From Sandaracinus amylolyticus (lineage in GTDB: Bacteria; Myxococcota_A; Polyangia; Polyangiales; Sandaracinaceae): a DNA stretch of 64,000 nucleotides. Both the position numbers and the translations under genes were made by a program. Below are positions 1-64,000 of the stretch, piece by piece. The DNA lies in NCBI RefSeq assembly GCF_021631985.1, contig NZ_CP070225.1, forward strand, positions 1,860,001 through 1,924,000, written 5' to 3'. Every line of letters begins with the position of its first letter. The first letter of the stretch is position 1. Below the pieces are notes generated by a model that had not been told where the DNA came from, did no database searches, and saw nothing but the letters and a program-made list of their open reading frames with translations.

Positions 1-2988
1 GATGGTCGCGTGATCGGTGGGTGGCGCGAGGTACACGCCGAGCAGCGCGGAGAGCAGGCTCGCGCTGCGCTCGCGCCGCGCGCGGCCGACCCGCAGCAGC
101 TCGATCGCGACGGTGTGCTGGCGGGGATCGTCGGCGCGAAGGACCGCGCGGCGCAGCAGATCGCGCTCGGTGATCACCTCGAGCATGCCCGCGCGATCGA
201 GGGCGCGCTCGGCCACTCGCTCGCGGACCCGGGAGTCGCCGCTCTTGCCCGGCTGATCGTGATGGCGACGTCGCGACTTCGTCGCGCGCGCGCTGGGCGC
301 GGCGAGGTCGTGCTCGTCCTCGTATCGATCCCAGCGATCCTCTTCGGACGCGGTGGAGCCCTCGAGGCGGATGCGCAGCGCGGCGAGCCGATCGCGCACC
401 CGCTCGACCGCGTGCAGCACCTCGTCGAGCTCCGCGCGCGCCTCGCCCGAGAGCGCGCGGCGTCGCTGCATGAGCTGCGCGGTGCGCTCCTCGAGCAGGC
501 CGCGCTCTTCGATGGTGTGCACCTCGTCGAGCACGTCGGGGAGCAGCGGCTCGAGCTCGATCGCCGGACGATCGAGCAGCGCGGCCATCGGGTGCTCGGC
601 GAGCACGGGATCGGCCTCGACCAGCGGATCGGTGCGCGCGCTGAACCCGCTCGCGTCCGACGCGAGGCGCACGATGCGCATGCGCCCCCGCGGCCCGCCC
701 GCGATCTCCTCGGCGAGCAGAGAGCCCACGCGATCCTCGAGCCACCGCTTCACCGAGCGCGCGCCGCCTTGGACGTCGAACGCCTCGTGCGCGATGCGCG
801 TCACCGCGCGCTCGTTCGCGAACACGTAGACGCCGCGCTCCGCGAGGCCGCGACGTGCGAGCAGCTTCGAGAGCTCCTTCTCCGCGACGCGCTCCGCGAC
901 CTCGAGCGAGAGGGGATCGAACGGAACGACGCGATCGATGCGGTTGAAGAGCTCGGGCGGGAAGAACTCGCGCACCGCGCGCAGCACGTCGAGGCGCTGC
1001 CCCTGCACCGAGGGATCGAACCCGATCGCGGCGCCGCTGCGCCCGCCGAGGTTCGACGTCATCAGCACGACGGTGTGCGTGAAGTCCGCGGTGATGCCCG
1101 CGGCGTCGGTGAGGCGACCTTCGTCGAGCAGCTGCAAGAGGAGCTGCAGCACCGCGGGGTGCGCCTTCTCGATCTCGTCGAGCAGCACCACGCAGAAGGG
1201 CTGCTCGCGCACCCGCCGCGTGAGCATGCCCTCGGGATCCCAGGCGTCGCCGATCAAACGTGCGACCGCGCCGGGGTGTCCGAGCTCGCCCATGTCGATG
1301 CGCACGAGGCGCTGCTCGCCGCCGTAGAGCCAGCGCGCGATCGCGCGCGCGAGCTCGGTCTTGCCGGTGCCGGTCGGGCCGGTGAGCAGGTAGACGCCGT
1401 AGGGCCGGCGCGGATCGACCAGGCCCGCGCGGATCCGCATCGCGAGATCGACCGCGGCGCGCACCGCGGCGGGCTGGCCCATCACGTCGCGCGCGAAGAA
1501 CGCTTCGACGTCGGCGGGATCGAGCGGCGCGTCGGGCTGCACCAGCGACGCGGGCAGCCCGGTGCGGCGCGCGAGCTCGGCGACGACGTCGGCGGGTCCG
1601 ACCGCGCGCGGCGGATCGTCGGGGCGCTCGGGGGCGCGACCGACCGCGCGCAGCAGGTCGAGCGCCTTGCCCGGGAATGCGCGCCCCGGCGAGAGCCCAC
1701 CGCCGAGATCGAGGATCGCGCGGTACGCGAGCGGCGCGAAGCGCACGCGGCGCTCGTGCTCGAGGCGACGCGCCTCGTGGAACATCATGCGCAGCACGAC
1801 ATCGACCGGCGGCTCGTGCACCAGCACGCGCTGGAAGAGCTCGGCGAAGCCCGGCGCGTCGTCCTCGAGCCGCTGCAGCTGCTCGGGTGTGACCTCGCCG
1901 ATCATCACGATCTCGCCGCGCGCGAGCGGGCCCCGGAACACGTCGGCGAAGCTGCGATCGCTGCCGGTGTGACGCCCCGCGCGACCGAACGTGTGCAGGT
2001 CCTCGACGCGCAGCACGACGGGGCGCGCGCGGCAGTCCGCGAGCACCTCCATGCAGCGCTTCTCCCACTCGCCGAGGTGCGACATGCCCGCGATCGTGCG
2101 GCGCGCGGAGATCGACCAGACCTCGGTGACGCGATCGAGGTTGCGGTGCGCGGACCAGCCTTCCGCGTCGAGCAGATCGACGATCGCACGATCGACGAGC
2201 GTGCTCTTGCCGACGCCCGGCGCGCCGACGACGAGCGTCGACTGCTTGCGGGGCGCGCAGAGCAGGCGCTGCAGCTGCTCGCGGTGCGGCGAGCGCGGCA
2301 TGCCGGTCGCGAGCGTGCCTTCTGCCGCCCGCACGGTGAGGTTGGTGCCGATGCGCGGGAGCACGCGCAGCCCGCCGCGCTTCTTCTTGCCGCGGGCGTC
2401 GACCATCGAGTCGAGATCGAGATCGGCGAAGGGATCGCGCTCGCGCTCGGGGATCCCGTCGAGCAGCGACGTCACCTTCGTCGAGAACGACATCGAGGTG
2501 ATCGAGTCCTTGCCGTCGGTGGTGAGCACCTCGAGCTCTTCGTCGCTCAGATCGGCCCAGCGCGACGCGAAGAAGACCCTCGCCTGATCTTCGAGCGGCC
2601 GCTCGGGATCGAGCGCGAACCACTCGTGCTGGCGGAGCGGGTGATAGACGAGCGTCACGCGATGCTCGGGCGTGGCCCATCGCGGCTCGAGCACGAGCGG
2701 GTGCGCTCCGATGTGCGCGCGACGCCCGAGCCGCTCGCCGTCCAACGAGAGCTCGAGTCGGACGCGGCGCAGCTCGAGACCACGCGCCGGCTCGAAGCGC
2801 GCGAGCTCCAGCGGCGGAAGGCCCTCGAGCACCGCGCGCAGACGCTCGACGAGCGCCTGCTGCGCGCGCACTGCGGATGCGCCCGAGCGCGTCACGACGT
2901 GCGGCGAGGTGCCGAGCGTCGTCCACTCCCACTGCGCGCCGGTGCACACCTGATAGACCGCGACGCGGAACGAGAGGCGATGGCTCAC
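1..2988 (-). CDS. ClpB-like double AAA+ ATPase, C-terminus cut by window edge
   Basis: Open for 996 codons with no stop before the window edge, so the C-terminus is missing. The GTG start overlaps the TGA stop of the upstream ATPase gene (GTGA, 2985-2988) and is preceded by GAGGAGG, which points to translational coupling. The first AAA+ module has Walker A GAPGVGKST near 2200 and a weak Walker B (VVLRVEDLHT). The second, Clp/HSP100-type module has Walker A GPTGTGKTELA near 1375, Walker B VVLLDEIEKAH near 1170 and the sensor stretch VVLMTSNLGG. No Clp N-terminal repeat domain is visible; the first roughly 240 residues are unlike it. After the D2 module come coiled-coil-like helices (about 590-420) and a segment that may begin the same release-factor-like domain seen in the neighbour. 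Expected role: ATP-driven protein remodelling in the cytoplasm. Substrate unknown. Confidence 0.85.
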   Translation of the reverse strand, partial: MSHRLSFRVAVYQVCTGAQWEWTTLGTSPHVVTRSGASAVRAQQALVERLRAVLEGLPPLELARFEPARGLELRRVRLELSLDGERLGRRAHIGAHPLVLEPRWATPEHRVTLVYHPLRQHEWFALDPERPLEDQARVFFASRWADLSDEELEVLTTDGKDSITSMSFSTKVTSLLDGIPERERDPFADLDLDSMVDARGKKKRGGLRVLPRIGTNLTVRAAEGTLATGMPRSPHREQLQRLLCAPRKQSTLVVGAPGVGKSTLVDRAIVDLLDAEGWSAHRNLDRVTEVWSISARRTIAGMSHLGEWEKRCMEVLADCRARPVVLRVEDLHTFGRAGRHTGSDRSFADVFRGPLARGEIVMIGEVTPEQLQRLEDDAPGFAELFQRVLVHEPPVDVVLRMMFHEARRLEHERRVRFAPLAYRAILDLGGGLSPGRAFPGKALDLLRAVGRAPERPDDPPRAVGPADVVAELARRTGLPASLVQPDAPLDPADVEAFFARDVMGQPAAVRAAVDLAMRIRAGLVDPRRPYGVYLLTGPTGTGKTELARAIARWLYGGEQRLVRIDMGELGHPGAVARLIGDAWDPEGMLTRRVREQPFCVVLLDEIEKAHPAVLQLLLQLLDEGRLTDAAGITADFTHTVVLMTSNLGGRSGAAIGFDPSVQGQRLDVLRAVREFFPPELFNRIDRVVPFDPLSLEVAERVAEKELSKLLARRGLAERGVYVFANERAVTRIAHEAFDVQGGARSVKRWLEDRVGSLLAEEIAGGPRGRMRIVRLASDASGFSARTDPLVEADPVLAEHPMAALLDRPAIELEPLLPDVLDEVHTIEERGLLEERTAQLMQRRRALSGEARAELDEVLHAVERVRDRLAALRIRLEGSTASEEDRWDRYEDEHDLAAPSARATKSRRRHHDQPGKSGDSRVRERVAERALDRAGMLEVITERDLLRRAVLRADDPRQHTVAIELLRVGRARRERSASLLSALLGVYLAPPTDHATI

Positions 2989-5900
2989 GGCGCCTCCTCG
3001 TCGAGCGTCTCGCTCGTGGTGGGCACGTCGAGCGATCCGCGCACCGACGAGGCTGGCTGGCCTCCGCCCATTCGCCAGAGATGCTCGAACACGATCGCCT
3101 CGAGCTCGCGCGCCGCGTGCGCAGGATCGAGCGCGAGCCGCTCGCGACCATCGAGGATCGCGAGCGTGCGCGTCGCGAGATCCCAGTCGCGCACCGTCGT
3201 CGCGCGCGCCGAGATCTCACCACGAGGGCGCGGCTCGGTCATCGTCGGTGCGAGCCAGGACGCGTCGTCGAGCGGGCCCTCGGTGCGCAGCACCGTGATC
3301 GTGAGGTGCTCGCGTCGCTCGCCGTGCCTCCAGCGGTGCAGGCCCGCCTCCGCCGCGAGCAACGCGCCCGCGTCGCGTCCGCGCATCGCGAGGATCACCG
3401 AGGTCGACGCACGATCGTCGCGCTCGAGGCGCTCGCGTGCCTGATCGGCCGTGCGCGGCGGGCCCCAACGTCGTGTGATCGGCCAGTCCTCGCCGCGATC
3501 GCCCTCGAGATGCATCCGCCCGACCCATCCGAGCTCGCTCTCGCGATCGAGCAGCGGGAGCAGCCAGCGATCGAGCGTGCGTCCACCACGCTCCTCGACG
3601 AGCAGCACGATCGAATCGGCGCGCAGCGGCGCGACGAACACGCGCCCGAGCGCGCGTCGCAGCGCCCACTCCGACGCGCGCGCCTCGGGGAGCAGGGTCT
3701 CCGCGCCACGTCCCGAGAGCACCGATGCGAGCGCGAGCTCTTCGATCGACTCGAGCTCGCGCATCTGCTCGATCACGCGATCGCTGGGATCGGCGAGGCG
3801 ATGGTGCTCGGTCCGCAGCGCGCCGATCTCGCGCGCCGGCACGTCGCCGCGCCGTCGATCCTGCTCGTCGACGTCGCCCCACGACATCTCGGACACCAGC
3901 AGCTCGACGCGGGCGCGCACGTCCGTGAACGCTGGCGCCGCGAGCCACGCCTGAGCACGACGGCGCACCTCGGTGATCGCCTCGAGCTCGATCACGTCGC
4001 GACGACCGGTGCGTCCCTCGCCGCGCTCGATCTCGATCACCAGCCCGTCGATCACCGTGCGCGCGAGCGGCGAGGTCTTGCTCGCCGGCTCGTCCTCGTT
4101 CCGAACGCGCACCACCGCGTGGCGCGCGCGATCGCCGAGCCGCGCGAGGAGGTGCGCCGCCGGCGCGACGAGCGAGTCCTCGACGTGACGCCGGAGCGCG
4201 CGCGCGCCGTAGTGCTCGCTGGTGCCCACCGTCGCGAGGCGGTCGGCGGCGGCGTCGCTCACCACGAGCGCGACGCCGTGCTCCACGAGCCCGCGTCGCT
4301 GCTCGATGCGCGCGAGGAGCAGCCGCACGACCTGCCGCATCTCGATCGTCCCGAGCGGATGCAGCGGCACGATGCGATCGATGCGGTTCACCAGCTCGGG
4401 GCGGAACGTACGCTCGACCGCGCGCAGGTAGTGCTCGTCGTCGGGCACCGCGCGCGCACCGATGCCGATCGACGCCGCGCGATGCGTCGCGCCGAGGTTG
4501 CTCGTCATCACGACGATCGCGTCGTGGAAGTACGCGGTGCGACCGCGTCCGTCGGTGAGCCGCCCTTCACCCGTGACCTGCAGCAGCAGATCGAACACCG
4601 CCGGATGGGCCTTCTCGATCTCGTCGAGGAGCACCACGCAGAACGGCTGCTGGCGCACCGCGCGGGTGAGCAGACCGTCGCCGCCCTCCGCGCCGATCAG
4701 GCGCATCGCCGCGCTCGGATCGGCGTACTCGCTCATGTCGAGCCGCAGCAGGCGATCGGGCGATCCGAAGAGGTGCGCGGCGAGCGTGCGCGCGAGCTCG
4801 GTCTTCCCGACGCCGGTGGGCCCGACGAAGAGGAACGTCGCGAGCGGCTTGTCGCCCGGCGCGAGATCCGCCTTCACCACGCAGAGCGTGTCGACGACGC
4901 GGCGCACCGCTTCGTCCTGACCTGCGATGCGCGCCGCGAACGATGCGCGCAGCTCGTTCGCGTCGAGGCGTCGATCGGGTCGCAGCAGCGCTTCCGGCAC
5001 GCCGCTCGCGATCGAGAACGCGCGGAACACGCGCGCTGCGTCGATCGACGCGGCGCGATCGGCGCGTGCCTCGGACTCCTCGGCGGCGCGGATCTCCTCG
5101 AGGAGGCGCAGCGCCTTGCCGGGGAAGGGCTGGTACGGGAGGAAGCGCTCCGCGAGATCGAGGAGCGCGACACGTCCCTCGGCATCCGGCATCGCGCGCT
5201 CCGGCGCATGGGCGCGCGACCACGCGACGGCGGCATCGAGCGCGCGCTCGGTGCTCGCACGATCGAGCGGCGCGACGCGCACGCGATGGAGCAGCGACGC
5301 GAAGCCCGGCTGTCGCGTCTCGAGGCGATCGGCTGCGTCGTCGGAGATCTCGCCCAGCAGTCGCAGCCGCCCCTGCTCGAGCCAGCTCTTGAGCGACGAG
5401 ACGAGGTCGACGCTGCCCTCGGCGCGATCCGCGAGCAGGTCGCCGAGGTCGTCGAAATAGAGGAACGCCGAGAGCGTCTCCGCGGCCTCGATCACCCGGC
5501 GCAGCCGCTCCTGCCACTGCCCGAGGAAGCTCATCCCCGCGACGAGCTGCGCCGCCGACGTCTGGTACACGCGCGGCACGCGCCCCGCCGCGCGCTCGCG
5601 ACGAATCCACGCGTGCACCACCGCGCTCTTGCCGACCAGCGGCGCACCGACGATCGCGACGCGAGACGTCTCGCGCGTCGCGCAGAGCGCCGCGAGCATC
5701 GCGACCTCGCGATCGCGTCCGATCACCGGCGGCGCTTCTTCGGGGAGCTCGCGGTGCAGCGGGCGCGCGACGGTGCGCAGCAGATCGTCGGCGCGCTTCT
5801 GCGCTTCGTGCTGCGCGCGACGCTTGCGCTCCGCGGCGCTCGTCGCGTCCGTGCTCGCCTCGAGGGGCACGCGCACCGGCTCGAGCGTGTGCCCGGCGAC

Positions 5901-6398
5901 GCCCATCAGCGCCCGTCGCGCATCGGGCGTCGGCGCGAGCGCGGCGAGCAGTCGCGCGGCCTCGCGCTTCGCGACCTCGTCGACGTCCTCGTCCGCTGCC
6001 GCCCATCCCGCTGCGGCGAGCGTCGGGAAGAGCAGCCACGCATCGCGCGCGCCCTCGCGATCGGGCCCGGTGGGCACCACGACACAGGGCACGTCGATCG
6101 GGATCGGGCGCTGGATGCGACGGGGCAACGAAGGATCGCGCAGCTCCGCGCGCACGGCGCGCAAGGTCGTCGTGATCGGCAGCGCGTGACGCGCCACGCG
6201 CTCCGCGCTTCGTGCTTGCGAGAGCGTCGCCGCGAGGAAGAGGCGCAGCTCTTCGATGGCTTCGCCTTCTCGCTCGAACGCGATCGCGCCCGGGTCGACC
6301 GGCGAGCGCACCAACGCGCGTCCGCCTGGGAGCGCCTGCACCAGCGCGAGCGTGTCGATGTCTCGCGCGCCTCGGACGTCGTTCGGCCCCTCGCTCAC
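2985..6398 (-). CDS. ClpB-like double AAA+ ATPase with release-factor-like C-terminus
   Basis: 1137 residues, GTG start. AAA+ module 1 has Walker A GAPLVGKSAV and Walker B LYFDDLGDLL. Module 2 has Walker A GPTGVGKTELA, Walker B VVLLDEIEKAHPAVF and sensor VVMTSNLGA, which is the ClpA/ClpB D2 signature. The N-terminus (about 200 residues) is not a Clp_N domain. After D2, residues about 860-1110 are unusual: a helical region, then SIVLLVEERGG...DRWLLPLL (from 929), VILAMRGRDAGALLAAEAGLHRW (split here as VILAMRGRDAG / ALLAAEAGLHRW, to 1023), then REHLTITVL and a tail with LAILDG. These follow, in order, the PCRF part of bacterial RF1/RF2 (gGdEA..LL.MY, I.G..AYG.L..E.GVHR, RRHTSFA) and its C-terminal VLDG, but there is no RxSGxGGQ segment between them. 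The ATPase identity is secure; the release-factor likeness is my reading of motifs. Confidence 0.88.
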   Translation of the reverse strand: MSEGPNDVRGARDIDTLALVQALPGGRALVRSPVDPGAIAFEREGEAIEELRLFLAATLSQARSAERVARHALPITTTLRAVRAELRDPSLPRRIQRPIPIDVPCVVVPTGPDREGARDAWLLFPTLAAAGWAAADEDVDEVAKREAARLLAALAPTPDARRALMGVAGHTLEPVRVPLEASTDATSAAERKRRAQHEAQKRADDLLRTVARPLHRELPEEAPPVIGRDREVAMLAALCATRETSRVAIVGAPLVGKSAVVHAWIRRERAAGRVPRVYQTSAAQLVAGMSFLGQWQERLRRVIEAAETLSAFLYFDDLGDLLADRAEGSVDLVSSLKSWLEQGRLRLLGEISDDAADRLETRQPGFASLLHRVRVAPLDRASTERALDAAVAWSRAHAPERAMPDAEGRVALLDLAERFLPYQPFPGKALRLLEEIRAAEESEARADRAASIDAARVFRAFSIASGVPEALLRPDRRLDANELRASFAARIAGQDEAVRRVVDTLCVVKADLAPGDKPLATFLFVGPTGVGKTELARTLAAHLFGSPDRLLRLDMSEYADPSAAMRLIGAEGGDGLLTRAVRQQPFCVVLLDEIEKAHPAVFDLLLQVTGEGRLTDGRGRTAYFHDAIVVMTSNLGATHRAASIGIGARAVPDDEHYLRAVERTFRPELVNRIDRIVPLHPLGTIEMRQVVRLLLARIEQRRGLVEHGVALVVSDAAADRLATVGTSEHYGARALRRHVEDSLVAPAAHLLARLGDRARHAVVRVRNEDEPASKTSPLARTVIDGLVIEIERGEGRTGRRDVIELEAITEVRRRAQAWLAAPAFTDVRARVELLVSEMSWGDVDEQDRRRGDVPAREIGALRTEHHRLADPSDRVIEQMRELESIEELALASVLSGRGAETLLPEARASEWALRRALGRVFVAPLRADSIVLLVEERGGRTLDRWLLPLLDRESELGWVGRMHLEGDRGEDWPITRRWGPPRTADQARERLERDDRASTSVILAMRGRDAGALLAAEAGLHRWRHGERREHLTITVLRTEGPLDDASWLAPTMTEPRPRGEISARATTVRDWDLATRTLAILDGRERLALDPAHAARELEAIVFEHLWRMGGGQPASSVRGSLDVPTTSETLDEEAP

Positions 6399-6407
6399 AG
6401 CGGTCGC

Positions 6408-6413
6408 ATCCTA
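6408..6413 (-). promoter_or_regulatory. candidate -10 element of the ATPase pair
   Basis: On the minus strand TAGGAT ends 9 bases before the GTG start at 6398, so a transcript from it would have almost no leader. No clear -35 hexamer is visible. The same hexamer precedes the start at 10605. Confidence 0.35.
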
Positions 6414-6536
6414 CGCGGGAATGCGCGCGCGCGTGCCTCCCGTTCGTGCCGCGAACGCGCCCGCTCGTTGCGGGCCCACGACGGCTCGACCGGATCGCGC
6501 GAGGTCGCTGCGATCGCGAGCCCATGCTGGAGGCCG

Positions 6537-7352
6537 ATGCATACGACGCTCGCTCACGACACGATCACCGCGGCACGCGCCACGTGGGGCGTCGCATCGT
6601 CCCCGCCGATGCCACGATGGCGCGAGTACATGGCGTGGATCGACGCGCGCCGCGCGGATGCGGAGCGCTTCAACCCCGGTGAGATCGCGCTCGAGCGATC
6701 GCTGATCGCGCTCGTGACCGGGACCCGCACCGATGCGCCCCACGACGCGCTCCCCTGGCTCGACGGCGCCGCGGGCCCACCCTCGCGTCGTCTCTACTGC
6801 GCGCTCGTCTCGTTCGTCGACGACTACGACGGGCCGTTCCCGACCGAGCTCTTCCCGCACGACGAGGTGCACGCGCTGCGGCTCGCCCTGCGCGCGCAGC
6901 GACGCGCGCTGACGATCGACGAGCAGCTCGCGGTCGCGCTCGATCACACCGGGAATCGTGCGTTCCCCGCGGCGATCCTGCTGCACGCGGTGATGCGCCT
7001 CGTCGCCCGGGATCGCGACGCGCGCGCGCTCGGTGGGCTCGACTGGGAAGAGCGACTCCACGACGCGGCGTGCATCGCACCCTTCGCGCCCTCGGTGGCC
7101 GGCGACGGAGATCCGCCGGGCGACACCTATCACTACTGGGCGAACTTCGCGGTCGGCTTCCACGCCGCGCTCCACGGTCGCGTCGCACCGCGCGCGCTCG
7201 GCGCCGCGTTCTACCTCGGTCCGATCGCGATGCGCTGGATCCGCGAGGGCGTGTTCGGCAGCGAGCTCTTCGCGGGTGCGCACACCGAGTGCGACCGCAT
7301 GGGCCTGCGCCACGGTCGTGCCGTCGCGGGTGCGATCACGAGGTCGCGATGA
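6537..7352 (+). CDS. conserved hypothetical protein
   Basis: 271 residues. I do not recognise the family. The ATG at 6537 follows GGAG at a reasonable distance; the reading frame stays open far upstream, but there it is only the antisense shadow of the ATPase gene. The protein looks soluble, without a signal peptide or membrane segment. It is rich in aromatic and histidine residues in the second half (for example TYHYWANFAVGFHAALHG and FAGAHTECDRMGLRHG), which may form a metal or ligand site. It ends in an ATGA overlap with the DUF962-like gene, so the two are probably translated together. Possible helical protein of unknown role. Confidence 0.7.
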   Translation: MHTTLAHDTITAARATWGVASSPPMPRWREYMAWIDARRADAERFNPGEIALERSLIALVTGTRTDAPHDALPWLDGAAGPPSRRLYCALVSFVDDYDGPFPTELFPHDEVHALRLALRAQRRALTIDEQLAVALDHTGNRAFPAAILLHAVMRLVARDRDARALGGLDWEERLHDAACIAPFAPSVAGDGDPPGDTYHYWANFAVGFHAALHGRVAPRALGAAFYLGPIAMRWIREGVFGSELFAGAHTECDRMGLRHGRAVAGAITRSR

Positions 7353-7795
7353 GCGCGCGTGCCCTCACGCATCGGGCGCCGCCGGGTCGGCCCGAGGAGC
7401 TGCTCGTGCTGCCGCCGCTGCTCGCGCGCCTGCCGATCCTCCGCGAGCTCCCGGCGTTCTGGCCGATCTATCTCTGGCATCACCGGCGGCCCTGGACGCG
7501 GCGTCTCCATCACCTCGGCTCGTGGTCGTGCATCGCCGGCGCGGTGCTCGCGCTCGCGCTCGGCGCGTGGTGGGCGGTGCTGCTCGGTCTCGTCGTCGGC
7601 TACGGACTCGCGTTCGCCGGGCACTGGGTCGTGGAGCGCAACCGACCGCTCACCTTCGGGCGCCCGATCCTCGCGGGGATCGGCAACTGGATGATGTTCG
7701 CGCTCGAGCTCGGCGGGCGCCTCGAGGTGCACCTCCAGGTCGTGCAGGAGCAGCCGCGCGACGACTGGGACGACTACGACGTCGGCAGCAACTGA
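7349..7795 (+). CDS. DUF962 / Mpo1-like membrane protein
   Basis: 148 residues, ATG start overlapping the previous stop (ATGA). The protein has a central pair of hydrophobic segments (about residues 58-95) framed by histidines: WHHRRPWTRRLHHLGSW before them and FAGHWVVERNRPL after. This layout, with the following GNWMMFALEL, is that of the DUF962 family, whose yeast member Mpo1 is an iron-dependent dioxygenase acting on 2-hydroxy fatty acids at the ER membrane. A fatty-acid alpha-oxidation role here is inferred from the family only. Length matches the bacterial members. Confidence 0.8.
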   Translation: MSARALTHRAPPGRPEELLVLPPLLARLPILRELPAFWPIYLWHHRRPWTRRLHHLGSWSCIAGAVLALALGAWWAVLLGLVVGYGLAFAGHWVVERNRPLTFGRPILAGIGNWMMFALELGGRLEVHLQVVQEQPRDDWDDYDVGSN

Positions 7796-7797
7796 TC

Positions 7798-7825
7798 TTG
7801 CTCGCGTGGGGCGAGCGGGTAATGT
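7798..7825 (+). promoter_or_regulatory. candidate sigma70-type promoter of the ABC exporter operon
   Basis: TTGCTC (7798-7803), a 16-base spacer and TAATGT (7820-7825) overlap the end of the DUF962 gene and lie 9 bases before the ATG at 7835. No Shine-Dalgarno sequence follows, so a very short leader is implied. Confidence 0.45.
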
Positions 7826-7834
7826 GCGCCGCGC

Positions 7835-8737
7835 ATGACGATCCGGGACCTCGGTTACCGCCCGTACGACGGTCCACGACTGCCACCGTCGAACGCGGTC
7901 TGGGTCCTCTTCCGCTACGGCCTCGGACGCGCGTGGGCGTCGTGGCTCGTGAAGCTCGCCGCGTTCACCGCGTGGCTCCCGGTGATCGGCTTCGTCATCG
8001 GCTCGTGGGCCGCGAACTCCGCGATGGAGGCGGTCCCGCCCGAGGCGCGCGCCGAGGTGCTGCCGCCGATCGTGCATCTCTTCGCCGACGAGTCGCGCGC
8101 GCTGAGCGGGCTCTTCGGTCTCGAGACCTGGTTCTTCGTGAGCCTCGTGACGGTCGGCGCAGGCGCGGGCGCGATCGCGCACGACCGCACCCATCGCGCG
8201 TTCCAGTTCTACTTCGCGAAGCCGGTCACGCCCGAGACCTACCTCGCGGGCCGCGTCTCCGCGATCGCGACCTGGGTCTTCGCGATCGCGTTCGTCCCCG
8301 CGTTCCTCTACTGCATCGCGCTCGCCGCGTTCGGGCCGCGCGAGGAAGCGCTCGACACGCTCGGGCTCCTGCTCCCCGCGCTCGTGTTCTCGCTGCTCCT
8401 CGCGATCGTGATGTCGATCGCGTCGGTCGCGGTGTCGTCGCTGAGCGCGAGCCGCGCGCTCACGATCTCGACGTGGCTCACGGTGTTCGTCGTGCCTCAC
8501 GTCATCGCAGGCGTCGTCGACGTGGTCTCGCGCGCGAGCGGTCGCCAGGAGGGCTTCCCCTGGCTCTACCTCGGCTCGTTCACCGCGATGCTCGGCACGG
8601 TGCGCGACGCGCTCTTCAAGCTCGACGATCCCAGCGCGCTCGAGTGGTACCACGCGGCCGGCGCGCTCGGCGTGATGGTCGTCGGGCTCGGAGCGCTCGC
8701 GCTGCATCGCCTGCGCGCGCAGGAGGTGATCACGTGA
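7835..8737 (+). CDS. ABC-2 type transporter permease
   Basis: 300 residues. An integral membrane protein with about six hydrophobic segments: KLAAFTAWLPVIGFVIGSWA near the N-terminus, FFVSLVTVGAGAGAIAHD, WVFAIAFVPAFLYCIALAAF, LLLPALVFSLLLAIVMSIAS, LTVFVVPHVIAGVV, and AGALGVMVVGLGALALHRL at the end. The segment AHDRTHRAFQFYFAKPVTPETYLAGR is the typical cytoplasmic element of ABC-2 exporters next to the ATPase contact. It overlaps the ATPase gene by GTGA and forms one unit with it and a second permease, most likely an efflux or lipid/polysaccharide export system. Substrate unknown. Confidence 0.85.
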   Translation: MTIRDLGYRPYDGPRLPPSNAVWVLFRYGLGRAWASWLVKLAAFTAWLPVIGFVIGSWAANSAMEAVPPEARAEVLPPIVHLFADESRALSGLFGLETWFFVSLVTVGAGAGAIAHDRTHRAFQFYFAKPVTPETYLAGRVSAIATWVFAIAFVPAFLYCIALAAFGPREEALDTLGLLLPALVFSLLLAIVMSIASVAVSSLSASRALTISTWLTVFVVPHVIAGVVDVVSRASGRQEGFPWLYLGSFTAMLGTVRDALFKLDDPSALEWYHAAGALGVMVVGLGALALHRLRAQEVIT

Positions 8738-9795
8738 GCGCGGCCAGCATCCAGGCGATCGGCGTCTCGAAGTGGTACGGCAAGGTCACCGCGCTGCAGG
8801 ACGTCAGCCTCCAGCTGAAGCCCGGCGTGTGGGGCCTGCTCGGCCCGAACGGCTCGGGCAAGACGACCTTCATGCGCCTCTGCGCCGGGCTCTCGAAGCC
8901 GAGCCTCGGTCAGATCCGCGTGTGCGGTGACGCGCCCTTCGCGAACCCCGAGGTGCTGCGCCGCATCGGGCTCTGCCCCGAGGCCGACGCGCTCTACGAC
9001 GAGCTCACGGCGCTCGAGTTCGTCACCGCGATGGCCGAGCTCTCCGGCTACTCGCGCAAGGACGCGCGCGACCGCGCGGTGAAGGCGCTCACCGACTTCG
9101 GCCTCGACAAGGCGATGGAGCGCAAGATGGGCGGCTACAGCCGCGGCATGCGCCAGCGCGCGAAGCTCGCGCAGTCGGTGGTGCACGATCCCGACGTGCT
9201 GCTCCTCGACGAGCCGCTCACCGGCACCGACCCCACGTCGCGCCACGTGATCCTCGATCAGGTGCGCATCCGCGCGAACGCGGGCGCGGTGGTGCTCTTC
9301 TCGACGCACGTGCTGGTCGAGGTCGAGGCGCTCACCGAGCAGGTGCTGCTGATCGCGCGCGGTCAGCTCGTCGCGCAGGGCAAGGTCCACGAGATCCGCG
9401 ACCTCCTCGAGGAGCACCCGCACCACGTGCGCGTCGACTGCGATCGCCCGCGCGATCTCGCGGCGGCGGTGCTCGCATCGCCCGAGGGAGAAGGCGTGCT
9501 CGGCATCTCGTTCCCTTCGTCCACCGAGGTCGAGCTCGAGACGCGCAAGCCCGACGAGACCTACTCGGTCATCGCGAAGATGATCGTCGAGGGCGGCTTC
9601 ACGGTGCGCTCGCTGACGAGCCCCGACGCGTCGCTCGAGGCGCTCTTCCACTACCTCGTCGAGCGCAGCGGCCGCATGGCGGGCACCGGCTCCGACGCCG
9701 CGAGCGGATCGGCGAAGCCCTACCAGGCCGCGCTCTCACCCGGCGCCGCATCTGCAGGCGCCCGCACCGAGAAGAAGAAGGGAGCACGCGCGTGA
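8734..9795 (+). CDS. ABC transporter ATP-binding protein
   Basis: 353 residues, GTG start in a GTGA overlap with the upstream permease. Walker A GPNGSGKTT (about residues 35-43), signature YSRGMRQR, Walker B VLLLDEPLTGTD and the switch histidine in FSTHVLVEVE are all present, so it should hydrolyse ATP. The C-terminal third (about 230-353) is an extra domain common in ABC-2 export ATPases, ending in a short Ala/Gly/Lys-rich tail. It lies between two permease genes and overlaps the second by GTGA, so the transporter is probably a heterodimeric membrane pair driven by one ATPase. Confidence 0.92.
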   Translation: MSAASIQAIGVSKWYGKVTALQDVSLQLKPGVWGLLGPNGSGKTTFMRLCAGLSKPSLGQIRVCGDAPFANPEVLRRIGLCPEADALYDELTALEFVTAMAELSGYSRKDARDRAVKALTDFGLDKAMERKMGGYSRGMRQRAKLAQSVVHDPDVLLLDEPLTGTDPTSRHVILDQVRIRANAGAVVLFSTHVLVEVEALTEQVLLIARGQLVAQGKVHEIRDLLEEHPHHVRVDCDRPRDLAAAVLASPEGEGVLGISFPSSTEVELETRKPDETYSVIAKMIVEGGFTVRSLTSPDASLEALFHYLVERSGRMAGTGSDAASGSAKPYQAALSPGAASAGARTEKKKGARA

Positions 9796-10580
9796 GCCCT
9801 CCGCCCGTTCCCGACTTCGCGAGCGCGCTCTCGGCCTCGCTGCGACTCTCGTGGACGCGCCTGCTGCGCGGACGCAAGGTGCGCCTCGGCGCCGCCGCGG
9901 TGGTGCTCGTCGTCGTCGCCGCCGTCGCGGTCCGCTATCTGATCGATCCGCCGGAGCCCGAGCGCGTGGTCGAGGCCGCAGTCCGCGTCGGCTTCCTCAA
10001 CATGCTCGTGTTCCTCCTGCCGTTCCTGTTCACGGCGGGCGCGATCGCGGAAGAGGTCGAGAACCGCACGCTGCCGTACCTCACGTTGCGACCCGCGGGC
10101 CGCATCGCGATCACGCTCGGCAAGTTCTTCACCGGCGCGGCGCTCAGCATCTTGCTGCTCGCGGGCGGCGTGCTCGTGATCCACGTCGCGTCGTTCGCGA
10201 CCGATCCCACGCCGATGATCGAAGAGCTGCCCGACACGCTGCGCATGATCGGCGCGCTCTCGCTGCTCGCGCTCTGCTACTCGGCGCTCTGTCTGCTCTG
10301 GGGCTCGCTCGTCGTCGAAGCGGGTGGGCTGCTCGCGACCCTTCACCTCGCGGTGATCGAGTACGGCTTCTCGTGGCTGCCCGGTCTCGCGCGGCTCGTG
10401 TCGATGAACCACTTCGCGTCGGAGCTCGCAGGCTTCGAGCGCACGGGGTGGGGCGCGGAGAGCGTGCCCGACGTCGACACCTGGATCTGCGCGACGATCA
10501 TCGCGGTGGTGACGCTCCTCTATCTCGTGCTCGCGTCGGTCGTCGTGCGCACGTCGGAGCTCGGATTCGGGAAGGCGTGA
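9792..10580 (+). CDS. ABC-2 type transporter permease
   Basis: 262 residues, GTG start overlapping the ATPase stop. One hydrophobic segment follows the basic N-terminus (GAAAVVLVVVAAVAVRYLI); further segments are NMLVFLLPFLFTAGAIAEEV, AALSILLLAGGVLVIHVASF, LSLLALCYSALCLLWGSLVV, LLATLHLAVIEYGF and a C-terminal ATIIAVVTLLYLVLASVVV. EEVENRTLPYLTLRPAGR is the conserved coupling region of ABC-2 permeases. It completes the permease-ATPase-permease operon and probably pairs with the first permease in the membrane. Confidence 0.85.
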   Translation: MSPPPVPDFASALSASLRLSWTRLLRGRKVRLGAAAVVLVVVAAVAVRYLIDPPEPERVVEAAVRVGFLNMLVFLLPFLFTAGAIAEEVENRTLPYLTLRPAGRIAITLGKFFTGAALSILLLAGGVLVIHVASFATDPTPMIEELPDTLRMIGALSLLALCYSALCLLWGSLVVEAGGLLATLHLAVIEYGFSWLPGLARLVSMNHFASELAGFERTGWGAESVPDVDTWICATIIAVVTLLYLVLASVVVRTSELGFGKA

Positions 10581-10585
10581 TCGTG

Positions 10586-10591
10586 TAGGAT
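10586..10591 (+). promoter_or_regulatory. candidate -10 element of the PP2C-like gene
   Basis: TAGGAT lies 13 bases before the ATG at 10605, and no Shine-Dalgarno sequence stands between. It matches the hexamer before the ATPase pair. A -35 element is not evident. Confidence 0.35.
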
Positions 10592-10604
10592 CACGCGCGT
10601 CTCG

Positions 10605-11270
10605 ATGAGGACCGAGTCGCACATCAGCATCACGCGGACGACGGTGCGCGAGGGCGAGATCTCGCGCCACGCCGGAACGCGATTCGAGGGCGGGCGCGCG
10701 TACGCGGTCGCGACCGGGCTCGGCCTGCCGCGCAGCTGGCCGATGGCGACGAGCGCGATCCTCGTCGGCTTCGAGCGCGGGCTCGAGGAGACGCGCACCA
10801 AGCAGGGACCGCCGCCCGCAGGGCTCACCGGCGCGGGGCGCGCGCTGCACTGCGCGGAGCGCGCGCGCGCGTCGCTCGCGGATCTCTGCGAGCAGCTCGT
10901 CGAGCGCTCGCTGCCCGATGCGTCGTTCGTCGCGCTGCTCGTCGAGCACGGTGATCTGCACGTCGTGAGCGCGGGCCCGACGCGCGCGTACCTGCATCGA
11001 CGCGGCAAGCCGCAGCGCCTCACGCCGCGGGAAGAGCCGGCGGGCGGCGTGCTGCGCTCCGCGGTCAGCCACTGCCACGTCGTGCTCGAGCCGGGCGATC
11101 TCTTGATGATGGGATCGGTCAGCGCGTTCTCGATGCGCGCGATCTCGCAGGTCGTCTCGGTGCTGCAGGCCGATCCGCGCACCGCGCCCGCGGTGATCGC
11201 GAGCGTGCTGACGGATCCCGCCGGGCAGGCGGGCGTCGGCGCGGGCGCGGTCGTGATGCGCGTGGAGTGA
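10605..11270 (+). CDS. PP2C-fold protein, probably catalytically dead
   Basis: 221 residues. The sequence follows the PP2C phosphatase fold: AYAVATGLGLPRSWPMAT aligns with the motif yaVaDGmGG....A, LHVVSAGPTRAYLHRRGKPQRLT (23 residues, seen as LHVVSAGPTRAYL then HRRGKPQRLT) with vanvGDSRaYl..dG....LT, LEPGDLLMMGSVSAF with l.pGDllll.SDGl, and AGVGAGAVVMRVE with the final DN.t.vvv.. strand. In every motif the metal-binding aspartate is replaced (DG to TG, GDSR to GPTR, SDG to SVS, DN to GV/GA). It should therefore not bind the two Mn/Mg ions and may act as a pseudophosphatase or sensor. It follows the ABC operon and ends flush against a convergent gene. Confidence 0.7.
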   Translation: MRTESHISITRTTVREGEISRHAGTRFEGGRAYAVATGLGLPRSWPMATSAILVGFERGLEETRTKQGPPPAGLTGAGRALHCAERARASLADLCEQLVERSLPDASFVALLVEHGDLHVVSAGPTRAYLHRRGKPQRLTPREEPAGGVLRSAVSHCHVVLEPGDLLMMGSVSAFSMRAISQVVSVLQADPRTAPAVIASVLTDPAGQAGVGAGAVVMRVE

Positions 11271-13118
11271 TCACGCGCGCCGACGACGGCGCGCGATCAC
11301 GAAGAGCGCGATCAGCACGAGCACGCCGGGCGATCCCGCGCCGCCGAGCGCGACGCTGCATCCGCCCGAGCTGCTCGGACGAGGGCGACACACGGTCACG
11401 TCGCCCTCGCGCACGCAGTCGTGGCCGAGCGGGCACGATCTCGCGCCACCGCACGTGGCGGTGCACGCGCCGTCGATGCACGTGCCCTGCGCGCACGCGA
11501 CGCTCCCGTCGCACGCCTCGCCGAGCACCGGCGCGCTCGGGATGCAGCGCATCTCGCCGTCGGCGTCGGCGCAGGTGCCGCCGGGACACGACACGGCATC
11601 GGTGCAGCGACGCGCGCAGAAGCGCTCGCCGGTCTCGCGCGCGAGGCAGCGCGCGTCGTTGCAGTCCACGTCGTCGCGACAGGTGCCGAAGGGCCCGCCG
11701 CGCTCACCGCGCGCGCAGAAGCCGTCGACGCAGCGCATGCCGCGCCCGCAGTCTCCGTCGCCTGCGCAGATCGCGGTGCACTGCACCGCACCGTCGACCT
11801 CGCCGCACCCGAACGTCGAGCACTCGCTCGCGAGCTCGCACACCTCACCGCGCCCACGACCGCCGGGACGCGCGCTCGGCGCCACGCACACGCCGCAGCT
11901 GCCCGCGTCGGCGCTGCACACCTCGACGGCGGGGCACGTGACCGAGTCGCCGCGGCACGGCGTCGCGCACACGCCGCCTTCGCAGCGCAGCGACACGCAC
12001 TCGGTGTCGGCGCTGCACGCATCGCCCTCCGAGCCCGAGCCCGACGTTCCCGGCGCGCACAGGCCCTCGCAGCCCGTGCTCGTCGCGCAGTAGAAGCCCT
12101 CGACCGCGACGGGATCGCCACCGAAGGGCGGCACGATCTCGCCGCAGCTCGTCGCGGGCGCGAGCGGATCGCAAGGGCGCGAGCAGCGACGCGCCCCCCC
12201 GATCTCGGCGCACAGCGCGCTCGGCGGCGCGCCGTCGCGCAGCGCCTCGGGGAGCGGACCGAACGCGCACTGATCGTCGCGCTCGCACGCCTCGCCGAGC
12301 GCGAGACATCCCTCGTCGATCTCGCCGTCGCAGTCGTCGTCGAGCGAGTTGCAGAGCTCGTCGCCCGACGCGACGCACGCGCCGCTGCGCACGATCGCGG
12401 CGTCGATCACGTCGATGTGCGTGTCGATGCGGTTCCACGCATCGAGCATCGCGGGGCAGTCGCCCTGGTTCGCCGCGAGCCCGTACGACGCGACACCGAC
12501 GATCTGGCGGGGCCGCGTCCCGTCGCCCTCGAGGATGATCGGTCCGCCCGAGTCGCCCTGGCAGATCGTGTTGCGCGCCTCGAGCACCGTCGTCGTGACG
12601 TTCTCGATCGTCGTGGTCGTGCGGTACTTGATGCCGACCTCGCGCTCGCGCGTCGTGCCGAACCCGATCGCCGTGACGGTGCTGCCGACGAGATCGGTCG
12701 GCGGCTCCCGCCGCACCGCGATCGGCTCCACGCCCTCGACCGGCTCGCGGAGGATCAGCAGCGCGATGTCGGTGCCGTCGCTGATGAAGAAGGGACCGGG
12801 CGTCGTCACCACCTGCTGCACGCGATGGTTCGTGGTCGCGCCCGAGCGATTGCCGACGCCGACCGCGAAGAACGCCGCAGGCGCGGGGCTCGTCGCGGTC
12901 TGCTGCTGCACGCAGTGCTTCGCGGTCAGCACCACGCGATCGGTGATCAGCGTGCCGGTGCACGCACCGATCACGGCTTGGATGAGCACCACCGCGGGCT
13001 CGCCGGTCTCGCGCTCGCCGTCGACGATCGGCGCGCCGAGACCCCTCGAGAGCGGAGTCGACTCACACCCCGAGATCGACGCGACGAGCAGCAAGAAGAG
13101 AAAGCCCGGACGGTTCAT
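11271..13118 (-). CDS. trypsin-like serine protease lipoprotein with MYXO-CTERM-like tail
   Basis: 615 residues. I chose the ATG at 13118 because GGAGG precedes it and it begins a lipoprotein signal (LLLVASISGC, Cys18). The S1 protease domain spans about 30-245, with the triad His68 (LTAKHC), Asp117 (GTDIALL) and Ser190 (CQGDSGGP). One MopE-like motif follows (CNSLDDDCDGEIDEGC, about 264), then a long Cys-rich region of about 300 residues resembling tandem EGF-like or matrix modules. The end reads SSSGGCSVALGG, a hydrophobic helix and RRRRR: the layout of MYXO-CTERM sorting signals, with the invariant Cys at 587. Likely exported and surface-anchored. Having both a lipobox and a MYXO-CTERM-like tail is odd. 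Confidence 0.88.
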   Translation of the reverse strand: MNRPGFLFLLLVASISGCESTPLSRGLGAPIVDGERETGEPAVVLIQAVIGACTGTLITDRVVLTAKHCVQQQTATSPAPAAFFAVGVGNRSGATTNHRVQQVVTTPGPFFISDGTDIALLILREPVEGVEPIAVRREPPTDLVGSTVTAIGFGTTREREVGIKYRTTTTIENVTTTVLEARNTICQGDSGGPIILEGDGTRPRQIVGVASYGLAANQGDCPAMLDAWNRIDTHIDVIDAAIVRSGACVASGDELCNSLDDDCDGEIDEGCLALGEACERDDQCAFGPLPEALRDGAPPSALCAEIGGARRCSRPCDPLAPATSCGEIVPPFGGDPVAVEGFYCATSTGCEGLCAPGTSGSGSEGDACSADTECVSLRCEGGVCATPCRGDSVTCPAVEVCSADAGSCGVCVAPSARPGGRGRGEVCELASECSTFGCGEVDGAVQCTAICAGDGDCGRGMRCVDGFCARGERGGPFGTCRDDVDCNDARCLARETGERFCARRCTDAVSCPGGTCADADGEMRCIPSAPVLGEACDGSVACAQGTCIDGACTATCGGARSCPLGHDCVREGDVTVCRPRPSSSGGCSVALGGAGSPGVLVLIALFVIARRRRRA

Positions 13119-13205
13119 GCGAAGCCTCCGGGCGTCGGACGCTACTGGAGCGATCCCGCGCTGAATACCCATTCACGCGCGGCGCGCGTGCGCGAGGTCA
13201 CGTGA

Positions 13206-16200
13206 TCAGAACGTGCACGTCCCGGTGGTCGTGGAGCAGCGCAGGCTCGGGTCGATCTGCGCGCAGAACTCGTCGCCGCCAATCAGCGTGCAGCGCGGCG
13301 CGCAGAGCCCGATCGTGTCGGCCCAGCACACGTTGATGCCGCCGCAGTCCGCATTGCTCGTGCACCGGCACGCGAACTCGTCGGACAAGCCGTTGCCGTT
13401 GTCGTCCGAGCCGTTGCAGCACTCGCCGACGTCGGGCACCGGCGAGCAGTCGCCGTCGGCGCAGTCGGACGTTCCGTCGCAGTCGTCGTCGCGACCGTTG
13501 GTGCACATCGCGACCGAGCCCTCGACCGGCACGCACATCGAGCCGGCGTCGCGGGGCCCGGCGTCGCGCGGAGGCGGCGGGATCCCCGCGTCGCGCGCGG
13601 CGCACAGCGGCGAGGCGACGCACTCGCGATCGAGGCAGTCGACGAGCCCGTCGCAGTCCTCGTCGGCACCGCCCCCGCAGCGCTCGGGTCCGGTGGGCAC
13701 GCAGCACATCGGCGTCCCGGCGCACAGCGGATCGTCGCAGTCGATGCGCCCGTTGCAGTCCTCGTCGATGCCGTTGCCGCACTGCTCGGGGCCCTGGAAC
13801 ACGCAGCACGCGGGATCGCTCGAGCACGCGAAGTCCGCGCAGTCCGGCGCGCCGTTGCAGTCGTCGTCGACGCCGTTGGCGCACTGCTCGGCGCCGGTGG
13901 GCACGCAGCACGAGGGATCGATCTGGCAGTCGGGATCGGCGCAGTCGGTGCGACCGTCGCAGTCCTCGTCGAAGCGATTCGTGCACTGGTCCTCGAACCC
14001 GGTGCACGCGCCGCAACCGGGCTCGAATTCGCAGTCGGGATCGTCGCAGTCCTTCAGCGCGTCGCAGTCCTCGTCGAACCCGCTGTTGCAGATCTCGAAG
14101 GGCAGGCACACGAGGCAGAGGGGCTGTCCCGCGCAGTCGGGATCGTCGCAGTCGAACGATCCGTCGCAGTCGTCGTCGCGCCCGTTGCGGCACGCCTCCG
14201 CCACGCAGCCGGGCTGACACGAGGGATCGCGCGCACACTGCGGATCGTCGCAGTCGACGAGGTGATCGCAGTCCTCGTCGACGCCGGTCCCGCAGATCTC
14301 GAGCGGCAGACAGAACGCGCAGATCGGCTGTCCCGCGCACTCGCCGTCGTCGCAGTCGGCGTCGCCGTCGCAGTCGTCGTCGCGCCCGTTGCGGCAGGTC
14401 TCGGTGGGCGCGCAGGTCAGGCACGCCGGGCTCCGCGCGCAGTCGGAGTCGTCGCAGTCGACCTGCATGTCGCAGTCGTCGTCCGCGCCGTTCGTGCAGG
14501 CCTCGCGCGTGCAGCTCACGCACGTGGGCGCAGCGCGGCAGTCGGAGTCCGAGCAGTCCGCGCGACCGTCGCAGTCGTCGTCACCACCGTTCGTGCAGAC
14601 CTCGGTCACGCACACGCGACACGAGGGATCGAGCGCGCAGTCGGAGTCGTCGCAGTCGACGCGCAGGTCGCAGTCCTGATCGGCGCCGTCCGCGCAGATC
14701 TCGGGGCGCGGGATGCAGCTCGAGCACACCGGGTCGCGCGCACAGTCGGAGTCGGCGCAGTCGGTGCGACCGTCGCAGTCGTCGTCGACTCCGCCGGTGC
14801 AGCGCTCGGGGCGCGGCGTGCAGACCGCGCAGATCGGATCCGCGAAGCAGTCGGGATCCTCGCAGTCGAAGCGGTTGTCGCAGTCCTCGTCGGCGCCGCC
14901 GCGGCAGAGCTCGGGGAAGCACATGCGGCACGCGGGATCGCGACCGCACGAGATCGAGTCGCTGCAGTCGGCGAGACCGTCGCAGTCGTCGTCGACCGCG
15001 TTGTTGCAGACCTCGGCGCGCGGGCGGCAGCAGCTCGGGCTCGTGGTGCAGTCGGGATCGTCGCAGTCGACGCGTCCATCGCAGTCGTCGTCGGTCGCGC
15101 CGGTGCACTGCTCGGGGCGCGGCGTGCAGCAGAGCGGCGAGCGCGCGCAGTCCGTGTCGGCGCAGTCCAGGCGATTGTCGCAGTCGTCGTCGTTCCCGTC
15201 GTCGCAGAAGACCTCGCGCGGGGTGCACATGCGGCACGCGGGATCGGCGGTGCAGTCGCTGTCGTCGCAGTCGACGCGACCGTCGCAGTCCTCGTCGTCG
15301 CCGTCGGCGCACGCGGTCTCGCGCGCGGCGCACGCGCAGTCGGGGCTGCGCGCGCAGTCGGGATCGTCGCAGTCGATGCGCATGTCGCAGTCCTCGTCGA
15401 GCCCGTCGTCGCAGCGCGCCTCGCGGCGCGTGCACATGCGGCACTCGGGGCGACCCGCGCACTCGGGATCGAGGCAGTCGATGCGGCCGTCACAGTCGTC
15501 GTCGACCATGTCGCGACACGCGACCTCGCGCGGTCCGCGCGGCACGCAGGTGAGGCACTCCGCGGTCATCGCGCAGGTGGGATCGTCGCAGTCGACCGCG
15601 CCGTTGCAGTCGTTGTCGACGCGATCACGGCAGAGCTCGGGCACGCCCGGGCGCACGCGCGGATTGCGATCGTCGCAGTCGGCGCCGCCGCAGCTCACGG
15701 CGGGCACACCGTCGCCGTCGTCGTCCCGCAGCGTGGTCGTGCAGGCGTTCACCGCCTCGTCGCAGCGATCGCTCGTGCACGCGTTGCCGTCGTCGCAGCG
15801 GGGCGCGGGGCTGCGCACGCATCCCATCGGGCTGCAGCGCTCGGCGCCGTTGCAGAAGAGCGTGTCGTCGCAGAGCGTGTCGCGCGCGGTGGTGGTGCAG
15901 CGATCGAGCGTCTCGCTGCACTCGTCGAGCGTGCAGTCGACTCCGTCGTCGCACGCGACGCGCGGGCCGGGGGCACAGCGACCGGCGACGCACTGCTCGG
16001 CGCCGTTGCAGAACGAGCCGTCCTGGCACTCCATCGCGGTCGTGCAGCGGCGCACCACGCAGCCGTCGATCGGCGTGCAGATCTCGCCCGTCGCGCAGCG
16101 CGACGAGTCGGGGATCGACTCGCAGCTGCGCGTCGCCTCGACGCAGCGATCGCTGGTGCAGGCGACCGTGTCGTCGCAGACCGGCGCTGCGCCGCGCACG

Positions 16201-16520
16201 CACACGCCGCTGCGGCAGCGCTCCTGCCCGTTGCAGAAGAGATCGTCGTCGCAGTCCTCGTCGAAGTTGCAGGCGCCACCGTCGCCGCCGTCGCGCCCGG
16301 CATCGCCCGCGTCGTCGATCACGATGCCGCCGTCGCCGGCATCGCCCGCATCGTCGCCGCCATCGCCGGCGTCGATCGCCGCGTCCATGCCGCCGTCGTC
16401 CGGGTCGATCCCGCGGCCGGCATCGCGGAACAGATCGAGCTCGCTCCGCCCACATCCCGCGACGACGAGCAGTGACGCGATCGACGCGACGAAGTGAAGA
16501 CGAGCACTGCGAACGGACAT
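13206..16520 (-). CDS. MopE-type repeat lipoprotein
   Basis: 1104 residues. The ATG at 16520 follows GGGAGG and begins a lipoprotein signal ending in LLVVAGC; the open frame upstream is spurious. After the lipobox comes an Asp/Gly/Ala linker (about 30-90), then roughly 250 residues of Cys-rich modules of the form CDDGxxCTxDxCxxxxxxC. About 22 tandem copies follow of a 36-42 residue unit with core NGxDDDCDGxxDCxDxDCxxxPxC (PF11617-like, named after the copper-binding secreted protein MopE). The acidic, paired-Cys core suggests calcium or metal binding and disulfide cross-linking. Presumably an outer-surface structural or adhesive protein. It lies 87 bases upstream of the protease gene on the same strand. 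Confidence 0.85.
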   Translation of the reverse strand: MSVRSARLHFVASIASLLVVAGCGRSELDLFRDAGRGIDPDDGGMDAAIDAGDGGDDAGDAGDGGIVIDDAGDAGRDGGDGGACNFDEDCDDDLFCNGQERCRSGVCVRGAAPVCDDTVACTSDRCVEATRSCESIPDSSRCATGEICTPIDGCVVRRCTTAMECQDGSFCNGAEQCVAGRCAPGPRVACDDGVDCTLDECSETLDRCTTTARDTLCDDTLFCNGAERCSPMGCVRSPAPRCDDGNACTSDRCDEAVNACTTTLRDDDGDGVPAVSCGGADCDDRNPRVRPGVPELCRDRVDNDCNGAVDCDDPTCAMTAECLTCVPRGPREVACRDMVDDDCDGRIDCLDPECAGRPECRMCTRREARCDDGLDEDCDMRIDCDDPDCARSPDCACAARETACADGDDEDCDGRVDCDDSDCTADPACRMCTPREVFCDDGNDDDCDNRLDCADTDCARSPLCCTPRPEQCTGATDDDCDGRVDCDDPDCTTSPSCCRPRAEVCNNAVDDDCDGLADCSDSISCGRDPACRMCFPELCRGGADEDCDNRFDCEDPDCFADPICAVCTPRPERCTGGVDDDCDGRTDCADSDCARDPVCSSCIPRPEICADGADQDCDLRVDCDDSDCALDPSCRVCVTEVCTNGGDDDCDGRADCSDSDCRAAPTCVSCTREACTNGADDDCDMQVDCDDSDCARSPACLTCAPTETCRNGRDDDCDGDADCDDGECAGQPICAFCLPLEICGTGVDEDCDHLVDCDDPQCARDPSCQPGCVAEACRNGRDDDCDGSFDCDDPDCAGQPLCLVCLPFEICNSGFDEDCDALKDCDDPDCEFEPGCGACTGFEDQCTNRFDEDCDGRTDCADPDCQIDPSCCVPTGAEQCANGVDDDCNGAPDCADFACSSDPACCVFQGPEQCGNGIDEDCNGRIDCDDPLCAGTPMCCVPTGPERCGGGADEDCDGLVDCLDRECVASPLCAARDAGIPPPPRDAGPRDAGSMCVPVEGSVAMCTNGRDDDCDGTSDCADGDCSPVPDVGECCNGSDDNGNGLSDEFACRCTSNADCGGINVCWADTIGLCAPRCTLIGGDEFCAQIDPSLRCSTTTGTCTF
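13380..15640 (-). repeat. tandem array of about 22 MopE-type repeats
   Basis: In-gene DNA repeats of roughly 105-125 bases. Each carries a recurring core that on the plus strand reads like CCGTCGCAGTCGTCGTC, the complement of the DDDCDG codons. Copies differ at many third positions, so the array is old, not a recent expansion. The last copy at the C-terminus has lost its cysteines (NGSDDNGNGLSDE). Confidence 0.85.
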
Positions 16521-16545
16521 CTGCGACCTCCCTGGACCCGGGACG

Positions 16546-16551
16546 ATTCTA
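16546..16551 (-). promoter_or_regulatory. candidate -10 element of the MopE-repeat gene
   Basis: TAGAAT on the minus strand matches the sigma70 -10 consensus at 5 of 6 positions. It sits about 25 bases before the ATG at 16520, leaving room for the GGGAGG ribosome site. No good -35 is visible. Confidence 0.4.
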
Positions 16552-16648
16552 CCGGGGACGCCCGCCGGACCGTGAGCGTCGTCTGCGCGCACCGACGCTC
16601 GGTCCGCGGAGTGGCCGGGTCCCCGGAGTTCCGTCGCGCTTCGATAAG

Positions 16649-16662
16649 CGCTTCGCGAAGCG
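16649..16662. promoter_or_regulatory. 14-base perfect palindrome in a divergent promoter region
   Basis: CGCTTCG-CGAAGCG is a perfect palindrome, and the half-site CGCTTCG occurs again at 16637-16643, 12 bases upstream. It lies between the divergent MopE-repeat and extensin-like genes. It could be a regulator site or a cruciform; nothing nearby identifies the binding protein. Confidence 0.3.
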
Positions 16663-16715
16663 GGCCGCCGTTTTCTTCTCCATCGTCGTTCGACGATCCG
16701 ACCATTCGCTCCGAG

Positions 16716-17471
16716 ATGACGCGCCGTCTGTTCGCCTCGGTCCTCGCGCTCCTGCTCCTGGCCGGCTGGGTCACCGACGACGTGCCGTTGCCGCGTGATC
16801 TCGAGGCGGAAGGCATCGACGAGGACTGCGGCACCGTGCTCTCGCCACCGAGCGGCGCGCGTCGTGCGGCGGCGATCGCGGGGCGCGGGCGCGCGATCGG
16901 CGCGCTCGATCGCGCGGCGTGCGAGACGGCGCTGCGCGGCGCGGGCGTCGCGTTCGAGGCGGTCTCCGCGAGCGAGGCGAGCGGCGTCGAGCAGGCGATC
17001 CGCCTCGCGGGGCCGCTCGACGGAGTGCGCATCACGCCGGACGAGGGCGTGCACTCGGTGATCGACTGTCGTCTCGCGGTCGCGCTGCTCGCGTGGGCGC
17101 CCGACCTGCGCGCACAGGGGGTCGCGCGGGTCGAGCACGTCTCGATCTATCGACCAGGGGCGCGCGTCGCGGGGAGCCGCCGGGTGTCGGGCCACGCGCA
17201 CGCGCTCGCGATCGACGCGCTCGCGTTCGTGCTCGACGACGGGCGGCGTCTGCCGGTGCTCGACGCGTGGCTCGATCGCGCGCGAGGCGTCGATCCGTGC
17301 ACGACCCACGAGGGCGACGACGACGGCACGGCGCGCATGAGGGCCGCGGTGTGCGCGGCGGTGCAGCACGATCTGTTTCAGGTGGTGCTCACCCCGCACC
17401 ACGACGACGCGCACGCGAATCACGTGCACCTCGAAGTACGACCCGGCGTCGACTGGAGCTTCGTGCATTGA
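16716..17471 (+). CDS. extensin-like family protein (secreted or membrane-anchored)
   Basis: 251 residues. The ATG at 16716 begins MTRRLFASVLALLLLAGW, a signal peptide or N-terminal anchor, so I prefer it to the longer open frame. The C-terminal domain (about 125-251) has the hallmarks of the extensin-like_C family (PF06904): VIDCRLAVALLAW, VEHVSIYRPGA, SGHAHALAIDALAF and the terminal HHDDAHANHVHLEV. The His/Asp arrangement resembles zinc peptidases of the VanX/MepA type, so a cell-wall or peptide-cleaving role is possible but not proven. Two cysteines (DPCTTH, AAVCAA) may pair. It is followed by a possible hairpin terminator. Confidence 0.82.
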   Translation: MTRRLFASVLALLLLAGWVTDDVPLPRDLEAEGIDEDCGTVLSPPSGARRAAAIAGRGRAIGALDRAACETALRGAGVAFEAVSASEASGVEQAIRLAGPLDGVRITPDEGVHSVIDCRLAVALLAWAPDLRAQGVARVEHVSIYRPGARVAGSRRVSGHAHALAIDALAFVLDDGRRLPVLDAWLDRARGVDPCTTHEGDDDGTARMRAAVCAAVQHDLFQVVLTPHHDDAHANHVHLEVRPGVDWSFVH

Positions 17472-17484
17472 GGGGGTCCGGGTC

Positions 17485-17506
17485 CCGGGTCCGGAAAGCG
17501 ACCCGG
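17485..17506 (+). terminator. possible hairpin after the extensin-like gene
   Basis: CCGGGTC, an 8-base loop and GACCCGG form a perfect 7-pair stem 14 bases after the stop codon. A C-rich run follows instead of a T-run, so this is not a classical intrinsic terminator. The surrounding GGGTCC repeats could form alternative folds. Confidence 0.35.
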
Positions 17507-17570
17507 CCCCCGCCCCCGACCCGGAATAATCCGCCTCCATCCGCGTTCCCGCGCGCGCTCGGCTCGGGAA

Positions 17571-17598
17571 TTGACACGTCAAGGCCAACGGCTATCGT
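17571..17598 (+). promoter_or_regulatory. sigma70-type promoter of the Gld-like operon
   Basis: A consensus TTGACA (17571-17576), a 16-base spacer and TATCGT (17593-17598) stand about 80 bases before the ATP-binding gene at 17677. The leader of about 70 bases includes a CCGGAGAGG ribosome site region. This is one of the two clearest promoters in the window. Confidence 0.65.
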
Positions 17599-17676
17599 CC
17601 GCGCCCGCCGGAGCCCCCGGTTTCCCGAAGAGAACCCTGCGAGCCCCAGCCCACACCTCCGGAGAGGCGGCAGAGC

Positions 17677-18741
17677 ATGGACGTGATGATCGAGGCCCGG
17701 AACCTGACGAAGCGCTACGGGCCGCAGCGCGCGCTCGACAACGCGAGCTTCGAAGTGCGCAAGGGAGAGGTCCTCGGCTTCCTCGGCCCCAACGGCGCCG
17801 GGAAGTCGACGACGATGAAGATCCTGACGTGCTTCATCGCGCCGACCGAAGGCACGGCGAAGGTGAACGGGCACGACATCTGGGAGGACCCGCTCGGCGT
17901 GCGCGCGTCGATCGGATATCTCCCCGAGAGCACGCCCCTCTACACCGAGATGCTCGTGCTCGAGTACCTCGAGTTCATGGCGCAGATGCGCGGGCTCAAG
18001 GGCGACGCCGCCCGCAAGCGCATCAAGAAGGCCGTCGAGCAGACGCACCTCGGCGACGTGATCGCCAAGGAGATCCGCCAGCTCTCGAAGGGCTACCGCC
18101 AGCGCGTCGGCATCGCGCAGTCGCTCGTGCACGAGCCGCCGATCCTGATCCTCGACGAGCCGATGTCGGGCCTCGACCCGAACCAGGCGATCGAGATCCG
18201 CGATCTCATCCGCGACATCGGCAAGGAGCGCACGGTCATCCTCAGCACGCACAACCTCGCGGAGGTCCAGGTGACCTGCCAGCGCGTGCTGATCATCGCG
18301 AAGGGCAAGATCGTCGCGGACGACACGCCCGCCGCGCTGACGAGCCGCGGCCGCAACCGCTACGTCGTGCACGTGGACAAGGCGAGCGCGAGCGAAGCGA
18401 AGGGCTATCGCGACGGCGGCGACGTCCTCGGCGCGTTCCGCTCGCTGCCCGGCGTCGAGACCGTGCGCGAGGTGAAGACCGACGACACGAAGGCCACCGC
18501 GCTCGAGATCGTCTCGCGCACCTCCGAGGATCTGCGCGCCGAGCTCTTCCGCGCCGCCGTCGAGAAGGGCCTCGTGCTCCTCGAGCTGCGCACGCGCGGC
18601 GAGAACCTCGAGCAGGTCTTCCGCGACCTCACGCTCGGCGAGGACACCGCGATCGCGGCAGCCGAGGAAGACGAAGACGACGAGGACGAGGACGAGGACG
18701 AAGAGCCCTCGGACCGCACCGAGTCGAAGGAGAACGCGTGA
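17677..18741 (+). CDS. Gld-type ABC transporter ATP-binding protein
   Basis: 354 residues, preceded by GGAGAGG. Walker A is GPNGAGKST (residues 37-45), the signature is LSKGYRQRVG, Walker B is ILILDEPMSGLDPNQ and the switch is LSTHNLAEV. It resembles GldA/NosF-type ATPases of ABC-2 exporters. The extra C-terminal domain (about 230-335) ends in an extreme acidic run of Glu and Asp (about 328-345) and then a basic tail. The permease gene starts inside its stop codon. With the GldG-like and DUF4340 genes it forms the four-gene unit widely seen in myxobacteria and Bacteroidetes. A role in gliding, envelope export or copper handling cannot be chosen from sequence. Confidence 0.92.
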   Translation: MDVMIEARNLTKRYGPQRALDNASFEVRKGEVLGFLGPNGAGKSTTMKILTCFIAPTEGTAKVNGHDIWEDPLGVRASIGYLPESTPLYTEMLVLEYLEFMAQMRGLKGDAARKRIKKAVEQTHLGDVIAKEIRQLSKGYRQRVGIAQSLVHEPPILILDEPMSGLDPNQAIEIRDLIRDIGKERTVILSTHNLAEVQVTCQRVLIIAKGKIVADDTPAALTSRGRNRYVVHVDKASASEAKGYRDGGDVLGAFRSLPGVETVREVKTDDTKATALEIVSRTSEDLRAELFRAAVEKGLVLLELRTRGENLEQVFRDLTLGEDTAIAAAEEDEDDEDEDEDEEPSDRTESKENA

Positions 18742-19451
18742 TGCAGAACACGCTCACGATCGCGGGGCGTCAGTTCCGCGCGTACTTCAACGGGCCGGTC
18801 GCGTACATCGTGATCGCGCTCTCGCTGCTGATCGTCGGCTTCCTCTTCTGGGAGCCGTTCTTCCTGATGAACCGCGCCTCGGTCCGCGAGATGTTCCGGT
18901 TCATGAGCTGGATGCTCATCGTCGGTGCGCCCGCGATCACGATGGGCCTCATCGCCGACGAGCGCCGCAGCGGCACGCTCGAGCTGCTCATCACGATGCC
19001 GGTGCGCGAGTCCGAGGTGATCCTCGGCAAGTTCCTCGGCGCGGTCGGGCTGCTCGCGGTGCTCCTGCTCTGCTCGCTGCCCTATCCGATCAGCGTCGCG
19101 CAGCTCGGCTCGCTCGACTGGGGCCAGGTCGCGACCGGCTATCTCGGGCTCTTCCTGCAGGGCTGCGCGATGATCGCGCTCGGCATCGCGGCATCGAGCT
19201 TCACCGAGAACCAGCTCGTCGCGTTCTTCGTCTCGACGTTCGTCTTCCTCTTCATGACCGTGCTCGGGTTCTACCTGCCGCTCTGGTCGGGAAGCTTCGC
19301 GTCGTTCCTCGAGTGGATCACGTTCGACTTCCACCGCGAGAGCATGGGCCGCGGCGTGATCGACACGCGCGACGTCGTCTACTTCGTCTCCTTCGCGACC
19401 ATCTTCCTGATGCTCGCGTTCCGGGCGCTCGAGAGCCGCCGCTGGAGCTGA
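18741..19451 (+). CDS. Gld-type ABC transporter permease
   Basis: 236 residues. The ATG shares a base with the previous stop (TGATG). It has six hydrophobic segments: PVAYIVIALSLLIVGFLFW, FMSWMLIVGAPAITMGLIA, FLGAVGLLAVLLLCSLPYP, LFLQGCAMIALGIAASSF, LVAFFVSTFVFLFMTVLGF and DVVYFVSFATIFLMLAFRA. DERRSGTLELLITMPVRESEV (split DERRSGTLELL / ITMPVRESEV) is the cytoplasmic coupling element of GldF/NosY-like permeases. It should form the channel for the ATPase upstream and the auxiliary protein downstream. Confidence 0.9.
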   Translation: MQNTLTIAGRQFRAYFNGPVAYIVIALSLLIVGFLFWEPFFLMNRASVREMFRFMSWMLIVGAPAITMGLIADERRSGTLELLITMPVRESEVILGKFLGAVGLLAVLLLCSLPYPISVAQLGSLDWGQVATGYLGLFLQGCAMIALGIAASSFTENQLVAFFVSTFVFLFMTVLGFYLPLWSGSFASFLEWITFDFHRESMGRGVIDTRDVVYFVSFATIFLMLAFRALESRRWS

Positions 19452-19454
19452 GCC

Positions 19455-21227
19455 ATGGCCAACGAGAACGAGACCAAGAAGGCTCCCGAAGCCGCGAAGA
19501 AGAGCGAGCGGACCCCCGCGCGTAGCCAGGCGAGCCGCCAGCGCGCCGAGTCGCTCGGCTTCCTCGCGATCGTCGCGGGCATCCTGATCGCGCTGAACCT
19601 CCTGGGGTTCCTCTCCTTCTTCGCGCGCGTCGACGCGACGCGCGATCGTGTGTTCACGCTGTCCGAGGGATCGCGCCGCGTCGCGCGCGAGCTCGACGAC
19701 ACGCTGACGATCACCGCGTACTTCACGCCGGATCTGCCGCCGCCGTTCAACGCGCAGGAGCGCTACGTCCGCGACATCCTCGCGGAGTACGAGGCGGCGT
19801 CGAACGGGCACGTGCAGGTGCGCGTGGTGCACCCCGACGACGAAGAGGAGCGCGAGGAGGCGGAGCGCGCGGGCGTGCGCCTCATGCAGCACCAGCGCCT
19901 CGAGTCGGATCGCGTCGCGGTGATGGAGGGCTACCGCGGCCTGGTGTTCGAGTACGTCGGTGACCGCCACGTCATCGCGTCGCTCCCGCAGGACACCTCG
20001 GGCCTCGAGTACGCCATCACGATGGCGATCAAGCAGCTGACCGGCGAGGACATCGCGATCGGCGTGCTCTCGGGCCACGAGAGCCCGACGCCGACGAAGG
20101 GCCTCTCGACGCTGCAGCGGATGCTCCCGACGTACACGATCCGCGAGGTCGACGCGTCGCAGGAGATCGACCGCAACATCAAGGCGCTGCTGATTGTCGA
20201 TCCGCAGAGCGAGCTCAGCGACGTCGAGCTCCGCCGCATCGATCAGTTCGTGATGCGCGGCGGCAGCCTCGGCATCTTCGGCGGCTCGATGAAGGTCGCG
20301 ACCGACGCGGGCCCCGACATCCAGGCGCAGCCGACGAACAGCGGCGTGAACCGCCTGCTCGAGGCGTACGGCGTGCGCATGCAGGAGAACATCATCGCCG
20401 ACGCGCGCTGCGGCACGGTCCCGCTGCGCACGCCGCTCGGCTTCGCGATCCCGGTGCCGTACCCGCCCGCGCCCACGGTGCCGATCACCGAGGAGCAGGC
20501 GAGCCATCCGGTGCTCTTCCGCCTCGAGCAGGCGCAGCTCTTCTTCACCTCGGGCATCGAGACCCTCGATCGCTTCCGCGAGATGGAGGGCACGTCGCTG
20601 CTGCGCTCGAGCGAGGAGTCGTGGTCGCTCTCGGGCGACGACGTGAACCTCCGCATCCGCCAGCCCCGCGAGTGGGAGGTCGCCGGCTTCGACGGGCCGC
20701 ACACGCTCGCGGTCGCGGTGACGGGCACGCTCCCGAGCGCCTTCGCGGGCAGCGCGGGTGAGGGCGACGCGGCGTCGATCGAGACGCCGGAGCGCAGCGA
20801 GAGCGAGGTGCGTCTCTTCGTGATCGGCACCTCGACCATCCTCCGCGACGAGTTCCTGCCGCCGGCGGAGCGCGTCGAGGAGGCGCAGCTCGCGGGCGCG
20901 ATGGCGCTCCCGCTGAACGCCATCGACTGGCTCGCGCAGGACAGCGATCTGATCGCGGTGCGCGCGAAGTCGATCGAGGAGCCCGCGCTCGACGTTCCGC
21001 GCGGCGTGACCGAGGCGACCGAGGACGCGATGACGGCGTTCGAGGGTCAGGACGAAGCGGGCGCGCAGGACGCGCTCGAGCGTCGGCAGGCGGCGGTGCG
21101 CGCCTGGGATCAGCGCAAGAACCTCTTCAAGTGGGGCAACACGTTCGCGATCCCGCTCGCGGTCGCGGCGTTCGGTCTGATCCGCTGGCAGATGCGCCAG
21201 CGCAAGAAGGCCACCCTGAAGCTCTGA
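19455..21227 (+). CDS. GldG-like ABC auxiliary protein
   Basis: 590 residues, 3 bases after the permease stop. The N-terminus is charged (Glu/Lys-rich), then a membrane helix (GFLAIVAGILIALNLLGFLSFF, read as GFLAIVAGILIA and LNLLGFLSFF), then a large outside domain with VFTLSEGSRRVARELDDTLT and AYFTPDLPPPF. This is the start of the GldG/ABC_transp_aux family (PF09822), whose domain resembles a GATase/IFT52 fold. A second helix near the C-terminus (FAIPLAVAAFGLIRWQM) anchors the end. It probably works with the permease as the periplasmic arm of the exporter. Confidence 0.88.
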   Translation: MANENETKKAPEAAKKSERTPARSQASRQRAESLGFLAIVAGILIALNLLGFLSFFARVDATRDRVFTLSEGSRRVARELDDTLTITAYFTPDLPPPFNAQERYVRDILAEYEAASNGHVQVRVVHPDDEEEREEAERAGVRLMQHQRLESDRVAVMEGYRGLVFEYVGDRHVIASLPQDTSGLEYAITMAIKQLTGEDIAIGVLSGHESPTPTKGLSTLQRMLPTYTIREVDASQEIDRNIKALLIVDPQSELSDVELRRIDQFVMRGGSLGIFGGSMKVATDAGPDIQAQPTNSGVNRLLEAYGVRMQENIIADARCGTVPLRTPLGFAIPVPYPPAPTVPITEEQASHPVLFRLEQAQLFFTSGIETLDRFREMEGTSLLRSSEESWSLSGDDVNLRIRQPREWEVAGFDGPHTLAVAVTGTLPSAFAGSAGEGDAASIETPERSESEVRLFVIGTSTILRDEFLPPAERVEEAQLAGAMALPLNAIDWLAQDSDLIAVRAKSIEEPALDVPRGVTEATEDAMTAFEGQDEAGAQDALERRQAAVRAWDQRKNLFKWGNTFAIPLAVAAFGLIRWQMRQRKKATLKL

Positions 21228-21234
21228 GGGCACG

Positions 21235-22515
21235 ATGGACTGGCACAAGAACAGGCTGCCCATCGCGGGCCTTCTGCTGATCGCAGTCGGCGGTCTCGCG
21301 ATCTGGGCGTGGGGCGTGCGCACCGGGGACACGCCGGTGCGCGAGACGCAGCAGGCGCGCGGGTTCCCCGATCTCTCGCGCGATCAGATCTCGGTGATCG
21401 AGATCACGCGGCCCGAGGCGGAGGGTCAGACGATCCGCCTCGAGCGTCGCGAGGACCAGTGGTTCGTCACGCAGCCGATCGAGGTCGTCGCGGATCAGAG
21501 CGCGGTCTCGACGGCGCTCGACAAGCTCGACGAGCTGGCGGTCGCGGGCGTCGCGGCGTCGAACCCCGAGTTCCACGAGCGCCTCGAGGTCGACCCCGGG
21601 CACGGCGTGCGCGTGGTCGCGCGCGGCGCGGACGGGAACGCGCTCGCGGACCTCTGGATCGGCGCGTACCGTTCGGGCAACACGATGGTGCGGCTCGAGG
21701 GCGAGGAGCGCGTCGTCTCGGTGCGCGGCTCGATCAAGTTCGCGTTCAACAAGGAGCTGCGCGACTGGCGTGACCGCGCGATCCTGAACGTCGAAGCCGA
21801 CGACGTGACCGAGGCTGCGTGGCGCGGCCCCAACGGTACGTTCCGCTTCACGCGCGCCGCCGCGGCGGCACCCGCTGCGCCCGAAGGCGAGGGCGAGACC
21901 CCGTCCGCGCAGCCCGAGCTCGGCGAGTGGCAGCAGACGGAGATCTCCTATCTCCCGCCGGCGCCCGCAGAGCCCGAGACGCCGCCCGCCGGGCGTCGTC
22001 CTCCGCCGGCGCCCGCCGCGCCGACGCCGCTCACCGCGATCGAGGGCTTCCAGGCGGGCAAGGTGCGCAGCATGGTCGCGAGCCTCGCGCGCATGCGTGC
22101 GGCGGACTTCGCTGCGCCCGACGTGACGCCGGAGAGCGCGGGGCTCGGCCCCGACGCGCCGCGCGTGACGCTCACGACGCGCGGCGAGGGCGACGCGGGC
22201 CCGCAGACGTTCACCGTGATCCTCGGCAACGAGGCGAACGCGGAGCGTCACGACTTCTACGCGCAGCGCGAGGGCGAGCCGACGATCTACGTGATCAGCC
22301 GGTTCCTCGGTGAGCGGGTCAACCCGACCGCGACGTCGTTCACCGAGAGCGCGCCGACGACGCCGCCGGGCGAAGGCGAGGGCGCGCACGGCGAGGGCAT
22401 GCCGATGCCGATGCCGGGTGGCGAAGGCGGTGGCGCGCAGCTCCCGCCCGAGGTGATGGAGCAGATCCGTCGCCAGCTCGAGCAGCAGGGGCTCGGCGGC
22501 GGCGCGGGGCCCTGA
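21235..22515 (+). CDS. DUF4340 domain-containing protein
   Basis: 426 residues, 7 bases after the GldG-like gene. One N-terminal membrane helix (LPIAGLLLIAVGGLAIWAW) is followed by a periplasmic part with internal repeats of the DUF4340 type: ISVIEITRPE..IRLERREDQWFVTQPI and AVSTALDKLDELAV. The middle has a Pro/Ala/Glu-rich stretch (about 210-260). The C-terminus is Gly/Met/Pro-rich, ending in a short helix and GGGAGP. DUF4340 proteins are regular partners of GldA/F/G-like exporters; their activity is unknown. It is the last gene of the operon, before a strong hairpin. Confidence 0.85.
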   Translation: MDWHKNRLPIAGLLLIAVGGLAIWAWGVRTGDTPVRETQQARGFPDLSRDQISVIEITRPEAEGQTIRLERREDQWFVTQPIEVVADQSAVSTALDKLDELAVAGVAASNPEFHERLEVDPGHGVRVVARGADGNALADLWIGAYRSGNTMVRLEGEERVVSVRGSIKFAFNKELRDWRDRAILNVEADDVTEAAWRGPNGTFRFTRAAAAAPAAPEGEGETPSAQPELGEWQQTEISYLPPAPAEPETPPAGRRPPPAPAAPTPLTAIEGFQAGKVRSMVASLARMRAADFAAPDVTPESAGLGPDAPRVTLTTRGEGDAGPQTFTVILGNEANAERHDFYAQREGEPTIYVISRFLGERVNPTATSFTESAPTTPPGEGEGAHGEGMPMPMPGGEGGGAQLPPEVMEQIRRQLEQQGLGGGAGP

Positions 22516-22538
22516 CGTCGCGAATCACTCGCTCGAAA

Positions 22539-22575
22539 CGAACGGCGCGCACGACGAGAGTCGGCGCGCCGTTCG
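22539..22575. terminator. strong bidirectional hairpin between convergent operons
   Basis: A 12-base arm CGAACGGCGCGC pairs perfectly with GCGCGCCGTTCG. Inside, after one bulged A, CGAC pairs with GTCG around a GAGA loop. It lies between the stops of the DUF4340 gene and the convergent FG-GAP lipoprotein gene. No T-run follows on either side, which is common in very GC-rich genomes. Confidence 0.75.
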
Positions 22576-22580
22576 CGTTC

Positions 22581-23855
22581 CTACGGGCACGCGCCGGGCA
22601 CGACGCGCACTTCGTATCCGCCGGGCGCCTCGCCGATCACGACGAGGTCCGGCAGCTCGTCGCGATCGAGATCCCCGATGGCCACGTCGCGTCCTTCGCC
22701 GTCGAGCGCGACCCCGGGCCGCCCGATCAGCGCGCCATTGGGCACGCTGGGATTGCCGAGCACGTAGGGGAACACCGCGGCATCGACGATCACCGCGACG
22801 TCGGCCTGCTCGTCGTCGTCGAGCGCACCGAGCGCCATCGCGTCGATCACGCCCGACGCATCGGCGCGCGGCGCGAGCGTGAAGGTGTCTCCGTCGGCGA
22901 GGATCAGGCTCAGGCGCGTGGTGCCGATCGCGTTCGTCACGACGTCGTCGTCGCCGTCGCCGTCGAGATCGCCCGACGCGATGTGGCTCCCCGCGCTCAC
23001 CGTGACCGTCGCGACGCGCGTCGGCGCGCCCACCGCCTGCACGCGATCGATCAGCACCGCGCCCGCGGTGAGGCTGCTCGACGCGAGCCCCGGGGTCCCG
23101 TCGGCGAGGGTGAGCGACGCGATCTCGACGATCGGCGGCGCGTTCGCGGCCTCGAGCTCCACGAGCGAGCCCCCGGCGACGTCGAACGCGCGGATCGCGC
23201 CGGTCGTGCCGCCCGCCGCGACGTGGATGCGGCCCCCCGCGAACGTCACGCCGAACGCGTTCCCCTCGAAGTCGAGCGTCTGCGCGGCCCCGAGCTTTCC
23301 CTCTGCGTTCGTCATGTGCAGCGCGAGCATGCCCGCGGTGCCGACGACCGCTGCGTCGAGGCGCCCGTCCTCGTCGACGTCGCCGAGCGCGAGGTCCGAT
23401 GCGCTCGTCTCCGACACGACGCTGTCGGTGGGCACGAGCGCGCGCGTGCCGCACCCTCGGGCGTCCGCCTCGGCGGAGAGCACGTGCACGGTCCCATCCG
23501 ACGTGAGCACGACGACGTCGAGGAAGCCGTCGCCCGTCACGTCCCCGAGCTCGACGTCGATCGGCGCGTCCGCGAAGCTCACGTCGCGCGGCGCACCGAA
23601 CGTGGCGCTCGCGGCGCACTCCGCGGCGCAGCGCACGCCGCCGTCGGTCCCGGCGTCGGCCATCGCGGCGTCGCTCGAGGCATCACGGTCGGGCTCGCCG
23701 CCGTCGTGAGATCCGTCGAGCGGCATCGATGCGTCGACGACGGCGGCATCGATGTCCCCTCCGCCATCGAGCGTGCCGCGCAGGCGATCGAGATCGAGCG
23801 AGCAGCCCGTCGCGAGCAGCGCGAGCACGCAGCCCAGCCAGAGCATCTTCCGCAT
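22581..23855 (-). CDS. FG-GAP/VCBS-like repeat lipoprotein
   Basis: 424 residues. The lipoprotein signal is MRKMLWLGCVLALLATGC (Cys18), followed by an Asp/Ala/Gly linker to about residue 75. The rest is a predicted beta-propeller of FG-GAP-type blades marked by calcium-loop motifs: GDVTGDGFLDVVVL, GDVDEDGRLDAAVVG, GDLDGDGDDDVVTN, DDDEQADVAVI and GDLDRDELPDLVVIG. Such proteins are secreted or surface proteins, often in adhesion; the ligand is unknown. The start codon shares a base with the stop of the upstream TPR gene (TGATG), so the two form one unit. Confidence 0.85.
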   Translation of the reverse strand: MRKMLWLGCVLALLATGCSLDLDRLRGTLDGGGDIDAAVVDASMPLDGSHDGGEPDRDASSDAAMADAGTDGGVRCAAECAASATFGAPRDVSFADAPIDVELGDVTGDGFLDVVVLTSDGTVHVLSAEADARGCGTRALVPTDSVVSETSASDLALGDVDEDGRLDAAVVGTAGMLALHMTNAEGKLGAAQTLDFEGNAFGVTFAGGRIHVAAGGTTGAIRAFDVAGGSLVELEAANAPPIVEIASLTLADGTPGLASSSLTAGAVLIDRVQAVGAPTRVATVTVSAGSHIASGDLDGDGDDDVVTNAIGTTRLSLILADGDTFTLAPRADASGVIDAMALGALDDDEQADVAVIVDAAVFPYVLGNPSVPNGALIGRPGVALDGEGRDVAIGDLDRDELPDLVVIGEAPGGYEVRVVPGACP

Positions 23856-24691
23856 CAGAACGTCGCCTCCAGCGCGAGCGATGTCGGGCCCACGCGCAGC
23901 GCGACCGCGCGCTCCTCGTCGTCACCGCCCATCGGGATCTCGAGCACGAGCACCACGACCGCGGCCGCCGCGAGCGCGAGCGACGAGGCCAACAGCACGT
24001 TGGTCACCGTGACCTGGGTGTCCACGCCGCTCCCCTCGATCTCGTCGTCGGTGCACCCGCCGCGCATCGCGAAGCACCCGCGCTCGAGCCCCTCGTAGCG
24101 AGAGTTGGCGTCGACCCACGACCACACCGCGATGCCGCCCGTGACCAGCGCGAGCCCTCCCAGGATCGACGAGCCGATCGGAACGAAATCTCTTCCGCTC
24201 GCGGGCTCGGCGGCGATCGGCGCGGGCTCGCTCGGGAGCGCGCTCGGCTCGGGGTCGGGCGCCTCGAGCGGCGTCTCTTCTTCCGGCGCCGGCTCGTGCT
24301 GCGCGATCGCGCGACGCAGCACCTCGATGCGCGCCTCGACCTCGCGCGCGTTCGGCGCGTTCGGCACGGCGCGCAGGTACGCCTCGAACGCCGCGAGCGC
24401 CTCCGCGTCCTGTCGCATGCGGTCGTGCGCGCTGCCGATGTTGAAGAGCAGCATCGAGCGCCCGCTCAGCTCGTACGATCGCTGGAAGTACGAGAGCGCG
24501 TCGGAGAACCGGCCCGCCTCGAACGACGTGCGGCCCGCCGCGAAGAGCGCGCGCGCTTCTTCGTCGCGCGAGGTGTCTGCCGGTGGCTGGGCGTCGGCGG
24601 GTGGATCGCTCGGAAGCGCGTCCTCGTCGTCCTGGGCACGGACGACGCTCGGCGCGACGAGCAGGGCGACGATCAATGCGAGCGCACGCAT
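23855..24691 (-). CDS. TPR-repeat periplasmic or membrane protein
   Basis: 278 residues. I chose the ATG at 24691, which begins the signal peptide MRALALIVALLVAPSVVRAQ, rather than an ATG 57 bases upstream. Residues about 40-135 are helical TPR-like repeats (EEARALFAAGRTSFEAGRFS, ALSYFQRSYELS, LAAFEAYLRAVPNAP). A Pro/Glu-rich linker follows, then two hydrophobic helices (SILGGLALVTGGIAVWSWV and LLASSLALAAAAVVVLVL) around a loop with two cysteines. The pattern TPR, Pro/Glu linker, two membrane helices is common in myxobacterial proteins of unknown function. It is translated just before the FG-GAP lipoprotein. Confidence 0.75.
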   Translation of the reverse strand: MRALALIVALLVAPSVVRAQDDEDALPSDPPADAQPPADTSRDEEARALFAAGRTSFEAGRFSDALSYFQRSYELSGRSMLLFNIGSAHDRMRQDAEALAAFEAYLRAVPNAPNAREVEARIEVLRRAIAQHEPAPEEETPLEAPDPEPSALPSEPAPIAAEPASGRDFVPIGSSILGGLALVTGGIAVWSWVDANSRYEGLERGCFAMRGGCTDDEIEGSGVDTQVTVTNVLLASSLALAAAAVVVLVLEIPMGGDDEERAVALRVGPTSLALEATF

Positions 24692-24698
24692 CGGCGCG

Positions 24699-24704
24699 AC
24701 GATA
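24699..24704 (-). promoter_or_regulatory. candidate -10 element of the TPR/FG-GAP unit
   Basis: TATCGT on the minus strand ends 7 bases before the ATG at 24691, so transcription would start at or next to the first codon. No Shine-Dalgarno sequence is present. The same hexamer is the -10 of the Gld-like promoter. Confidence 0.4.
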
Positions 24705-24741
24705 GCAGCCGCGCGCGAAATCGTGAGCGCGACGGGTCTGC

Positions 24742-24770
24742 TTGACACGGCGTCCGCGATGGTCGCTAAT
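24742..24770 (+). promoter_or_regulatory. sigma70-type promoter of the Ig/beta-helix unit
   Basis: A consensus TTGACA (24742-24747), a 17-base spacer and GCTAAT (24765-24770; 4 of 6 to TATAAT) lie about 70 bases before the ATG at 24839. It is divergent from the TPR gene. Confidence 0.6.
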
Positions 24771-24838
24771 CGGCGGCTCGAATCCTGTTCTGGCGGACGA
24801 TTCTTCCGCGAACGGATTCCGGAGCAAGCCTGGCCTCG

Positions 24839-27800
24839 ATGCGGTCGACCTCGCGTTCCACGACGGCTCTCGTCCTCGTTGCGCTGCTCGCGCTCCCCCT
24901 CTTCGTCGCGGGATGCGGCGACGACGACGGCTCACCCGACGACGCCAGCGTCGCGGACGCGAGCGTCGCGGACGCCTCACGGCAGGACGCGGGCGACTCC
25001 CCCGACGACGCCGCGATGCCCGACGACGCGAGCGCGGGCGAGGACGGAAGCGTCGAGACCACGCTCGCTGTCGACGACGCGTTCGAGATCGCGGTCGGCG
25101 CTGCGCGAACCGTCGACGCGCCCGGCGTGCTCGCGAACGACACGCTCGCGGGCGCGACCATCACGGCGTTCGACGCGACCTCGCGGCTCGGCGGCACCGT
25201 GGTGCTCTCGGCGGACGGCGGCTTCGTCTACACACCGCCCGCGATCACCGAGGCGCTCCCGGTCGACGACGACTTCACGTACACGCTCGGCACCGCGACC
25301 GCGACCGTCACCCTGACGCTCGTCGACGTGCCGGTCGCGAGCCACGACCGCTACGGCACGCTGCCCGACACTGCGCTCACGATCGACGCGCCCGGCGTGC
25401 TCGCGAACGACACGCCGAACGGCGCGCACATCGACGCGTTCGACCCGAATTCCACGCAGGGCGGCACCGTCGTGCTCGCCGCCGATGGCAGCTTCGTCTA
25501 CACGCCCGCCGCGGGCTTCGACGGCGACGACACGTTCCAGTACCGGCTCGCGAACGTCGCGGGCAGCGTCACCGCGACCGTCACGATCGACGTGAGCGCG
25601 CGACCGACCGCGGTCGACGATCTCGCGTACGTCGTCGCGCGCGGGGCCACGCTCGAGGTGGACGGCACGACGCACCCGACGCTCCTCGCGAACGACGCGC
25701 TCGGCGCACCGCTCGCGGTGATCACGTCGTTCGGCGCGCGCTCGCTCGGCGGGCTCGTGAGCGATCATGCTGCCGGGAGCACCGCGACGGTCGCGGGCAG
25801 CAGCGTCACGGTCGACGCGGACGGCACGTTCACGTTCGTCCCCGAGCCCTCGTTCGTCGGAGCGTTCGAGCTCGAGTACCAGCTCGAGAACACGATGGGC
25901 AGCTCGGTCGGTGTGGTGCGCATCGACGTGCGTGCTGCGCCGCTCGCGACCGACGACGCGTTCACGGTGCGCGCGGGCGAGACGCTCGACGTCGCCTCGA
26001 GCGATCCCTCGTCGCTGCTCGCCGACGACGTGGGCGCGCCGGCGCCGGAGCTCGTCTCGTTCGGCGGCGGTTCGCTCGGCGGGAGCGACACCGATCACGC
26101 CGCGGGCGCGAGCGTCACCGTGGGCGCCGACTCGATCACGGTGCGCGCCGACGGCAGCCTCACGTTCGTCGCGGGCGCGAGCTCGGGCGGAGAGGTGACG
26201 TTCGACTACGTCATCGCGAACGTCGCCGGTGACGATCGCGGCACGGTGCGCGTGACCGTCGAGCGCGCGCCGGCGATCACGAGCGCGTCGTCGCTCACGC
26301 TGCGCGCCGGCAGCGCGACGGGGCTGCCCTTCGCGTTCGTCGCGACCGGCCACCCGACTCCGTCGATCGCCGTCGAGGGCACGCTGCCGAGCGGCGTGAC
26401 GTTCGACGCGGCGACGTCGTCGCTCGTCGGCACGCCGAGCGCGACCTCGGGCGGCTCGTACCCGCTGACGGTGCGCGCACAGAACGGCGTCGCGCCCGAA
26501 GCGACGCAGAGCTTCTCGCTGACCGTCGAGCAGACGCCCGCGATCACCGGCGCCCCGACTGCCATCTTCCGCGTCGGACAGGCGCAGTCGTATTCGTTCG
26601 CGACGTCGGGATATCCCGCGCCGACTGCCACCCTGACTGGCACGCTCCCCGACGGGCTCGCGTTCGACGCGGCCGCCCGCACGATCTCGGGCACGCCCGC
26701 AGCGGGCACCGCCGGCACGTACCCGGTGACGATCACCGCGAGCAACGGCGTGGGCGCGGACGCGACCCTCGACGTCTCGATCGACGTGCGCGAGTCGCCC
26801 GCGATCACCTCGGCGACGTCGGCGACCTTCACGGTGGGCACGCCGGGATCGTTCGTCGTCACCGTGACCGGCACGCCCACGCCCACCGTCTCGATCGGCG
26901 GCACGCTGCCCGCGGGGCTCGCGTTCGACCCCGCGACCCGCACGCTGAGCGGCACGCCCGCCGCCGGCACCGGCGGACAGCACGCGCTCACGTTCACCGC
27001 GAGCAACGGAGTCGGCACCGCTGCGACGCAGTCGTTCACGCTGACGATCCACGAAGGGCCTGCGCTCACCGGCGCGGCGACCGCGACGTTCACCGTCGGC
27101 ACGAGCGGCAGCTACGCGTTCACGGTCGCGGGGCATCCCGCCGTCACGCTCGCGGTGACCGGCGCGCTGCCGAGCGGGCTCGCGCTCGACGCTGCGGCGC
27201 GACGCATCCAGGGAACGCCCGCGGCGGGCACCGGCGGCACGTATCCGATCACCATCACCGCGACGAACGGCATCGGCGCGGACGCGACGCTCTCGGTCAC
27301 GATCACCGTGCGCCAGGCGCCGGCGATCACGTCGGCGAGCGCGGCGACGTTCACCGTGGGCACCGCGGGCACGTTCACCGCCACCGCGACCGGCTTCCCC
27401 GCGCCCACGCTCGCGCTCACCGGCGTGCTGCCGACCGGCGTCGCCTACGACGCGGCCACGCGCACGCTGAGCGGCACGCCCGCGGCGGGCACCGGCGGCA
27501 CCTACGCGCTCACGCTCACCGCGAGCAACGGCGTCGGCACCAACGCCACGCAGAGCTTCACGCTCACCGTGAACGAGGCGCCTTCGATCACCGGCACGCC
27601 GCCGGGCTCGCTCACCGTCGGCACCGCGTACACGCACACGTTCACGGTGTCGGGCCATCCCGCGCCGACGCTCTCGGTGACCTCCGGCACGCTCCCGCCG
27701 GGGCTCTCGCTCGACTCCGCGACTCGCCGCATCACCGGCACGCCGACCACGGCGGGCACGTACTCGAACATCGTCGTGCGCGCGCAGAACGGGATCGGGA

Positions 27801-29584
27801 CCGCCGCGACGATCACGTTCTCGATGACCGTCGTGACGCCGGTCCTGCCGCCCACCGTGACCAACGACTCGTACGGCGTGACCGGCAACGTGCCGATCGA
27901 CGTGGCGCTCGCGGGCAGCGTGCTCGCGAACGACACGCCCAACGGCGCGACGATCAGCGGCTACGGGCCGAGCTCGGTCGCCGCGTCGACCACCGCGGTC
28001 GGCGCGCCGCTCACGACGATGCTCGGAGGTCGCGTCGTGCTGCAGTCCGACGGGACGTTCGTGTACGAGCCGCCCGCCGGCGCGGTCGCGAACGATTCGT
28101 TCGCGTACACGATCACCAACGCCGCGGCGTCGGTGATCGCGACGGTCGAGCTGCGCATCCAGAACCGCGTGTGGTTCGTCGACGCAGCCGCGGCCGCCGG
28201 TGGGAGCGGCACCCGGGTGCGGCCGGTGCGCAACCTCGGCGAGCTGCCCGCGACGTCGACCGGCGACGTGATCCACGTCGCGAGCGGCACGTATGCGGCG
28301 TACACGCTCGGCACGGGCGTGCGCCTGCTCGGGCAGGGCGTCGCGGTGACGTCGGCGCACCTCGGGTTCACGCCGGCGACCTACGCGCGTGCGTTCCCGG
28401 CGATGGCGGCCACCGCGCCGCGGATGAGCACGCTGACGCTCGGCGCGAGCACGTACGTGCGGGGCATCGACGTCGTGGTCACGTCCTCGGCGTCCGGGCT
28501 CGTCGGGAGCGGGGTGAGCGGCGTCGACGTCGCGTCGGTGTCGGTCACCGCGAGCGGGTCGTACGCGGTGCACCTCGTGAACGTCGGCGGCACGATCGCG
28601 CTGCGCTCGGTGAGCGCGAGCGGCGGGACCAACGGCATCGTGATCACCGGCAACACCGGCTCGTTCTCGATCGTCGGCGATGGCACCGGCGCGAACAACG
28701 GCTCGGGCGGCACGATCCAGAGCACCACGTCCGACGGCGTGCTCCTCACCAACGCGCGCAACGTGACGCTGCGCTCGCTGATCATCACGAACGTCCCGAC
28801 GGCGAGCGGCGTGCGTGGTGTCGGCGTCGACGGGCTCACGCTCGAGGGCGTGCGCGTGACGACGACCGCGACCGCGCTCGACTTCGACGACGCGACCATC
28901 GCGAATCCCACGATGCTCAGCGGCGCCGTCGTCATCCGCGGCTGCGAGCTGCGCAACGCGACCACGAGCGCGCTCTCGGTCGTGAACGCCGCCGGGACGA
29001 TCTCGAGTCTGACGTTCGAGAACAACACCGTCTCGAACGTCACGCTCACCGCGGTGCGCATCGAGATCCTCGGTGCGGCGCGCGCCGACAACATCTTCGT
29101 GCGCGCCAACACCATGACGATGGTCGGATTCGACATCGGCGCGAACGGCGTCGCGATCGTGGTCGCGGACGATCTCGATCCGGTGATCGAGACGCCCTAC
29201 GCGCGCGTGGTGATCGAGAACAACTCGATCTCCGGCACGAGCGGCTACGCGGTGTGGCTCCGCTCGGTCGAGGTCGACGGCACGCTCGCGCTCGTGCTGC
29301 GCGACAACACGCTCGCGATGCCGACCGGCGGTGTCGCCGGCGTGCGCGTGCAGTCGGGCACGGCCGCGAGCGGGCTCAGCTCCGTGTGCGCACAGATGTC
29401 GGGCAACCGCGGCACCTCGGGCTTCTCGCTCCGACTCGAGGCGGGCGACCGCTTCGGGATCGTCGGCCTCGTCAGCTCGACGCCCAGCAGCGTGGTGTCG
29501 CACGTGCAGTCGCAGAATCCGCAGGGCGGCACCGTCACGCTCTCCGGTGCGACGGCGAGCTTCATCTCTTGTGTCGCGCCCTGA
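24839..29584 (+). CDS. giant Ig-like/beta-helix surface lipoprotein
   Basis: 1581 residues with a lipoprotein signal (LVALLALPLFVAGC, Cys26) and an Asp/Ala linker (27-68). Order of parts: four cadherin/tandem-95-type modules with the VLANDT motif (about 75-470); seven putative-Ig (He_PIG-type) modules of about 87 residues with TFTVGT, GLAFD, RTLSGTPAAGTGG and SNGVG (about 475-1000); one more VLANDTPNG module (about 1005-1110); and a right-handed beta-helix-like region rich in N, S, T, V and G (about 1110-1560). This is the architecture of large bacterial adhesins or surface fibres. It is the first gene of a seven-gene unit with three tail-collar proteins 33 bases downstream. There is no C-terminal sorting signal. 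Confidence 0.85.
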   Translation: MRSTSRSTTALVLVALLALPLFVAGCGDDDGSPDDASVADASVADASRQDAGDSPDDAAMPDDASAGEDGSVETTLAVDDAFEIAVGAARTVDAPGVLANDTLAGATITAFDATSRLGGTVVLSADGGFVYTPPAITEALPVDDDFTYTLGTATATVTLTLVDVPVASHDRYGTLPDTALTIDAPGVLANDTPNGAHIDAFDPNSTQGGTVVLAADGSFVYTPAAGFDGDDTFQYRLANVAGSVTATVTIDVSARPTAVDDLAYVVARGATLEVDGTTHPTLLANDALGAPLAVITSFGARSLGGLVSDHAAGSTATVAGSSVTVDADGTFTFVPEPSFVGAFELEYQLENTMGSSVGVVRIDVRAAPLATDDAFTVRAGETLDVASSDPSSLLADDVGAPAPELVSFGGGSLGGSDTDHAAGASVTVGADSITVRADGSLTFVAGASSGGEVTFDYVIANVAGDDRGTVRVTVERAPAITSASSLTLRAGSATGLPFAFVATGHPTPSIAVEGTLPSGVTFDAATSSLVGTPSATSGGSYPLTVRAQNGVAPEATQSFSLTVEQTPAITGAPTAIFRVGQAQSYSFATSGYPAPTATLTGTLPDGLAFDAAARTISGTPAAGTAGTYPVTITASNGVGADATLDVSIDVRESPAITSATSATFTVGTPGSFVVTVTGTPTPTVSIGGTLPAGLAFDPATRTLSGTPAAGTGGQHALTFTASNGVGTAATQSFTLTIHEGPALTGAATATFTVGTSGSYAFTVAGHPAVTLAVTGALPSGLALDAAARRIQGTPAAGTGGTYPITITATNGIGADATLSVTITVRQAPAITSASAATFTVGTAGTFTATATGFPAPTLALTGVLPTGVAYDAATRTLSGTPAAGTGGTYALTLTASNGVGTNATQSFTLTVNEAPSITGTPPGSLTVGTAYTHTFTVSGHPAPTLSVTSGTLPPGLSLDSATRRITGTPTTAGTYSNIVVRAQNGIGTAATITFSMTVVTPVLPPTVTNDSYGVTGNVPIDVALAGSVLANDTPNGATISGYGPSSVAASTTAVGAPLTTMLGGRVVLQSDGTFVYEPPAGAVANDSFAYTITNAAASVIATVELRIQNRVWFVDAAAAAGGSGTRVRPVRNLGELPATSTGDVIHVASGTYAAYTLGTGVRLLGQGVAVTSAHLGFTPATYARAFPAMAATAPRMSTLTLGASTYVRGIDVVVTSSASGLVGSGVSGVDVASVSVTASGSYAVHLVNVGGTIALRSVSASGGTNGIVITGNTGSFSIVGDGTGANNGSGGTIQSTTSDGVLLTNARNVTLRSLIITNVPTASGVRGVGVDGLTLEGVRVTTTATALDFDDATIANPTMLSGAVVIRGCELRNATTSALSVVNAAGTISSLTFENNTVSNVTLTAVRIEILGAARADNIFVRANTMTMVGFDIGANGVAIVVADDLDPVIETPYARVVIENNSISGTSGYAVWLRSVEVDGTLALVLRDNTLAMPTGGVAGVRVQSGTAASGLSSVCAQMSGNRGTSGFSLRLEAGDRFGIVGLVSSTPSSVVSHVQSQNPQGGTVTLSGATASFISCVAP
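26270..27830 (+). repeat. seven in-gene putative-Ig repeats, period about 260 bases
   Basis: The phrase encoding GTPA(A/T)GT recurs near 26692, 26952, 27210 and 27474, spaced about 260 bases, within a longer series of diverged modules. Neighbouring copies share long stretches of third-position identity (GGCACGCCCGCGGCGGGCAC-like), suggesting that the middle modules were duplicated or homogenised more recently than the outer ones. Confidence 0.75.
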
Positions 29585-29617
29585 GCACCCGAGTCTCGTC
29601 GAGAAGAGAGGAAGTCG

Positions 29618-30127
29618 ATGGCCGAGCCTTTCCTGTCCGAGATCCGAATCATGGCGTTCAACTTCGCGCCTCGCGGCTGGGCGCAGTGCAACGGGCAGAT
29701 CGTGGCGATCAACCAGAACCAGGCGCTCTTCGCGCTGCTGGGCACCTACTACGGCGGAGACGGGATCACGACGTTCGCGCTGCCCGATCTGCGCGGCCGC
29801 GTCCCGCTGCACAGCGGCAACGGGCTCAACGTCGGCCAGCGCGGAGGTGCAGCCGCGCACACGCTGATCATGAGCGAGCTCCCCGCGCACACGCACGCGC
29901 TCAGCGCGCGCACCGAGGTCGCGACCGAGTTCGTGCCGAGGGCCGGAGCGACGCTCGCGACGAGCCGTGGACAGCCGGCGTACTCGACGGCGACGAGCCC
30001 GCTCGTGCCGATGGCGGCGAGCGCGATCGCGACCGCGGGCAGCTCGCAGCCTCACGAGAACCGTCAGCCCCATCTCGCGCTCACGTTCTGCATCGCGCTG
30101 CAGGGCATCTTCCCGAGCCGGAGCTGA
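29618..30127 (+). CDS. phage-tail-collar domain protein, copy 1
   Basis: 169 residues, preceded by GAGAGGAAG. The N-terminus shows the tail-collar (MdpB, microcystin-dependent-like) signature: FLSEIRIMAFNFAPRGWAQC, NGQ, then LFALLGTYYGGDGITTFALP and DLRGRVPLHSG. The C-terminal half has the collar pattern SELPAHTHAL and HENRQPHLALTFCIALQGIFP. There is no signal peptide. In phages this domain trimerises on the tail fibre; the bacterial copies are widespread and of unclear role. It is one of three paralogues in a row after the Ig/beta-helix gene, and no other phage gene is near. Confidence 0.9.
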   Translation: MAEPFLSEIRIMAFNFAPRGWAQCNGQIVAINQNQALFALLGTYYGGDGITTFALPDLRGRVPLHSGNGLNVGQRGGAAAHTLIMSELPAHTHALSARTEVATEFVPRAGATLATSRGQPAYSTATSPLVPMAASAIATAGSSQPHENRQPHLALTFCIALQGIFPSRS

Positions 30128-30138
30128 GAGGAGAGTCG

Positions 30139-30648
30139 ATGTCGGATCCGTACATGGGTGAGATTCGGCTCTTCGCGGGCAACTTCGCGCCCGTGGGATG
30201 GGCGTTCTGCGATGGGCGCATCATGGCGATCGCCGAGAACGACGCGCTCTTCTCGCTGCTCGGCACGACGTACGGCGGCGACGGCGTGAGCTCGTTCGCG
30301 CTGCCCGACTTGCGTGGGCGCGTGCCGGTGCACGTCGGCAACGGATACGTGCTCGGCGAGGCCGCGGGCGTGGAGACCGTGACGCTGACCACGGCGCAGA
30401 TCCCCGCGCACACCCACACGCTCTTCGCGAGCGACACGACGGCGAGCACCACGAGCCCCACGAACGCGCTGCTGGCGGCGCTGCCGAGCGCGGCCGCGAC
30501 GGCGTACGGCGCCGACGCGCCCTTCGTGGCGTCGTCTGCGTCGCAGCTCGCGCCGGCGGGTGGCTCGCAGCCGCACGACAACATGCAGCCGTACGTCGCG
30601 CTGAACTACATCATCGCGATCTACGGCATCTACCCGTCACAGTCCTGA
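30139..30648 (+). CDS. phage-tail-collar domain protein, copy 2
   Basis: 169 residues. The ATG at 30139 follows GAGAGGAGAG, 11 bases after copy 1. It shares the block GEIRLFAGNFAPVGWAFCDG, LFSLLGTTYGGDGVSSFALP, DLRGRVPVHVGNG, AQIPAHTHTL and HDNMQPYVALNYIIAIYGIYP. It is a clear paralogue of the flanking copies but the most diverged at the C-terminus (NYIIAIYGIYPSQS in place of TFCIALQGIFP). The three may assemble as a heterotrimer, the usual state of the collar fold; that is an inference. Confidence 0.9.
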   Translation: MSDPYMGEIRLFAGNFAPVGWAFCDGRIMAIAENDALFSLLGTTYGGDGVSSFALPDLRGRVPVHVGNGYVLGEAAGVETVTLTTAQIPAHTHTLFASDTTASTTSPTNALLAALPSAAATAYGADAPFVASSASQLAPAGGSQPHDNMQPYVALNYIIAIYGIYPSQS

Positions 30649-30661
30649 GCGGAGCGAGACC

Positions 30662-31192
30662 ATGTCGGAACCCTTCCTCGCCGAAGTGCGCATGTTCGCC
30701 CTCAACTTCGCGCCGCGGGGTTGGGCGGTCTGCAACGGGCAGCTCATGGCGATCTCCCAGAACACCGCGCTCTTCGCGCTGCTCGGCACGACGTACGGCG
30801 GAGACGGGCGCAGCACGTTCGGATTGCCGAACCTCCAGGGCGCGGCGTCGATGGGCGCGGGGCAGGGTCCGGGGCTCACGCCGCGTTCGCTCGGGGAGAC
30901 CGGCGGGAGCGCGACCGTGACGCTGCTGGCGTCGGAAGTGCCGTCGCACGGCCACGCAGCCTCGTTCTCGCGCGCGGAGAGCTACGAGGGTCATCCCGGC
31001 GGCGCTCACGCGGCGATGACGCAGGGTGGGCTCGCGCTCTACGCGCCCGCGGGCGCGAGCTCGCCGGTGACCGCGATGAGCCCGATGGCCGTCGGTGTCA
31101 GCGGCAGCTCGCTGCCGCACAACAACATGATGCCGTACCTCGCGATCACGTTCTGCATCGCGCTCCAGGGCATCTTCCCGCAGCGTCCATGA
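30662..31192 (+). CDS. phage-tail-collar domain protein, copy 3
   Basis: 176 residues, preceded by GGAGCGAG. It shows the same collar layout: FLAEVRMFALNFAPRGWAVC, NGQLMAI, LFALLGTTYGGDGRSTFGLP, NLQGAASMGAG, SEVPSHGHAA and HNNMMPYLAITFCIALQGIFP. In the RGR motif of the other copies Arg is replaced (NLQGAA for DLRGRV). The stop overlaps the GNAT start (ATGA), so collar copy 3 and the acetyltransferase are translationally linked. Confidence 0.9.
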   Translation: MSEPFLAEVRMFALNFAPRGWAVCNGQLMAISQNTALFALLGTTYGGDGRSTFGLPNLQGAASMGAGQGPGLTPRSLGETGGSATVTLLASEVPSHGHAASFSRAESYEGHPGGAHAAMTQGGLALYAPAGASSPVTAMSPMAVGVSGSSLPHNNMMPYLAITFCIALQGIFPQRP

Positions 31193-31704
31193 GCGCCGAG
31201 CGCTACGTCGAGCTCGCGCTCGACCCGATGTCGCGCGTGACGCTGCGGCCGATCACCGACGCGGATCGTCCGTTCCTCGAGCGGCTCTACGCGTCGACGC
31301 GGGAAGAAGAGCTGCGCGTCGTGCCGTGGAGCCACGCGCAGAAGGCAGCGTTCCTCGCGTCGCAGTACGCGCTCCAGCACGCGCACTACCAGCAGCACTA
31401 CGCGGGCGCGCGATTCGACGTGATCGAAGAGGATGGAAAGCCGATCGGGCGGCTCTACCTCGCGCGCCTGGAGCGAGACATCCGCATCGTCGACATCGCG
31501 CTGATCTCCTCGCATCGGGGCCGCGGCATCGGTGCGACGCTGATCGAGCGCGTGATCGCGCGCGCCACGAAGGAAGGCGCGAGCGTGACGATCCACGTCG
31601 AGCGCAACAACCCCGCGCTGCGCCTCTACGAGCGGCTCGGGTTCCGCGTCGAGGAAGATCGCGGCGTGTATCTCTTCCTCGCGCACCCGGCGGGGCGCGC
31701 ATGA
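31189..31704 (+). CDS. GNAT family N-acetyltransferase
   Basis: 171 residues, ATG in an ATGA overlap with collar copy 3. It has the GNAT core: VTLRPITDADRPFLERLY at the N-terminus, the acetyl-CoA loop SSHRGRGIGATLIERVI (Q/RxxGxG/A type) and the C-terminal NNPALRLYERLGFRVEED. Cytoplasmic, transferring an acetyl group to an unknown amine. Its strict coupling to tail-collar and DUF6916-like genes suggests it modifies one of them, but this is only context. Confidence 0.9.
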   Translation: MSAERYVELALDPMSRVTLRPITDADRPFLERLYASTREEELRVVPWSHAQKAAFLASQYALQHAHYQQHYAGARFDVIEEDGKPIGRLYLARLERDIRIVDIALISSHRGRGIGATLIERVIARATKEGASVTIHVERNNPALRLYERLGFRVEEDRGVYLFLAHPAGRA

Positions 31705-32003
31705 TCGAGCGACTCGACGTCTCGCGATATCGCGCGCTCGAGGGCGCCGAGTTCACGCTCGCGCCGCTCTCCGAGAGCGAGGGTTGGGCGCTCTCGCTCA
31801 GGTTGGAGTCGGTGCGCGATCTCGGCGCGCGTGATGGTCTGTCTTGCTATTCGCTCCTCTTCGCGCAGCGAGAGGGGGAGTCGTACGCGCCGCAGGGCAC
31901 GTATCGACTGACGTGCTCCGCGCTCGGCGAGCAGGTCGTGCTCGTCGTGCCGGTCGGGCCGGGACCGGGCACGCGCATGCGATACGAAGTGATCTTCAAC
32001 TGA
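31701..32003 (+). CDS. small DUF6916-like protein
   Basis: 100 residues, ATG overlapping the GNAT stop (ATGA). It starts with a short helix (MIERLDVSRYRALEGAEFTL), then alternating strands (EGWALSLRLESVRDL, SCYSLLFAQREG, GTYRLTCSALGEQVVLVVPVGP) and ends TRMRYEVIFN. I read it as the DUF6916 family, which is regularly found beside tail-collar genes. The ending matches that family's typical close; function unknown. Perhaps a structural companion of the collar proteins. Confidence 0.65.
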   Translation: MIERLDVSRYRALEGAEFTLAPLSESEGWALSLRLESVRDLGARDGLSCYSLLFAQREGESYAPQGTYRLTCSALGEQVVLVVPVGPGPGTRMRYEVIFN

Positions 32004-32013
32004 GGGAGGGCCC

Positions 32014-32820
32014 GTGATCCGTAGAACGTTCTTCCGAGCCGTGCTCTCGAGCGGCGCTGCGCCGCTCCTGCTCTCGTCCGTGGGATGCGCGGGCGAGCCT
32101 TCGGCGCGCGTCTCGAGCGGCCCATCGGGGCGCATCGACGGGCTCGGGCGCGTGCTCGAGGTGGATCGCTTCGCGCGCACCGTGCGGGTGCGCGACGAGC
32201 GCGGCGCGGAGCTCGCGGTGGGCACGTTCCTCGACCCCGTGGACGCGGTGGGGCTGGACGACGGAACGATCGTGGTCGCCGACACGGCGCGCGGCATCGT
32301 CGAGCTCGACGCGGCGCTGCACGAGCGGCGCGTGGTGCGCGCGGCGGGTGAGCGCGACGGGCTCCACCGGCCGGCGGCGCTGATCGACGACGGAGCGCGC
32401 GGACTGCTGATCGCCGATGGCTACGCGCATCGCGTGATCGGGCTCTCGCTCGGCGGCGCGGTGACCGCGTCGTACGGCGCGCCCCGCGGGAGCGATCGCC
32501 CGCTCAACGGCCCCGCGGATCTCGCGGTCGACGCGCTCGATCACATCCACGTCGTCGACGCGGGGAACGCGCGCGTGCGCATCTTCGCGCGCAGCGGCGC
32601 GGTGATCGCCGACTACGACGCGGGCGGCGCGATGCGCGTCCCGCGCTCGATCGCGATCACGCCCGAGGGGCGCGTCTACGTCGCGGACGCGGTCGCGTCG
32701 GCAGTGTTCGCGCTCGACCTCGAGGGCCGGCTGCTCGAGACCATCACGATGCGCGACGCGATCCCCGGCGAGGTGCGCGCGTCGATCGACGGCGTCGCGA
32801 TCGTGCCCCTCGCGGCGTGA
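32014..32820 (+). CDS. NHL-repeat beta-propeller lipoprotein
   Basis: 268 residues, GTG start after GAGGGAGG. The N-terminus MIRRTFFRAVLSSGAAPLLL carries a twin-arginine-like motif and leads to a lipobox (SSVGC), so it may be exported folded by Tat and then lipidated. Repeats such as DAVGLDDGTIVVADTARGIV, PADLAVDALDHIHVVDAGNA and SIAITPEGRVYVADAVASAV are NHL/SMP-30-type propeller blades, about five or six. Such propellers bind proteins, sugars or lactones. It closes the seven-gene unit; its stop abuts the convergent PRPP synthetase stop (TGATCA). Confidence 0.82.
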   Translation: MIRRTFFRAVLSSGAAPLLLSSVGCAGEPSARVSSGPSGRIDGLGRVLEVDRFARTVRVRDERGAELAVGTFLDPVDAVGLDDGTIVVADTARGIVELDAALHERRVVRAAGERDGLHRPAALIDDGARGLLIADGYAHRVIGLSLGGAVTASYGAPRGSDRPLNGPADLAVDALDHIHVVDAGNARVRIFARSGAVIADYDAGGAMRVPRSIAITPEGRVYVADAVASAVFALDLEGRLLETITMRDAIPGEVRASIDGVAIVPLAA

Positions 32821-33756
32821 TCACGACACGTGGAGCAGATCTGCGAGCGAGCGGCGCTCGTGGATCCGACGGATCGCATCGGCGAGCAGCGGTGCGATGC
32901 TCGCGACGTGCTCGGGCAGCCCGCTCGCGTCGTGCGCCACGCTGTCGGTGAGCACGACGTGGGCGGGGGCGAGCTTCGCGAGCCGCTCGCGCGCGGGCCC
33001 GACCAGGAGACCGTGCGTCGCGGCGACGATCGCGGGCGCGGTGCAGCCGTGCGCGCGGAGGGCTTCGATCGACGCGACGATCGTGCTGCCCGTCGAGATC
33101 ATGTCGTCGACGAGGATCGGCGTCCGCCCCGCGACGTCGCCGGTGATGCCGTGGGTCTCGACCTGACGCCCGCTGATGCGCGTCTTGTGCACGACCGCGA
33201 CCGGACGATGGAGGCGTCGCGCGAACGCGTCCGCGCGCTTCGCGCCGCCGAGATCGGGCGCGACGATCACCGCGTCCTCGGGCGCGCGCGCCGCGAGCGC
33301 GGCGACGACGGTCGGGATCGCGCTGAGGTGATCGACCGGCATCGGCAGCAGGCCCTCGACGCCCGGCGTGTGCAGGTCGACGGTGATCGCGCGATCGAAG
33401 CGCGCGCATCCGATCAGATCGCCGACCAGCCGCGCTGCGAGCGGCTGGCCTTCACCCGTGCGGCGATCGGCGCGCGCGTAGCCGAAGTACGGGATCACCG
33501 CGACGGTCCGCGCTGCGCCCGCACGCCGCGCCGCGTCGCCGAGCAGCACGAGCTCGAGCAGCGAGTCGCCCACCGGCGGTGCGGTCGGCTGCACGACGAA
33601 CACGTCGCAGCCGCGCAGCGTGCCGCCGAGCTCCACGCGGATCTCGCCGTCGGGGAAGCGCTCGGCGATGCATGGATGACGGTCGACCCCGAGCGCGCTC
33701 GCGATGGCGTCGCCGAGGGTGGGGTTCGCGGTGCCGACGACGAGTGCGAGGCTCAT
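32821..33756 (-). CDS. prs: ribose-phosphate pyrophosphokinase
   Basis: 311 residues. The enzyme makes PRPP from ribose 5-phosphate and ATP for purine, pyrimidine, His and Trp synthesis. Motifs: RFPDGEIRVELGG (N-terminal PRPP-synthase motif), YFGYARADRRTGEGQPLAARL (split YFGYARADRR / TGEGQPLAARL), DLHTPGVEGLLPMPVDHLSA, and the PRPP-binding loop ILVDDMISTGST. Compared with the classical family the DLH segment lacks the QIQGFF string and the basic flexible loop reads KTRISGRQVE instead of KRR, so this may be a diverged second paralogue or the archaeal-like type. Convergent with the NHL gene with no spacer. Confidence 0.88.
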   Translation of the reverse strand: MSLALVVGTANPTLGDAIASALGVDRHPCIAERFPDGEIRVELGGTLRGCDVFVVQPTAPPVGDSLLELVLLGDAARRAGAARTVAVIPYFGYARADRRTGEGQPLAARLVGDLIGCARFDRAITVDLHTPGVEGLLPMPVDHLSAIPTVVAALAARAPEDAVIVAPDLGGAKRADAFARRLHRPVAVVHKTRISGRQVETHGITGDVAGRTPILVDDMISTGSTIVASIEALRAHGCTAPAIVAATHGLLVGPARERLAKLAPAHVVLTDSVAHDASGLPEHVASIAPLLADAIRRIHERRSLADLLHVS

Positions 33757-33778
33757 GGCGCGCGAGGGTAGATCAGGA

Positions 33779-34162
33779 TCACGGCCGCAGCGCGGCCCAG
33801 ATCACGCAGGCCCACCCGGCCATCAAGAAGAGCCCCCCGAACGGCGTCACCGCGCCGAGCCATCGCACGCCGGTGATCGTCATCGTGTAGAGCGAGCCCG
33901 AGAACACGACGATCCCCGCCGCGAAGCAGAGCCCGGCCACGCGCGCGCCGAGGCCCTCGCCGCGCGACGCGAGCCACGCGCAGAGCCCGATCGCGAGCGC
34001 GTGCATCAGGTGGTAGCGCGCCGCGGTCTCCCACCACTCGAGCCGTCGCGCTGCGTCCTCGAGCCCTTCGAGCGAGCGACGCAGGCCGTGCGCGCCGAAC
34101 GCGCCGAGGCCCACGCCGAGGAATCCGAACACGCCGGAGAGGATGACGAGGACGCGGTCCAT
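33779..34162 (-). CDS. DUF423 membrane protein
   Basis: 127 residues with four membrane helices: VLVILSGVFGFLGVGLGAFGAH, YHLMHALAIGLCAWLAS, GLCFAAGIVVFSGSLYTM and TPFGGLFLMAGWACVIWAAL. The motifs LGAFGAHGL, YHLMHALA and FSGSLYTMTITG..W.GAVTPFGG are diagnostic of the DUF423 (YgdD-like) family, small inner-membrane proteins of unknown function. It lies 22 bases upstream of prs on the same strand and 14 bases after the SPRY-like lipoprotein gene, so it is probably co-transcribed. Confidence 0.88.
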   Translation of the reverse strand: MDRVLVILSGVFGFLGVGLGAFGAHGLRRSLEGLEDAARRLEWWETAARYHLMHALAIGLCAWLASRGEGLGARVAGLCFAAGIVVFSGSLYTMTITGVRWLGAVTPFGGLFLMAGWACVIWAALRP

Positions 34163-34176
34163 GAACGCGTTGTAGC

Positions 34177-36033
34177 TCAGGGCGTGTTCGCGTCGCCCCA
34201 GCCGAGCTCGAGCCCGGTCACGCCTTCGGCGGCGAGGATCGCGACCGGGTCGTAGACGAACGCGGTCGCGCCGAAGTTCGCGCGCTGATCGTACGCGGGC
34301 GGCGTGCTGCCGGTGGGGTTGCCGTAGAGCATCGGATGGAGCGGCACCGTCACCTCGCGCATGTCCAGCGTCGACACCCGCGCACCACCGGCGATCACGT
34401 AGACGATCGGGCTCTCACCGCGGTAGTCGACTGCGAATCCATACGTGGTGTTCGAGGGATCCACGTCGTGTTGCCACACCAGCTCTCGCCACACCGCGCC
34501 GGTGGTGTTGACCGACATCGACCACGGCACGTCCCCGGAGTCGTAGGGATCGAGGACGCCCGTGCCGGTCACGAGGCCGAACCCCATGTTCACCGGGCCG
34601 ACCAGACGCGTGACCTCGAAGTACCAGAACTGTCCGTAGATCGGCTGATTGGCGCGGATGCCGTATTTGCCCGGCCCGTGGAACGAGATCGAGAGCCCGT
34701 CGCTCGACAGCGTGACCTGACCGCCGGCGATCGCGTCCGGCACGAGGCGCACCGGATTCGATTGCGGGAGCGTGCCAGTCACGGTGAGCACCAGCGTCCG
34801 AGTCGTGGTCAGTCCCGCAGAGTCGGTGACAGTGACGTCGACTGAATGGCGCCCGAGCTCGGCCGGCGTGTAGGCCCACGTCGCTCCGTCGTGCTCGGTC
34901 GGCGGGAAGTACGTCGCGGAGCGATCGTGCCAGTGGATGCCCGCCGTGAGATCTCCGTCCTCTGCGTCGGTGGCGCTCGCGCTCAGCGTGATCGACGCGC
35001 CGAGCGCGACGCTCGCGGTCGCGTCGACGTCGACCACGGGCGCCTCGGACTGCGGGAGCCAGCGCTCGCGACCGAAGCCCATCACCAGCGCGCTCGCGAC
35101 GTCGCCGAGGCTCGCCGCGGTGAGCGCGGTCTCGAGCTGCGCGCGCGTGTAGAAGAACGGATGGTTCGTGGTGTCGTTGCCGAAGTTGAACGCGCCCATC
35201 GCCGGCACGTCGTGGCGCCAACCGCCGTAGATCGCGTGGACGGGCGCGGTGACCGCGAGCGTGCAGCTGCGACGCACCTCGAGCGTGCCGAACACGTCGA
35301 GCACGACGTGGAGGATCGGATTCGTGCCGCGGTAGTCGACGACGAATCCGTAGACCTCGTCGTCGCTGGGGAACCACAGCGGCCCGGTGCAGCTCCCGCC
35401 GCCCTCGGCCTGGATCTGCCCGGCGGTCGCGAGGCCCGCGCTCTGTCCGTTCGCCCCCGGGATCGCGTCGAGCGGTGCGCTCGCGGTCGCGATGCCGAAG
35501 CCCCACGCGCCGGTGCGCGTGATGAGGCGCTTCGCTTCGAAATAGAACACGCCCGAGCCCGGCGCGATCGCGGTGTCGGAGCGGACGCCGCCGTACATGC
35601 CGCCGCGCTGCTCGAAGCGCAGTCGATCCGCGAGCAGCACGATCCCGGCGTCGTGCCCGGTCGTGTGATCGGTGTCCGAGAGGAGCACGAGCGGGATGCC
35701 CGGCGCCGTCGCGCAGACGTCGTTCTCGCAGAAGGACGAGAGGCACTGCGCGTGTGCATCGCACGCCGCGCCGAGCTCGCGCAGGCCGCACGGACCGCCC
35801 TCGCAGCCGCCGTCGAACGGCGCGTCGACGGGCGTGTCCGCGTCGATCGGAACGTCGCCGCCGCCATCGGACATCGCAGCATCGATGCGCGCAGCATCGA
35901 CCATCGCCGCGTCGTCCGCGCCTCCGTCCTGTGGTGTCGGCTCGGGGCCCGGGCACCCCGTCGTCCACACGATCGCTGCCAGCACCAGGAGCACGCGCGA
36001 GGCGTACACCCGCGAACACCAAGCGAAGGACAT
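34177..36033 (-). CDS. lipoprotein with two SPRY-like domains around an Ig-like domain
   Basis: 618 residues. Lipoprotein signal (VLLVLAAIVWTTGC, Cys27) and an Asp/Ala linker to about 80, then a small Cys-rich knot (CEGGPCGLRELGAACDAHAQC, given in part). Two B30.2/SPRY-like domains follow (about 115-270 and 430-580), each with the pattern FYFEVxRL..WGFGxATxxxxLD, GFVVDYRG and PILHVVLD. Between them is an Ig/PKD-like module (about 340-420: VDVDATASVALGASITLSAS, YTPAELGRHSVDVTVTDSAG). SPRY domains are protein-binding folds mostly known from eukaryotes; here they would be outside the cell. Ligand unknown. Confidence 0.75.
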   Translation of the reverse strand: MSFAWCSRVYASRVLLVLAAIVWTTGCPGPEPTPQDGGADDAAMVDAARIDAAMSDGGGDVPIDADTPVDAPFDGGCEGGPCGLRELGAACDAHAQCLSSFCENDVCATAPGIPLVLLSDTDHTTGHDAGIVLLADRLRFEQRGGMYGGVRSDTAIAPGSGVFYFEAKRLITRTGAWGFGIATASAPLDAIPGANGQSAGLATAGQIQAEGGGSCTGPLWFPSDDEVYGFVVDYRGTNPILHVVLDVFGTLEVRRSCTLAVTAPVHAIYGGWRHDVPAMGAFNFGNDTTNHPFFYTRAQLETALTAASLGDVASALVMGFGRERWLPQSEAPVVDVDATASVALGASITLSASATDAEDGDLTAGIHWHDRSATYFPPTEHDGATWAYTPAELGRHSVDVTVTDSAGLTTTRTLVLTVTGTLPQSNPVRLVPDAIAGGQVTLSSDGLSISFHGPGKYGIRANQPIYGQFWYFEVTRLVGPVNMGFGLVTGTGVLDPYDSGDVPWSMSVNTTGAVWRELVWQHDVDPSNTTYGFAVDYRGESPIVYVIAGGARVSTLDMREVTVPLHPMLYGNPTGSTPPAYDQRANFGATAFVYDPVAILAAEGVTGLELGWGDANTP

Positions 36034-36078
36034 GCGCCCGAAGCGTGACGCGAGATCGCGAGGAGAGCGAGTGGGGGC

Positions 36079-36726
36079 TCAGGGCTCGCAGGCGTCGGCG
36101 TAGCCAGTCGCGCACGCGAGCTGGTAGAGAGCGCTCGCGCCCGTCGGGTCGCGCTCCTCGATCGCGGCGGCGAGCACGGCGCACGGGAAATGGCCGAGCT
36201 CGCGGCACGAACGATCGAGCACGGCGAGCCCGCGCGATGCGTCGGGCGACACGCCGCGACCGTAGACCAGCGCCATGCCCCACATCCCACAGCCCCACGG
36301 CTCGCGCCCCGCGCAGGTGCGCTCGAAGACGCGGGCTGCGCACGCCGCCTCGCTCGCAGTCGGCTCGGTCGTGCCGAAGCCCGCAGCCCAGTTGGTGCAG
36401 CCGTTCAGGCTGCCGAGGCGACACGCGCGGGTGTACCAGGGACGCGTGCGTTGCGCGTCCTGGCCCGCGGCCTCGATTCCATAGGCGTGCGCGAGGCAGG
36501 CGTCGGCATCTCCCGCTTCGCACGCGCGCACGCACGCCGGGCCGCCCAATCCGCACTCGTGATCGCGCCAAACGAAGCTGTGCGACGCTGGGGTCACGGG
36601 GATCACGTCGGCGAGGCACGGCCCTTCCGAGGTATTGCGGGGCACCGAGCTGCGCGGCGGAGGCGCGCTCCCGCACGCAGGCGACACGAGCGCGAGCACG
36701 AGGATCGAACCGAGACGGATGTTCAT
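36079..36726 (-). CDS. Sel1-like repeat lipoprotein
   Basis: 215 residues, ATG at 36726; the long open frame upstream is only the shadow of plus-strand genes. The N-terminus MNIRLGSILVLALVSPACG is a lipoprotein signal with the Cys at 18. The body contains cysteine-bearing, roughly 36-residue helical pairs of the Sel1 kind: VRACEAGDADACLAHAYG, TRACRLGSLNGCTNWAAG, ERTCAGREPWGCGMWGMALV and QLACATGYADACEP. The cysteine spacing resembles the disulfide-bonded Sel1 proteins of the Hcp family. Its role is unknown; probably a periplasmic or outer-membrane scaffold. Confidence 0.8.
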   Translation of the reverse strand: MNIRLGSILVLALVSPACGSAPPPRSSVPRNTSEGPCLADVIPVTPASHSFVWRDHECGLGGPACVRACEAGDADACLAHAYGIEAAGQDAQRTRPWYTRACRLGSLNGCTNWAAGFGTTEPTASEAACAARVFERTCAGREPWGCGMWGMALVYGRGVSPDASRGLAVLDRSCRELGHFPCAVLAAAIEERDPTGASALYQLACATGYADACEP

Positions 36727-36734
36727 CGCGCGCG

Positions 36735-36740
36735 ACCATA
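36735..36740 (-). promoter_or_regulatory. candidate -10 element of the Sel1-like gene
   Basis: TATGGT on the minus strand ends 8 bases before the ATG at 36726, with no Shine-Dalgarno sequence between. It fits the short-leader pattern seen at other unit starts in this window. Confidence 0.35.
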
Positions 36741-36837
36741 GCAGTCCGTACCCGTGATTCGTTGCGCAGAGCACACATCGCGGGCGAGCATGCCCGCGCA
36801 CCGAGGCAGTCGACCGGGGCCCAGCAGGAGGGAGCTG

Positions 36838-38490
36838 ATGGCGAAGAAGAGAGTCGCGATCGTCGGTGGGGGCGCGTCGGGATGCGCGCTGGTGTGGTCG
36901 CTCTTGCAGCCGCAGTGCGACGATCAGGTCGAGGTCACGCTCTTCCACGACGAAGACGAGGTCGGCGGGCACAGCAAGACGATCCCGGTGTGGTTCGACG
37001 ACGCGGGGAAAGGACACGTCGCGACCGCCTCCAGCCCGGCGCCCGCGGGCAAGCAGACGTATCCGGTCGACATCGGCGTGCAGTTCGTCTGTCCGACGCT
37101 GTATCCGAATCTCTATCAGCAGCTCGAACGACCGGAGTTCGAGACCAGCGTCAAGCTGACCAACCATCCGGCGCTGAAGATCTCGGGCTCGTTCTCGCCG
37201 ACGCTCAACTGGGGCAATTTCCCGGCGTACCAATCGGGCCCACGATTCGACCCCTGCTACGACGGAGCGACGCGCGAGCTCGCGGTCGAGTTCCAGAAGG
37301 ACATCAAGTACGCGCCGTTCACGCCGCTCGACGGAATCACGTTCTCGACGACGATGGAGCGATATCTCCAGCTCGAGGGCGTGCCCTGGTCGTCCAATTT
37401 CTTCCGCTATCTGCTGATTCCCTATCTCTGCATCATCAACGGGTACGGGACCGGCGATCTGCTCGAGACGACGTTCGAGGATCTCTTCCCGATCTTCACG
37501 AAGATCCCGGGGCTGCAGAAGCTCGGCCCCTATGGCTCGTTCACCGAGCCGGGGAAGGGCTGGGATCGATTCACCGACGGATCGACCTCGTGGTGTCTCG
37601 CGATGGCGAATTACGGCACGACGAAGGGCGCGACGCTGAAGCTCGGCACGACGGTGCTCGCGGTGTGGCCGCGGACCGACGGCACGGTGCGCATCCGGTT
37701 CGCGCCGACCGAGGACGTCGAGCGCAATCGCACCGATCCCACGCACCCGGTGCCGGTGGAAGAGGCGGAGTTCGACGACATCGTCCTCACCACCGACATG
37801 ACGACGAACCGCGCGCTGCTGAACAACGCCGACAACCATCTCTACGCGACCCAGCGCGACTACATCGCGGGTGATCGTTTCGCGCTGATCCCCGGCATTT
37901 GTTACATCCATCAGGACGACGAGTGCCTCTCTCCGCACCTGCGTGACAAGCTCGAGGACGGTCAGTTCGTCGGCGCGTACTCGTGGGGTGAGACGGCCCT
38001 GGGCGGCAACGCGTACAACCTGCCGTACAACCTCCAGACGTCGTTCCAGACCTATCTGATGAAGAACATCCTCGGCACGCCGGTGGACTGCCACGTGTCG
38101 ATGTACGCCGAGCACTCGGGCGCACGGCTCCCCGATCCCGCGAAGACGATCCACGTGAAGACGTGGCGGCACGGGCGCTGGGTCGCGAGCTTCTTCGACA
38201 AGGCGAAGAAGGAGCTCCACCGCGTGCAGGGCCTCGGGAACATCTGGTTCGCGGGGAACAACACGACCGTCGACTCCGAAGAGGGCGCGCTGATCTCGGC
38301 GATGGTGATCGCGAACAAGCTCGTTCCGCAGTTCACGTATCCGTTCGACCTCGCGAGCGAGGCGTTCTTCTTCTACGAGTACTTCCAGAACACGATGTTC
38401 CCGAAGCGCTCGCTGCCCTGGGTGCTCGCCCAGGCCGCCGCGGACGCCGAGGAGCACATCCGCCACCTGCTCGACGGAACGGGTCCGTGA
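36838..38490 (+). CDS. FAD-dependent oxidoreductase (amine-oxidase-like)
   Basis: 550 residues. The ATG at 36838 follows AGGAGGGAG, a strong ribosome site, and starts directly with MAKKRVAIVGGGASGCALVW, a Rossmann GxGxxG nucleotide-binding motif, so the ATG 84 bases upstream is rejected. The glutamate-bearing turn LFHDEDEVGGHSKT fits FAD ribose binding, and the C-terminal NIWFAGNNTTVDSEEGALIS is the second FAD-contact motif of the amine oxidase/phytoene desaturase superfamily. There is no signal peptide, so it is cytoplasmic. Substrate unknown; it could be a desaturase or an amine or carotenoid-type oxidase. Confidence 0.82.
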   Translation: MAKKRVAIVGGGASGCALVWSLLQPQCDDQVEVTLFHDEDEVGGHSKTIPVWFDDAGKGHVATASSPAPAGKQTYPVDIGVQFVCPTLYPNLYQQLERPEFETSVKLTNHPALKISGSFSPTLNWGNFPAYQSGPRFDPCYDGATRELAVEFQKDIKYAPFTPLDGITFSTTMERYLQLEGVPWSSNFFRYLLIPYLCIINGYGTGDLLETTFEDLFPIFTKIPGLQKLGPYGSFTEPGKGWDRFTDGSTSWCLAMANYGTTKGATLKLGTTVLAVWPRTDGTVRIRFAPTEDVERNRTDPTHPVPVEEAEFDDIVLTTDMTTNRALLNNADNHLYATQRDYIAGDRFALIPGICYIHQDDECLSPHLRDKLEDGQFVGAYSWGETALGGNAYNLPYNLQTSFQTYLMKNILGTPVDCHVSMYAEHSGARLPDPAKTIHVKTWRHGRWVASFFDKAKKELHRVQGLGNIWFAGNNTTVDSEEGALISAMVIANKLVPQFTYPFDLASEAFFFYEYFQNTMFPKRSLPWVLAQAAADAEEHIRHLLDGTGP

Positions 38491-38529
38491 ACGCTTGAAT
38501 TCGCGGCGCGACGATGCGACGAACGGCGC

Positions 38530-40788
38530 ATGTCGCGCAGCCCGTCTCGTTCGATTCGCGTCGCGATCGTCCTCGTCGCCCTCGGAGCCGTCATGGCGTG
38601 CGGGGGCGGCGAGACGATGTCCGTGACAAGCCCCGCGCCCGCGAGCAGCACAGGAGAAGAGAGCCGTCCTGCCATGAGCTGGCTCCAGGATCTGAATGCG
38701 CGCGCGCGCGCCGCGGGCGCGACCACCGACACGCTGCACGGCGTGGCCATCGAAGATCCCTATCGAGCGCTGGAGTCGGAGTCCGACATCACGCGCGAGT
38801 GGATCGATCGCCAGACTGCGCGCTCGCGCGAGGCCCTGGCGTCGTGGTCGCGCGCCGACATCGCGGATCGCATCCGCGAGGTGCTCGCGATCGGGACGAT
38901 CTCGGGGGGCGCGATCGCGGGCGACGTCGTCCTCTACTCGCGTCGCGACGCCGATCGCGAGCAGCCCGCGCTCTTCGCGCAGTCGCTCTCGCGCACCGGC
39001 GCGCCGAGCGGCGAGCCGCGGATGCTGGTCGATCCGCAGACGTACGGAGAGCGCGCGGCGCTCGATTGGTACTACCTCTCTCCGAACGGCCGCTATCTCG
39101 CGTTCGGCATCTCGGACAACGGCGACGAGCGCAGCACGCTGCGCGTCGTCGAGGTCGCGACGGGCACGGTGCTCCCCGACGTGATCCCGCACACGAAGTG
39201 GTCGACCGTCGGATGGCTGCACGCCGAGGACGGCTTCTACTACCGTCGATATCCGCGCGAGGGTGAGCCCGACTACGACGCTTCGCAGCCGGACTCCTAT
39301 CATCCGCGCGTCTTCTTCCATCGCCTCGGCGACGATCCCGCGAGCGACGTGCTCGTCTACTCGCCTCCGAACGGGACCGATTTTCCCGATGCGAACGTGA
39401 GCGAGGACGACCGCTGGGTCGTCATCGGCAACTTCCGCGGTTGGTCGCAGTCGGACGTGTACCTGCTCGATCGCGGTGCGCAGCGTGCCAATCGAGTCGT
39501 CGCGCCCGACGCGTCGCACCCGCTGGTCACGGTGGTCGCGGGCGAGGAGCACCTCACGTCGGGGCGCGTCCATCGCGGGCGCCTCTACATGACGACGAAC
39601 ATCGATGCACCGCGTTATCGCATCGTGGGCGTCGATCCCGCGCGCGCCGCGGATCGTGCCGCGTGGGCCGATGTCGTCCCGCAGGGCGACAGCGCGATCG
39701 AGGGCTGGACGATCGTCGGTGATCGCATCGCGATGCACGTGATCGACGACGTGCGCTCGCGGGTGCGCGTGTTCCGGCTCGACGGTCGCGCAGACGGCGA
39801 GATCGAATTGCCGGGGCGCGGAGAGGTCGGCAGCCTCGACGGCGATCCGCGCACCGGGCGGCTCGTGCTCGGGTTCTCGAGCCCCGTGCACGCGCCCGCG
39901 ATGCACCTGTGGACCGCGCGTGGGCGCGACCTCGTGCAGCTCGCCGCGATCGACGTGCCGATCGATCTCTCGGAGCTCGAGCTGACGCAGGAGCGCGTGC
40001 CCTCGCGCGACGGCACCCCGATCAACGTGCACCTGCTCCATCGTCGCGGCCTCGAGCGCAACGGGCAGACGCCCGTGCTGCTCAACGGCTACGGCGGATT
40101 CAACGTGTCGTTGCTGCCCGGGTTCCAGCGCAGCGCGCTCTACTGGGCGTCGCGCGGCGGCGTGTTCGCGGTCGCGAACCTGCGCGGTGGGGGCGAGTTC
40201 GGCGAGGACTGGCACCGTGCCGGCAATCTCGCGAACAAAGAGCGGGTGTTCGAGGACATGGAGTCGGTGATCCGCTGGCTCTCGAGCTCGGGGATCTCGC
40301 GCCCCGATCGGATCGCGATCACCGGTGGATCGAACGGCGGTCTGCTGATGGGCGCGATGATCACGCGCGCCCCCGACGCGTTCGCCGCGGCCGCGTCGTA
40401 CGTCGGTCTCTACGACATGGTCCGTTATCACCGCTTTCCGCCGGCCGAGCTGTGGATCAGCGAGTACGGCTCGAGCGACGACGCGACGCAGCTGCAGTGG
40501 CTGATGGGGTACTCCCCGTATCACCGCGTGCAGGAAGGCGCGCGACTGCCCGCGATCCTGATCGAGACCGCCGATCACGACACGCGCGTGCACTGGGGCC
40601 ATTCGACGAAGTTCGCGGCGCGCCTGCAGGAGTCGACCGGCGAGGCCGATCCGCGGGTGTGGTTCTATCGTGAGCAGCTCGTCGGGCACGGCGCGGGCAC
40701 GCGCCTCTCGGATCTGGTGAGCCGCTACACGCGCCTCTACGCGTTCGTCGAGCACGCGCTCGGGCTCGAGAGCGAGGCGAGCGAGTGA
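38530..40788 (+). CDS. prolyl oligopeptidase family serine peptidase (S9)
   Basis: 752 residues. The N-terminus carries a lipoprotein-like signal (VAIVLVALGAVMACGGG). A seven-bladed propeller region spans about 60-480, and the alpha/beta hydrolase domain about 490-752. The catalytic triad is visible: Ser601 in ITGGSNGGLLMG, Asp in ADHDTRV (about 684) and His720 in VGHGAGT. PVLLNGYGGFNVS and VANLRGGGEFGEDWHRAG are S9A signatures. It should cut short proline-containing peptides, probably in the periplasm or at the surface. Its stop overlaps the next start (GTGA). Confidence 0.92.
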   Translation: MSRSPSRSIRVAIVLVALGAVMACGGGETMSVTSPAPASSTGEESRPAMSWLQDLNARARAAGATTDTLHGVAIEDPYRALESESDITREWIDRQTARSREALASWSRADIADRIREVLAIGTISGGAIAGDVVLYSRRDADREQPALFAQSLSRTGAPSGEPRMLVDPQTYGERAALDWYYLSPNGRYLAFGISDNGDERSTLRVVEVATGTVLPDVIPHTKWSTVGWLHAEDGFYYRRYPREGEPDYDASQPDSYHPRVFFHRLGDDPASDVLVYSPPNGTDFPDANVSEDDRWVVIGNFRGWSQSDVYLLDRGAQRANRVVAPDASHPLVTVVAGEEHLTSGRVHRGRLYMTTNIDAPRYRIVGVDPARAADRAAWADVVPQGDSAIEGWTIVGDRIAMHVIDDVRSRVRVFRLDGRADGEIELPGRGEVGSLDGDPRTGRLVLGFSSPVHAPAMHLWTARGRDLVQLAAIDVPIDLSELELTQERVPSRDGTPINVHLLHRRGLERNGQTPVLLNGYGGFNVSLLPGFQRSALYWASRGGVFAVANLRGGGEFGEDWHRAGNLANKERVFEDMESVIRWLSSSGISRPDRIAITGGSNGGLLMGAMITRAPDAFAAAASYVGLYDMVRYHRFPPAELWISEYGSSDDATQLQWLMGYSPYHRVQEGARLPAILIETADHDTRVHWGHSTKFAARLQESTGEADPRVWFYREQLVGHGAGTRLSDLVSRYTRLYAFVEHALGLESEASE

Positions 40789-42026
40789 AGCTGGGGCGGC
40801 ACTGCCGCATCCCGCACGACCTCGAGAGCGTCACCGACCGCGATCACGGCCGCGAGGTCTCGCCGGATCGCGTGGGGCTCTCGCGCCGCGACGTCGACGC
40901 GATCTGGGCCAAGACCGAGGCGCTCTATCGCACCGGCACCCAGCCCGCGATCGCGCTCTGCGTGCGCAAGCGCGGCGAGGTCGTGATCGAGCGCGCGATC
41001 GGGCACCTCGCGGGCAACGGTCCCGACGATCGCGAGGACACGCCGAAGGTGCCGATCCGCGCGAGCTCGCCGTTCTGCATCTTCTCGGTGAGCAAGGCGG
41101 TCACCGCGATGGTCGTGCACCTGCTCGACGATCGCGGCCTCTTGCACATCGACGATCCGGTCGCGGAGTACCTGCCGGAGTTCGGCACGCACGGGAAGGA
41201 TCGCGTCACGATCCGTCACGTGCTCACGCATCGCGCGGGCATTCCTTCGGTCGCCGGGCAGCACAACGATCCCGAGCTGCTGCTCGACTGGGATCGCGTG
41301 GTCGCGCTCCTGTGCGACGCGCGTCCGACGTTCCCGCCCGGGCGTCGCCTCGCGTACCACGCGGTGACCGGCGGCTTCGTGCTCGGTGAGATCGTGCGGC
41401 GCGTGACCGGGCGCGATCTGCGCGACGTGCTGCGCGACGAGATCGCGAAGCCGCTGGGCTTCCGGCACTTCTCGTACGGCGTCGCGCCGGAGCGCGTGCG
41501 CGAGGTCGCGCGCAACGAGTTCACGGGCCCGCCGGTGCCGCCCGGGATCCACCTCCTCGTGCAGCGCGCGCTCGGCGTGCCCTTCGCCGAGGCGGTGCGG
41601 ATCTCGAACGACGCGCGTTATCTCACGGGCGTCGTGCCGTCGGGCAACGTGGTCGCGACGGCGTACGAGGTCGCGACGTTCTTCGATCTGCTGCGCAACG
41701 GCGGCGAGCTCGGTGGCGCGCGCATCTTCGATCGCCGCACGGTGCGTCGGGCGCTGATCGAGACGAGCTACCTCGAGCTGGATCTCACGCTCGCGTTCCC
41801 GGTGCGATACGGGCTCGGGCTGATGCTCGGCGCGCCGCGGCTCAGCTTGTTCGGGCCGCGCACCGCGAGCGCGTTCGGCCACCTCGGCTTCATCAACGTG
41901 CTCGGGTGGGCCGATCCCGAGCGGGAGCTCTCGGTCGCGCTGCTGACGTCGGGCAAGCCCTTCGTCGGGCCGCACCTGGTGCGCTTGGTGGACCTGGTGC
42001 GCACCATCACGCTGCGGGGTGCCTGA
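40785..42026 (+). CDS. beta-lactamase-fold serine hydrolase
   Basis: 413 residues, GTG start in a GTGA overlap with the peptidase gene. It shows the serine beta-lactamase/DD-peptidase/esterase fold (PF00144): the SxxK nucleophile motif FSVSK (Ser101, Lys104), the conserved IRHVLTHRAGIP, the YxN-position tyrosine in LAYHAVTGG (Tyr191) and GHLGF near the C-terminus at the HxG/KTG position. No signal peptide is seen, so it is more likely a cytoplasmic esterase or amidase of the EstB type than an antibiotic-resistance enzyme. Coupling to the S9 peptidase suggests a shared peptide or ester substrate route. Confidence 0.88.
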   Translation: MKLGRHCRIPHDLESVTDRDHGREVSPDRVGLSRRDVDAIWAKTEALYRTGTQPAIALCVRKRGEVVIERAIGHLAGNGPDDREDTPKVPIRASSPFCIFSVSKAVTAMVVHLLDDRGLLHIDDPVAEYLPEFGTHGKDRVTIRHVLTHRAGIPSVAGQHNDPELLLDWDRVVALLCDARPTFPPGRRLAYHAVTGGFVLGEIVRRVTGRDLRDVLRDEIAKPLGFRHFSYGVAPERVREVARNEFTGPPVPPGIHLLVQRALGVPFAEAVRISNDARYLTGVVPSGNVVATAYEVATFFDLLRNGGELGGARIFDRRTVRRALIETSYLELDLTLAFPVRYGLGLMLGAPRLSLFGPRTASAFGHLGFINVLGWADPERELSVALLTSGKPFVGPHLVRLVDLVRTITLRGA

Positions 42027-42076
42027 TCGAGCGTCTTCTCGACCTCCCGGCATCCGCTGTACGCTCGCCTGCGTCA

Positions 42077-42982
42077 GTGGCTCGAGAGGACGACGAGACC
42101 GGCGAGGTGACGATCATCGGGCAGCGCGCGCTCGTCAGCGAGGCGACGTTGCAGCGCGACCGCGCGTACCTCGTGGTCATCGCCGGCGCGAACGTCGGCG
42201 AGATGTACCCGGTGGGCGGCGGTCTGGTGATCGGTCGCGGGGCCGACGCGGACATCCGCGTGATGGACGACGAGATCTCGCGACGCCACGCGCGCATCGC
42301 GGTGCTCGGCAAGGACATCCTCGTCGAGGATCTCGGGTCGAAGAACGGCACGTTCCTCAACGGCACGGCGGTGCGCCGCAAGGCGCTGAGCGACGGCGAC
42401 AAGATCCAGATCGGCGCGACGACCGTGCTGCGCTTCTCGGTGCACGATCGCCTCGAGGAGAGCTTCCAGCGGCACATGTACGAGTCCGCGCTGCGGGATC
42501 CGCTGACGCGCGCGTACAACCGCAAGTACCTGCTCGATCGGCTGCAGAGCGAGCTCGCCTACGCGCAGCGACACGCGGCGCCGCTCTCGCTGCTGCTCTT
42601 CGACGTCGATCACTTCAAGCGGGTCAACGACACCCACGGGCATCCCGCGGGCGACGCGGTGCTCGTGGGGCTCGCGCGGCACGTGCTCCGGATCATCCGC
42701 ACCGAGGACGTGTTCTCGCGCTACGGCGGCGAGGAGTTCGGCATCCTCTCGCGCGGCATCCCACTCGATGGTGCGACGCGCTTCGCGGAGCGATTGCGCA
42801 CGGCGATCGAGGGCTACCCGATCGTGCACGAGGGCGTGCGCATCAAGGTCACGGTCAGCGTCGGGGTGACCGCGGTGCCGGAGGCGAAGGTCGAGCAGCC
42901 GAACGAGCTCGTCGTGCTCGCCGATCGCGCGCTCTACGAGGCGAAGCACAAGGGCCGCAACCGGGTCTGCGTCGCGACCTGA
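42077..42982 (+). CDS. FHA-GGDEF diguanylate cyclase
   Basis: 301 residues. I chose the GTG at 42077: it begins VAREDDETGEVTIIGQR, while the ATG at 41906 would overlap the hydrolase gene with low-complexity sequence. The FHA domain (about 30-120) has the phosphothreonine-binding residues GRG (53-55), SRRH (68-71) and NGT (91-93). The GGDEF domain (about 135-301) has DPLTRAYNRKYL, FDVDHFKRVNDTHGHPAGD, the active-site GGEEF (217-221) and the inhibitory I-site RxxD (RTED, 208-211), five residues before it. It should make c-di-GMP under product inhibition, recruited or switched by a Ser/Thr-kinase target. The FHA-GGDEF arrangement is typical of myxobacteria. Confidence 0.9.
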   Translation: MAREDDETGEVTIIGQRALVSEATLQRDRAYLVVIAGANVGEMYPVGGGLVIGRGADADIRVMDDEISRRHARIAVLGKDILVEDLGSKNGTFLNGTAVRRKALSDGDKIQIGATTVLRFSVHDRLEESFQRHMYESALRDPLTRAYNRKYLLDRLQSELAYAQRHAAPLSLLLFDVDHFKRVNDTHGHPAGDAVLVGLARHVLRIIRTEDVFSRYGGEEFGILSRGIPLDGATRFAERLRTAIEGYPIVHEGVRIKVTVSVGVTAVPEAKVEQPNELVVLADRALYEAKHKGRNRVCVAT

Positions 42983-43050
42983 TCCGGAGCGCGGGCGCGC
43001 GCTCGCGCGCGGAGTCATGCTCGCGCCCGTTTTCTCCGGGGAGGTGTCTC

Positions 43051-46000
43051 GTGTCGATCCGTGGGTCGCGCCCAGGCGCGTCGTGGGCCGTGGTTTGGTG
43101 GCTGTCGTGCGTCGTGGTGCTCTCGGGGTGCGGCGCGGCGGCGACGTTCCGGCCGCCGCTCGATGCGCACGGGTGGTCGGCGGCGGATCGGCAGGCGCGC
43201 CTCGCGCTCGGTCACGTCGAGGGGGATCCCGCGGGCGATCCTGCGCGCGAGGTCGAGCGGCTGCGGGCGATCGCGGTGCTCGAGGAGCGCGCGGGGAACG
43301 CGACGTCGGCGATCGCGGCGACGACCCGCGCAGTCGCGGTGGCGCGTGCGCGCACGGTGCTCGCGCCCGAGGCGTCGCGCGACGAGGCGCGGCAGGTGTG
43401 GATCGTGGTGCGACGGGAAGCGCTCGCGCGCGCCGAGCGCCTCGGCGATCTCGCGCTCGCGCTCGCGGCTGTCGGTCGCGATGCGCCGGGGGATGCGCGC
43501 GAGATCGTCGCGCGTCTCTTGCGCCTGCGCGCCGATGCGGGCGGAGGCATCGCGCGTCCGATTCCGATCGCGCTGTGGAGCGCGCTCGACGACACGGCGC
43601 GCTTCGACGTCGAGCGCCTCGCTGGTGTGCCGCGCGGCGCGACGCGGGTGCCGGTGGACCGGGTCGCCGGGGAGGGCGCGCGCGCGCTCGGGGTGCTCGA
43701 GCACCGCTTGGTCGAGGCCGGCGAGCGCGAGGACGGCGACGCGGTGCTCGCCGCGGCGCGCGCGCTGGTGTCGATCGATCGCGCGCACCCGCTCGCGTCG
43801 GCGGTGCTGCTCGTCGCGCGCGAGGGCGATCGCGAGGCGGCGATCGACGTGGTCGGAAGCGCGTCGCCGTCGCGTCGTGGCGTCGCGATCGCGCGCTTGC
43901 TCCAGGCCGTGCAGGCGCGGCCGGGCTCGGCCGCGCACCGGCTCGCGCTCGCCGCGCGCTGCCTCGACGAAGACCTCGCGGGCGACGCCTACGATCTCGC
44001 GCTCGAGGCACGCGCCCTCGCGCACGACGACGACGCGCGCCGGCTCGCCGACGCGATCGCCGCGCTCGCGACGTTGGTCACCGCCGACGCGGAGCGCTTC
44101 GAGGCGTGGGAGCGCGCGTCGGGGGTGTCGCGCTCGCCGTCGACCGAGCGCCGGCTCGCGGAGTGGGCGGGCTCGGAGATGGCGTCGAAGCCGCTCCTCG
44201 CGCGGGCTGCGCGGGCGCAGCGCACGCTGGTCGAGCTCGGCGTCTCGCACTTCGGCGCGACGTCGGCGGTCGCGGCCGACGCCACGGCGGACGAGTCCCT
44301 GCGCGCGCTCGCGCTCGGGCGCATGTGGGCGCTCGATCGTCCCGCGGCGCGCGTCTTCGCGGAGTGCGCGCGCGAGGGGCTGCGCTGGGGCGAGTGCGGC
44401 GAGCGCCAGGCGTGGCTCGACGAGAGCTGGTGGGAGGACGACGAGGAGCTCGAGCGTCGCCCGCGCGATCTCGACGAGCTCGTGCTCCCCGCGCCCGAGC
44501 TCTTCGCGCGCGACGAGGCGGGCGAGCGCGCGCAGGCGTGGCTGACCGAGCTCGAGGCGTCGCGGCACGGGCTGCATCCGCTGGTCGTCGAGGCCCGGGT
44601 CCGCGTGCTCGCGCGCAGCGGGGACCACGCGGGCGCGCGCGGCGCGCTGGAGGATGCCGGGCGGGCGTTGCCGTGGTCGCGCCGCGCCGTGCTCGCGCTG
44701 TGGCTCGAGGATCTCGCGGCCGGTCGCGAGGTCGCGCTCGACGTGCTCGATCAGGCGCTGCTCCTGGGCTCGCCTGCGGAGCGGATCGAGCGCGGCGAGG
44801 CCCACGACGAGCACGAGGAGATCGCGCTCGATGCGTCGAACGTCGCGCGCCTCGCGACCGCCGAGGCGCACTTCGACGAGCCCGGGCACGAGGCCCAGGT
44901 GCTCGATGCGCTCGCGCCGCTGATCGAGCGTGGCGACGCGAGCGCGCTCTACGCCGCCGCGCTCTCGGCGATCGCGCTGCAGCGCGCGGGACGCGCCGAG
45001 GAGCTCGCGCGGCTCGTCGAGCGGGTGCGCACCGCCCTTCCGGGGAGCGCGCTCGATCGTCTGCTCGAGGCGGTGCAGGTGCAGCTCGCGGGCGAGGCGC
45101 GCGCCGCGCGCGACGCCTACGCGGGGGCGCTCGTGGCGTGGCCCGAGTCGCGCGATCTCGTGCGGCGGTGGTTCGCCGCATGGAGCGCGGGCGAGCCCTC
45201 GGTCGCCCTCGAGACCGCACGCGCCGCGCTCGCGAGCGTCGATCCGAGCGCGATGGACCTCGCGTTCGACGGGCCCGTCGCGAGCGTCGCCGAGCTGAGC
45301 GCGCTGCTCCAGCCGGCGCCGGGTGGCGACCTCGAGGTCGCGACGCTCCGCGCCGGCGGCCCCGCGATGTCGCGCACGCTCGGTGTCTCGTACCGGCTGC
45401 GGGCGCTGATCGAGCGTGCGATCACCCAGGCGCCCGACGCCGCGACGGCGATCGCGTCGGTGCGCGAGCTCGTGCCCTTCGCGACGAGCGCAGCCGAAGA
45501 GCAGCCCCGGTGGCGGCGGGCGCGGGTCCGCATGCACTTGCTGCTCGGAGAGACCGAGCGCGCGCTCGAGATCGCGGATCGCGCGTCGGATCGCGAGCGC
45601 GACCTCGAGAACGATGCGCCGCTGCTCGACGACGACGTGCTGCGCTCGATCGCCGCCGCGCGCAGCGCTCTCGACGACACGACGGTGTGGCGCCTGATCG
45701 CCGCCGACGCGCGCAACGAAGCGGCCACCACCGAGGCGCTCGACGGGCTCGCCGCGCGCGCGGGCACGAGCCCCGCGGTGCGGGCGCTGCTCTGTCAGGA
45801 GCTCACGACGTCGAGCGAGCACGCGCCGCGGGTGATCGACGAGTGCGGCCCCGCGTTCCGCGCCGATCCCTCGCAGCTCATGCTCGCGCAGTCGCTCTCG
45901 TGGGCGGTGCTGGAGGCGTCCGAGCACGCGCAGGCGCGAGGGCTCGCGCCGGCAGCGTTCTTCGAGATCACGTCGCGCGTGCTCGGTGATCGCACGCCGG

Positions 46001-49000
46001 GCGTGGTGCTCCACAACCACTCGATCTGGCTCTCTCGCAACGGTGATCACGAGCGAGCCGCCGCGCTCGAGCTCGCGGCCCAGGCGCGCGGGTGGGTCGT
46101 CGACGAGATCACGCGGGACGATCTCGCGCAGCTGCGCTGGCGCGGCCCGAGCGTGCGCGCGTCGTACGTCGCGGGAGGCCAGGCGAGCTGGAGCGAGCTC
46201 GCGTTCCAGTCGCTCGGCGACGCGCGCCTCGCGGCGGCGTCGATCTACGCCGATGCGGGGACCGCGTGGGCCCGGGCCCATCCGCAGGACGAGGGCTCGG
46301 TGCGCGCGTTCGCAGCGGCCGACGTGGTCGCGTGGGCCCAGGCCGATCTCGACGCGGGTCACCTCACGCCCGAGGGGCTCGTCGCGTTCGACGCGACGCG
46401 CATCGACGACTTCGACGATCGCACCGACGCGCTGGTCGGCGCGTACCCCGAGTCCATCGTCGTGGCGTACGCGGCGATGGTGCGCGCGCTGCGCCGCAAT
46501 GATCACGAGGCGGCGCTGCGCTGGGGCTCGATCGTCGAGCGCGCCGGGGTGCGCGGCACCTACGTCGTGACGATCACGCCCGCGCTGATGGCCCTGCGCG
46601 GCCGCGCCGAGCTCGACGCGCTGCGGGCCCGCGGTCGCGAGGCGTTCCCCGACGACCCGCGCCTCTCGGGCGCCGCGGAGGCCGAGGCCGCGCTGCCCAC
46701 GCCGCTGGGGAGCGCGGAGGCGTTCGAGGCGGCGCTCGCAGCGATCGACGTCGGCCGGATGCTCGCGCGCCCGCGCGGGCTCGAGCGGCGCGCGTCGGTG
46801 CAGCACGCGGTCGAGGTCACGCTGCCCTCGTGGCTCGCGCCGCTCGGAGGCGCAGGTGGCGAGGTCGACGGCGCGCGCATCGCCGTGGTGAGCGAGCCGC
46901 GCCAGTCCGACTGTACCCCCGAGACGTGCCTCGACGCGCTGGTCCCCGCGATGGAGCGCACGGGGTTCCGTCACGTGTGGTCCGCGCCCGTCACGCTGCC
47001 GATCGGGCTCGGCGCGCGCGCGCTGATGACGAACGGCACGCACGTGATGGTGCTCGGCGTGGTGCCGCGTGGTGCGCGGCTCGTCGTGTCGATCCTCGCC
47101 GGACCGACCACGACGGTGGTGCCGCTCCTGCCGACGTTCGCGCTCGCCGAGGCGACGATGCGGCCGCTCGACGGGCTCGTCGGCGCGGCGTGGGCCGAGG
47201 CCCTGCGCGGCGCGGCGAGCGCGGTGCCCTCCGGCCTGCGTGCCCGCGCGCTGCGTGCGGCGCTCGCGCCGGGCGAGGGCTGCCCGATCACGAGCGAGCT
47301 CGACGAGACGCGTCGCGCCGGCGCCGCGCTCGCTGCGGCGCTCGCGTCCGACGTGCTCCTCGCGACGCCCGACACGAGCGCGCGCCGTCGTCTCCTCGCG
47401 TGCGTGCCCGAGGGCGCGGGGGATCACGGCGCGCTCGGCGTCGCCGCGGTCCTCGATCCCGACCCTGCGATCCACGCGCGCGGGCGCGCCCTGATGAGCG
47501 CCGATCGCGCCGGTGCGCTCGCGGCCGCGCGCGCCGTCGTGCACGCGCCGGTGACGGTCGCCGCTTCGGGCCTCGCCTCGCGCGCCGACACCGCGCTCCC
47601 GCCGCTCGGCGCGGTCGAGGTGCTCGCGTCGCTGCCGATCGAGGAGCGACGCACCCTCACGACCGAGCTCCTCGACGGAGGCGATCGACGCCTCGCGCTG
47701 CTCGCGCTCGTCTCGGAGCAGGTGCTGCCCGGCGGCATCGCGCCCGAGGCGCTCGCGCGCATCGTCACGACCGGCGATGCCGCGCTCGCGATCGAGGCGG
47801 TGCACGCGCACTGGAACGCGCCGAGCACCGCCGAGCTCGATGCGATCCGGACTCGCGTCGATGCGATGCGCGCGCCCCTCGAAGACGAGCAGCGCGCGCT
47901 GCTGCGCACCGCCGCGTGGGTGCTCTCGCGGGGCCTCGATCCCCGCGATCGCGAGCGATTCACGCGCATGGCGGCGCTCGCGCGCGAGGGCCTCTCGCCG
48001 GAGGACGCGCCCTACGGCGAGTCCGCGGCGCGCAACGTCGAGTGGCACGCCGAGACGCACGCCGCCGCGCTCCAGCGCGCGCCGATCGAGCAGCTCGAGG
48101 AGCGCTTCGCGCCGCACGCCGAGTGGCTCCGTGCCCAGCGCGCCCGCTCCCGCGTCTCGCCCGAGGCGGCGCGCCTGCTCGCGACGGAGCCCCTCGCGCG
48201 CTTCCTCCCCGGGACGCACTGGCGCTACGTGCGCGTGCCGCAGCCCTCGCTGATGATCGCGACGCTGACCTCGGCCTACGAGCGCCTCGACAGCGCGGGC
48301 TCGACCGACGCCGCGGTCGCGCGCGCCGCGTTCGCCTGGATGGCCGAGCACGCAGGCGCGGAGCTGCTCGGTCCCGAGGGCGGTCTCGATCTCGATCGTC
48401 CGATCGAGTGCGCGATGGCCGATCGCTGGCCGCGCTCGTGGGTGTGCTCGGTGCACGTGCGCGACGCCGATCGGGCTCGCGCGATCCTCGCGCGCCGTCG
48501 CATCGGGACCAACAGCGCGCCCTGGCTCGCGGTCGACGCCGCGAACCTCGCGCGCACGCTGCCGATGGTCGCGGGCGCGACGCCCTTCGCGCTCGACCGC
48601 ATGCTGCGCGTCGATCCCGACGCCGCGGACTCGAGCGAAGGTGGCGGTGGCCGCCGCGACGGCGGTGCGCTGCTCTTCGCCGAGCGCGCACGCGTCGAAG
48701 TCTCGCTCGACGGAGTGCGCTTCGATCGCTTCGCGACGTTCGTGCGCCGCGAGCACGAGGGCTCGGGCGTCGACACCGAGCACTACCTCTTCACCGGCGA
48801 TCGCATGATCGTGTTCGGCCTCGAGGAGATGGCGCGCGCGGTCGTCACCGGGCCGCTGCCGATCGCGCGCACGCTCGCGGGCGATCCCACGTTCCGCCGT
48901 CTCACCGAGGACTGGGCGGACGGCGCCGCGCTGCAGATGGCGAGCGTCGGCTGGCGCAGCGAGTCGGGCAGCGAGATGCCGCTGGTCGAGCGCGAGGACG

Positions 49001-50436
49001 CGAGCTTCGAGATCGCGGTCGAGGGCACCGGGCTCGTGCTGCGCATGCGCGCCCCGTTCGCGGGCACGCCGGGCGACGTCGGGCCGCTGGTCGCGATGCT
49101 GCCCACCGACGCGACCGCGCGCTTCGCGATCGCGGGCGCGACCGAGGACGATGCGCCGCGCGCTCGTCGCCGCGAGCCCGAGGCGCCGATCGAGCCGCGC
49201 CCTCCGCTGCGCGATGCCGGCGAGGCCGCGCGCCTCGCGAGCGATGCCGCCGAGCGCCTCGCGTTCGCGTGGATGCCGCGCGCGGGCGGCGAGCTCTGGG
49301 ATCGCTGGGTGATCGTCGCCGAGGGGACGGCGCTCGATCGCGCGCTCGCGGCGCGCGGGATCACGCCGCCGGCCGAGGGCACGCTCGTCGAGCAGGCGGG
49401 CGTGCGCTTCGCGCGTCGCGGCGCGCGGTGGGTCGTCGGTCCGATCGAGGCCGACGTCCGCGCCGCGCTCGCGCGACCGCTGCCGACGCAGGGCGGTGAG
49501 GTGCAGGTCGGCAGCGGCCGCCTCGACGGGCTCGGCGCGGCGCGTGCGCTGATCGGGCTCGTCGGTGCGCTGCCCGAGGGCGATCCGCGCCGCACCCAGC
49601 TCCAGATGTTCGCGGCGCTGCTCGGCGCGGGCCGCGAGCTCTCGTTCGACGGTCACGTCGACACGCGGCGCCGCCAGCTCGTGGTCGTCGCGCACGTGGA
49701 GCCGACGCTCCGCGCGGAGGGCAGCGAGCACATCATCGACGAGGTGCTGCGCAACCCGCGCAACGCCGTGCGCCTGCCGCGCCCGATCGAGCCGATCGAG
49801 CTGCGCGCACCGCTTCGCCTGGTGCTCGAGAGCGACGAGCCCGAGACCGTCGCCGCGCGTGTGTTCGTGCGAGGCGCGCGCTCGCGCACCCGGGTGATCG
49901 ATCCGCGGCATCTCGAGGTCGTGATCACGCCGGCGCCCGGCGAGGGCACCGACGTCGCGATCGACGACGCCGCCCGCGCTCGCCTCACGCGAGGCCTCGG
50001 CAGCGACGCGCCGCGGGTGCGCGCGCTCGCCGCGCAGATCGTCCCCGCAGGCGCACGCCCCGAGGACGCGGCGCGCGCGGTCGTCGCGTGGGTGCACGAG
50101 AACATCCGCTACGAGCTCACCGCCGAGGAGCTCGACGCCGCGAGCGTGCTCGCGCGCGGTCGCGGCGACTGCAGCGAGCTGAGCCGCCTCTCGGTCGCGC
50201 TGCTCCGCGCCGCGGGCGTCCCCGCCGAGCTGCGCGAGGGCTTCGCGATCGACGGGCAGGAAGCGGTCGCGCACGCGTGGGTCGCGTTCCACGACGGACG
50301 CGGCTTCCGCGAGGTCGATCCCACCAACGGCAACGTGCAGGTCTCGAGCGGCTACGTGCCCGCGAGCGTGTGGAGCGCGGTCGGGCTGCTCTCGGTCGGC
50401 GGCCTCCGCGTCGTCGAGGTGGGCCCGGTGCCGTGA
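43051..50436 (+). CDS. giant lipoprotein with C-terminal transglutaminase domain
   Basis: 2461 residues. The GTG at 43051 follows GGGGAGG and starts a lipoprotein signal (VVWWLSCVVVLSGC, about residue 28). The first roughly 1250 residues are helical, TPR-like and Ala/Arg/Glu-rich (for example ELARLVERVRTALPGSALDR), with no enzyme motif I know. The middle (about 1250-2000) is mixed alpha/beta. The C-terminus (about 2320-2440) is a transglutaminase-like domain: AWVHENIRYEL, catalytic Cys2374 in GRGDCSELS, His2408 in VAHAWVAFHD and Asp2423 in EVDPTNG. Such domains are often proteases or peptide-crosslinking enzymes outside the cell. One of the largest genes here, flanked by unrelated genes. Confidence 0.82.
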   Translation: MSIRGSRPGASWAVVWWLSCVVVLSGCGAAATFRPPLDAHGWSAADRQARLALGHVEGDPAGDPAREVERLRAIAVLEERAGNATSAIAATTRAVAVARARTVLAPEASRDEARQVWIVVRREALARAERLGDLALALAAVGRDAPGDAREIVARLLRLRADAGGGIARPIPIALWSALDDTARFDVERLAGVPRGATRVPVDRVAGEGARALGVLEHRLVEAGEREDGDAVLAAARALVSIDRAHPLASAVLLVAREGDREAAIDVVGSASPSRRGVAIARLLQAVQARPGSAAHRLALAARCLDEDLAGDAYDLALEARALAHDDDARRLADAIAALATLVTADAERFEAWERASGVSRSPSTERRLAEWAGSEMASKPLLARAARAQRTLVELGVSHFGATSAVAADATADESLRALALGRMWALDRPAARVFAECAREGLRWGECGERQAWLDESWWEDDEELERRPRDLDELVLPAPELFARDEAGERAQAWLTELEASRHGLHPLVVEARVRVLARSGDHAGARGALEDAGRALPWSRRAVLALWLEDLAAGREVALDVLDQALLLGSPAERIERGEAHDEHEEIALDASNVARLATAEAHFDEPGHEAQVLDALAPLIERGDASALYAAALSAIALQRAGRAEELARLVERVRTALPGSALDRLLEAVQVQLAGEARAARDAYAGALVAWPESRDLVRRWFAAWSAGEPSVALETARAALASVDPSAMDLAFDGPVASVAELSALLQPAPGGDLEVATLRAGGPAMSRTLGVSYRLRALIERAITQAPDAATAIASVRELVPFATSAAEEQPRWRRARVRMHLLLGETERALEIADRASDRERDLENDAPLLDDDVLRSIAAARSALDDTTVWRLIAADARNEAATTEALDGLAARAGTSPAVRALLCQELTTSSEHAPRVIDECGPAFRADPSQLMLAQSLSWAVLEASEHAQARGLAPAAFFEITSRVLGDRTPGVVLHNHSIWLSRNGDHERAAALELAAQARGWVVDEITRDDLAQLRWRGPSVRASYVAGGQASWSELAFQSLGDARLAAASIYADAGTAWARAHPQDEGSVRAFAAADVVAWAQADLDAGHLTPEGLVAFDATRIDDFDDRTDALVGAYPESIVVAYAAMVRALRRNDHEAALRWGSIVERAGVRGTYVVTITPALMALRGRAELDALRARGREAFPDDPRLSGAAEAEAALPTPLGSAEAFEAALAAIDVGRMLARPRGLERRASVQHAVEVTLPSWLAPLGGAGGEVDGARIAVVSEPRQSDCTPETCLDALVPAMERTGFRHVWSAPVTLPIGLGARALMTNGTHVMVLGVVPRGARLVVSILAGPTTTVVPLLPTFALAEATMRPLDGLVGAAWAEALRGAASAVPSGLRARALRAALAPGEGCPITSELDETRRAGAALAAALASDVLLATPDTSARRRLLACVPEGAGDHGALGVAAVLDPDPAIHARGRALMSADRAGALAAARAVVHAPVTVAASGLASRADTALPPLGAVEVLASLPIEERRTLTTELLDGGDRRLALLALVSEQVLPGGIAPEALARIVTTGDAALAIEAVHAHWNAPSTAELDAIRTRVDAMRAPLEDEQRALLRTAAWVLSRGLDPRDRERFTRMAALAREGLSPEDAPYGESAARNVEWHAETHAAALQRAPIEQLEERFAPHAEWLRAQRARSRVSPEAARLLATEPLARFLPGTHWRYVRVPQPSLMIATLTSAYERLDSAGSTDAAVARAAFAWMAEHAGAELLGPEGGLDLDRPIECAMADRWPRSWVCSVHVRDADRARAILARRRIGTNSAPWLAVDAANLARTLPMVAGATPFALDRMLRVDPDAADSSEGGGGRRDGGALLFAERARVEVSLDGVRFDRFATFVRREHEGSGVDTEHYLFTGDRMIVFGLEEMARAVVTGPLPIARTLAGDPTFRRLTEDWADGAALQMASVGWRSESGSEMPLVEREDASFEIAVEGTGLVLRMRAPFAGTPGDVGPLVAMLPTDATARFAIAGATEDDAPRARRREPEAPIEPRPPLRDAGEAARLASDAAERLAFAWMPRAGGELWDRWVIVAEGTALDRALAARGITPPAEGTLVEQAGVRFARRGARWVVGPIEADVRAALARPLPTQGGEVQVGSGRLDGLGAARALIGLVGALPEGDPRRTQLQMFAALLGAGRELSFDGHVDTRRRQLVVVAHVEPTLRAEGSEHIIDEVLRNPRNAVRLPRPIEPIELRAPLRLVLESDEPETVAARVFVRGARSRTRVIDPRHLEVVITPAPGEGTDVAIDDAARARLTRGLGSDAPRVRALAAQIVPAGARPEDAARAVVAWVHENIRYELTAEELDAASVLARGRGDCSELSRLSVALLRAAGVPAELREGFAIDGQEAVAHAWVAFHDGRGFREVDPTNGNVQVSSGYVPASVWSAVGLLSVGGLRVVEVGPVP

Positions 50437-50445
50437 ATCGGCGGG

Positions 50446-50474
50446 TTGCCGAGGGCGCCGGGCCGGGGTAATCC
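50446..50474 (+). promoter_or_regulatory. weak candidate promoter of the arsR-metH unit
   Basis: TTGCCG (50446-50451), a 17-base spacer and TAATCC (50469-50474). The -35 is fair and the -10 poor. The -10 overlaps the first half-site of the palindrome at 50471, so a bound regulator would block it. Confidence 0.3.
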
Positions 50475-50494
50475 GTTCATCCGGATAGGCGGAT
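50471..50494. promoter_or_regulatory. 24-base palindromic operator candidate overlapping the arsR start codon
   Basis: The site reads ATCCG-N3-ATCCGGAT-N3-CGGAT, with 18 of 24 positions symmetric. It lies between the candidate promoter and the ArsR-methyltransferase gene and covers the first two bases of its ATG (50493). ArsR-family proteins bind 12-2-12-like palindromes, so autoregulation of the regulator and metH is the natural reading. Confidence 0.6.
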
Positions 50495-51514
50495 GGACCT
50501 CGGCGCGGCGACGAACCTGCTCGGCCTCCTGGGCGACCCCACGCGGGTGCGCCTGGTGTCGATCCTCGCGCACCTCATCGAGGGCGATCGTGCCAGCTCC
50601 GGCGCCGCGCAGGAGCTCTCGGTCGCCGAGCTCGTCGAGATCACCGGCGTCACCCAGTCGCGCGTCTCCACGCACCTCGGTCGCCTGCGCGAGGCGGGTG
50701 TGGTGCGTGATCGCCGCGAGGGCAGCTCCGCGTTCTACTCGCTCAACGACGCCGGCATGAGCGAGCCCACGCGCAAGGTGCTCTCGCTCGTGCGCGGCGA
50801 GCTCAAGGACGCGACGCTCGAGGCCGATGCGCACCGCGCCGACTCGATCGTGAAGCGTCGCAAGACCGGCGTCGCGTGGCTGGAGTCGGTCGCGGGCCAC
50901 ATGGAGCGCCACTACTCGCCGGGCCGCACCTGGGAGTCGATGGCGCACGGCGTGCTCACGCTGCTGCAGGCCGGCGACGTGCTCGACGCGGGCTGCGGCG
51001 ACGGCACCGTCGCGTCGCTGCTCGCACCGCGCGCGGCGAGCGTGACCTGCCTCGATCGATCCCCGCGTCTGATCGAGGCCGCGTCCTCACGCCTCGCGTC
51101 GCACGCGAACGTGCGCACCGTGCTCGGCGACGTCCACGCGATGCCGTTCGACGACGCGTCGTTCGACACCGTCCTCTTCTTCCACGTGCTCACCTGCGCC
51201 GACGATCCCAAGCGCGCGCTCGCCGAGGCCGCGCGTGTGCTGCGCCCCGGCGGCACCCTCTCGGTGCTCGTGCTCGACGCGCACGATCACGCCGAGCTCA
51301 CCGCTTCGTACGGCCACGTCCACGCCGGGTTCCGCCCGCGCCGCCTCGAGTCGTTGATCGCCGCCGCCGGCCTCGAGGTGCAGGCGTGCGAGGTCACCTC
51401 GCGCGAGCGACGCGAGCCCTTCTTCCAAGTCGTCACGGCGTCCGCGCGCAAGCCCGCGCCGGTCACGTCGTCTCCCGTTTCCCGTCCTTCTCGAGCTGCA
51501 CGGAGATCGTCCCG

Positions 51515-51518
<4 letters not shown>
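50493..51518 (+). CDS. ArsR-family regulator fused to a SAM methyltransferase
   Basis: 341 residues. Residues 1-90 form a winged helix of the ArsR/SmtB family ([17 protein letters not shown], then the recognition helix [19 protein letters not shown] and wing [13 protein letters not shown]). The cysteine/histidine metal site of classic ArsR is absent. Residues about 150-320 are a class I methyltransferase: motif [10 protein letters not shown] (163-171), motif [18 protein letters not shown] and [11 protein letters not shown]. The fusion upstream of metH suggests a sensor of SAM or S-adenosylhomocysteine, like the ArsR-type SahR of proteobacteria (function in that family established; here inferred). 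Overlaps metH by ATGA. Confidence 0.85.
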
Positions 51519-55206
<3,688 letters not shown>

Positions 55207-55207
<1 letters not shown>

Positions 55208-55578
55208 TGGGCGCGTCGGATCGCACGTTCGTGCTCGGAGGCGTGATCGCGCTGCCCGTCGGGCGTCGCGTCGAGGTCACGATCTTCGCGCGCGAAGAGG
55301 GCGTGTTCAGCGTCGCGAAGGTGCCGCAGAGCGACGAGCCGCTCGTGCGCGACCTCGACACCGGGGTCGTGTACGGGCGCTCGTGGCACTTCCAGGACGA
55401 GCAGGCGACGCGCTGGAACGCGCTGATCTCGATGAGCGTGCGCGACGACCTCGAGGTCGCGGAGCGCGTCGTCGGGCGCGTGATCGCGTGCCGCGTGCTG
55501 AGCGAGGGGTACTCGGACCCCTGGCAGCAGACGACGATCGTCGTCGCGCCCGAGGCGAGCACCAGCGAGTACCGCTAG
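55207..55578 (+). CDS. small hypothetical protein coupled to metH
   Basis: 123 residues, the ATG sharing a base with the metH stop (TGATG). I do not recognise a family. It looks like a compact mostly-beta protein (FVLGGVIALPVGRRVEVTIFAREEG, given in two pieces FVLGGVIALPV and GRRVEVTIFAREEG; GVVYGRSWHFQDEQATRW; VVGRVIACRVLSEG). There is no signal peptide. Its coupling suggests co-expression with methionine synthesis, but it could also be an unrelated passenger. Its stop overlaps the convergent gene's stop (CTAG). Confidence 0.65.
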
Positions 55579-56722
55579 GCGCGCGTGCGGGTCGGTGCGC
55601 CCCAGTCCATCGGTCGCACGACCACGTCTTCTTCGATCGGCGGAAGGCCGCGCTCGGCGCGCCAGCGCGCGAGGATCTCGGGCAGCTCGGTGATCGCGCA
55701 ATCGCGCGCGCCCATCGTCTCGACGATCAGCGTGTCGTTCTCGCGGAACGGGAACGCGCTCCATCCGCGACCCGCGCCTTCGTTCACGATCACCTGGTCG
55801 CGACCGTGGGTGACGCGCACCTCGAGCGTGCGCGGTGCCGGTTGGGCGGGGCGCGCTGCAGGCCGCAGCGGGATCGACTCGGTGCGCGTGGGATCGGACG
55901 TGTAGCGATCGGGCGACGCGACGAGCACGTTCGCGAGAGCATGCGCGAGCTCTTCGCGCACCGGCTCGCGATCGACCGCGTCGATCCACGCGTGCGCGGA
56001 CTCGTCGCGTGCCTCCGCGAGCGCACGATCGAGCTCGGCGAGCAGCGGCGCGGACCCCGACGACCGGCCAGCCTCCGCTCGACGTCGGCACGACGCGCGC
56101 CTCGTGCGCGCGATCGCAGGGGACCTCGCGATCGAAGTAGTCGACGATCAGCTTCTCTCCGCCGCGGTGCGGCATCGACGAGCGACTGACTTCGCCCGCG
56201 ACGCGGTACCACGCGAAGCAGGGCAGGAACTTCACGTCGGGCTCGAGCACCACACGCCCGAGCCGCTTCCACGCCGAGCGCGACCAGGGGTGGAACGGCC
56301 GCGTGAGCCAGCGGCTCGTTCGCGCGCGATCGAGCGAGTCGAGCTCGCCGATCTCGAGATCGAGCGCGACCACGCACGGCCCGTACTGCCCGCCTTTCTG
56401 CTCCTCGCCGAAGATCACGAGCCCGACCACCGCGCGCCCTTCGTCGTACGGCAGCTCGAGCAGCTCGCCGGTGAGCAGCTTCGGAGGACGCGCGCTCTTC
56501 TCCGGCGCGCGCAGCTCGAGCGCGCGCACCATCGCGTCGTACGTGCTCGACGCGCCGCGCGGCGCGCCGCGATCGAACGCCGCGACGATCTCCGCGAGCC
56601 ATGGCTTACGCCGGACGGTGCGGGTGAAGCGCTTCGCGACGCGATCGAGCGCGTCGCCGTACGCATCGAGCGGCGGGCGCATCGCCGCCGAGCAGGTCCT
56701 CTCCGATGTCGAACCAGCCCAC
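55575..56722 (-). pseudogene. hypothetical gene with one, possibly two, +1 frameshifts
   Basis: Protein-like sequence runs on the minus strand in shifted frames, with no complete ORF. Part 1 may begin at a GTG (56722; reading GWFDIGEDLLGGDAP). Part 2, in the +1 frame, holds LDAYGDALDRVAKRFTRTV, VVGLVIFGEEQKGGQYGPCV, PDVKFLPCFAWYRVAGEV and ARVVPTSSGGWPV. Part 3, shifted +1 again, holds SAPLLAELDRALAEARDESA, AHAWIDAVDREPVREELAH and DCAITELPEILARWRAERGLP. The main break is at a CCCC run (56055-56058): removing one base joins ...GGWPVVG to SAPLLAEL. The first is near a GGG run (56675-56677). No known family. It may be a decaying gene, a sequencing error or programmed frameshifting. Confidence 0.65.
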
Positions 56723-56735
56723 GCGACGAGGCTAG

Positions 56736-57317
56736 TTAGCCCGGGAACGACTGCATCGCGAGATCGACGACGCGACGGAGCTGCTCTCGCGACGCGCCGT
56801 CCATCGACTGCACCGCGAGCCCCTGGCACACCGACCACACGTAGCGTGCGAGGTCGGCCGCCGAGGCCTCCTTCGGGAGCTCTCCCTCGCGCTTCGCGCG
56901 CTCGAAGCGCTTCGTGAGCAGCGCCAACGTCGCTTGCCGCTTCGCGGAGAGCGCGTCGCGGATGCTCACGTTCGCGTCGTTGCAGACGAGCGCGCCCTGC
57001 ACGAGCAAGCACCCGCGAGGGCGGCCCGCGATGCCCACGGCGTCCGAGTAGAAGCGCATCACGCGGAACGCCGCGTCGCGTGCGGTCTCGGCCTCGAGGG
57101 CGGCGAGCACCGGCGCGCCGGCGCCTGCGACGTAGCGCTCGAGCGCGCGCTGGAAGAGCCCCTCTTTGCTGCCGAACGTCGCGTAGAGGCTCGGGCGGTT
57201 GATGCCCATCGCGGTCGTGAGCTGGTCGAGCGTCGTGCCCTCGAAGCCCCTCGTCCAGAAGAGCTCGAGGGCGCGATCGGTGGCTTCGTCGACGTCGAAC
57301 GCTCGGGGTCGCGGCAT
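56736..57317 (-). CDS. TetR/AcrR family transcriptional regulator
   Basis: 193 residues. The N-terminal helix-turn-helix is typical: ATDRALELFWTRGFEGTTLDQLTTAMGINRPSLYATFGSKEGLF (in pieces ALELFWTRGFEGTTLDQL and GINRPSLYATFGSKEGLF). The C-terminal ligand domain (about 75-193) contains CLLVQGALVCND with two cysteines, RDALSAKRQATLALL and DLARYVWSVCQGLAVQS, as in the TetR subgroup that controls SDR or efflux genes. It is divergent from the SDR gene at 57410, and two related palindromes lie between them, so it likely represses both itself and the SDR gene. Confidence 0.9.
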   Translation of the reverse strand: MPRPRAFDVDEATDRALELFWTRGFEGTTLDQLTTAMGINRPSLYATFGSKEGLFQRALERYVAGAGAPVLAALEAETARDAAFRVMRFYSDAVGIAGRPRGCLLVQGALVCNDANVSIRDALSAKRQATLALLTKRFERAKREGELPKEASAADLARYVWSVCQGLAVQSMDGASREQLRRVVDLAMQSFPG

Positions 57318-57328
57318 GACGGCTGAAA

Positions 57329-57344
57329 TGTACCACGCGGTACA
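57329..57344. promoter_or_regulatory. TetR operator candidate 1
   Basis: TGTACC-N4-GGTACA, perfect 6-base arms, 12 bases before the TetR start codon. It shares the core GTAC-N6-GTAC with the second site. Confidence 0.65.
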
Positions 57345-57352
57345 GATAGCGC

Positions 57353-57380
57353 TTGCGCGCGTCTCGATGCTCGGTATTGT
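57353..57380 (+). promoter_or_regulatory. candidate promoter of the SDR gene
   Basis: TTGCGC (57353-57358), a 16-base spacer and TATTGT (57375-57380; 4 of 6 to TATAAT). The -10 overlaps operator 2, so repressor binding would exclude polymerase. Confidence 0.5.
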
Positions 57381-57394
57381 ACCGGCGAGTACAA
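57377..57394. promoter_or_regulatory. TetR operator candidate 2
   Basis: TTGTAC-N6-GTACAA, perfect 6-base arms, 49 bases from operator 1 centre to centre. It overlaps the -10 of the SDR promoter and lies just before its ribosome site. Confidence 0.65.
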
Positions 57395-57409
57395 AACGAG
57401 GAGAGAGCC

Positions 57410-58198
57410 ATGCAGGACACCAAGGGAACGGCGCTGATCACGGGTGCATCGACGGGAATCGGGGCGATCTACGCGGATCGCCTGGCGCGGCGCGGCTACG
57501 ACCTGGTCCTCGTCGCGCGCCGTCGTGAGCTCCTCGACGAGCTCGCCGCGAAGATCGTCGCCGAGACCGGCCGGGCCGTGCGGACCATCGCCGCCGACCT
57601 CACCGACGAGCGCGACCTCGCGCGGGTCGAGGCCGAGGTGCGCGAGAGCACGACGCTCACGATGCTCGTCAACAACGCCGGCGTCGCCGCGGTGTCGCCG
57701 ATCGTCGACGCGGATTCGCGCGCGATGGCGGAGATCGTCTCGCTCAACATCGGCGCGCTGGTGCGCCTCACCCACGCCGCCGCGCCCGGGCTCGTCGCGC
57801 GCCGCGGCGCGATCGTGAACATCTCGTCGATCACCGCGATCGCGCCCGAGGTGCTCAACGGCGTGTACGGCGGGAGCAAGGCGTTCGTCCTCGCGTTCAG
57901 CCAGTCGCTGCACCACGAGCTCGCGCCGCACGGCGTTCGCGTGCAGGTCGTGCTCCCCGGCGCGACCGCGACCGATCTGTGGGCGCGCGCGGGCCGGCCG
58001 GTCGAGCTCCTGCCGAAGCAGATCGTGATGTCCGCCGAGGACATGGTCGACACCGCGCTCGCGGCGTTCGATCAGGGCGAGCTCGTCACGATCCCCGCGC
58101 TTCCCGACGTCGCGCAGTGGGACACCTACGAGCGCGCGCGCGTCGCGATGCGACCGAACCTGTCGCTCGCGACGCCCGCCGCACGCTACACGCGCTAA
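57410..58198 (+). CDS. short-chain dehydrogenase/reductase, likely TetR-controlled
   Basis: 262 residues. The ATG at 57410 follows GAGGAGAGAG. Classical SDR: cofactor motif TGxxxGIG in LITGASTGIGA, NNAG in LVNNAGVAAV, catalytic Ser in NISSI and YxxxK in GVYGGSKAF, with VLPGATATDLW after it. The first strand VLVARRREL after the cofactor loop suggests NADP(H). Usual length. Substrate unknown; the divergent TetR and operators suggest it is induced by a small molecule it may reduce. Its stop overlaps the next convergent stop (CTAA). Confidence 0.92.
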   Translation: MQDTKGTALITGASTGIGAIYADRLARRGYDLVLVARRRELLDELAAKIVAETGRAVRTIAADLTDERDLARVEAEVRESTTLTMLVNNAGVAAVSPIVDADSRAMAEIVSLNIGALVRLTHAAAPGLVARRGAIVNISSITAIAPEVLNGVYGGSKAFVLAFSQSLHHELAPHGVRVQVVLPGATATDLWARAGRPVELLPKQIVMSAEDMVDTALAAFDQGELVTIPALPDVAQWDTYERARVAMRPNLSLATPAARYTR

Positions 58199-59250
58199 CG
58201 CGACATGTGCTGATAGCGCTCCTGGTAGACGCGTCCCGCCTGCTGGACCGCGCGCACCGAGGTGCGCTCCTCCTCGCTCTCTTCGAACACGACGCGGTGC
58301 TCGACCGTGGGATCGGCGGGCGCCGCGGGCAGCGCGCGCTCGGTCACCGCGAGGGCGCGGCTCGTGGTGCCGGGGAAGAGCTCGTACGCCGCGATCGCGG
58401 CCCGCGCGGGCATGCCCACGATCACACGCCCGCGCTTCGCCGCGATCGCGTCGACCATCTGCGACGCCGCGCGATCCGCGTCCATCGAGATCGCGGGCGC
58501 GATCGACGCGCTGCCGAACCACGCCTGCTCCTTCACCACGTCGCCGTGGTAGTGCGCGCGCACGTACGAGCCGGTCCTCATGAGGCCGGGCACGATCGTC
58601 GTCACCGCGATCCCGTCCTTCGCGACCTCGGCGTGCAGCCCCTCGCTGAAGCCGACCTCCGCGAACTTCGCGGCGCTGTAGGCGAGCAGGTGCGGGATCG
58701 GGATGCGGCCGCCGATCGACGTCACGTGCGCGATCCGTCCGCCGCCGTGCCCGCGCATGATCGGCAGTACCGCGAGCGTCGGGTTCACCGACGACCAGAA
58801 GATCGACTCCATCGCCTCCTGGAAGTCGCGGGTCGTCATCGACTCGATCGGGCCCACGCCGATCGTCGCGGCGCACGTGATCAAGACGTCGACGCGCCCG
58901 AGGTTCGCGAGCACCAGATCGAGGAAACGCGCCACCTCGGCCTCATCCGTCGCGTCGCACGATGCCGCGACCACCGTGCCTCCGCGCTCGATCAGATCGA
59001 GGCGCGCGCGCTCGGCGGTCTCTTCGTCGCGACCACAGATCGCCACCGGGCATCCGAGCGCGACGAAGCGACGCGCCATCGCGAGCCCGAGCCCGCGCGT
59101 GCCTCCGACGATCACGACGACGCGACCGTGCAGCGACGCGCGCGCCGCATGTCGTCGCGCAGCGCGCGTGGCGAGCACGAGGCCGCCGATGCCGGCCGCA
59201 GCCGCGAGGGTGAGCGCGACCCGGCGTCGAGAAGAAGAGCGCGTCCGCAT
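58195..59250 (-). CDS. membrane-anchored short-chain dehydrogenase
   Basis: 351 residues from the ATG at 59250; in-frame starts at 59280 and 59340 are possible, and none has a good ribosome site. A basic N-terminus (MRTRSSSRRR) and one helix (VALTLAAAAGIGGLVLATRA) anchor it. The SDR core follows: TGxxxGxG form VIVGGTRGLGLAMA, NAAG position ITCAAT, SIGGRIPIPHLLAYSAAKFA with the Ser and YxxxK. The last 90 residues (AISMDADRAASQMVDAIAAK to EERTSVRAVQQAG) are an extra C-terminal region found in membrane-tethered SDRs of the DltE/SDR family. Convergent with the preceding SDR gene. Confidence 0.85.
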   Translation of the reverse strand: MRTRSSSRRRVALTLAAAAGIGGLVLATRAARRHAARASLHGRVVVIVGGTRGLGLAMARRFVALGCPVAICGRDEETAERARLDLIERGGTVVAASCDATDEAEVARFLDLVLANLGRVDVLITCAATIGVGPIESMTTRDFQEAMESIFWSSVNPTLAVLPIMRGHGGGRIAHVTSIGGRIPIPHLLAYSAAKFAEVGFSEGLHAEVAKDGIAVTTIVPGLMRTGSYVRAHYHGDVVKEQAWFGSASIAPAISMDADRAASQMVDAIAAKRGRVIVGMPARAAIAAYELFPGTTSRALAVTERALPAAPADPTVEHRVVFEESEEERTSVRAVQQAGRVYQERYQHMSR

Positions 59251-59363
59251 GCGGCGCTCACGCTGCAGCGGAGATGCCATGCGGTGGTGAGGCGTGCTGG
59301 CACGCACGGACGCGACGGCCCCGGGGCTTTCCTCCGCCACATGCGTGCCCTAACGTTGATCGG

Positions 59364-59513
59364 ATGGACTGGCAGACCGCGCTGGTGCTGCTGATCGAGC
59401 TCGCCGCGATCGGGTTCCTCGTGCAGCGGCTGGTGCTCGGTCGTCGCGCCGCACCGCCGAGCACGAAGCCCGACGTCGCAGCGGGATCGCTCGTGCGAAA
59501 GCCTCGTCGCTGA
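59364..59513 (+). CDS. small single-pass membrane protein
   Basis: 49 residues, ATG at 59364 (a longer ORF starts at 59274, but its extra sequence is low-complexity). One helix, TALVLLIELAAIGFLVQRLV, then a basic, Pro-containing tail (LGRRAAPPSTKPDVAAGS, LVRKPRR), which the positive-inside rule places in the cytoplasm. TAACGT at 59351-59356 lies 7 bases before the ATG and could be a -10 element for a short-leader message. It ends 21 bases before the photolyase gene. No family recognised. Confidence 0.5.
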   Translation: MDWQTALVLLIELAAIGFLVQRLVLGRRAAPPSTKPDVAAGSLVRKPRR

Positions 59514-59534
59514 GCGTCGCGGAGGTCTCGAGAG

Positions 59535-60989
59535 ATGGTCGATGGCACGCCCGCGATCCGCGTGGCGGAGGCGAACGCGCGCCCCGAGCGCCGCGACGGC
59601 GCGTTCGTCCTCTACTGGATGCTCGCGAACCGGCGCACGCGATCCTCGTTCCCGCTCGAGCGCGCGATCGCGTGGGCGAAGGAGCTCGATCGCCCGCTCG
59701 TGATCCTCGAGCCGCTGCGCTGCGACTACCCGTTCGCGTCCGAGCGCTTCCATCGCTTCGTCGTCGAGGGCATGGCCGACAACGCGCGCGCCTTCGCGAA
59801 GAAGGCCGTGCTCTACCACCCGTGGGTCGAGCGAAGGCGCGGGGAAGGACGCGGGCTGATCGAGGCGCTCGCCGCGCATGCGTCGCTGATCGTCGCCGAC
59901 GACTCGCCGATCCCGTGGCTGCGCGGGATGGTGCGCGCCGCCGCGGAGCGCGTGCCGATCCGCGTGGAGCGCGTCGATCACCACGGGCTGATGCCGCTGC
60001 GCGCGACACCGCGCGCGTTCCCGGTCGCGCACGCGTTCCGCCGGTTCCTGCAGAAGGAGCTTCCGCTGCACCTCGCCGCGTGGCCGCAGGACGATCCGCT
60101 CGCGCGCGTCGCGCTCCCTCGGCTGCGCGCCCTGCCGCGCGAGATCACCGAGCGATGGCCGGCGGTCGGCCTGGGCGATCCCGCGGCGCTGATCGCGCAC
60201 CTACCGATCGATCACACGATCGGCGCGATCGACGATCGCGGCGGCAGCACCGCCGCGCACGCGCGCCTCGCCGCGTTCCTCGAGGACGGGATCGATCGTT
60301 ATCCCGATCGCAGCCACCCCGACGACGACGCATCGAGCCGACTCTCGTCGTGGCTGCACTTCGGGCACGTCTCGTCGCACGAGGTGCTCGGCGCGCTCGG
60401 CGCGCGCGAGCGCTGGACGCCCGCGAAGATCGCGAAGAAGCCCACGGGCACGCGCGAGGGCTGGTGGAACGTGAGCGACGCGGGCGACGCGTTCCTCGAC
60501 GAGCTCGTCACGTGGCGCGAGCTCGGTGCCGTTCGCTGTCATCACACCGACGACTTCATGCGCTGGGAGGGACTGCCCGCGTGGGCGCGCGAGACGCTCG
60601 AGAAGCACGCGCACGACCCGCGCCCCGCGCTCTACGACCGCGCGCGCCTCGTGCGCGCCGAGACCGACGACCCGGTGTGGAACGCCGCGCAGCGCCAGCT
60701 CCTCGCCGAGGGCCGCATCCAGAACTACCTGCGCATGCTCTGGGGCAAGCGCGTGCTCGCGTGGACGGCGCACCCGCGCGAGGCGTTCGACCTGCTGATC
60801 GAGCTGAACGATCGCTACTCGATCGACGGGCGCGACCCCGCCTCCTGGCTCAACGTCGGATGGGTGTTCGGCGCGTATGATCGGCCGTGGGCGCCCCAGA
60901 GGCCCATCTACGGCAGCGTGCGCTACATGACGAGCGAGAGCGCGAAGCGGAAGCTGCGGATGAAGCAATGGCTGGCGAAGTGGAGCTGA
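59535..60989 (+). CDS. phr: class II CPD DNA photolyase
   Basis: 484 residues, ATG after GGAGG and GAGAG. The enzyme repairs UV-induced cyclobutane pyrimidine dimers with FAD and light. The C-terminal FAD domain has the class II signature: WNAAQRQLLAEGRIQNYLRM, LWGKRVLAW, ELNDRYSIDGRDPASW, VGWVFGAYDRPWAPQRP and RYMTSESAKRKL. The N-terminal antenna-binding half starts VLYWMLANRRTRSSFPLERA. Class II enzymes are common in deltaproteobacteria and plants. It overlaps the next GNAT gene by 22 bases. Confidence 0.93.
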   Translation: MVDGTPAIRVAEANARPERRDGAFVLYWMLANRRTRSSFPLERAIAWAKELDRPLVILEPLRCDYPFASERFHRFVVEGMADNARAFAKKAVLYHPWVERRRGEGRGLIEALAAHASLIVADDSPIPWLRGMVRAAAERVPIRVERVDHHGLMPLRATPRAFPVAHAFRRFLQKELPLHLAAWPQDDPLARVALPRLRALPREITERWPAVGLGDPAALIAHLPIDHTIGAIDDRGGSTAAHARLAAFLEDGIDRYPDRSHPDDDASSRLSSWLHFGHVSSHEVLGALGARERWTPAKIAKKPTGTREGWWNVSDAGDAFLDELVTWRELGAVRCHHTDDFMRWEGLPAWARETLEKHAHDPRPALYDRARLVRAETDDPVWNAAQRQLLAEGRIQNYLRMLWGKRVLAWTAHPREAFDLLIELNDRYSIDGRDPASWLNVGWVFGAYDRPWAPQRPIYGSVRYMTSESAKRKLRMKQWLAKWS

Positions 60990-61501
60990 CCGAGCCCGAG
61001 GGGACCCTGCAGCTGCGCGGTTTCTCGCTCGAGGACCACGACGCGTTCCATGCGATCTGGGGCGATCCGGAGGTGATCTGGTGGGGTCACGATCGCGATC
61101 GTGAAGCGAGCCGCGCACGCCTCGAGCGCGTGATCGCATCGCGCGCACGGCGCGGTCAGGGCATCGGCTTCTGGGCGATCGTCGACCAGTCGATCGCGGA
61201 GCCGAGCGCGCGCGTCGTGGGCGACGTCGTGCTCCAACCAGCGCCCTTCGCGCGCGGCGATCTCGAGATCGGTTGGCACCTCCGGCGCGGGTGCTGGGGG
61301 TATGGCTACGCGGTGCGCTCGGCGCGGCTCATCGTGCGTCACGCGTTCGATCGCCTGCGTCTCGCGCGCGTCGTCGCGGCGATCGTGCCGAGCAACGAGC
61401 GCTCGATCGCGGTCGCGCAGCGGCTCGGGATGCGCATCGAGGGACGCGTGATGCACGGCGGCATGCAGCACGATCTCTGGGTGCTGCACCGCGACGATTG
61501 A
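60968..61501 (+). CDS. GNAT family N-acetyltransferase (RimJ/RimL type)
   Basis: 177 residues. The ATG at 60968 lies inside the photolyase 3' end; the longer ORF start at 60887 is only photolyase shadow. The GNAT core is visible: LQLRGFSLEDHDAFHAIWGD at the N-terminus, LEIGWHLRRGCWGYGYAVRSARLIVRHAF (in pieces GWHLRRGCWGYGYA and RLIVRHAF), where WGYGYA is the acetyl-CoA loop, and VPSNERSIAVAQRLGMRIEG near the end. The W-rich beginning and loop are of the ribosomal-protein/aminoglycoside-like subgroup. Substrate unknown. Confidence 0.9.
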   Translation: MAGEVELTEPEGTLQLRGFSLEDHDAFHAIWGDPEVIWWGHDRDREASRARLERVIASRARRGQGIGFWAIVDQSIAEPSARVVGDVVLQPAPFARGDLEIGWHLRRGCWGYGYAVRSARLIVRHAFDRLRLARVVAAIVPSNERSIAVAQRLGMRIEGRVMHGGMQHDLWVLHRDD

Positions 61502-61566
61502 GCCCTTGCCGGAGTGCTCGTCCCGGCGGGCGAGCCGATCTCGCGACTCTCTTCGAGCTTCCCGAG

Positions 61567-61583
61567 GGCCGCTTCGCGCGGCC
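61567..61583. terminator. possible bidirectional hairpin
   Basis: GGCCGC, the loop TTCGC and GCGGCC form a perfect 6-pair stem in the 86-base gap between the convergent GNAT and cytochrome genes. It lacks a T-run. Confidence 0.4.
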
Positions 61584-61587
61584 GCGC

Positions 61588-62904
61588 TCAACGCGAGCGC
61601 AGGTACGCGAGGAGCAGCGTGCGATCGTCGTCCTCGAGCGCCATTCCGAAGCGATGCCCCGGCTCGGTGCGCGCGGGATCGAGCAGCGACTCGAGGGTCG
61701 GCACCGCGCCGTGGTGCAGATACGGCGCCGCATCGGCGACGCGCACCAGCGGGGCAGGGCGGTAGCCACCGGTGCCTCGCGCACGTCCCGTCGCGAGCTC
61801 GGCATCGGTCCCGATCTCGTCGATCGGCACGAGGTCTCCGCTGCCCACCGCATTCGAGTGGCAGCGACCGCACTCGCGCGCGAACACCAGCGCGCCACGC
61901 TCGCGATCGCGTGTCGCACCGACGTACGCCGGCGCCGCCGGCGCTTCGAGCGACTCGAGGTACGTCACCAGCGCCCACATCAGCTCGCGCGGCGGGCGCG
62001 TCTGGTGGTGGTTCGCCTGCACGTACTGCGTCTCCTGACGGATCGCGAGCGCGATCGGCGTCTCGTGGCGCAGCGTGCCCGCCTGCGTGAGCAAGCGCTG
62101 GTGCCGCAGCCCCCAGAGATCGGGGATCGCGATCGGCAGGTCCGCGACGTCCTCGAGCACGTCGGCGCGCCCCGGTCCCCAGCTCTCCCAGCGCTCGCGC
62201 GCGCGGGGATCGATCGCCGCGCCGCGCGCTTCGTAGAAGTCGATGCGCGCGCGACCGTAGTCGAGCGATCGCCGCGCTCGCCCGGCGATCAGCGCGCCGC
62301 TCGCGTCGCGCGCGCTGTGGCAGAGCGCGCACGTGATGCCCACGCCCGTTCGTCCCTCGACGTCGCGCGTGAGCACCAGCCCGGGCACGCTGCCGTCGGG
62401 CGCGCGCTCGATCCCGATGCTCGCGCCGTACTCCGCATCGCGGATCGCACGATCCCAGAACGGCTCCGTGCGCAGCGGTAGCTCGAAGAACACGCGCTCG
62501 CCGAGCGCGACCCACGCCTCGTGCGTGGTCGGTCGTGCGCCATCCCAGAGTGGCGCGACGTGCGCGTCGACGATCGGCGTCTCGCCGCGCGACATCGCCT
62601 GCGCGACCTCGACGTCGATGCGGCGCACGCGCGGGCTCCACACCGGGAGCACGTCCCACCCGCTGCGCTCGCGCCCGTACGCCGCGAGGCGCGTCGCGGA
62701 GTAGAGGTTCTCGCGGTTCGTGAGCGAGGCCTCGAGCGCCTCGCGCCGCACGCGCGGATCGTCGAGATACTGCGGCGCGTGCGCGTCGATCCACCCATCG
62801 CTCCACGGCTCGAGCGAGGGATCGATCGCGGGCGCGATCGCGATCGGCTCCGCCGGCGCGTCACACGCGGCGAGCACCATCGCGATCGCGAGCCACGCGC
62901 GCAT
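61588..62904 (-). CDS. di-haem c-type cytochrome lipoprotein
   Basis: 438 residues, the ATG sharing a base with the stop of the upstream gene (TGATG). Lipoprotein signal MRAWLAIAMVLAAC (Cys14). Two haem-binding motifs are present: CALCH at 192-196 and CGRCH at 345-349. Other segments are PDLWGLRHQRLLTQAGTLRH and YLHHGAVPTLESLLDPA, the latter close to the C-terminal distal region of cytochrome c peroxidase-like and dioxygenase-like di-haem proteins (typical APYLHdGsxxTLxxvl). It may be an outer-membrane or periplasmic electron carrier or peroxidase-like enzyme. The axial ligands of a peroxidase are not certain. Confidence 0.85.
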   Translation of the reverse strand: MRAWLAIAMVLAACDAPAEPIAIAPAIDPSLEPWSDGWIDAHAPQYLDDPRVRREALEASLTNRENLYSATRLAAYGRERSGWDVLPVWSPRVRRIDVEVAQAMSRGETPIVDAHVAPLWDGARPTTHEAWVALGERVFFELPLRTEPFWDRAIRDAEYGASIGIERAPDGSVPGLVLTRDVEGRTGVGITCALCHSARDASGALIAGRARRSLDYGRARIDFYEARGAAIDPRARERWESWGPGRADVLEDVADLPIAIPDLWGLRHQRLLTQAGTLRHETPIALAIRQETQYVQANHHQTRPPRELMWALVTYLESLEAPAAPAYVGATRDRERGALVFARECGRCHSNAVGSGDLVPIDEIGTDAELATGRARGTGGYRPAPLVRVADAAPYLHHGAVPTLESLLDPARTEPGHRFGMALEDDDRTLLLAYLRSR

Positions 62905-63482
62905 CAGGTGACGATCTCGGGCTCCCGGCTCACCGGTGCGAGCTCGAGCGTCCGCTCGACGCCATCGATGCGCACGCGCATCTCGAGCCGCAGCTGCACG
63001 CCGTAGGTGCGCCACGCCTCGCCCTGACCGATCGCGCTCCAGTCGGGCGCGCTCGTGTCGTAGCGGACGTCGAGTCGCGCGCCGGGCTCGATGCGCTCGT
63101 CCCACGCGCCGAACGTCTCTCCGACGAACACCCGCGCGCGCTGCGGCTCGAGCTCGTCGACGAGCTCACCGTCCATCGTCAGCAGGCGGATCGCGACGAC
63201 CTCGAAGGGCACCGACGAGTCCCCCTCGCTCGCGCTGATCGCGAGCTGCACCGCGGTCTGGGTGCACCAACCGCAGGGCCCGTCCTCGGCGCAGTCCCCC
63301 GCGATCAGGCCGGGCTCGAGCGGCGCGCCCGCCTCGTCGGGACAGTCGTCGGCGAGCGTCACCGACGCGATCGACGCCTGCACGTCGAGCGACTCGGTGG
63401 AGTGGCTCGCGGCACATCCCTGGAGCGTGGGCGCGGCGAGCGCGAGAGCGACGAAGAGCGAGCGAACGAAGCGCGAAGTCAT
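62904..63482 (-). CDS. hypothetical lipoprotein coupled to the cytochrome
   Basis: 192 residues, ATG after GGAGGGG. Lipoprotein signal with Cys23 (LFVALALAAPTLQGC). The mature part has a Cys-rich patch (DDCPDEAG, GDCAEDGPCGWCTQTAV), then beta-rich sequence (FEVVAIRLLTMDGELVDEL, RARVFVGETFGAWDERI, YGVQLRLEMRVRIDG). I do not recognise it. The CGWC string could be a redox or metal site. The overlap with the cytochrome gene suggests they act as a pair in the periplasm. Confidence 0.75.
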   Translation of the reverse strand: MTSRFVRSLFVALALAAPTLQGCAASHSTESLDVQASIASVTLADDCPDEAGAPLEPGLIAGDCAEDGPCGWCTQTAVQLAISASEGDSSVPFEVVAIRLLTMDGELVDELEPQRARVFVGETFGAWDERIEPGARLDVRYDTSAPDWSAIGQGEAWRTYGVQLRLEMRVRIDGVERTLELAPVSREPEIVT

Positions 63483-63542
63483 GCGGGTCCCCTCCGGAGC
63501 ACGGTCTCGCAGTGCAGCGCTCGTGCCGCGCGAATTGCCCGG

Positions 63543-63548
63543 ATTCTA
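63543..63548 (-). promoter_or_regulatory. candidate -10 element of the lipoprotein/cytochrome unit
   Basis: TAGAAT on the minus strand (5 of 6 to consensus), about 60 bases before the ATG at 63482. The same hexamer precedes the MopE-repeat gene. Confidence 0.4.
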
Positions 63549-63585
63549 TGCGAAGTACGTGTGCCGCGGCGTGCCGAGCGCGCGT

Positions 63586-63591
63586 GATAGT
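63586..63591 (+). promoter_or_regulatory. candidate -10 element of the last gene
   Basis: GATAGT lies 10 bases before the first ATG (63602) with no Shine-Dalgarno sequence, another short-leader candidate. Confidence 0.35.
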
Positions 63592-63601
63592 CTCGCCGCC
63601 C

Positions 63602-64000
63602 ATGATGACGACGAAGCACCTCGTGCTGCTCGCGCTCGGTGCGGGCGCGCTCTCCGCCGGATGCGGCGCCGCCGCCGATCACACCGCCACGCTCGCGCGC
63701 CTGCGCGACGCGATCGACGCCCCGATCGCCACACCGACGCAGCTCGAGGATCACAACCAGCTCGTCGAGAACGTGGTGCGCAGCGGTGCGCTCGACGGGC
63801 TGCGCCAGCACGAGGTGCAGGAGCGCATCGGACGCGGCGAGGACTGCGGCGTGCGCGCGCTCTGCTCCGAGCACGGCTTCCGCCCGACCGACTGGGTCTA
63901 CGACGTGGGCCGCGATCCCAACGATCCGCAGCTCCCCGCGGGCCCGACGCTCGTCGTCGGCTTCGACCCGACCGGCCACGTCGACGGCACGTACTACGTC
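63602..64000 (+). CDS. lipoprotein of unknown function, truncated by window edge
   Basis: 133 codons are visible, running off the end. Lipoprotein signal MTTKHLVLLALGAGALSAGC, with the Cys about residue 21 (a second Met at codon 2 is equally possible as start). After it: helical DHTATLARLRDAIDAPIATP, VENVVRSGALDGLRQHEVQE, then RGEDCGVRALCSEHGF with two cysteines, and PTDWVYDVGRDPNDPQLP. No family recognised. Confidence 0.7.
   Translation, partial: MMTTKHLVLLALGAGALSAGCGAAADHTATLARLRDAIDAPIATPTQLEDHNQLVENVVRSGALDGLRQHEVQERIGRGEDCGVRALCSEHGFRPTDWVYDVGRDPNDPQLPAGPTLVVGFDPTGHVDGTYYV

Follow-up and report, generated by a model that had tools for sequence, protein, structure and literature searches.

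At one end of the window, the 64,000-nucleotide stretch of Sandaracinus amylolyticus contig NZ_CP070225.1 that was analysed, lie two genes for Clp-type double-AAA+ ATPases, here termed A and B (Table 1), followed in the genome by a third Clp gene, C (757 aa), which is joined to B by an ATGA overlap. This layout bears out the preliminary description of two full-length genes in tandem with a GTGA overlap, the second of which was seen to start a similar sequence before running off; the full B gene carries the same release-factor module as A, while C has none. Orthologues of A in related genomes have the same gene order, and the order A-B-C is kept at the covered loci of those genomes. A search for conserved neighbours of the A-B-C cassette, or of the single-gene form described below, returned none, and no conserved translation gene lies nearby. 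The host genome encodes canonical RF1, RF2, tmRNA and ClpP, along with a short GGQ-domain protein and an NFACT/RqcH-like protein. A replacement of the normal release factors (RFs) by the A and B products was rejected, given that the genome has its own RF1 and RF2.

Table 1. Genes, domains and motifs of the Clp-release factor cassette, in window coordinates unless stated otherwise.
Feature	Position	Strand	Details
Gene A, double-AAA+ ATPase of the Clp type ending in a release-factor body	2985..6398	minus	1137 aa, GTG start
A residues 1-200, N-terminal region without Pfam match	5799..6398	minus	related to N-terminal region of B
A residues ~205-470, AAA+ domain 1 (D1)	4989..5786	minus	Walker A GAPLVGKS, pore loop AGMSFLGQWQER
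A residues ~490-770, AAA+ domain 2 (D2) and D2-small	4089..4931	minus	Walker A GPTGVGKT, Walker B VVLLDEIEKA
A residues 780-1137, the modelled C-terminal extension	2988..4061	minus	AlphaFold2 pLDDT 87.1, pTM 0.83
A residues ~796-925, helical, equivalent to RF domain 1	3624..4013	minus	model helices 17-146
A residues ~927-1039, equivalent to RF domain 2	3282..3620	minus	PxT/SPF motif lost
AAEAGLHRW, RF 'ExGVHR' motif	3330..3356	minus	sequence
A residues ~1067-1115, equivalent to RF domain 4	3054..3200	minus	model secondary structure, fold alignment ranges
GTGA overlap, A stop / B start	2985..2988	minus	translational coupling
Gene B, second Clp-type ATPase, only 5' part in window	1..2988	minus	1153 aa in full
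Gene B, complete in genome	G000:C1:1859527-1862988		
B residues ~955-1150, C-terminal RF body	mostly outside window		

With two AAA+ domains bearing Walker motifs and a D2-small domain (Pfam AAA_2 at 8.7e-41 and ClpB_D2-small at 7.9e-11 over domain 2), A is a double-AAA+ protein of the Clp/Hsp100 type. The NCBIfam ClpA model covers its residues 186-745 at 303 bits, against an equivalog cut-off of 993 bits, and the ClpB model gives 306.6 bits, below its equivalog cut-off of 1232 bits. The D1-D2 stretch spans 580 aa, compared with 577 aa in a ClpA-like paralogue and 707 and 702 aa in the ClpB-type paralogues of the same genome; it is therefore of ClpA and not ClpB length, and contains no M-domain. 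Clp_N is absent from the Pfam matches of A and from the matches listed for B and C, in agreement with the earlier claim that A and B both lack a Clp N-domain, and these two proteins each have their own N-terminal region of ~190 aa, mutually related (hhalign P 1.2e-5). The aromatic residue of the D1 pore loop of A is not Tyr, and the pore Tyr is retained in 10 of 11 C sequences and 9 of 13 B sequences but in none of 12 A sequences, a split that fits specialised subunits of one ring. The D2 pore loop GYVG, with which ClpA/B/C grip their substrate, has been deleted or replaced in each of the 48 family members aligned, a loss that speaks against processive threading of the ordinary kind; the nine ordinary Clps in the same alignment retain G[YF]V. 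Most copies of B, of C and of the single-gene form have an [LIVM]GF loop, and A copies have GF, GI or GL at this place (IGI in the window). The ClpB-like disaggregase of the preliminary description was accordingly rejected, on its score below the ClpB cut-off, the ClpA-like D1-D2 length and missing M-domain, the [LIV]GF loop of most copies, and the loss of GYVG from the aligned ones.

Comparison of the AlphaFold2 model of the A extension with the PDB returned only RF1, RF2, mtRF or PrfH chains down to E 0.16 (best E 1.7e-7), the first unrelated chain appearing at E 0.25. The model aligns with RF1 at Z 12.9 over 231 residues (rmsd 4.3), and also at Z 12.1 over 146 residues with an rmsd of 3.2; its chain-wide alignments to RF2 begin at model residue 22. 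The B extension, modelled at pLDDT 85.6, likewise matched only release factors down to E 0.024, with RF2 at Z 12.4 (rmsd 6.1, 253 residues), and Foldseek searches with the two models gave exclusively release factors at E < 0.1. Both A and B have the domain 2/4 superdomain fold together with a helical domain 1 that mark the class-I release factor fold, so that the structure prediction and RF2 comparison suggested in the preliminary description returned a fold match for each. The aeRF1-type (VLRF1) fold was not among the VIA-align matches listed for A and B, which does not amount to its exclusion.

At the sequence level, a blind search of all PDB sequences with a profile of the A extension placed RF1 or RF2 in each of the 22 top matches (E 1.9e-5 to 0.12; next match 2.4). 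Alignment of this extension to release factors by hhalign scored 65-70 (P ~1e-8), compared with at most 20 for column shuffles and at most 28.5 for block shuffles, and the globular part alone scored 36-39.5, compared with at most 29 in shuffles. The PCRF search proposed earlier gave no match when run as a single-sequence Pfam scan of A, even at E 10, and a family profile is therefore required to see PCRF. Single-sequence Pfam and NCBIfam scans of both extensions gave no release factor match, nor did the B extension when searched blind against PDB sequences; its assignment rests on fold and hhalign. A scan of the genome contigs with the A extension also gave no match. It is scarcely conceivable that the resemblance is a chance similarity of a coiled coil plus an alpha/beta extension. 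The blank Pfam result for the window's A taken alone, and the capacity of coiled coils to inflate profile scores, could be read that way, but the globular part exceeds its shuffles by itself, blind searches with A (fold and sequence) and B (fold) give release factors, and intermediate sequences link the Clp-fused extensions to the release factor families. Chance similarity was rejected on the shuffled controls and the blind fold and PDB sequence searches.

Residues ~796-1115 of A thus have the class-I release factor fold, comprising domains 1, 2 and 4 but no GGQ domain. A linker of ~30 residues leads to domain 4 at the expected GGQ-domain position, and model residues 148-336 span RF1 residues 104-352 with only ~141-146 residues aligned, as anticipated by the earlier claim that the GGQ domain is absent. 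Among the motifs previously proposed, GGRTLDRWLLPLL and AAEAGLHRW were rightly assigned and REHLT roughly so, while the supposed final VLDG was not: the corresponding ILDG of A lacks conservation and sits in a beta-hairpin ahead of the last helix. A literal GGQ string (GGGQ) at residues 1112-1114 of A falls in a disordered tail and, among 27 A homologues, is shared only with a congener; being confined to two congeners, it is not the catalytic loop and was rejected as a catalytic motif. No conserved GGQ was found in 27 A, 24 B and 30 single-gene sequences, where GGQ strings are present only in scattered positions. The SPF codon-reading motif is missing from A and B and occurs as one SPF string among the 30 single-gene forms, whose alignment shows the stop-codon-reading loop removed by a deletion of 7 residues. 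Most of the positions of domains 2 and 3 that are invariant in release factors are lost, and the release factor part is under purifying selection (dN/dS 0.15-0.23). A body with these losses is expected neither to recognise stop codons nor to cleave peptidyl-tRNA.

The same fusion, for which a survey of Clp-like proteins was initially suggested, was found in other genomes, both as the translationally coupled cassette of the window's lineage and as a single gene of about 915-1100 aa. Counted over both forms, it is carried by roughly 60 of 379 genomes from the phylum of the window, with the single-gene form in at least 33 of the 379 and additionally in gammaproteobacterial MAGs; an assembly error or frameshift fusion was rejected, the fusion being kept in dozens of genomes that have separate canonical release factor genes. 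In the single-gene relatives one frame holds both Clp AAA_2 and PCRF (prfB 2e-17), and homology to RF2 is plain, at E ~1e-26. Relative to the Pfam PCRF (PF03462) gathering score of 24 bits, PCRF scores of 47.2, 40.2, 34.5, 34.1 and 26.3 bits pass and one of 20.2 bits fails. A profile of the single-gene form has matches, which are release factor genes as judged by frame lengths, in 373 of the 379 genomes; in its ranking the A protein of the window (8.7e-7), along with further A and B sequences, comes immediately below the true release factors. The single-gene form, whose GGQ region is eroded where that of A and B is absent, shows little or no variation in the E, G, H and R of the ExGxHR core and in the domain-4 R-Y/D motif.

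The family almost certainly consists of ClpA/ClpC-like double-AAA+ ATPases that end in a degenerate class-I release factor with domains 1-2-4, which stems from an RF2-like gene. The preliminary reading of a Clp-type ATPase with a release-factor-like body devoid of GGQ thus stands, on sequence family and fold, without its ClpB-like disaggregase. Likeness to RF1 and RF2 (prfA/prfB) lies in the fold, the order of domains 1, 2 and 4, ExGxHR and, in the single-gene form, R-Y/D, whereas A and B differ in lacking the GGQ domain, in the deletion of the PxT/SPF loop and in their fusion to a Clp ATPase. With ClpA and ClpC the family shares two AAA+ domains without an M-domain, D2-small and, in most copies, the [LIV]GF loop, but it has no Clp N-domain match and no GYVG, and has gained a C-terminal release factor body.

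A possible explanation of this architecture is that A, B and C would assemble into a mixed Clp ring, attached to ClpP by its [LIV]GF loops, with the release factor bodies hanging off the ring as targeting arms. The arms could bring the motor, independently of the codon, to the ribosomal A site or to a release factor partner, the targets being stalled, damaged or hibernating ribosomes, and the ring would then pull on protein at the ribosome and pass it to ClpP. Taken together, the identity and this ribosome-targeting mechanism form the best explanation overall, held at a confidence nearing but not reaching an even balance. Delivery of a mixed ring to the ribosome or a release factor partner by the bodies is, as an inferred component, somewhat more doubtful, and it is marginally more doubtful again that the A-B-C ring, or a homo-ring of the single-gene form, is an undescribed ribosome-directed unfolding machine with dead release factor bodies that extracts or degrades protein there. 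Docking on ribosomes or release factor partners remains the leading idea and is unproven; with the codon-reading loop and GGQ domain lost, much of the release factor's hold on the ribosome is gone and docking is not to be assumed, including that on ribosomes or tRNA-peptide put forward in the preliminary description. In favour of one machine are the conserved A-B-C order, the purifying selection on the release factor part, the [LIV]GF loops, the ClpP of the genome and the split of the D1 pore Tyr among A, B and C. Counting against the ring mechanism are the lack of a body in C, the lack of a conserved translation neighbour, and the RF1, RF2, short GGQ-domain protein, tmRNA and NFACT/RqcH-like protein already present in the genome. 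The link to the ribosome is drawn by analogy only, with Balon, discussed below, and with eukaryotic Vms1, a release-factor-like protein that works with Cdc48 in ribosome-associated quality control (PMC6514570). Vms1/ANKZF1 is similarly paired with a double-AAA+ unfoldase, but belongs to the unrelated aeRF1 superfamily and is bound to Cdc48 via a short motif rather than fused.

Alternatively, the release factor body may have been co-opted for protein binding or assembly, unrelated to ribosomes, and hold the A-B-C ring together or recognise another client. This is unlikely, although it would accommodate the disappearance of the codon-reading and GGQ elements and of most invariant positions of domains 2 and 3, the lack of conserved translation genes nearby, and the body-less C, from which at most some subunits need a body. 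It accounts less well for the retention of a whole body, with its domains 1, 2 and 4, by A as well as B, and a pure scaffold has no obvious need for the near-invariant ExGxHR and R-Y/D of the single-gene form.

Two further alternatives start from known release-factor-like proteins with similar losses. Chloroplast PrfB3, an RF2 relative that has lost SPF and GGQ, protects and stabilises petB mRNA in land plants (PMC5897788) and is a precedent for exactly such losses, SPF/PxT and the GGQ loop having gone from the single-gene form too; the body might by analogy be an RNA-binding arm, with the Clp motor remodelling an RNA-protein complex. This is decidedly unlikely, as PrfB3 is a free, land-plant organellar protein without an ATPase and the surroundings of the cassette suggest no RNA target. 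A hibernation or anti-stress factor, in which the body would serve as an A-site plug that the ATPase puts in place or takes out without proteolysis, is slightly less probable still. Release-factor-like Balon does occupy the A site without codon and GGQ motifs (PMC10901736), and the deleted D2 pore loop favours a remodeller over a threader, but most copies have [LIV]GF, a loop characteristic of ClpP partners, and a large multi-subunit ATPase would be costly as a plug. Balon also differs in being of the aeRF1/Pelota family, in acting with EF-Tu and in having no ATPase domain.

Clp-type unfoldases and release factors are universal and heavily studied families, and a literature search for a fusion of the two found no description in the papers searched. 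The fusion may constitute a hitherto undescribed machine for dismantling proteins at the ribosome, and raises the question of whether bacteria use a dead release factor to recruit a motor to ribosomes, in the manner of Vms1 and Cdc48; if ribosome targeting is true, it would be a bacterial, covalent counterpart of that eukaryotic pairing. The sequences also form a natural series, from intact RF2 through the single-gene form with its eroded GGQ region to A and B without GGQ and finally C without a body, which is useful for studying how an essential translation factor becomes something else.

Three linked minus-strand genes (A, B and C), all encoding double-AAA+ Clp-type proteins, were resolved in the host genome (10.96 Mb, two contigs), with a GTGA overlap between the stop of A and the start of B and an ATGA overlap at the B/C junction. 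The tandem arrangement in the preliminary description is therefore upheld, and the second copy, B, is complete in the genome. The AAA+ parts of B and C share 41% and 39% identity, respectively, with that of A, and in a tree of this part A, B and C each formed one group with full support. The C-terminus of C lies directly behind the D2-small domain. The earlier label 'ClpB-like' did not hold, as the D1-D2 stretch of A spans 580 aa versus 707 and 702 aa in the ClpB-type paralogues of the genome and 577 aa in its ClpA-like paralogue; ClpB identity was rejected in favour of a ClpA-like length.

Coordinates of genes A to C and of further features in the window
Feature	Window position	Strand	Description
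Gene A	2985-6398	minus	1137 aa
Gene B		minus	1153 aa; GTG start; runs off the window, full length read from the genome
Gene C		minus	757 aa; 3' of B, outside the window, read from the genome
Literal GGQ (GGGQPAS)	3057-3065	minus	residues 1112-1114 of A, in the disordered C-terminal tail
ABC exporter set	7835-10588	plus	permease, ATPase and second permease of ordinary look; upstream of A
Serine protease	11271-13172	minus	trypsin-like; long Cys-rich tail; membrane/Arg-rich C-terminal end of myxobacterial sorting type
Repeat protein	13206-17588	minus	1460-aa frame, tandem Cys/Asp repeats (CxNGxDDDCDGxxDCxDxDCxxxPxC type), resembling a secreted metal-binding repeat protein

The C-terminal extensions of A and B are a release-factor (RF) body, as five lines of evidence from profile-profile comparison, blind sequence searches, intermediates and the predicted folds of A and of B agree, bearing out the RF likeness proposed earlier for A. 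In profile-profile comparison with 25 RF1/RF2 sequences of the phylum, the A extension scored 65-70 (P ~1e-8), against at most 20 for column shuffles and at most 28.5-29 for 5-column block shuffles of the RFs; its globular part alone scored 36-39.5, and the B extension 36-40 against at most 23 for shuffles. When the A-extension profile was searched blind against 177,635 PDB sequences, the best 22 matches were all RF1/RF2 (E 1.9e-5 to 0.12; next 2.4). The PCRF match anticipated in the preliminary description was not obtained from the window A sequence alone, for which a Pfam scan returned nothing even at E 10; across 27 A extensions scanned blind, PCRF was the family matched by the most members (6/27), weakly (best 0.0047). 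There was no RF match for the B extension in the blind PDB sequence search or the blind Pfam scan.

AlphaFold2 models were obtained for both extensions (A, pLDDT 87, pTM 0.83; B, pLDDT 85.6). In Foldseek searches of the PDB, the first 39 matches to the A model were without exception class-I RFs, the best at 1.7e-7 and the first unrelated chain at 0.25. For the B model the first 44 matches were RFs, listed under that name or as ribosome complexes with a bound RF, the best at 4.4e-6 and the first unrelated chain at 0.29. In VIA-align, 231 residues of the A model aligned to RF1 at Z 12.9, its superdomain 2/4 superposing ~145 residues at ~3 Å; one unrelated helical chain reached Z 11.9, limited to the helical part. 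The B model gave Z 12.4 with RF2.

Elsewhere in the phylum, the A-extension profile also recovered Clp proteins encoded by a single gene, with open frames of 917-1322 aa. In these, Clp AAA_2 and Pfam PCRF occur in one frame, PCRF exceeding the curated cut-off in 5/6 (best 47 bits). These single-gene proteins match prfB at 2e-17, align to RFs over 303 columns (P 5e-26), and yield a C-terminal profile that finds RF2 in the PDB at 1.6e-26 and matches in 373/379 genomes, mostly to RF-sized frames. Among the ORFs of the fetched loci, true RFs ranked first with this profile, followed directly by A and B proteins, window A included (8.7e-7). Single-gene forms, in two sequence classes, occur in at least 33/379 genomes of the phylum. 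The named contigs that carry them include, by titles as deposited, Myxococcota, Myxococcaceae and Sandaracinaceae MAGs and gammaproteobacterial Woeseiaceae (L157) and Granulosicoccaceae (L169) MAGs; from such named relatives the phylum is taken to be Myxococcota. In the AAA+ tree the single-gene forms make up two groups, weakly supported relative to each other, and the tree does not decide between one and several origins of the fusion.

Relatives of the A extension were present in 15/57 related genomes, and its profile gave 32 strong matches (E < 1e-40) among 379 genomes of the phylum. The A-B-C order was kept at all fetched loci with a contig long enough to show gene order, the third gene being uncovered or unscored at a few, and overlapping reading frames were common. 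At one locus (L031:6768-19901) several kb separate A and B, with a long frame in the spacer that resembles ORFs from other loci. Outside the main set, an uncultured 'proteobacterium' MAG carries a diverged A-B-C cassette (L187:1-6684); L221 has a lone C-like gene. There was no conserved neighbour gene of the cassette at the fetched loci. Between two congeners, dN/dS was 0.15-0.23 for the extension versus 0.07-0.12 for the AAA+ part; in this comparison, purifying selection acts on the extension.

Residues 148-336 of the A model cover RF1 104-352, yet no more than ~145 residues align, indicating that in the model domain 3 is replaced by a short linker, in agreement with the reported absence of the GGQ domain. 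The single-gene form retains part of domain 3, with KADGQ or RGAGT as the consensus at the GAGGQ loop and a deletion of the stretch behind RSQ. A 7-residue deletion removes its PxT/SPF loop; core positions of domain 2 (G173, L180, ExGxHR) and domain 4 (R, Y, D) are kept. There is no SPF in A or B. Given what the PxT/SPF and GGQ elements are known to do, an RF body that has lost them would be expected to be incapable of stop-codon recognition and of peptide release. The literal GGQ in the tail of A is shared with a congener, is missing from other A homologues and looks accidental. One single-gene fusion (L129) carries GQFGGQLRSRL close to where the GGQ loop would lie, possibly a late stage of GGQ loss.

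Nine ordinary Clps were aligned with 48 family members, comprising A, B, C and single-gene proteins plus three that are more distant. The D2 pore loop GYVG was deleted or replaced in 48/48 family members, whereas G[YF]V was kept in 9/9 ordinary Clps; this deletion suggests that threading is weakened or that the motor remodels its substrates instead of unfolding them fully. Tyr is the D1 pore-loop aromatic in 10/11 C and 9/13 B proteins and in 6/6 members of one single-gene class, but in 0/12 A proteins, and such uneven loss among coupled paralogues would fit a mixed ring of A, B and C. In ClpP partners the loop after sensor 1 reads LGF, IGF or VGF. Most B, C and single-gene proteins have [LIVM]GF there, A proteins have GF, GI or GL, and ClpB-type rows lack the loop.

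The host genome encodes normal RF1 and RF2, a short GGQ-domain protein, tmRNA, an NFACT/RqcH-like protein and ClpP, so the RF-Clp system is extra to the normal translation and quality-control set. The most economical proposal is targeting, in which ribosomes or RF partners would be reached by the Clp ring through its RF body; this ribosome-directed model is rated as somewhat less likely than not. Precedents for such targeting are Vms1, an RF-like protein working with the AAA+ motor Cdc48 (PMC6514570), and Balon, which binds the A site with codon and GGQ motifs missing (PMC10901736); PrfB3 is a counter-precedent: this RF2 relative, from which SPF and GGQ have disappeared, protects an mRNA (PMC5897788). 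No description of Clp-PCRF, myxobacterial Clp with release factor, or RF-AAA fusions turned up in the open papers searched. Clp ATPases and release factors are each a known family; what appears to be new is their fusion, its arrangement as a three-gene cassette and the pore-loop deletion that the members share.
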